28,145 bases of DNA from Pigoraptor vietnamica (lineage: Eukaryota; Opisthokonta; Filasterea): contig CALSCQ010001250.1 in the NCBI GenBank assembly GCA_943704525.1, positions 1 to 28,145 on the forward strand, read 5' to 3'. The notes under the pieces were generated by a model. The model saw only the letters and a list, made by a program, of their open reading frames with translations, was not told where the DNA came from and did no database searches. Position numbers and translations under genes: made by a program. Below are positions 1 through 28,145 of the stretch, in pieces (positions within the stretch are counted from its first letter, which is position 1; each line of letters begins with the position of its first letter).

Positions 1-630
1 GGGGAGGGGGGGAGGGGAGGGGGGGGAAGGATGCGCTCTACGTGTTATGTGAGAGAGGAGGTCGAGAAGAATGAAGAGTGTTCTGACCGTGTCGCGGAGC
101 ACACCTGTGCTCAACTGATACAGTATTGTAAATTGTCGGCTGCCACAGAATGTCATGAAACCCCAACCTTTTGTTAAACTCCTCTTTGATTCGAAATACA
201 GCGACACACTGACGGTGAGTAATGGTAACGGCTACGCTCTTACTTCACTTACTACACTGGCAGAGCCTGTGACCTCATGTTCGCAAGACGAGTCATGTGG
301 ACAGCTGTTCGACAGCATTATTCGAATGGTAATGCTAGCAGGCGCGACTCGGCCCGTTCGCTGCCGGCTACAGAACTACGGCCGAAATCAGCTTCCGTCA
401 ATGCCGAGCCATGCAGGGCGGCGGCCAAAGACCACTCTCAGTGCAAAGCGCCATGTTTCTCACCGAGTGAACGAGAGAGAAAGGGCAAATGGACGCGTGC
501 ATTCTTAAAAGTGCCTTGGGCAAAGCGCCGATAATTATTGTGGAGTGCCGATGACACTGGCAGCGACGGTGCCGGACACTGCGGAGGCCGGTGTGCGTCG
601 GGAACGAACGACTGAGGACGCCCACAGCCT
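1..630. other. 3' flank of TMEM134-like gene; no gene supported
   Basis: The first 30 bases are almost pure G with A interruptions, a purine tract that could end an intron or a low-complexity spacer. It lacks a telomeric repeat period. The rest has several short open frames on both strands, but none has a recognisable domain, a consistent splice partner or protein-like composition. The segment must hold the 3' untranslated region of the minus-strand gene ending at 631. Nothing else could be identified. Confidence 0.5.
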
Positions 631-1610
631 TCACGTTTCGAAGTAAGGGAGGCTTGAGAACGCATAGCCATCCACGCCTTGGACGACCTGGAAGATCATG
701 TAGCTCTGGTACACTGCGAGTGTGCCGGCAAAATTAACAGATCAGCTCGCTTGCGAGTCATAACAGAAGCGACAAAACCGGCGGTTGACGCAGCCCGCAA
801 GCGCGGTCACACTCGCCCTTGCGCTACAGTTGGCGCACACACACCTCCCGGGATGAAGCACAGCGACCCAACCACGAGGAACACAATCGCATTCGAGAAG
901 CCCATCTCGGCCCACAGCGCCACCGCCGTCACGAGAAACGCCGTCCCGAGCAACAGGAGGGCAAAGGACGCGGCTATTTGGCGCCAGTTCTTGCGAATGG
1001 CGGGGTCGTGCCAGAAGCTGCGCGACGACGGCGTGAGAGGAGAATCCGTTGTGGAGCATCCACAATATAACGACCCACGAATACACTCCTAAGATGGCCG
1101 ACAACACACTCTGGCCGGCACAAATAAGGTAGGCTCAATTTCGTACAATACGAGCACAAGCCATGAGCACACGCATGACCCACCGCAGCCTTCGTTGCTG
1201 TGGCGGTGGCTGTGTTGTTCGCTGAAAGGCACTCTCAGTGTCACAAACGGCAAATCGCACATTGAACACGGCACAGCAGAGACCGGCGGAGGACAGATAT
1301 AGTGTCGTGTGTGTTTGCATGCATACGCGGGTGTGAATGGGCGTCTGTGCGTGTTGTGGACGACGCAGTCAGATCATAAGCTTACCCTGCGCTCCACAGA
1401 GGGCCCCTCGTCCAATTCGACGTCCGAGTCTTCATGAACGACCTGTGCTTGCCAGAATGGCGACACCCCTCAGAGAACGTAGTGGTGCATCTGACGCGCA
1501 CCGTCAAAGCTCTCTGCGTAAGCAAACAAGGAAATACGAAAGAAGCACGAGCACATGCCCATCTCAGTACTCACGCGAGTGAGGGACACATCATCCTCGT
1601 CGTCCGCCAT
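631..1610 (-). CDS. TMEM134: TMEM134-like two-helix membrane protein (TMEM134/TMEM230, DUF872 family)
   Basis: Four exons are inferred: 1610-1575, 1442-1386, 1088-845 and 713-631, joining in frame to 139 residues. The start exon reads MADDEDDVSLTR, and a second acidic exon follows at phase 0. A Ser/Thr-rich stretch then leads to SFWHDPAIRKNW, a first hydrophobic helix (ASFALLLLGTAFLVTAVAL), a short loop, and a second helix ending in the family signature IPGVYQ. The C-terminus ends SLPYFET, very close to the LPYFE end I recall for animal TMEM134. Family members are small proteins of the endomembrane system (endosome, Golgi, ER) with both termini cytosolic; their molecular role is poorly known. 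The two helices and C-terminus are secure. The third-exon acceptor and the 297-nt second intron are less certain, and a further small exon could be hidden there. Confidence 0.83.
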
Positions 1611-2375
1611 GTTGAAAGTTTTTGTACGATGTGTCCACGCAGTCTAACGGGCCTCAAGAGTCAAATCGGCACCACATAATATCAATCACGCACAGGGCCT
1701 TCGCTAGGTTCAAAACGACGAAGGAACGTTGCAGCGCACACGCGTGAAGAAGTGTGCTGTGGGTCGGACGTGCCCCTTGATTGGAGAGCGATCTGAGAAC
1801 ACACCGAGCAGAGGGTGGCACAATATTGATGACGCACCGCGTTACCCTCGTGACCGCATTAGGCAAACGGCCGACCCTTTGGCGCTTACATGGGCAAGCC
1901 GGGTAGATGTGCCCCAACATGGCATCCGTCGAAGTGCAAGACACGGGCGTATAAACCAGCACTGCCCTTGCTTTACACCTCCTGGCAATTGGAGAGGTGC
2001 CTCGTGATCGGCCTTTCGGTCCCAAAGCTCTACGGCAGCGAAGACGCTTGCTTCATGAGTAGCGAAGCATCAACGCCCGTCTGCCCCTCGGCGCGTCAGT
2101 GATAGCCGCATGTCGCACGCAAGCACTGTATTTGCGCTCCCCACAGCTGCGGGCACACACAAACGCGCGCGCAGGGGGTCGCGGCAGACAAACAGAGAGG
2201 GAAAGAAGGGGAACGTAACAGGCTGAAAATTGCGTTGCTCGAATGAAGAACTCAGCTGCCATGTAACGACGCCAACGAAGCCCGAAAAAAAAAAAGAAGC
2301 AAAGAAAGAGGCGGGGAACCCCATAAGAGGAAGTCCAACGCGAGGGCGACCGCGCGCGGGTTCCGCGTATCCCTC
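1611..2375. other. Intergenic region, shared flanks of two minus-strand genes
   Basis: This holds the 5' flank of the TMEM134-like gene and the 3' flank of the cysteine-rich gene. A purine-rich run with eleven consecutive A residues lies at about 2285-2315. No TATA box, conserved ORF or structural RNA was recognised. Confidence 0.5.
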
Positions 2376-3170
2376 TCACATGCAAATGTCCGAGCAGCCG
2401 GCGTTAAGCACACAGTGGCGCTTGCACGCCGACCCGACGGGGCAGTAGCCACCGCGGCACGTGATCGCCGTGTCACAGTCGGTCGCGGGCGCCGTCGCGC
2501 GGACCTCCACGCTCGCCTTCACCGGGACGCACACGAGTTCCTCCGTGGCTTCGTAGCCGTCCGCGCACTCTTCGCATGTCGCGCCCGCATAGCCGGCATT
2601 GCACACAAGCGGCGCAATCTCTTCAACCAGCTCACCCTCGACACCGGGCTCAACGTGGATGGCGGCTTGCTGCGCGTACTCCGCCACCAAACGGCGCGCA
2701 AGGGAAGCGTCCACAACGGCCATCTCGACGTCTCCGGCGCAAACGCCGTCATCATCCACGAGCATCACGGGGAGGTAGCGGCCATTGATATAGACGGCGC
2801 GCCAGTTCGTGGCGTCCTGTGCATTCATCCGCACGCGGCGAATGTCCGCAAGGGTCTCGTTGAGAGAGCGGGGCTCGGCGTCGCTGCACGACGTCAGCAG
2901 GTGCGTGCCGAGGGCGCGCAGAGAATAGCGAAAGTCCTTGCGCACGTGAAAGACGAGCTGCGCAACGGGCGTTGGGTCTTCTCCCACGTTTCCGTCTGCG
3001 GTTGGAAGGCAGCGCTCGAAGCATCCCGCAATGGTGCAGCGCCGGTCGCACTTTTCGCCCTCCCCGCAATAGCCTCCGCCGCACGTCGGGCCGCACGGGA
3101 CAAGCGACGCCGCCGCCACGCACACGAGCGCGGCAAAGACGACCACAGCAACCCACTGCCGCGAGCGCAT
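2376..3170 (-). CDS. Secreted cysteine-rich protein with paired terminal modules and an EGF-like segment
   Basis: This is a single-exon gene of 264 residues. The start at 3170 was chosen over an in-frame upstream codon because it places a classical signal peptide (charged MRSRQW, hydrophobic VAVVVFAALVCVAAA) at the N-terminus. The mature protein starts with a Cys-dense module containing CGGGYCGEGEKCDRRC. A ~115-residue domain without cysteine clusters follows, then an EGF-like segment (CNAGYAGATCEEC), and the protein closes with a module containing CRGGYCPVGSACKRHC. The last module repeats the pattern of the first, suggesting an internal duplication. The protein is predicted to be extracellular or luminal and disulfide-bonded, with no second membrane helix or GPI signal visible. 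I do not recognise a named family and assign no function. Unlike most neighbours it has no introns. Confidence 0.85.
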   Translation of the reverse strand: MRSRQWVAVVVFAALVCVAAASLVPCGPTCGGGYCGEGEKCDRRCTIAGCFERCLPTADGNVGEDPTPVAQLVFHVRKDFRYSLRALGTHLLTSCSDAEPRSLNETLADIRRVRMNAQDATNWRAVYINGRYLPVMLVDDDGVCAGDVEMAVVDASLARRLVAEYAQQAAIHVEPGVEGELVEEIAPLVCNAGYAGATCEECADGYEATEELVCVPVKASVEVRATAPATDCDTAITCRGGYCPVGSACKRHCVLNAGCSDICM

Positions 3171-3507
3171 TTTTGCGTATTTTGTGTCTGCGCAACGCGC
3201 GAGCACGTGTCGCTATCGCAGGCGCGAGATTTTTTGAAATGGGGAATTGTTCGGGTGTGTGTCGTTGTCACTGAGACATCCGGGGTGGACACGCGGGCTT
3301 AACATCCACCCATCGCGCACCCATAGTTCTCCAATACTGGCACTGATTGTGCAGCTGGCATATAGACATAAAAAATATTTTCAATTCGCAAGACGCAAGG
3401 CGACAACGCGGGCGTGTGCGAGTGACCGACGCCATGAGGTGCAACGCGCGCGTGCATTGTGTGCTTGTGCTTGTGCTGTGGATTTCGACAACGCTGCGCC
3501 TGCGTGC
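3171..3507. other. Intergenic region between secreted-protein gene and kinase gene
   Basis: This is the 5' flank of the minus-strand secreted-protein gene and the 3' flank of the kinase gene. A short AT-rich patch with six A residues lies near 3368-3385. A CACGTG hexamer sits near 3204, about 35 bases upstream of the secreted protein's start codon, but this hexamer is common across the window. No gene is supported. Confidence 0.4.
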
Positions 3508-6500
3508 TCACGGGCCAATCCGTGAGCGGGGATGTCGCGCGTCCCTGACGTAGCTGTGGTACAGCAGCTCGCGCGCAAAGGGGCGCTCGTTGGGATTGCT
3601 GCGGGGAACAAAGGAAAACGCAGCAAAGTCAGCAAATGGAACGACAGTGCACCGCACAGTGCGCATGTGAGCCTGTGAGCCAAACCACAAGGGTACGCAC
3701 CGCTTGAGACATAGCCCGAGGAAGTCGTGCGCGGCCGCCGAGAACTGGTCCGGCAATCGCGGGATTTCCGTTCCAGAGCCAATCTGGAAGATGGCCGACA
3801 CGGGACCCAGGTGTGCCCTGCACACGTCACACAGAGGAGTACGGTCAGTGGCGTGCCACGAAAAGAGTTTCAAACGGAGGAAGGACGACGATGGGAGGAA
3901 GAGTGAGTGAAGATGTGTGTGCAAGTGTGCACGCACCATGGTGGAGATCCCGTTCCCATCTCATACAGCACGCAGCCGATGCTCCACATGTCCGACTTGC
4001 GGCCGTAACCGGACTCTGTTACGACCTCCGGGGCCATCCAGTACGGCGTGCCCTCGAGCGACTTGAGGTTGCTGTGGCTTATGTGCTGCACACGCAACCG
4101 GGGGAGGGGGGTGAGTGAGAACGGGCCGAACAAACGAACAAACACACACACAAATAGAATACATTCAATGGAAGTACAGAGAGGCGTGCAATCGCGTTCA
4201 TGCAGAGCGACGGTGTGACCCACGCACCTGGCAGAGCTGCTTTGCGGCGCCAAAGTCGATGAGCTTGATGATCCCAGACGTGTCCACGAGGATGTTCGCG
4301 CCCTTGATGTCACTGCGGAACCAACGGAAGTCTCGGTTACATGCAGGACGTGCACGTGTATGTGGAGAGTGGCTGAGCCAGACTCAGATAAAACACAACG
4401 CACGGGACAGAACACAAGGGCGCGTTTGCGCACACAACCCGCACTACCCTGTCAACAACGCCTCAAATGCACAACGTCATACTTCGGACGCGCATTGACC
4501 CAAACGCACCGGTGGATGACTTCGTTGTCGTGAAGGTATGCGACGCCGTCGAGGATCTGCTTGAGGTAGTGCCGAATGACCTCCTCCTCAAACGCCCCAA
4601 ACTGCGAGAGCATCGACGCAATGGACCCTCCCGACACAAACTCCATGAAGATGTACAGCGAGTTGCCGTCAATGCGCGTCCCGAGGTACGCGACAATGTT
4701 GGGGTGGTGGAGCCGCTTCAGCAGCGTAATCTCCCGCTCGTACACGGCCGTTTGCTGAACGAAACGACCGAGATGTCAGTGCGCGCATTCAAACACACGC
4801 CCGCCCGCCACTCTACAGCTCAAAAGCGCTCGCGTTGCCGCGAAAGCGAGGCCGTCGCAAACACGCACCGATTTGAGGTCCTTCTTGTTGTTGCCCTGTC
4901 CGCCGCCGAGGAAGATCTGCTTGACCGCAATGAGCTCGCCGGTGAGCTTGTTCAGGCCGCAAAACACCTTGGGGAAGGGAAGGACACGGGCGTTAGATTC
5001 GTCGCACAAGTACTCTCGCCTCCACTAAGCGCACAAGTCGTCCCGTGCGCTGGGCACACACATCTACGCCTCGATGGCACTGATTCTCGCGCAAGACGCA
5101 CCTTGCCAAAGGCACCACGACCAAGCAGGTAGCCCTTCTTCCACTGAATGTCCGACTGCTCCTGCGACGTGCTCAAAAAGTTGAACCGGTCGTCACCCAC
5201 GGGTGCGCCGTCCTCTCCGAGGTGCTGCCCGTTCCTGCGTAGGTCGCCGTCGCCGTCGTGCGAAAGCTTCGGCACCGCAGTGTCGTTGAAAGACTGCTGC
5301 TGCCCTTGCGGCTGCTGTTGTTGCTGCTGCTGCGGGAACGACGGCTGTCCGCCATTGCCGTAGCTCGGCGTCTGAGGGTACGACGAACCGATGGGCGGTA
5401 TCAACGGCGACTGCGCAATTTGCGCGGGAGACATTTGGCCGCCAGCCGCTAAACATGGGAGGGGAGAGGATGTAGATATGGTGAGTGAGTGACTGTCGTC
5501 GGACAATTCAAGCGTACACGACCCAAACACGCTGCGACAGACAGAGAATTTCGTGGCAAGTCGTGCGCTGGGAACGGTGACGCTGTCCGCACACGCACCG
5601 ACGTTGAGGGGCGCAAGGCTCATGCTCTTCTGCCGCTTGATCGGCGGAAGGCCGGGCGCGTCGACGTCGATGATATCGATCGTGGGTGCATTGGGATCAA
5701 ACAGCGGCTCGCCCTCCATTGGGTCAAAAAAGTCCTCCGGCATCGGCTGCTGAGGTTGCTGTTGTGGCTGCTGAGGACCGCCGTAGCGACCGGCCGTATT
5801 GCGCTTCTGAAAGTCCACATAGGACGACTTGGCTGCGGGGCGAAAGGACAACGGCAGATGGTGTGAGGCAAGCGGTGGGAAGGGCAGAACAATTCACGCA
5901 ATACATCCATCGCAGCCCAACACATAGCAGTTCGCAAGCGGCCCCGTAACACTCACGCTTTTGCGGCGGCTGGCCATACGTCCCCGGTTGTCCGTACTGC
6001 TGTCCGGGTGGCTGACCGTACTGTCCGGGTGGCTGACCGTACTGCTGCCCGGGTGGCTGACCGTACTGCTGTCCGGGTGGCTGACCGTACTGCTGTCCGG
6101 GTGGCTGACCGTACCCAGGTTGACCCTGCGGCATGCCGCGACCCCCGTTCGCACCGTTCATCGCGCCGTTCGGCATGCCACCATTGGGAACACCGGGTCC
6201 ACCATTCGCAGCCATCTGCGGCTCCATCCCAAACGAGCGCATGTTCGGCACGCGCCTGCCGTGCTTCTGCTGCGGCGGTACTAGCGACTGCGCCTTCGCG
6301 CCCTTCGCAGACGGCGCAAAGCCGCCAAAGCCGTCGAGACTCACGCGCGCAATCGACATGGTCACTTGGCTGCTGTCGATCCCATTCTCGCTGCCGTTGC
6401 CGCTGCTGCCGCCGCCGCCCCCAGACAGGTGCTGCTCACGCATGCGCGCAGAGTAGTTGGGCCCCTGCGGCTGTCCTTGCGCCGCCCGCCGCGCCGTGCT

Positions 6501-9093
6501 GCCGGCTACCTGCGGAAACGGGTTCGCGCTCGTCCCCTCCGACGCACCGTGCACCCGCGGGAGCGCGCCCTTGCCCTGCGAGCTTTTCGTCGCCACCGGC
6601 CCATCTGGCTCGGCACCGCGCGAGTTCACGGGACGCAAGCCGTTGTTGTTGTTCAGCTTCGGCAGCGCCACTCCCTTCTCGCCGCCGCCCTGGACTTTCT
6701 CGGCACCCCCGGCCACCGCGGCCGTCTCTTCATAGTAGCTCTCGCCCGCGGGGGTCGCGCGCTCAACCGCAGATGGATACGCCGGCATGGCGACCTGCAC
6801 GTGCTGCCCGCCCGACGGCGCCTCCGACGCCACGCTGAACGACGCGCGCCCAGACGCCGGCTGTGCGGCCGCGAGCTGCTGCGACGGCCTCTGCGCCTCT
6901 GCGCCCACAGCCTCCGGGTTGTGCATGTTCTGCGGCATGAAGGGAGACGTCTGTATGGACGTCTTGGTGTAGATGGCGTCGATCGCGGCAGCTTGCTGCT
7001 GCTTCGACAGCTCCTCCTCGCGCGCCTTCTGCACGGCCGCCGACTGCGCCTGCTGCTGTGCAGACTGCGCCTGTTGCTGCGCCAGCGCAATCAGCAACTC
7101 CACCTTGCTTCGACTTCGCCGCGTGGGGTTGAACATCGTGAGGAACGACTCCATCGCTGGGTTCTTCGAGGACGTGTCGAGGCCCACGTTGCCCCCTTGG
7201 TACACCGCGAGCTCCTTCCCGCTGCCGTCCTTGTCAGCGAGGTTCGGGTTGCTGTCGTCGAGGAGGCGAATCTTCTGCGCCATCATCTTGTCAAAGCGGG
7301 CCTGCAGCGCGGCGTCGTCCCGCATGCCGTCGAGCGAGCGATCGAACATCATGTTCGCAAAGCCCGTCGTCGCAATTCCTGTGTGTGTTTTGTGTGCGGA
7401 TGTGCGTGATAGTGAGTGCAACGTCAAGATAAAGTAGATTGCCGTGCATTGCAGCCACTATGAAGACCCATATCACGAGAAACAGAAGGTAAAGGGCGAC
7501 ACTACGCACCCTTGAGGAACGTGATCATCTTGGGCCCTCGCGCGACGTCCAGCGCCGTCTTGCCGTTCGAGTCGGGTATGTTGATGTCCGCGCCATACCG
7601 CAAGAGGCACATGGCCGCGTCGTCGTGTCCATTGTACGCCTGCACACAACGGCCATTAGAGGAACGGCATCGACGCAGACATACATTGAGAGCCTAGCAG
7701 ATAAAGACCGCACGCCCAGCAACCGAAGCCACGCTCACAAGCACACCAGAATACACTCGCTCCATGTAGAGTCACTATTTCTCGCATGCGCGTGCGAGGC
7801 GGCAAACGGGCAGCATGCGCACGCACCACAATGTGCATGGGCGTCGTCCCGTTGAATCCCCGCGAGTTGGCGTCGGCGCCGTTCTCGAGCAGCGTAATCA
7901 CGATGCTCGCATAGCCAGTGATCGAGGCGCCGTGCAGCGGCGTGTTCTGAAACTGGTTGCGCGCGTCAATCTGCGCGTGGTCCTTGCACAGCATCGTCAC
8001 GATTTTCCGCGCGACCTTTCCCTTCGCCGCAGACGCGTAGTGCAGGGGCGTGTAGCCATCGGGATCGTGCACGTTCACTTCGGCCTTGCTCCGCAGCAAG
8101 AGCGCAACAACCTCCGCGGGCTTGTACTTCTTGCCCAGGTTCACTGTGTGTATGTGTGTGTGCGGTTGTGTGGGGCAAGTGATGAGCGTGTGATTGTGTG
8201 TTGCACGTGAGTGAATGTGTAATAGAGGCGATTTGGCGAAGGCACAAGCACAGTGTGCGGCATAACATGCAAAATGTGGTGCGCCAAACAACCCACTCTC
8301 TTCGAACATCTGGAGGTCGCGCGTGACGAGGAGCAGCGGCGAGTAGCCCTCCTTGTTCTTGCAGTTGACGTCGGTGAACTGCTGCCGCGAGAGGTACTTA
8401 TTCACCGCGCGGAAATCGCCCGCCCACGACGACTTCATAAAGTCCTCGGCGGTCACCTGCTCGCGCTCGACGGCCTCTGCACGCACGCACACGCACACGC
8501 ACAACTCACTCAGCAACAACCACCCGGGATGAAGGATTCACAACAGCACACGCGCACACGCCACAGGCGCGCTCAACAACAGCCTAGCGACGAAGAATGC
8601 ACGGCAGCAATTGCTGCCCACACCACAGTAATTAAAGAATATCCCGCCAACTCTACGCACCTAACAACTGCGCCCGCATCTCTTCCGGCGCCACGTTGAT
8701 CGCCGTTTCGAGCGCGTTATTTCGCAGCGTCACGTCCGCGTTGTGCTTCAAGAGCGTCGCCACGGCCTGCGCCTTTCCGACCTTCGCCGCCATGATCAGC
8801 GCCGTGTTGCCCGTCTCCTTGTCCTTCGCGTCAATGTCAATCTGCGCCGTCCGATCCGTCAGCAGCTGGACGAGCTTTGAAACGTCCCCCGTTTGCGATG
8901 CGGCCAAAAAGTCGTCAATGCCGGTCGATTTCCCGCTGAACAGCTTCTGCGCAATTTCGTGGTAGGACATGAGCGTCGACCCTTTCCGCGTCTGCATGTG
9001 CGCCCGCGCGCGACTGAACTCGTTCGTGTCCATGTGGTTGAAATCGAACGAATCCAAGTCGCCGGGCGACGTCGGCGAAAACGGCGACGTCAT
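3508..9093 (-). CDS. Ankyrin-repeat MAPKKK (MEKK/STE11-type protein kinase)
   Basis: Thirteen exons join in frame to 1282 residues: 9093-8661, 8476-8297, 8143-7827, 7639-7510, 7378-5957, 5832-5599, 5448-5102, 4967-4869, 4754-4510, 4312-4228, 4085-3937, 3817-3701 and 3598-3508. Residues ~55-350 form an ankyrin array of about six units (for example DGYTPLHYASAAKGK, NTPLHGASITGYASIV, NGKTALDVA). Residues ~354-1000 are low-complexity, with Gln/Ala coiled segments, a GQPPGQQY repeat and a poly-Gln patch. The C-terminal kinase domain is complete: glycine loop GRGAFGKVF, catalytic Lys1037 in IAVK, HRD at 1135-1137 followed by IKGAN, DFG at 1155-1157, and GTPYWMAPE ending at 1184. The GTPYWMAPEV segment and overall spacing are those of MEKK/STE11 kinases, which phosphorylate MAPK kinases in the cytosol; the ankyrin part probably scaffolds or regulates. 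The pathway output is unknown. Ten of its twelve introns begin GTGCGT. Confidence 0.95.
5959..6120 (-). repeat. 24-bp coding tandem repeat (GQPPGQQY) in kinase linker
   Basis: About six copies of a 24-bp unit (plus-strand form CTGTCCGGGTGGCTGACC followed by GTACTG) lie within exon 5 of the kinase gene. They encode Gly-Gln-Pro-Pro-Gly-Gln-Gln-Tyr repeats, one of them a residue shorter. The copies are nearly identical at the DNA level, which suggests recent slippage or unequal crossing-over. The segment is expected to be disordered. Confidence 0.9.
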
Positions 9094-10495
9094 CTTCCCT
9101 CCGCCCCGCGCAAGCGCTTATCCAGCGCAACGCCGAGAGACGAGGGAGGAGGGGGATAGCGACCGCCGCTTACGTCAAGCGAAGGCGCCCCCCACGGCAA
9201 GCCCACGCGGGCCGCCTAGTGTCGTGCGGATGTCCGCAGTCCGTCGCTTAGGTCATCCTGAGGGAGAAAGGCGGGGATGGCGCCCCATTCCCGTGAAGCC
9301 GCCGCCGGCAGCCACCCGAGTCGCCCAGCGAGCGCGAGCCCAAATAGGGCGCGTAATCGGGAAGGGATTAGGCCGGAAAATGTGCGGGTGTGCGTGTATG
9401 TCGGCGTGGGGTGTTTCGGTGCGCGTCTTATGTCGAGAGTCACAGAGAGACAGAGCGACACGAAAATGCGCCGCAGAAAGTGAATAATCCCCCAACGGTA
9501 TGCAGCTACACTCGATAAGAAGAGGAGCCGATGTCAAACAATGGAGAATAGGCGTGCACGTTCGCTCATGTACGCGCGGACGTCCTGCTCCAACAGCGAG
9601 GTCGAGAGAGAAGGAGTGAATGGGGTGTGTGCGGCGTGTGCGGAGAGAGATGCAGCGCCGTGCTCACAGTTTGGCCGTGGGATGGAGAAGGGACAGAGAG
9701 AGAGTTTGGGGTGAGGTGGGTGTTACGAAGCGGGTGCGACTCGAGGGATTACAGTGGAAACGGATGAATTTTTGTCAGAAAACTGGGTGCGAGAGTCAAT
9801 ATAACAGAACGAGTCCACCACCACGGAGAGCAGCGATTGGTGTGGGAAAAATAATCCGCGAATGTCATAGTCATTCCATAGTGAGCGAGTGACAGAAATC
9901 AGCGACAATTAAGGGCGGACGTGTGCTGACGTGCGGCTTCTGGGTACGATTCAATTATTATAAATTTGTATTGAATAAGTACATGATATAACAGAATTGA
10001 ATTTAGGTTGATATCCTTATATGGCAAGTAGTCAGCTGCGTCATCCATGCCTGGCAACGATCCGTTGCCCAGGCACCCAATACAAAATGTATGGAGAGCG
10101 CAAACCCACACCTTGCGTTGCATCTCATACACAATGTATTGAAACGGGTAAACCCCCACCTCTACCCATAAAACTTGGCTAACACCCACTCTTCCTTCCA
10201 ATGTAACATCCACCTTCCACCTACGCTAAACCCTCACCCTGGCCTCGTAGAGTATATTGGCAAGAATGCGCCGCATTTCGGCTTCGAAATTCGCCGCGGA
10301 CATTTTAGAGAGGCGCGTGCGATTAGCCGTCGGCAGCACGGCAAGCCACCGGCGCCGTTGTATCCCCCTTCACGCTCTCCTATGTCACTTTGAGCTGACG
10401 CCGACGGCTTGCACAAGCCCCGCCGAGAACAGCAAGCCCTGTTAAAAGCCCACGCCAGATCTACTCTAGGGTCCAGCTCTATTTACTGCTCCGCA
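9094..10495. other. Intergenic region, 1.4 kb, with an AT-rich patch and inverted repeats
   Basis: This is the 5' flank of the kinase gene and the 3' flank of the receptor-like gene, both on the minus strand. An AT-rich segment spans about 9945-10020, in contrast to the GC-rich surroundings, and is followed by two inverted repeats (10049-10074 and 10078-10141). Just past the receptor gene's stop codon, the minus strand carries AGTAAA near 10481-10486, a possible polyadenylation hexamer. Open frames here are short and show no recognisable domain or splice partners. Confidence 0.5.
10049..10141. repeat. Two adjacent inverted repeats (stem-loop-forming)
   Basis: The first repeat has arms GCCTGGCAACG (10049-10059) and CGTTGCCCAGGC (10063-10074) around a 3-base loop, perfect except for one extra C. 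The second has 16-base arms at 10078-10093 and 10126-10141, matching at 13 of 16 positions with the mismatches together in the centre. They lie about 1 kb upstream of the kinase start codon. They could be a small non-autonomous element remnant, a transcription-factor palindrome (GGCAAC/GTTGCC are RFX-type half sites) or chance. Confidence 0.6.
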
Positions 10496-13400
10496 TCACG
10501 GGGCCTCCTCGACCGTGTGTGGGAGAGTGACGGTTGCGATCTCCTGTCCATCCGCAGCCACGTCCCATCGCTCCTCGGGGCGCTCTTCCTGTTGCGCACT
10601 CAGGGTGGGAAGGTTCCGGATTGTTTCGACCTCCTTTGGGAGCGACCCGACGCTTATCCGGTAGCTGTCCACGGCCGATCGCACGCTGGCGGACGCCAAG
10701 CTGTGCGAGCCAGTCCCGCTGTAGTCCCTGTACGCGAGCATCGCGATCAACATGGACGCGATGTTCTCGAGATAGACCGTCTCGTCGCCGCGTGCGAGCC
10801 TGAACAGCCCGAGCACGGCCTGGTTCTCGGCCGACACGAGCCCCTGCAGGAACTTCTCGTCGCCGGGCGTCAAAATTCCCTCGCTGAGGAACCTGTGCGA
10901 CGGACGCCGAGTGGTAGACGCATTAGGCACGGACAACAGCGCACACGTCGCACGCATCCCTTGCTCACTTTGAGAGCAGACTCGACGGCGTCGCCTCCTC
11001 CTGCCGACCGGCCGGCGAAAGCAGCGTCATCGATCGCTTGTGGTGGGGCGCCTTGGCTTCGGCGAGCGTCGCCTGTGCGCTTGCTCCGGTGTCTGAAGCA
11101 TGTGCTTCCGGGTGGCCGCCGCTGAGGATGTTCGACGTGGGCCGGCGCGGAGTGGTTCGCTTGGGCGTGACTGTGAGCGCAGAGTAGTCGTTGATTGTCT
11201 CGAGGAGGTCGCGGAGGCGCGTCGTCCGCCGGGCGTGCATGTCCTCCTCGTCGCGTATCATAACCTTGTACCTGGAAATATAACGCACGCAATCAATTGC
11301 GGATGTCGCGCCAAGAGTACGCGAGAGAGCGGGCTGTGTGCGTGAGGACGCGTGCGTGGGTGTATGAAATTGAAAGGTATTGCGCGCAGCACGTGCAGCA
11401 CAAGTCTGTCGAGTTACACGCGCGTGCGTGCCCTCCACTCACTTGAGGGATATGTAGACGATTCCGCCCACGACCAGCGAAATCCATCCGCACGGCAGCA
11501 CAATCACAAGCCACACGCCCTCGCCGTTGTCGCCCTCCGCCTCCCGTCCCATCACCACCACCTGCACCACAGCGCACGTTAGGGCATTGGACGCATTTCA
11601 AAAGACGGCGGCACATAGCAGTCACACAGACCCGTAAAAAACATACCCCAATTATATAGTCAGGACACACGCGCGCACGCATACACACCGCTGGGAGGAC
11701 ATGCACCAACAGAGCGCACAGTACGCACCGCAGTGAACGCGCCGAGGGCAAAGGCGATGGCGCGCAGGTGGTTGACCCAGTCGAGACCGCACGGGCGGAA
11801 GCGCAGAATGTACGTGAACGTTCCGAGCGTGAGGACGAACATGATGGCAAGGTGTGCCCACGGGACATTCCACAGGAACACGCGCGACACGACCATCGCG
11901 ATCTTGACCCACGACTCGAGCACAAAGAACGTGCGCGTGTAGCGAATGTCGAGATTGTCGAGGAGGTCCTGCCACAGCGGCGCCGTGTACAGCGCGAGCG
12001 GCCAGAAGATGAGGGCAACGAGGGAACACACGGCGTACGCCCAATGGATACCGCTCCAGCACGGCGTCTGCGGTGGCGGAGAGTAAGTGTGCGTTAGATG
12101 TGTGGCAGCAAAGCTCACGGGGTGAGCGCCAAACCGTCTGTGCGACTCTAATCCGAACCATGAGGCGCGTGGATGAGGAGGGCAAGATTGAAGCGTGTGC
12201 GCCTACGTCACAGGGCACAAAACACGTACGACCACATCTGCCACTTGCGCAAATGGCCCACCGTGCACATGCCCTCCGTCTCCATGAAGCCGCCCGCGTC
12301 AATGTACGAGCAGCGATAGCTCGCGAGGAGCGTCGAGAGAATGGGCATGTAGCCGATGGTACTCAGCACGGGGAGGAGGTACGTGCTCGGGAACATCAGC
12401 ACGCGGCCGATCGCGTTGCGCGAAATCGCAATGTCCGCATGCGTGAGCACGCACACGGCGTACGTCGTCCACACAAATGCACCGCAGAACATCAGCCAAT
12501 AGTACCTGGGTGTTGAGAGTGGGAGAGAGACGGGTGCGCATGTTAGACTCGTACTGGAGGCCACACGCACTTGCGAGACTTCGCACACCTACTGCAACGC
12601 ACACGGCCAATACGACGACCAACGCGCGCCACGCACCACTCAAACGAGAAATTGAGACCGCCCGCCGACGTTATTCGCCAGAGCGTCGCGGCGAGGCCGT
12701 AGTCGATCTGTGCGGCGAGGACGAGCTGCACAATCTGCACGCCCTCAATCACTATCATGCCGACTTGCAGCCAGTTGATCAGCGACGGCCGCATGAACGC
12801 CCGCTTGTTCTCCACCACGCGCGCGCCGTAGTGCGTGTACCCGAGCTGGCGCAGGCGATAGAGCACGTACGGCGGCATGAGATTGAACTCGGCCGATACG
12901 AAAATCGCCACGATAATGAGGAAAGCGACACCGCCCTTGTTGGCATGCACGGCGCGCGAGAGCCCCCTCAAAATTCCGCGCCCTTCCTGCTCCAGTAGGT
13001 CGCACGCCGGGACGACATACACAACCGCTGCGTCGGGCGGGGAGCTGTAGTTTCCAACAAAGAAAACCTTCGTCTCGGCGTAGGGACTGGACGCCGCCCC
13101 GCCCACCCCACCCACGAGCACGACCATAGGGCGAGGGTCCGGCGTGCACACGTCCACGACAAGGAACGCGGCCGTGTCGGGATATACGCACGCCTGCGCG
13201 TAATCCGCCTGACGCACACGCACGACAGCGAACGACTGCAGCGGTTGCGACAGCGAAAGTGTGCGCGCCGTGGGCAACCACGCGTTTCGAGACGCCGAAT
13301 ACAGGTACGATGCTGCGCTCGCGCCGGCTTCACCCACACCCCCAGTGAAGAGAATGCGCTCGGAATCGAGCAGAATCGCCGTGTGGCGATAGAGCTCCGG

Positions 13401-15035
13401 CGCCGCCACAGCCCCCAGGCGAAGGGTTGGCGACAGCTGCACCCACACACCCTGCGAGAGGCTGAAGATCCACGCGGCGTCCGACGCCGCGGTCACACCC
13501 TTGCCGCCGTGAAGGATCACGTGGGTTCCGTTAACCGCCACCAACACGGCACCCAGCAGCGGCGGGGGACGCGCGACAGACGAAATCGCGACCGTGTCCC
13601 ATGCCTCCGTGTCGAGGTTGAAGCGCAGCAGGTCGGACAGAAGTTCGCCCGACTGCGTGCGGCCGCCGTACACGAACACGGCGCCGCCCACCCGCGCGCA
13701 CGCGTGACTGTCGCGCGGGGTGCCCATGGACGACACCTGCGTCCACGGCCCGCCCGGCGTCAGCGACACGCGCCACGTGTCTCCCAGCACCACAGGGTCC
13801 ACTCCGGAGACTGTCTTTGTTCCCCCGAACACGTACATGCGCCCGTTGTGCGCAACGGCGCAATGGTACTTGCGCGCTGGCGGCAGAGGCCCCGTCGTGT
13901 TGAAGGGCTTCCAAGTCGGCATGTCGACGTCGAGCAGATACGTCGACGACAGCGAATTGCCGGTCGCAGCGTCCTCGCCCCCGAACACGAGAATGGAATC
14001 CGCGCCCGCGTCCACCGCCGTGTGCCCCGACAGACGCCGCGGAGGCTGGCCGTACGCAGGCAGTGTGACCCATGTCTCGTCGGTCGCGCGCTTTAGAGAG
14101 ACAAAATCGCCGTGGCTATCGACGCCAGAGAGAATGTTGCGCGAAGCGAGGCGCGAGACGTATTCGTCCACAATCTCCCGCCGGGGCTTGCTCACCGTCT
14201 GCAAGCAGCCGGTGGTGGAATCCACTTCGGACACGGACGTCGGCTGCAACAGCCGGTTGCACGTGGTCGTGCTCGAGCACGGCGACACCTGCACACCCCC
14301 CACGGCGGCATCCACGAGGCGATCGACCGCCTTGAACGGGGACCCCGCGACGACTTCTCGGAGTGAGAAGTACACGCCGATGTCCACTCTCTTCTCTGCG
14401 GAGGTGATGAGGAACTGCGCGCGCGGGTCCGACTGGTTCGCAAACGTCGTCAGCTTCTCGTCCGTATCGACCCCAATCACATACACGCCGTGGCCCGCGG
14501 CGTCAAAGATGGCGGTGGAAGACATGTGCCCCCCGACCCCGAATATGATCTCAACGCCCAGCGATATCATCCTGCGGGCGGGCGCACGCAGTGTCAGCCA
14601 CGGCGACCAATACACCCCTCGTCTCGTGAGGGCACGACGTGCGATGGACGCGGTATATGTGTGCATGGTTGGGGCGAGTGGAAGGGTTGGGCCGCAATTG
14701 CGTGGCAATGGAGACATAGCAACGAAGCGGCACAGGGGCATCTCACCTCGCGGTTGCGTTCCGCGCTATATCCTCATCCACGAACGACGGCACATACTGG
14801 ATGTGTATCACGCACGACGGGCACGTGCTCCGCGCGCCGAGATAGAAGCCGTTCGAGAGCTTCTTCACCGCAGCAAAGGGAAGCCCTGCGATGACGCCGA
14901 GCACGCCGTTCGACGAGAACAGACCCGCTGTGACGCCCGCGAGGAATCCGGCCTGAAAAACAACGCGACAGTGAGTTGCGGAACGGGGTTTGCGGTATAG
15001 CCGGAAAGCACACAGCATGCGCGCACGTGGCACAC

Positions 15036-15075
<40 letters not shown>

Positions 15076-15611
15076 ACACACACACACACACACACACACA
15101 GACACACACACACACCACCGAGGCGCATGCCCACCTCGTCTTCGGAGAACAGAACGCCTTGCACGTTCGTGACGCCCGGGGGTACGGGAGAGTCCACCAA
15201 CGTCCATGTCGTGTTGGGGTACGCAAGCGCGGCCTCCGTGGCCGACGCAGCAAACTGAAACCCCAGCGTAATATAGTGGCGGAAGAGACCGGACACGATG
15301 GCCGGGCGGAAGTCCTCTATTGTTATCGTTAGCGGCAGGGAGAAGTACACGCAGTTCGACGCCGGCAGTCCGGCCTCCGTCAGCGCCCGCGTGCATCCCG
15401 CGTACCCAAGCGCAACATAGGGCGCCACGCCGCCGTGCGAAAAATTCAAATTTCCCGCGCCGAACACCGCAACGCGAAAGTCTGGCGTGCGCTCCACGCG
15501 GGCGGCATCGGAGGGTATCGCAAGTGCGACTGCAAGCGCAACCGCCAGGCATGCGATGCCCACGTCGCCACACCGCCGTGCGACGTCCCTCATTTTCACC
15601 GCCGGTCGCAT
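10496..15611 (-). CDS. Receptor-like membrane protein: Bmp/PnrA-type domain, kelch propeller, polytopic region
   Basis: Eight exons join in frame to 1351 residues: 15611-15135, 14952-14747, 14571-12637, 12505-12226, 12067-11729, 11561-11443, 11271-10969 and 10892-10496. A second in-frame ATG at 15593 is an alternative start. After a signal peptide (IACLAVALAVALA), residues ~30-375 resemble the Bmp/PnrA/Med family of periplasmic nucleoside-binding proteins: FSEDEAGFLAGVTAGL, the VEIIFGVGG segment and GVYVIGVDTD. Residues ~394-680 hold about five kelch blades (NGRMYVFGG, GGAVFVYGG, ILFTGGVG). From residue 774 there are seven or eight hydrophobic helices (first GGVAFLIIVAIFVSAEF), then a ~230-residue cytosolic tail. 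By architecture it is a plasma-membrane sensor. Dictyostelium Grl receptors also join a Bmp domain to seven helices, but I see no class C GPCR signature here. The junction of exons 4 and 5 is the weakest splice call (GTGTTT donor). Confidence 0.85.
14955..15134 (-). repeat. Intron 1 of receptor-like gene with a long (TG)n tract on the sense strand
   Basis: The intron carries an almost pure CA dinucleotide run on the plus strand at 15031-15116, read as (TG)n in the pre-mRNA. It starts about 18 bases after the GTGGGC donor. Two interruptions split it. Intron placement is supported because exons 1 and 2 then join as EDE-AGFLAG, which matches the Bmp-family continuation. Confidence 0.9.
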
Positions 15612-16015
15612 TTTTGAGATAATAATGCGGCGGGGACCTACATTTGCTCCGGAAAGAGGCGTAGGCGCACGGCAGCAGTGGCGGAGACGGCGATTTGAGA
15701 GAGAGGAGAGGGGAACAAGCCGGCTTGACGATAAGAGACGAGGCTGTGATGATGCCCTCGACAGATTCTATGTGCGCACGCAATGTGTGGAAGAGAGCAA
15801 GCGTATAATTACGGGACAATAAACACGAGAGAGAGAAAAGGTAAGGTAAGGTACTGTCGCGGATGCCGGCGTGCAACACCACAGCTCGGACAATTTTCGT
15901 CCCGTTGGTGGGTGGCATTGGCACCAGGAGGTATTTATATTGCGCCAGCTGTGGGAATTTGCGAATAAAAAGTAACTGGTTTGAATACACAACGCCGGTG
16001 TGAACCAAATCATGG

Positions 16016-16029
16016 GCTACCATGGAGAC
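16016..16029 (+). promoter_or_regulatory. Candidate RFX X-box upstream of LRRC72-like gene
   Basis: GCTACCATGGAGAC matches 12 of 14 positions of the ciliary X-box consensus (GTHNYYATRRNAAC). The mismatches are at position 2 and in the second half-site. It lies about 400 bases upstream of the start codon of a cilium-associated gene. RFX factors control ciliary genes through such sites in animals. That this organism uses them is inference, and a 12 of 14 match can occur by chance. Confidence 0.3.
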
Positions 16030-16203
16030 GTAGTAGGTAATATCGCTATTAAGTATATTGCTACGAGCACCTGTATAGACGTAATGTATGCAATAATACT
16101 TAAATTGGAATGAATGCCAGTCCTATTATTGTCTCAGTATCGCAGCTGAAACACGCCGGTCCGCACATCTTCATTGGCGAACTCTCTTCCGAGCGTGCTG
16201 TGA

Positions 16204-16380
16204 GGCCACTGTCACCTTTCGTTAGCGTCGCGCGTGCTCATATCTCGGGTCTGTGCGTGTGCTGGCACTGTTATCTTTCGTTGGCGTCGTCGCGCGTGCT
16301 CATATCGCGGGTCTCTTCCAAGCTGTGAGCCAAACTTTCGTTGCCGTCGCTCGCATGCTCATATCTCAGGTCATGCGCGT
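16204..16380. repeat. ~60-bp imperfect tandem repeat, three copies, upstream of LRRC72-like gene
   Basis: The core CTTTCGTTRGCGTCG, followed by a CGYGTGCTCATATC motif and GGGTC, starts at 16216, 16275 and 16335. The preceding CACTGTYAYCTTTCG is shared by the first two copies. The spacing is 59-60 bp. The array ends about 50 bases before the start codon, so it lies in the likely promoter or 5' untranslated region and could hold repeated factor sites. Confidence 0.85.
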
Positions 16381-16431
16381 GCTTTGACGCAGTCGCTCTG
16401 AGGCGTGAGGCAGTCGCTCTCCTCTACCACT

Positions 16432-17947
16432 ATGGCGACGCAGGCACAGGCCAAGGGACCCGTGCCCGCAACAGCCAATCCTCAGACGGGCTCGCTGAGT
16501 CGTCTCGAGGCAACGCGGTCCATGTCAAAGCTCATTGCCGTCTCCATCGAAGATGTGCGTCTTTGTGCTGTTCAACGGCGGTGACTGCCGTGGATCTCTG
16601 CGCTTAACTGCAAGTGTGAATTTGTGCGCTAATTGCATGCGCGCTGTGAATGTGCGACCGGGGTCTGGGTTCGAATCTCACACACACACACACGCTTGCT
16701 CTTTTTCTTCCGAACTTCAGGTGATAAACGAGTATATGGAGCGCAATCGCCTGCGCAAACAAGACGAGATCACGGAGCTCTATGTGGGCGAGATGGGCCT
16801 CGAGTCCGTGCCCGACCTGGACAAGCTGTCGCAGCTGCAGGTGCTGTGGCTCAACAGAAACAAGGTGGGCTGACCGAATGCGTGTCACACGCAAAGCGCT
16901 TCCGCGGCAAGATTCATGCACGCAGCAGCAACTGTGACACGTCATCACGACGTCTGCTCCGTGATATAACTGCGCCTGCCTCGTCCCGCGACATGACTGT
17001 TGCTTTCAATCCGGACATTCGTTTGTCTAAATGCACTTGTCCTGTTTTTTGTTGTTGTTGTAATGTATCTAACACCGGGTTCTGCCGTGGTCGTGCCACA
17101 CAGCTTCGCACCCTCGAATTCCTGCGGCGCAACGTGCGGCTCAAGGAGCTCTACCTCCAACACAACCGCATTGGCTCGATAGCGACCGCCTTTCGTAACA
17201 TGCGGCACCTTCAGACGCTGTTACTGCAGGACAACCAGCTCCGCGGCCTCAAGGAAGTCGTTGCGGAGCTCAAACCTCTCTGCGAGCTGGAAATTCTGAG
17301 TGAGTGCGCGCTGGTCGTTAAAGTGCGTACTGGTTGTGTCTGTGTGAGTGTGACAGGTTGTGTTTGTGTGTGTGTGCGACTGCTTGCCCTCGCTTGGCGT
17401 CAGCGTGCTTGTGTTGCTGCGATTCGACGGTGTAGAAGCCTTTCGTCTGACTCAATTCGATTGCGCGCAGATCTTTTTGGCAATCCCGCCGCCCAAGAGA
17501 TCAACTACAGGTTGTACGTGGTGCACCACATTCCCTCGCTCAAGATTCTCGACCGAAAAGGCAAGCGCAAGGCGCATTGTGTGTCGCCTCTTGCTGCGTT
17601 GGGCAAAAGAGTGCCGAGAATTGACCAATTCGGGCCATTCACCGCTGCAGAAATCACAGAGGCCGAGCGGAACAAGGCGCGCGCGATGTTTGAGCCCGTG
17701 AGGGAAGGCATACGACAGTCCATTGCATTTGGGCGCCGCAGTGTTGGAAGCCCCTCGCCGACCCCGCAGTCGCAATCGAAGAGCCGCACGCGGACAAAGT
17801 TCTCGTCTATGCACGACGAGGAAAGGGTGGACTCGGGGCACGTCCGCTCGAAGCACAGCAGTCGCGGCAACAGCGCAAAGGATCTCTTCAAGAGCAGTAC
17901 GTATCAGAAATGGGTTATGTCATGGGGACTCGTATGTACGCGCGCGC

Positions 17948-17982
<35 letters not shown>

Positions 17983-18592
17983 GTGTGTGGGTGCGCGTGC
18001 TCAATTGACTGTCTTTGCAGAATTTGCCATTTCCCGCGCCGAGTATCTCGATGCGCTCACAACGGGCAACCCAAAAACGCTCGAGAACCTCATCAGTGGT
18101 CGACTGCTGGACGAAAAGTGGGTTTGTGCAAGCGGCTGTTGCTGTCTGTGGTTCCGCATACGACGGAGGCGCAAGGGTGTTCTACACATGTGTGAATCTA
18201 GTCTTTGCTATTACGACGCACTGACCCTTGCTGCGATGATGCGCGCTGCAGGGACCGTGCGCGCATTGCCACCATGGCGGAGGAAGTCCAGACTGCGGTC
18301 ACGGCGCGAATCCGCCGGCACTCTGTTATGGAATTCCACACATTCGACTGGTTCGAAGTCAACGAGAAGGCCCTGCCCGCGGAGGCTGCCGCCCGCGCCG
18401 TCAGCGTGCCCTTGCCATCGGTATGTGTGCGCAAGTCCTCTGTCGCATTGTCATATTCTGTCAATTTGCTCATTTTATTTTTTGATGGCGCAGATTCAAC
18501 AGCCCCAGAGCCAACAGCAGGCGGATGGGCAGCAGCCTGACAGCCCCGTGCGGGCGAGGAGGGGCTCCATGGTCAGCATTCGCCTTAAGTGA
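16432..18592 (+). CDS. LRRC72: LRRC72-like leucine-rich repeat protein, cilium-associated
   Basis: Eight exons join in frame to 387 residues: 16432-16554, 16721-16864, 17104-17299, 17471-17560, 17651-17896, 18021-18117, 18252-18420 and 18494-18592. Residues ~62-155 form SDS22-type leucine-rich repeats (LQVLWLNRNKL, LKELYLQHNRI, LQTLLLQDNQL). An LRR cap follows (NLFGNPAAQEINYRLYVV, PSLKILDRK). After the cap come EITEAER (from residue 185), IRQSIAFGRRS and, at 322-332, HSVMEFHTFDW. These match the order of segments I recall in animal LRRC72 (YRLYIIYHLPG, LLDRNQVTEKER, VQSIAFGG, a late RSVMTLTSMNW), so the assignment rests on more than the repeats. The role is unproven; the gene tracks with organisms that build cilia. 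The intron after 17560 starts GC rather than GT and is in frame without a stop, so retention would add 30 residues. Confidence 0.88.
17561..17650 (+). other. Candidate GC-AG intron, 90 nt, in frame
   Basis: The boundary AAAAG followed by GCAAGC fits the stringent context of known GC donors, and the segment ends CCGCTGCAG. Removal joins ILDRK to EITEAER, which restores the contiguous LRR-cap sequence seen in relatives. The segment length is a multiple of three and it lacks stop codons, so the retained form is also translatable. Confidence 0.7.
17936..17990 (+). repeat. (CG)n(TG)n alternating purine-pyrimidine tract in LRRC72-like intron 5
   Basis: A run of about seven CG dinucleotides passes directly into about fifteen TG dinucleotides inside the intron 17897-18020. 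This is a classic Z-DNA-prone composition. It begins about 40 bases after the GTACGT donor. Confidence 0.9.
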
Positions 18593-19462
18593 GCGTTCGC
18601 GTCGCGTGTGCGCGTGTGGCGTCATGAGTATGCCGGCGAGCGGCTGCTCGTATCATGTGCTGAGTCGCTTTGTTGCGTCGCACGCATCATGCATACAAGT
18701 TTTTGCGGTACAGAAGTACAGTAGGTTGTCCATGTCAAGTCGGATTGAGACCGCAAGCCTCGTTCAATGGCGCGCGCGATCCATATCCGTACACACAGGA
18801 ACATGAGTCACTACGCTCTCGGCACCGCCCACGTCGCACGTGCTCGTTCACCGAGGATTGTGGGGGCTAACACATTCCGGAGTTTCGGGAGCTGTGGCAC
18901 AGGGTCGGTAGGCCGGTGTTCCACGCGTGCTGATTGGCTGAGGCAGCTGTCGCACAGCACCGCAGACACGGAACAGAAATGGAACGAATAGGAAACCGCA
19001 AGATGGTGTCTCCGTCCTACGCGGGCGAAAGGAGGAGTCTGTGTGTGACAGGGAGGAAGGTGGGGAAGCGCAGATAGGCTGGCACGGCCGGTGTCACGGT
19101 CCGAATTTGTGCCACGGTGAGTCCGGACACTCTATATTAAGATTAAAGGGACGTCCTAAAAAGGAAAGAGCTCTATAAATGGACTGGATTTGCCGAAATA
19201 AATTCCAAAAATAAGTCTTGTGATCGGCGGTTACCCGCGGCTGTGTCGCTCGATGCAACATCCGGGTGTCACTGTCTGACGTTGCACCGTTGGCTCACAC
19301 AATCAACAGCACTGCGAATCCCTTGGTATAAAAGATGGACGCTGCGGGAGACTCCATCCATCAGAACAACAGCCTCTCTTCCCCTCCGCGAAAAGAACGC
19401 TCTGAAAGCAAGACATTCCGCTTCGTATTTCGTCGACGACTGCGCTCGTCTGTGTCGCAGAG
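18593..19462. other. Intergenic region between LRRC72-like and Kazal-domain genes
   Basis: This holds the 3' flank of the LRRC72-like gene and the promoter of the Kazal-domain gene. A CCAAT box in reverse (ATTGG) sits at 18933-18937, and a TATAAAT at 19174-19180 seems too far upstream to be the working TATA. The stronger candidate TATA box is listed separately. No ORF with recognisable content was found. Confidence 0.5.
19327..19333 (+). promoter_or_regulatory. TATA box of the Kazal-domain gene
   Basis: A perfect TATAAAA lies 130-136 bases upstream of the start codon of the Kazal-domain gene. Transcription would be expected to begin about 30 bases later, near 19357, giving a leader of about 100 bases. 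It is the only clear TATAAAA at a plausible distance from a start codon in this window. It suggests a strongly or conditionally expressed gene. Confidence 0.6.
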
Positions 19463-21208
19463 ATGAAGACCTTCGTGGTTCTCGCTTTGCTGGCGGCCGC
19501 TGCCCTTGTGGTTGCACAGGACGGCGTCACGTGCGACTGTCCCAACGACTTCCACCCCGTGTGTGCTCCGGGGGCCAACGGGACGCGTACGACTTACGAC
19601 AACGCGTGCGTCGCCAAGTGCCGTGGCGCCGAGAACTGGCGCAATGGCACGTGCGAGCACTTCCCCGTCGAGCCCCGATGCTTCTGCCCCCTTATTCCTC
19701 GTCCCGTCTGCGCCATTCGTTTCGTCCCTCGCGGCGCGAAGCTCGAGACGATGACGAACGACTGCGTTGCCAAGTGCGAGCACGCCGAGATCCTCCACGA
19801 CGGTCCGTGCCCCCCGTTCCCCAAGTTCCCCGTCGTCCCCTGCATCGCGAGCCAGGAGTGGCGCCCGGTCTGCGCCGAGACGGCCGACGGCGACAAGAAG
19901 GACTTCGCGAACGCTCAGGCCGCGTGGTGCGCTAACGCGAAGGTCGTGAGCCGCGGTCGCTGCAACGCGACGGAGGACGAACTCGCTCTTCTCGCCGCTC
20001 CCGAGGGCGCTCTTGCCGAGATGCCCCCGTCCCCGCGCCCCGAGATGCCCGAAGGCATGAACGGGGAGTGGCCCAACCAGCACGACAACGCGCTCTTCCC
20101 TATGGGCCACGGAGGCTTTGACGACTGCTCGGGCGGCCAGGGTGGCTTCGGACCCCAGCAGGGCGGCTTCTTCCCTCCGGGCGCGCCGGGCGGCTTCGGT
20201 CCCCAGCAGGGTGGTCAGGGTGGCTTCGGACCCCAGCAGGGCGGCTTCTTCCCTCCGGGCGCGCCGGGCGGCTTCGGACCCCAGCAGGGTGGTCAGGGTG
20301 GCTTTGGACCCCAGCAGGGCGGCTTCTTCCCTCCGGGCGCACCGGGCGGCTTCGGACCTCAGCAGGGCGGTCAGGGCGGCTTCGGACCTCAGCAGGGCGG
20401 TCAGGGTGGCGTCGGACCTCAGATGGGTGGTCAGGGCGGCTTCGGACCTCAGATGGGTGGTCAGGGCGGCTTCGGACCTCAGATGGGTGGTCAGGGCGGC
20501 TTCGGACCTCAGATGGGTGGCCACGGCGGCTTCGGTCCCCAGCAGGGCGGTCAGGGTGGCTTCGGTCCCCAGCAGGGTGGCCACGGCGGCTTCGGACCTC
20601 AGCAGGGCGGTCAGGGCGGCTTCGGTCCCCAGCAGGGCGGTCAGGGTGGCTTCGGTCCCCAGCAGGGCGGCCAGGGCGGCTTCGGTCCCCAGCAGGGCGG
20701 CCAGGGCGGCTTCGGACCTCAGATGGGCGGTCAGGGCCAGCAGCACGGTGGGCAGTTCCCCGGCGGTTCCTTCAGCCCCTTCCCCTCGTTCCCCTCGGCG
20801 CCTGAGCAGGGCAACGGTCGCCAGGGCGGTCGCTGCGGCGGTCGCGGTTTTGGTGCCCCGATGGTCTACGGCCAGGCGGGCATGGGGTTCGCGTCCACTG
20901 CGCCGTTTGGCGGTCGCATGGAGGGCGGTCGTGGCGGCGAGCATAACGACAAGATGCTCATCGCGGTCCTTGCGCTCTCGAGCCTTAGCATTGTCCTCAG
21001 CATTGCCGTCCTCGTCGTCGTCGTCCGCCTCGGCCGCTCGATGGGCTACATGCGCCTCCCCTCGCGCGGGTCTGTGAGCGACATTGCGCCGCCGTCGTAC
21101 GCGAGCAACAAGGGCACGCCCAACGGGTCAACGACGAAGGTCGCCCTCGGCGACGCTTTCGAGCGTGTGCCTGTGTTTGAGCGCCAGGTCTCGACCGAGC
21201 AAGTCTAA
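19463..21208 (+). CDS. Kazal-type multidomain single-pass membrane protein with Gly/Gln repeat stalk and PPxY tail
   Basis: This is an intronless gene of 581 residues. A signal peptide (MKTFVVLALLAAAALVVAQ) is followed by three Kazal-like modules at roughly 24-64, 73-116 and 127-167. The first has the family pattern best preserved (CPNDFHPVC, TTYDNACVAKC). Kazal domains inhibit serine proteases or serve as extracellular binding modules; the reactive site cannot be inferred. Residues ~220-430 are a stalk of 10-residue GGFGPQQGGQ repeats, preceded by three longer units with GGFFPPGAPG. A hydrophobic helix at ~498-521 is followed by a 60-residue cytosolic tail with PPSY at 543-546, a PPxY motif that binds WW domains such as those of Nedd4-type ubiquitin ligases. 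This makes it a type I surface protein, possibly adhesive or protective. Codon use is strongly GC-biased, consistent with high expression. Confidence 0.9.
   Translation: MKTFVVLALLAAAALVVAQDGVTCDCPNDFHPVCAPGANGTRTTYDNACVAKCRGAENWRNGTCEHFPVEPRCFCPLIPRPVCAIRFVPRGAKLETMTNDCVAKCEHAEILHDGPCPPFPKFPVVPCIASQEWRPVCAETADGDKKDFANAQAAWCANAKVVSRGRCNATEDELALLAAPEGALAEMPPSPRPEMPEGMNGEWPNQHDNALFPMGHGGFDDCSGGQGGFGPQQGGFFPPGAPGGFGPQQGGQGGFGPQQGGFFPPGAPGGFGPQQGGQGGFGPQQGGFFPPGAPGGFGPQQGGQGGFGPQQGGQGGVGPQMGGQGGFGPQMGGQGGFGPQMGGQGGFGPQMGGHGGFGPQQGGQGGFGPQQGGHGGFGPQQGGQGGFGPQQGGQGGFGPQQGGQGGFGPQQGGQGGFGPQMGGQGQQHGGQFPGGSFSPFPSFPSAPEQGNGRQGGRCGGRGFGAPMVYGQAGMGFASTAPFGGRMEGGRGGEHNDKMLIAVLALSSLSIVLSIAVLVVVVRLGRSMGYMRLPSRGSVSDIAPPSYASNKGTPNGSTTKVALGDAFERVPVFERQVSTEQV
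20127..20745 (+). repeat. Coding repeat array: 78-bp units then 30-bp units
   Basis: Three copies of a 78-bp unit (encoding GGFFPPGAPGGFGPQQ plus linker) are followed by more than a dozen copies of a 30-bp unit encoding GGFGPQQGGQ. A run of five consecutive copies has Met replacing the second Gln (PQM). Synonymous variants (GGACCC, GGACCT, GGTCCC) are shared in blocks between neighbouring copies, as expected from unequal crossing-over. Confidence 0.95.
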
Positions 21209-21293
21209 GCGCGTTGCTTTTGGCGCGCTTTTTTCCCCGTTTTCTTGAATGTAAGCGTTTTGCGTGAAAATGTACAGTTTGTATTTGTTTCGC

Positions 21294-21299
21294 AGTAAA
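21294..21299 (+). terminator. Possible polyadenylation hexamer (AGTAAA) of the Kazal-domain gene
   Basis: AGTAAA lies 86 bases after the stop codon, in a stretch with several TGTA motifs upstream and an A-run downstream. It is a one-base variant of AATAAA. The cleavage position cannot be read from the sequence. Confidence 0.3.
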
Positions 21300-21372
21300 T
21301 CGCGGCGCGTGCGTAAAAAAAAATTGCTGCGAAATGTATTTTGGCGCTCTCACAACAAGTTCGCGACGTTTA

Positions 21373-21430
21373 TAGTTGAAAGAATAGTTTGAAACGGCGC
21401 TTAGTTGAAAGAATAGTTTGAAACGGCGCT
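21373..21430. repeat. Perfect 29-bp tandem duplication
   Basis: Two identical, directly abutting 29-bp copies beginning TAGTTGAAAGAATAG occupy 21373-21401 and 21402-21430. The unit itself contains a short internal echo (TAGTTGAAA, TAGTTTGAAA). It lies past the probable 3' end of the Kazal-domain gene. Confidence 0.95.
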
Positions 21431-21998
21431 TAGTCATGCCGAGACTCACATGCAACGCGTCTGCCATTGGACTCAGGGGCAGCCCACGGCCAGCCGTGTG
21501 GCCAAGATCTACAGCCGCAAACCACTCGACCAACAGTTAGAAGTGACCCGTAACAACAGTAACAACCCGTCCTTATGTCCCATCTTAGGAGCCGCGGCAT
21601 TCAGAGAGCTGTGTTTCAGCGTGTCGTCCGGTCGGCCGCCGCGCCAGTCTGCATGCTGGCGCCACAACCCACGTGACAAGCAAATTTAATTGAAATTGGC
21701 CATTATTTCTGACATATTTTCTACTTTTTCAAATTAAAGTGCGCAAGTGCCTTGGAGTGACGCTGCTGATTGCCGGCCACGGCTAAATGCTGAGACGCTC
21801 ACAAAAGTCGAGTTGCTTCGGCTTTGATCTATAGGCACACGATCCGAAACTCTCTCGCAAAGACTCGGCTCCGCTTGAATAGAAGAGGGGCGTCGTCTGT
21901 GTTGGCTGGAGAATTGGCATGTGTGCGCATCCTCGGTAACTGCGCCTGTGTGGCGTCGCATTCCCTCGCGTGCAAGCACATAAGGAGAGAAGAGAGCC

Positions 21999-24394
21999 AT
22001 GGACTGGAGGACGGCGCTCGCAACGGCGATTCGCCACCGCGTCGCCATGGCGCCAACACCCGTCGCGCAACCGCCCGACCTGTCTGCGTATGGGCTCGCC
22101 GGTGGCATGCCGACGGATGTGGGGCTGGCCGCGTTTCAGCAGCAGCTCGCGGCGTCGTACGGACATCCGCACCACATGCAGGCTCAAGTGGATGCGGCGT
22201 CCACCGTGGACATGGTGAGTGTTCTCTGCGAGTGTGCGGAACGCGTTTAAGAAGTGTGCGAGTGGACAGTATTGGCGGGAATCTGATGCGGACCCGCGCG
22301 TAGGTCGATATCGACTCTGCGCTGGGGCTTCAGTCGTCCGACCTCTTCCTTGGGTTTGAGGACTTCGCGGGGATGGAAAACAACGCGGCTGCGTTTGGAT
22401 TTGATGGTCACGACACGGCGATGGCCACGACGGCCGACCCGTCGTCGTCCAGCCCCGAGTCGCCCTTCTCGGCGGGCAGTGATCGCGTGCCTTCCGGGGC
22501 CAGCGGTGAGTCTGTCAAGCCGCTCACCTGTCGCCGTTCGCAGCAGATGTCGAGGGGTGCTAATTTGGCGCACGTATGATGTCGGTTATTCTTAGCGCAC
22601 ATACTCACGCCATTCGCACATACTCACGCCACTCGCACATACTCACGCCATTCGCACATACTCACGCCATTCGCACATACTCACGCCATTCGCACATACT
22701 CACGCCATTCGCACATACTCACGCCATTCTTACATACTCACGCCATTCGCACATACTCACGCCATTCGCACATACTCACGCCATTCCTTCGATGCAGCTG
22801 GGGGATCGCCGCACGCGGGAATGGCGGCCAAGCGCCCGCGCGCGTCCCCGGAGTCCGTTGCGCCGGACGTGCGGCGTTCGTCGCACATTGCGGCCGAGCA
22901 GAAGCGGCGCAACAACATCAAGGAGGGCTTCAACGACCTCCGTAACCTCGTTCCCGCCTGCCGCCCGCACGACTCGAAGGCTGCCATTCTGAAAAAGGTG
23001 ATGAACCCATTATGCTCTTTTTTTTCTTTCTTTCTTTACTGTCGTACCCTTTCCCTGCTCTCACACTGTCATTGTATGGCGGCCTTCTGCACGGCTCTGA
23101 CTCGATTGTCCTGCTGTCTTCACTCCAGGCGGGCGATTACATTGTCTTTCTCAAGAAGAAGAAGGCCGAGCGGGGCGAAATTGACGAGGGCGACGAGCTG
23201 CGCCGCCGCATGCGCTTTGCGATCGAGTACATTGCGTGCCTCAAGCGACAGAAGGGTGTGCTCCTGGAGCAGATCGGCCGCGCCAAGTCCGAACTCGCAC
23301 GCGCCTCCCGCACACTGGCCCAGTGTGCGTGTGCGGCGGACGGCGCAGACGTCTCTGCGAAGCTCGCGGCGACTGTCGAGGCGATCACATCGGCGGCCGC
23401 TGGGACAGGCGACAGCGTCGATTTGGAAACAAAGGTCGCGGCCGTTCCTACCCCGACTGTCGATGCCCCCGCCCGGCCCGCGGCTGTCGGTGCGGCGGCG
23501 GCGACGGCTGAGGTCGAAGCGTACGAGAGCGACGATATGCCGGACATGGCATCGCGGGTGGTGGAGGACAGTCTTGTTCCGACGGAGGGCGGCGCGGGGA
23601 AGGGCGGGATGTCGCCGATTGTGCGCATTCAGACGCAGGAAGTGCTGCCGAGCGGGATGAAGCTGCTGGCGATCATGGTGCTGTTTGTGTTTGCGGTGAT
23701 GAACCCGCCCGAGCAGCCGAAGCACGACCGCGGGACGATTATCGGCATGCGGCAGCTGCAGGAGTATTTTGAGGGCACAACGACCACCGCCGTCGCCACC
23801 GCCATCGCATCGTACATCACCTACATTAGCTCGGTGGGTGCTCCGCGCTATCCCCTGTCGTAATCTGCGGGGATCCGTGCGGTTGTTGTGTTTGTCTCGC
23901 ATTTGGGCTTACTTTGTGCGCCCATTTGGCTTACTTTATGTGTGCCCATTTGGCTTACTTTGCGTGCGCCTTGTTTTGGCGGCTGCAGATTCTCCTGCGC
24001 ATCGCGTGCTTCCTGTTCGCTCTCTTCCTTAGCTGGCGATATGTGCTGGAGGCCCCGAGCACAGTGCAGCCCAGTAGCCGGCGCTTCAACCTCGCTCTCG
24101 AGGAGCGCCGCAAGGGCACGAAACGGTGCGTGGCCGTGAAAGTTGTTTATTTCCGTCATCTTGGAAGTGAAGACTCAATGGCGCGTCTCACAGGCTTATT
24201 GCGGCGCGATGCGCGGACACTGCGGAGCGCCATTTTCTCAACGCGCTCGCCTACTTTGACTGCTCCGCGCCGCCGTCGAGTCGGCTGGGCCTCGTCATTG
24301 CGCTGGGTGTGGAGATATTCATCCAGGTTGGGCTTGCATGCATGCTTTCAGTCACGTCACTGCGCGCGTGTGTGTGTGTATGTGTGTGTGTGTG

Positions 24395-24444
<50 letters not shown>

Positions 24445-26493
24445 GTGTTACATTGTGATGTAGTGTTATAGTCTGACATGCCGCCTCCTGCAGCTGACAC
24501 ACATCATGAAGTGGGGCCAGTTGCTCGCGCGGTACTCGGTCGCACGCAGCGGCTCTGAGGTGACGACGGAGGAGTGCGCCAAGACGTACTTGTCGCTCAA
24601 CCAGGTGCGACGAAATACTTTATAGACGCTTGGCAACTCAATTTGTGTGTTTGCATTTGGTGACTCAATTGAATCTTGACATCCTTGCGAATGCAGCTGT
24701 ACTTTGCGGACGCGACGGACGTGCCCCTCGAGGGCTGGGTGTGCCTGCTCAAGGCCATCAACTTTGCCGAGTCCACGGAGCCCAGCCAGACGCTCGCAAA
24801 GGCCTACTCGATACTCGCGTTCCAGCTTGCGTTTCGCCTCGGCGGCGGTCGTCTTGTGCGCGTGCCCGTGTCGTGCCTCGCCCGGATGTACCGCCGTCGC
24901 GCCGCGCACACGGGCATGCAGACGAAGGTCTCCGAGCAGACGCGCGGGTGAGTGAACTTCTCGGTATTTTCTCATTCACGATGCAGCTTTCACCGCACCC
25001 TCCTTCTCTGTTTATAGAAACCTGGACTAATGCGCGCTATGTGCGCAGGTACATCTCGCTTTTGGACGCCTGGGAGTTTGCCGCGTGCGGCGACGTCGAC
25101 GCTGCCGCATCTCGCTTTGAGAAGGCGTCCCAATTTTACGCGCAGTCGGGCCTCAAGATGATGGCGTGGGAGGTGCGTCATTGTTGTAGTGTCTGTTGGG
25201 TGCGGTTCCGTGCGGCTGACTGAGTCAACTGTACCCGCGCCAGGCTCGTGTGTTCCAGGGCTTTGCACTTGCCACGCACGGCCGTGTGCGCGAGTCGATC
25301 GACTGCGTCCGCACCATCCAGGTGAGCCCTCGTGTTATAGCTTTCGGCAACTTGGGGATGTCTCCCAGATGCGTGCGAAAGGTGTTCATTTTATTCGGTC
25401 TGCACAACAGGCTTTGGGACTCGACGATGGCAGCAACGAGCAGACGTGGTGGACCCGCATGTGCCTTGCGACGTGCCTTGCGCACGACGAGTCAATCACG
25501 AGTACACAGGAAATCTTGGAGGTCCGTTGAGGCTGTTGCGCGATTTGGTGTTGCACGTGGCTCACATGTGCTGTGTTTTGCAGGACTGCCGCGCGATCGA
25601 GGGCGAAGTGCGCGACACGGCCTGGCGGGACAGTGGCCACATCCGCGCGATGCTGTCTGCGACAGTGTCCGCGTGGACGCGCTTCCGCACGCGCGCGGAC
25701 GATGATACCGTTGTGGACGAGTGCGACCGCGCCCTTCGCCTCATCCGCGCCGCCAAGCCAATCAGGTCTGTTGCATCGCTGTTTGCCATGTGTGCATAAT
25801 CACCGCTCGGCCATCGTCGAGAAGGGGGTTTCTGTTTTTACAACTTTCTGACCGTAGTATTCGTCCCGCAGCTTTGCCGTCTGCTTTTTGGGATATTCGT
25901 TTGTGGGTGAGATCCTCATGTCCTTTTGGGAGCGCTACCTCGTCTCACCACCCGACGGCGGCTTCGACGGTCCGCTCGCAACGCGCGTGCGGAGGTTGGC
26001 GCGACAGAGCACGGCGGCTCTGCGGACGTTGAGCGAGTCTGGATTCGCTTTCGCGCGTCCGCGTTCACTTCTTCACAGCGGTCGTTTCCGCATTCTGTGC
26101 GGGCAGAAGGAAAAGGGTACGTATGTGTGCGCGTTTTGTGGGGGTTATCAACACAATAGCTTACGGCGAACTCCACCGTCTGCAGGCATGGAGCTTCTCA
26201 GTCGCTGCGTGCACGAGTCGCGTCGCTCGCGCTATCAGCTCGACGAGGGGCTGGCGCTGATGGAAGTTGGCAAGGCGTCCACAGGTGCGTTTTCAATTCA
26301 GCCTTCGCAGTCCACTTCCGTTACTGCCGTCACTTCCGTTACTGATGTCTCGACGCGTGCAGGCGATGTTGCCATTGCTGCCCTGGAGCTGTCGGCGTCC
26401 CTGCTTCGCGCGTCGGGCGCAGCGTACGAGGCCAGCGTGGGGGCCGAGTGCCTGAAGCGCGCGCTTGCGTCCAACTCGCGCGACTTCTCGTGA
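21999..26493 (+). CDS. SREBP: SREBP-like membrane-tethered bHLH-zip transcription factor
   Basis: Fifteen exons join in frame to 974 residues: 21999-22214, 22304-22505, 22798-22997, 23129-23833, 23989-24125, 24194-24326, 24494-24604, 24697-24947, 25049-25172, 25244-25321, 25411-25521, 25584-25765, 25872-26116, 26186-26284 and 26363-26493. The N-terminus is acidic and Ser/Pro-rich, as in activation domains. The basic region has H168, E172 and R176, followed by a helix-loop-helix and a zipper-like helix to ~270. Helix 1 (383-399, MKLLAIMVLFVFAVMNP) ends in Asn-Pro. A loop of about 30 residues and a second helix (~430-457, with IACFLFALFLSW) follow, then a ~500-residue helical C-terminal domain, possibly TPR-like. 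This order is that of SREBPs, which are held in the ER and released by site-1 and site-2 proteases to control lipid genes. Residue 175 is Arg, not the SREBP Tyr, so the basic region reads like Max/Mlx. A membrane-bound Mlx-like factor is the alternative. Confidence 0.85.
22599..22788 (+). repeat. 19-bp minisatellite, ten copies, at the 3' end of SREBP-like intron 2
   Basis: Ten head-to-tail copies of ACATACTCACGCCATTCGC, with a few single-base variants, end about 10 bases before the AG acceptor of the intron 22506-22797. Each copy contains TACTCAC, one base away from the TACTAAC branch-point consensus. The array makes up about two thirds of the intron. Confidence 0.95.
24361..24447 (+). repeat. 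(TG)n tract in SREBP-like intron 6
   Basis: About 80 bases of TG dinucleotides, interrupted once by TA and once by CG, lie inside the intron 24327-24493. The tract begins about 35 bases after the GTTGGG donor. As in the other two long tracts of the window, the sense strand is the TG strand. Confidence 0.95.
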
Positions 26494-26847
26494 AGCGCCG
26501 TGCGTAACAGCGCGTAACAATGAAGAGTCGCATTGCTATATTTGGGTATTCAGACTTTTTCAATCTATTTGTGGCTTTCGCGATTTATTTTCGGCAAATG
26601 GGGTTGTTGATGTCTGCTCGGCGGAGATTCAAAAACGCGTCTCTTTCACTAGCGACGGCAAAGGTGCCGTTCTTTCGCTATTTTATCGCTCTCCCATCGC
26701 TCAAGAGCATTGTCGGGACAACACATTGCAGGAGTGGCACGTTATTGTCTCGGCGTTTTAATTGATAGCGCCTGCGATTGGTGTGCTCATACGTGCGAGG
26801 AGCGCGCTTGCCGCGTGCGGGCTCTGCGGGGTTGCTTAGGGACGAAA
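26494..26847. other. Intergenic region between SREBP-like and MOB3-like genes
   Basis: This short spacer holds the 3' end of the SREBP-like gene and the promoter of the MOB gene. It is more AT-rich than the coding DNA. A reverse CCAAT box (ATTGG) lies at 26777-26781, about 70 bases upstream of the MOB start codon. No other element was recognised. Confidence 0.45.
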
Positions 26848-28145
26848 ATGTTCAAGCTCGACAAAAACAGGGTAAGCGCTGCTTATATTACACCTGTGCG
26901 CGCGTGTGTGTGTGTCGTGTGTGTTCGTTCGCATCGCACGCCCTATGGCTTTAGGTTTGTTATCGGAAGGATGGTTGTTTTCCATTCGCCCTCACGTGGC
27001 ATGCTATTGTTGTATTCGTGTTGCTGCTGTTTCCGTAGCGCACGGGTGAGGAGCGCGCTTCCAACCCCCGCCGCCAGTTGTAATGCGTTGCTTTTTTTTA
27101 TTCACCCTCGTGTTCATATTGTATTTGTGTTGCTGCTGTTTCATAGCGCATGGGTGGTGTTGTGGGCATCGAGGGCTCACTGCGAGGTGATATTTGCGCG
27201 CCACAGACATTCCGTCCGGCGAAGAAATTTGAGAAGGACTCGCTGCGGTACAAGCTGCTCAAGCAGACAAAAGCGTCGCTGGGCGTGGGCGAGCAGCTGC
27301 GCAACATTGTGCGGTTGCCGCAGGGCGAGGACCTCAACGAATGGCTTGCTGTTCACGGTGCGTTGCGTGGAAGAGCCGGCGATCTCAGTTGATTGTGCGG
27401 GTCTGTGAGGAGATGGGAGGGGGGAGCGGAGAGCGGGGGAGCGAGGGCGCGGGGGAGCGAGGGCGGGAGCGAGGGCGCGGGGGAGCGAGGGATAGCGTCG
27501 ATGGACGCTAATATGTTGCCATAAGGAACTGTGGAGATAGAGCTTCAGCGACGAGGAGGAGTCTTGCGGCGCTGTCGTGTGCTTATGGTCCACTGTTGCC
27601 TTTTTGCGCCGCAGTGGTCGACTTCTTCAACCGCATCAATCTGATTTACGGCACCGTCGGCGAGTTTTGCGATGAGAAGACGTGCCCCACCATGTCCGCC
27701 GGCAAGCAGTGGGTGGCTGCTGCTCTCGCCGTCTGATGTAGCCGTGCGCAATCTCATCGGACGTTGTTGACGTATGCGCGCGCGTACAAATTAGAGCACG
27801 AACGCTCCCACGCACGCACTCGCGCGCTTGCACGATCTGCGGTGTAATGCCACGTGGCCTGACACGAGCACCCCGCTGCCAGATATGAGTACCACTGGAT
27901 GGACGGCGAGAAGTACAAGAAGCCGACGTCGATGCCTGCGCACGAATATGTTGCGCTGCTCATGGAGTGGATTGAGCGGCAGGTGAACGACGAGGACATT
28001 TTCCCGTCCAAAGTCGGTGGGTGCTGAAGGGGCATTCCTGCGTCGTCGTACTTGCGGATGAATCGTCACGACGCTGCGCTTCTCTCTTCTATTTGGTGTT
28101 GTCCGCTTCTGGTGTGTGGGCAGTGGTGCTCAGCGGCGTATGTCC
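26848..28145 (+). CDS. MOB3: MOB kinase activator, MOB3-like (5' part; continues past window)
   Basis: Four exons are visible: 26848-26871, 27207-27357, 27615-27708 and 27883-28016, in frame. They give [79 protein letters not shown] and [10 protein letters not shown]. The order and wording are those of MOB proteins; [14 protein letters not shown] and KYKKPT favour the MOB3 group over MOB1. The two cysteines of EFCDEKTC are the first half of the family's zinc site. MOB proteins bind and activate NDR/LATS or MST-type kinases in the cytosol (Hippo/MEN-like signalling). The next family segment (PFPKNF) is not found before 28145, so the rest, about half of a ~215-residue protein, lies outside. An AG at 28123-28124 would give a non-matching continuation and is not taken as the acceptor. 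Confidence 0.95.
26980..27157 (+). repeat. Imperfect duplication within MOB3-like intron 1
   Basis: Two related segments, about 26980-27048 and 27094-27157, share CATTCGCCCTC/TATTCACCCTC and then GTGTTGCTGCTGTTT, ending near CGTAGCGCACGGG and CATAGCGCATGGG. The offset is about 110 bases. Both end in an AG that could act as a weak acceptor, but only the AG at 27206 gives a MOB reading frame. Confidence 0.6.
27411..27493 (+). repeat. G-rich repeat (GGGGGAGCGAGGGCGC) in MOB3-like intron 2
   Basis: A run of imperfect 14-16 base units such as GGGGGAGCGAGGGCGC occupies the middle of the intron 27358-27614. It has many G-runs of three or more at short spacing on the sense strand, as needed for G-quadruplex folding in the pre-mRNA. 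The G/A run at the first bases of the window has similar composition. Confidence 0.8.

What the first reader, a model, noticed from the sequence alone, without database searches (positions are those of the whole stretch)
22798..22997. SREBP-like membrane-bound bHLH factor with Arg instead of the diagnostic SREBP Tyr
SREBPs are set apart from other bHLH-zip factors by a tyrosine in the basic region, which lets them read sterol response elements as well as E-boxes. Here the basic region is HIAAEQKRRNN with Arg at that position (residue 175), as in Max and Mlx. Yet the protein has the SREBP membrane hairpin and a long C-terminal domain. It could be an ancestral SREBP from before the Tyr was fixed, a lineage-specific reversion, or an independent fusion of an Mlx-type bHLH to a membrane anchor. 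Each reading changes the picture of how sterol-regulated transcription arose.
Basis: partly seen in the sequence, partly recalled or inferred. Interest (0 to 1): 0.82.

Follow-up and report, generated by a model that had tools for sequence, protein, structure and literature searches.

The report
SREBP-like protein with MLX-type DNA-binding domain
An unidentified eukaryote appears to carry a membrane-tethered gene regulator built like the animal cholesterol regulator SREBP, but with the DNA-reading head of the sugar-response factors MLX/Mondo, which bears on how the two regulatory families arose.

Summary
A 15-exon gene (21999-26493, +) encodes 974 aa: acidic N-terminus, bHLH, long linker, two-helix membrane hairpin and a ~510-aa tail. 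The residue at the SREBP-Tyr position is Arg (176, not 175). It is not a lone Tyr-to-Arg change: 7 of 8 positions that separate MLX/Mondo from SREBP are MLX/Mondo-type, none SREBP-type. The bHLH groups with MLX/Mondo (96/91 after long branches were dropped; 82/88 before) and an SREBP placement is rejected, moderately (AU p = 0.022 and 0.035). The other half is SREBP-like: Asn-Pro in TM1, SREBP2-like spacing to TM2 (64 vs 64 aa), and a tail that aligns end to end with SREBP1/2 (mean z 4.0; best of 30 segments of unrelated real proteins 1.9). The end of HLH helix 2 and TM1 share one uninterrupted exon. Best reading: an SREBP-type, protease-released regulator whose head should read CACGTG E-boxes, not sterol elements; either the families share a membrane-bound ancestor or a head was swapped. 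Weak points: references mostly recalled from memory, tail similarity modest and missed by several tests, organism unknown, nothing measured.

The parts
21999..26493 (+). whole coding region, 15 exons, 974 aa plus stop: 21999-22214, 22304-22505, 22798-22997, 23129-23833, 23989-24125, 24194-24326, 24494-24604, 24697-24947, 25049-25172, 25244-25321, 25411-25521, 25584-25765, 25872-26116, 26186-26284, 26363-26493
   Evidence: 14 GT-AG introns, sites chosen by hand, one open frame; coding frame has the highest GC3 in 15 of 15 exons and no stop but the terminal one
22191..22366 (+). acidic/hydrophobic N-terminal stretch (about residues 65-93, DAASTVDMVDIDSALGLQSSDLFLGFEDF, interrupted by intron 1), candidate activation domain
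   Evidence: read from the sequence; resemblance to the SREBP N-terminus is by eye and recalled, not tested
22872..22997 (+). bHLH: basic region, helix 1, loop and first part of helix 2 (residues 165-206)
   Evidence: Pfam HLH 165-214, E = 4.8e-12; MAX 4.8e-09 and SREBP-1a 5.8e-05 in the PDB search
22905..22907 (+). codon CGG, Arg176, at the position of the SREBP Tyr
   Evidence: alignment; residue number
23129..23161 (+). rest of bHLH helix 2 (AGDYIVFLKKK), at the start of exon 4
   Evidence: the same uninterrupted exon runs on to TM1
23654..23710 (+). transmembrane helix 1 (~residues 382-400, GMKLLAIMVLFVFAVMNPP)
   Evidence: hydropathy up to 2.25 (window 378-396)
23702..23707 (+). Asn398-Pro399 near the lumenal end of TM1, as in recalled SREBP1/2 TM1 (the motif's role in site-2 cleavage is recalled, from no call)
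23711..23833 (+). predicted lumenal loop (~residues 401-441) with candidate site-1 sequences R407-G-T-I and R414-Q-L-Q
   Evidence: read from the sequence printed; cleavage not testable here
23989..24051 (+). transmembrane helix 2 (~residues 442-462)
   Evidence: hydropathy 1.83 for 442-460, up to 2.08 for 436-454
24052..26490 (+). C-terminal domain, residues 463-974, spread over exons 5-15, collinear with the SREBP regulatory domain
   Evidence: no Pfam family and no relevant PDB sequence match, as is also true of the recalled human SREBP2 tail

Best explanation
The gene encodes an SREBP-architecture, membrane-tethered transcription factor whose DNA-binding head is of MLX/Mondo type. Proposed mechanism: the protein sits in the ER (or Golgi) membrane as a hairpin with both ends in the cytosol. 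The C-terminal domain holds it, probably through a SCAP-like partner. On a lipid or sterol cue it is cut in the lumenal loop and then inside TM1 near Asn-Pro. The N-terminal half enters the nucleus and binds class B E-boxes (CACGTG) through His169, Glu173, Arg176 and Arg177. It should not read the asymmetric sterol element that the SREBP Tyr permits. Shown here: the gene model, the uninterrupted exon from helix 2 to TM1, the MLX/Mondo likeness of the bHLH, and a hydrophobic hairpin. Supported statistically, with mixed tests: homology of the hairpin and tail to SREBP. Inferred: topology, escort, cleavage, nuclear entry, E-box preference and sterol or lipid control. For history, an MLX/Mondo-type head on an SREBP body fits best: either a shared membrane-bound ancestor of both families or a head swap in this lineage.
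For: Gene model. Exon 4 alone holds the end of helix 2 and TM1 in one frame. bHLH: of 22 references (mostly recalled) the best are bigmax and MLX, 29 of 52 identical each; then Mondo 27, ChREBP 26, MLXIP 23, MAX 22; SREBF1 19. 7 of 8 diagnostic positions MLX/Mondo, 0 SREBP, 1 neither. Tree of 19 rows, four long rows and the Tyr column removed: window with MLX+Mondo 96/91, window+SREBP rejected p-AU 0.022; 23-row tree 82/88 and p-AU 0.035. Hairpin, landmarks set by eye: Asn-Pro to TM2 end 64 aa (SREBP2 64, SREBP1 66); TM2 end to the S-x-L-x-L stretch 54 (52, 52). Residues 377-640 versus SREBP2: 78, shuffles 24.9 (sd 8.4), 0 of 1000 full and 0 of 1000 local shuffles reach it. Whole tail: 0 of 500 full shuffles reach the score for SREBP2 or SREBP1 under any of three gap settings; local shuffles 0 to 5 of 500. 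Specificity: global mean z 4.03 against a maximum of 1.89 among 30 segments of real E. coli proteins, helical-repeat MalT and BcsC included; local 2.67 against 1.48. Arg at this position favours the E-box and Tyr allows both sites: passages of PMC6329520.
Against: Tail similarity is modest and not every test sees it. A profile HMM of the two SREBP tails did not rank the window above shuffles (363 of 370 scored full shuffles and 340 of 342 scored local shuffles did as well or better). Local alignment to SREBP1 was not significant (34 of 300; 138 and 175 of 1000). The anchored SREBP1 alignment was reached by 38 and 86 of 1000 shuffles. hhalign gave probability 2%, E = 0.024, only just above the best of 150 shuffles (25.31 versus 25.18). 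Match enrichment at SREBP1=SREBP2 columns was within the null range (25 and 22 of 200). Two more hydrophobic stretches in the tail could mean a different topology. Most references were recalled from memory. No fungal SREBP and no protist bHLH is in the tree; short bHLH domains give low support for SREBP and MLX in published trees too (PMC5064789, passages). No classic RxxL site-1 motif. SCAP, INSIG, S1P and S2P could not be sought (genome not held).
Confidence: 0.7

Rival explanations
1. A true SREBP ortholog in which only the diagnostic Tyr reverted to Arg; the rest of the bHLH is ordinary SREBP.
For: SREBP-like hairpin and tail; the bHLH also matches SREBP-1a in the PDB search (5.8e-05).
Against: 0 of 8 diagnostic positions are SREBP-type, 7 are MLX/Mondo-type; the SREBP placement is rejected with the Tyr column left out (p-AU 0.022).
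Confidence: 0.08
2. An MLX/Mondo-type factor independently fused to an unrelated membrane anchor and helical tail; the SREBP likeness is convergence.
For: The bHLH is MLX/Mondo-type; several tests of the tail are weak or negative (and SREBP1).
Against: Hairpin spacing and Asn-Pro match SREBP; the tail aligns end to end with both human SREBPs better than 30 of 30 real decoy segments and all 500 full shuffles at each setting. No likeness to MLX/Mondo C-terminal domains (425, 227 and 493 of 500 shuffles reach the scores), while MLX versus MLXIPL as positive control is clear (0 of 500).
Confidence: 0.15
3. A false joint: two genes (a soluble MLX-like factor and a membrane protein) merged by the gene model or the assembly.
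For: No transcript is at hand; splice sites were chosen by hand; the intron before exon 3 is largely a 19-bp tandem repeat array (22596-22786), where assembly could slip; exon 3 is joined to exon 4 by one predicted splice.
Against: The end of bHLH helix 2 and TM1 are in one uninterrupted exon (23129-23833). The Pfam HLH match runs across the exon 3/4 junction (165-214, junction at 206/207). All 15 exons share coding composition. The repeat lies upstream of the basic region, not between bHLH and membrane part.
Confidence: 0.05

Closest known systems
SREBP (animal SREBF1/SREBF2, fly SREBP, C. elegans SBP-1; fungal Sre1/SrbA not compared by sequence)
   Same: Order of parts: acidic N-terminus, bHLH, linker, membrane hairpin with Asn-Pro in TM1 and near-identical spacing to TM2, long tail collinear with human SREBP1/2.
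   Different: Arg instead of the hallmark Tyr; bHLH otherwise MLX/Mondo-type; no classic RxxL in the loop; tail similarity modest; no DUF2014 match (the ascomycete SREBP tail domain, PMC3894159, passages).
MLX / Mondo (MLX, bigmax, MondoA, ChREBP)
   Same: bHLH with H-x-x-A-E-Q-K-R-R and the best identity and tree placement; Arg where SREBPs have Tyr.
   Different: Membrane hairpin and SREBP-like tail present; no similarity to the MLX/Mondo C-terminal domain.
MAX / MYC
   Same: Group B bHLH, Arg at the Tyr position; MAX is the best PDB match.
   Different: No membrane anchor (recalled); lacks the Ala-Glu-Gln of the MLX/Mondo basic region; outside the window's clade in both trees.

Membership tests
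SREBP | Tyr in the basic region in place of Arg | tested here: not met
   Arg176. PMC6329520 (passages) uses this Tyr as its inclusion criterion.
SREBP | bHLH groups with SREBP bHLHs | tested here: not met
   groups with MLX/Mondo; SREBP placement rejected, p-AU 0.035 and 0.022; references mostly recalled
SREBP | two-helix membrane hairpin after the bHLH, Asn-Pro in TM1 | tested here: met
   hydropathy (which also shows two weaker hydrophobic stretches in the tail); Asn398-Pro399 and spacing 64 aa versus 64/66 (SREBP references recalled)
SREBP | C-terminal regulatory domain homologous to SREBP1/2 | tested here: met
   0 of 500 full shuffles and above 30 of 30 real decoy segments; weak or negative in other tests (SREBP1)
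SREBP | site-1 protease sequence RxxL in the lumenal loop | tested here: inconclusive
   only RGTI and RQLQ, read from the sequence
SREBP | SCAP, INSIG, S1P and S2P in the genome; sterol-dependent cleavage | not testable with these tools
   own genome not held
MLX/Mondo | basic region H-x-x-A-E-Q-K-R-R and MLX/Mondo tree placement | tested here: met
   (MLX/Mondo references recalled)
MLX/Mondo | C-terminal dimerisation/cytoplasmic-localisation domain | tested here: not met
   425, 227 and 493 of 500 shuffles reach the scores; positive control passes (references recalled)
MLX/Mondo | Mondo N-terminal glucose-sensing region | not tested
   no reference sequence was compared

The most novel reading that the evidence does not exclude
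SREBP and MLX/Mondo, the sterol and the carbohydrate arms of animal lipogenic control, descend from one membrane-tethered ancestor. This protein keeps that state: a pre-Tyr, E-box-reading head on an SREBP body. MLX/Mondo would have lost the membrane half, and SREBP would have gained the Tyr later.
Probability: 0.22. Interest if true: 0.85.

Novelty: new variant of a known kind. Interest (0 to 1): 0.62.

Why it matters
The Tyr is treated as the mark of the SREBP family, and a phylogeny of 198 fungal SREBPs admitted only Tyr-bearing proteins (PMC6329520, passages). A membrane-bound SREBP-type factor with Arg would be missed by such a survey. If this protein works as its anatomy suggests, regulated membrane release came before, or is separable from, sterol-element recognition. 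It also puts the SREBP body and the MLX/Mondo head in one molecule, although animals keep them in separate factors that both drive lipid synthesis (recalled). That makes the order of events (anchor first or Tyr first) testable by sampling protists by tail and hairpin instead of by Tyr.

Tried and rejected
Relatives: viral-contig scans with the bHLH and the tail and one genome-contig scan with the bHLH found none; by their descriptions these collections hold viral and prokaryotic contigs, so this says nothing about how widespread the protein is among eukaryotes. Own genome: not held, so no search for SCAP, INSIG, S1P, S2P or a second SREBP/MLX gene. Pfam and PDB sequence searches of the tail gave nothing relevant, but the recalled human SREBP2 membrane-plus-tail region also gave 0 Pfam families and no relevant PDB hit, so that silence is uninformative. 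A two-sequence HMM of SREBP tails failed as a detector. Own-promoter regulation: a CACGTG lies at 21670-21675, 329 bp before the ATG, but CACGTG is no more frequent in the window than by chance (19 versus 16.25 expected; 28 of 100 shuffles have as many) and a sterol-element-like pattern is at chance (1 versus 1.31), so nothing is claimed. Considered and rejected: lone Tyr-to-Arg reversion; false gene joint; DUF2014-type ascomycete tail (no Pfam match). Literature: seven searches and passages of eight papers (no paper was read whole). These listings and passages show no membrane-bound SREBP with Arg or with an MLX-type bHLH; the listings are capped and only open-licence PMC papers are held, so this is not proof of absence in print. 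PMC4342549 (Capsaspora transcription factors) was not held.

Full report
What is there. The window looks eukaryotic: its genes are split by introns. ARAGORN found no tRNA and Rfam no family at its gathering scores. On the + strand, 15 exons from 21999 to 26493 join through 14 GT-AG introns (mean 112 bp) into one open frame of 974 aa; I chose the splice sites by hand to keep the frame. As a check not used in that choice, the coding frame has the highest GC at third positions in 15 of 15 exons, with no stop but the terminal one. The finding's coordinates are exon 3 exactly.

The head. Pfam HLH matches residues 165-214 at E = 4.8e-12. In the PDB the best match is MAX (4.8e-09) and SREBP-1a comes later (5.8e-05); no chain named MLX or Mondo is among the matches, also not when recalled human MLX was the query. 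Against 22 reference bHLHs, mostly recalled, the closest are bigmax and MLX (29 of 52 identical each), then Mondo (27), ChREBP (26), MLXIP (23), MAX (22) and CBF1 (22 of 50); SREBF1 has 19. At the 8 ungapped alignment positions where at least 4 of 5 MLX/Mondo and at least 3 of 4 SREBP sequences each agree but differ from one another, the window has the MLX/Mondo residue at 7, the SREBP residue at 0 and neither at 1. The 23-row tree puts it with MLX/Mondo, with the long-branch yeast INO4 inside (82/88); holding it with SREBP is rejected at p-AU 0.035, while holding it with exactly MLX+Mondo costs 1.5 log units (p 0.25). After seeing this I dropped four long rows (INO4, PHO4, MXD1, TFAP4) and the Tyr column: MLX+Mondo+window is supported 96/91 and window+SREBP is rejected at 0.022. 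These p-values are only moderately below 0.05. The Arg is therefore part of a wholly MLX/Mondo-type head. Limits: 66-68 columns, no protist references, no fungal SREBP, references recalled. Published bHLH trees also report low support for the SREBP and MLX subfamilies (PMC5064789, passages).

The joint. Exon 4 (23129-23833) begins inside HLH helix 2 (AGDYIVFLKKKK) and runs without interruption into TM1 and the lumenal loop. The link from helix 2 to the membrane anchor therefore needs no splice prediction. The basic region (exon 3) is joined to helix 2 across one 131-bp intron; the Pfam HLH match runs across that junction.

The body. TM1 (about 382-400) ends in Asn398-Pro399. With landmarks set by eye, from the residue before Asn-Pro to the end of TM2 is 64 aa, against 64 in SREBP2 and 66 in SREBP1; from there to the S-(R/H)-L-x-L stretch is 54 against 52 and 52. 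Residues 377-640 align globally with SREBP2 at 78, while 1000 shuffles average 24.9 (sd 8.4) and none reaches it, nor does any of 1000 locally shuffled versions; with SREBP1 the score is weak (38 and 86 of 1000). The whole tail (461-974) beats all 500 full shuffles for both SREBPs under three gap settings; locally shuffled versions reach it 0 to 5 times in 500. As a check that helical proteins do not simply score well, I used 30 segments of the 28 complete E. coli CDS of at least 514 aa in three fetched stretches, MalT and BcsC helical repeats included. In global mode their mean z reaches 1.89 at most and the window's is 4.03; in local mode 1.48 against 2.67, the latter carried by SREBP2 (4.44) with SREBP1 at 0.91; the reversed window is not among the 12 top rows printed for either mode.

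Results against. A two-sequence HMM did not separate the window from shuffles (363 of 370 scored full and 340 of 342 scored local shuffles did as well or better), and local alignment with SREBP1 was at chance, although with SREBP2 only 1 and 2 of 1000 shuffles reached the score (0 of 300 and 34 of 300 for SREBP2 and SREBP1). hhalign gave 2% probability with a score just above the best of 150 shuffles (25.31 versus 25.18). Window matches were only slightly enriched at columns shared by SREBP1 and SREBP2 (Fisher 0.03, but 25 and 22 of 200 shuffles did as well). Two more hydrophobic stretches in the tail (515-538 and 815-836) could be membrane helices, which would change the topology. I take homology of hairpin plus tail to SREBP as likely (about 0.8), not proven. 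The MLX/Mondo C-terminal domain was not found.

How it most likely works. Hairpin with both ends cytosolic, tail-mediated retention, loop cleavage then intramembrane cleavage near Asn-Pro, and nuclear entry of the head: all by analogy with SREBP (recalled knowledge), none tested. DNA target: class B E-box CACGTG. PMC6329520 (passages) states that most bHLH proteins have Arg here, that it salt-bridges a conserved Glu and underlies E-box contacts, and that Tyr prevents this and lets SREBPs bind a second, asymmetric site. With Glu173 (by alignment) and Arg176 both present, E-box-only reading is the prediction. No clean heptad zipper is seen; a charged break (ERGEIDEGDE) separates helix 2 from a later hydrophobic coil (heptad read-out). 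The dimerisation mode is open.

Membership. By the Tyr criterion it is not an SREBP, and by its head it is not grouped with them; by body and order of parts it works like one. By head it is MLX/Mondo-like, but it lacks their C-terminal domain. I therefore call it an SREBP-architecture factor with an MLX/Mondo-type head, a new variant.

History. Two readings remain: a shared membrane-bound ancestor of SREBP and MLX/Mondo, with Tyr gained later, or a head swap in this lineage. The window, MLX and Mondo form an unresolved three-way fork in both trees, which fits either. The host's place among eukaryotes, unknown here, would weigh heavily: Tyr-type SREBPs occur in animals and fungi, so a host outside opisthokonts favours the first and one inside favours the second.

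Noticed in passing
window 22596-22786: 19-bp tandem repeat, 10.1 copies at 96% match, filling much of the 292-bp intron just upstream of the basic-region exon.
   Followed up: no
window 12543-16122 (-): Minus-strand frames with a Bmp/PnrA-type ligand-binding domain (E = 2.6e-10), Kelch repeats (9.1e-50) and by eye several membrane helices; probably one gene that looks like a surface receptor.
   Followed up: partly
window 26830-28020 (+): Next gene downstream is MOB1/phocein family (three exons joined by hand, Pfam 2.1e-42).
   Followed up: partly
window 3870-4451 (-) and 7656-9117 (-): A protein kinase fragment (activation-loop part, Pfam 4.4e-16) and an ankyrin-repeat gene (2.2e-19 and 7e-08 in two frames) on the minus strand.
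   Followed up: no
window 19406-21208 (+): Secreted-looking protein with Cys-rich N-terminal modules (Kazal-like by eye, no Pfam match), a 30-bp tandem repeat (13 copies) coding a Gly/Gln-rich array and a C-terminal hydrophobic helix.
   Followed up: no
window 23129-23270, residues 207-253: A second stretch resembling helix 2 (FAIEYIACLKRQK, by eye like AGDYIVFLKKKK) follows roughly 30 residues after the first; it could be a duplicated helix 2 or chance.
   Followed up: no
window residues 515-538 and 815-836 (exons 6-7 and 12-13): Two hydrophobic stretches in the tail (19-residue hydropathy up to 1.92 and 1.66) that might be further membrane helices or buried helices of the tail domain.
   Followed up: no
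window 21373-21434: Exact 29-bp direct duplication (2.1 copies, 100%) upstream of the gene.
   Followed up: no
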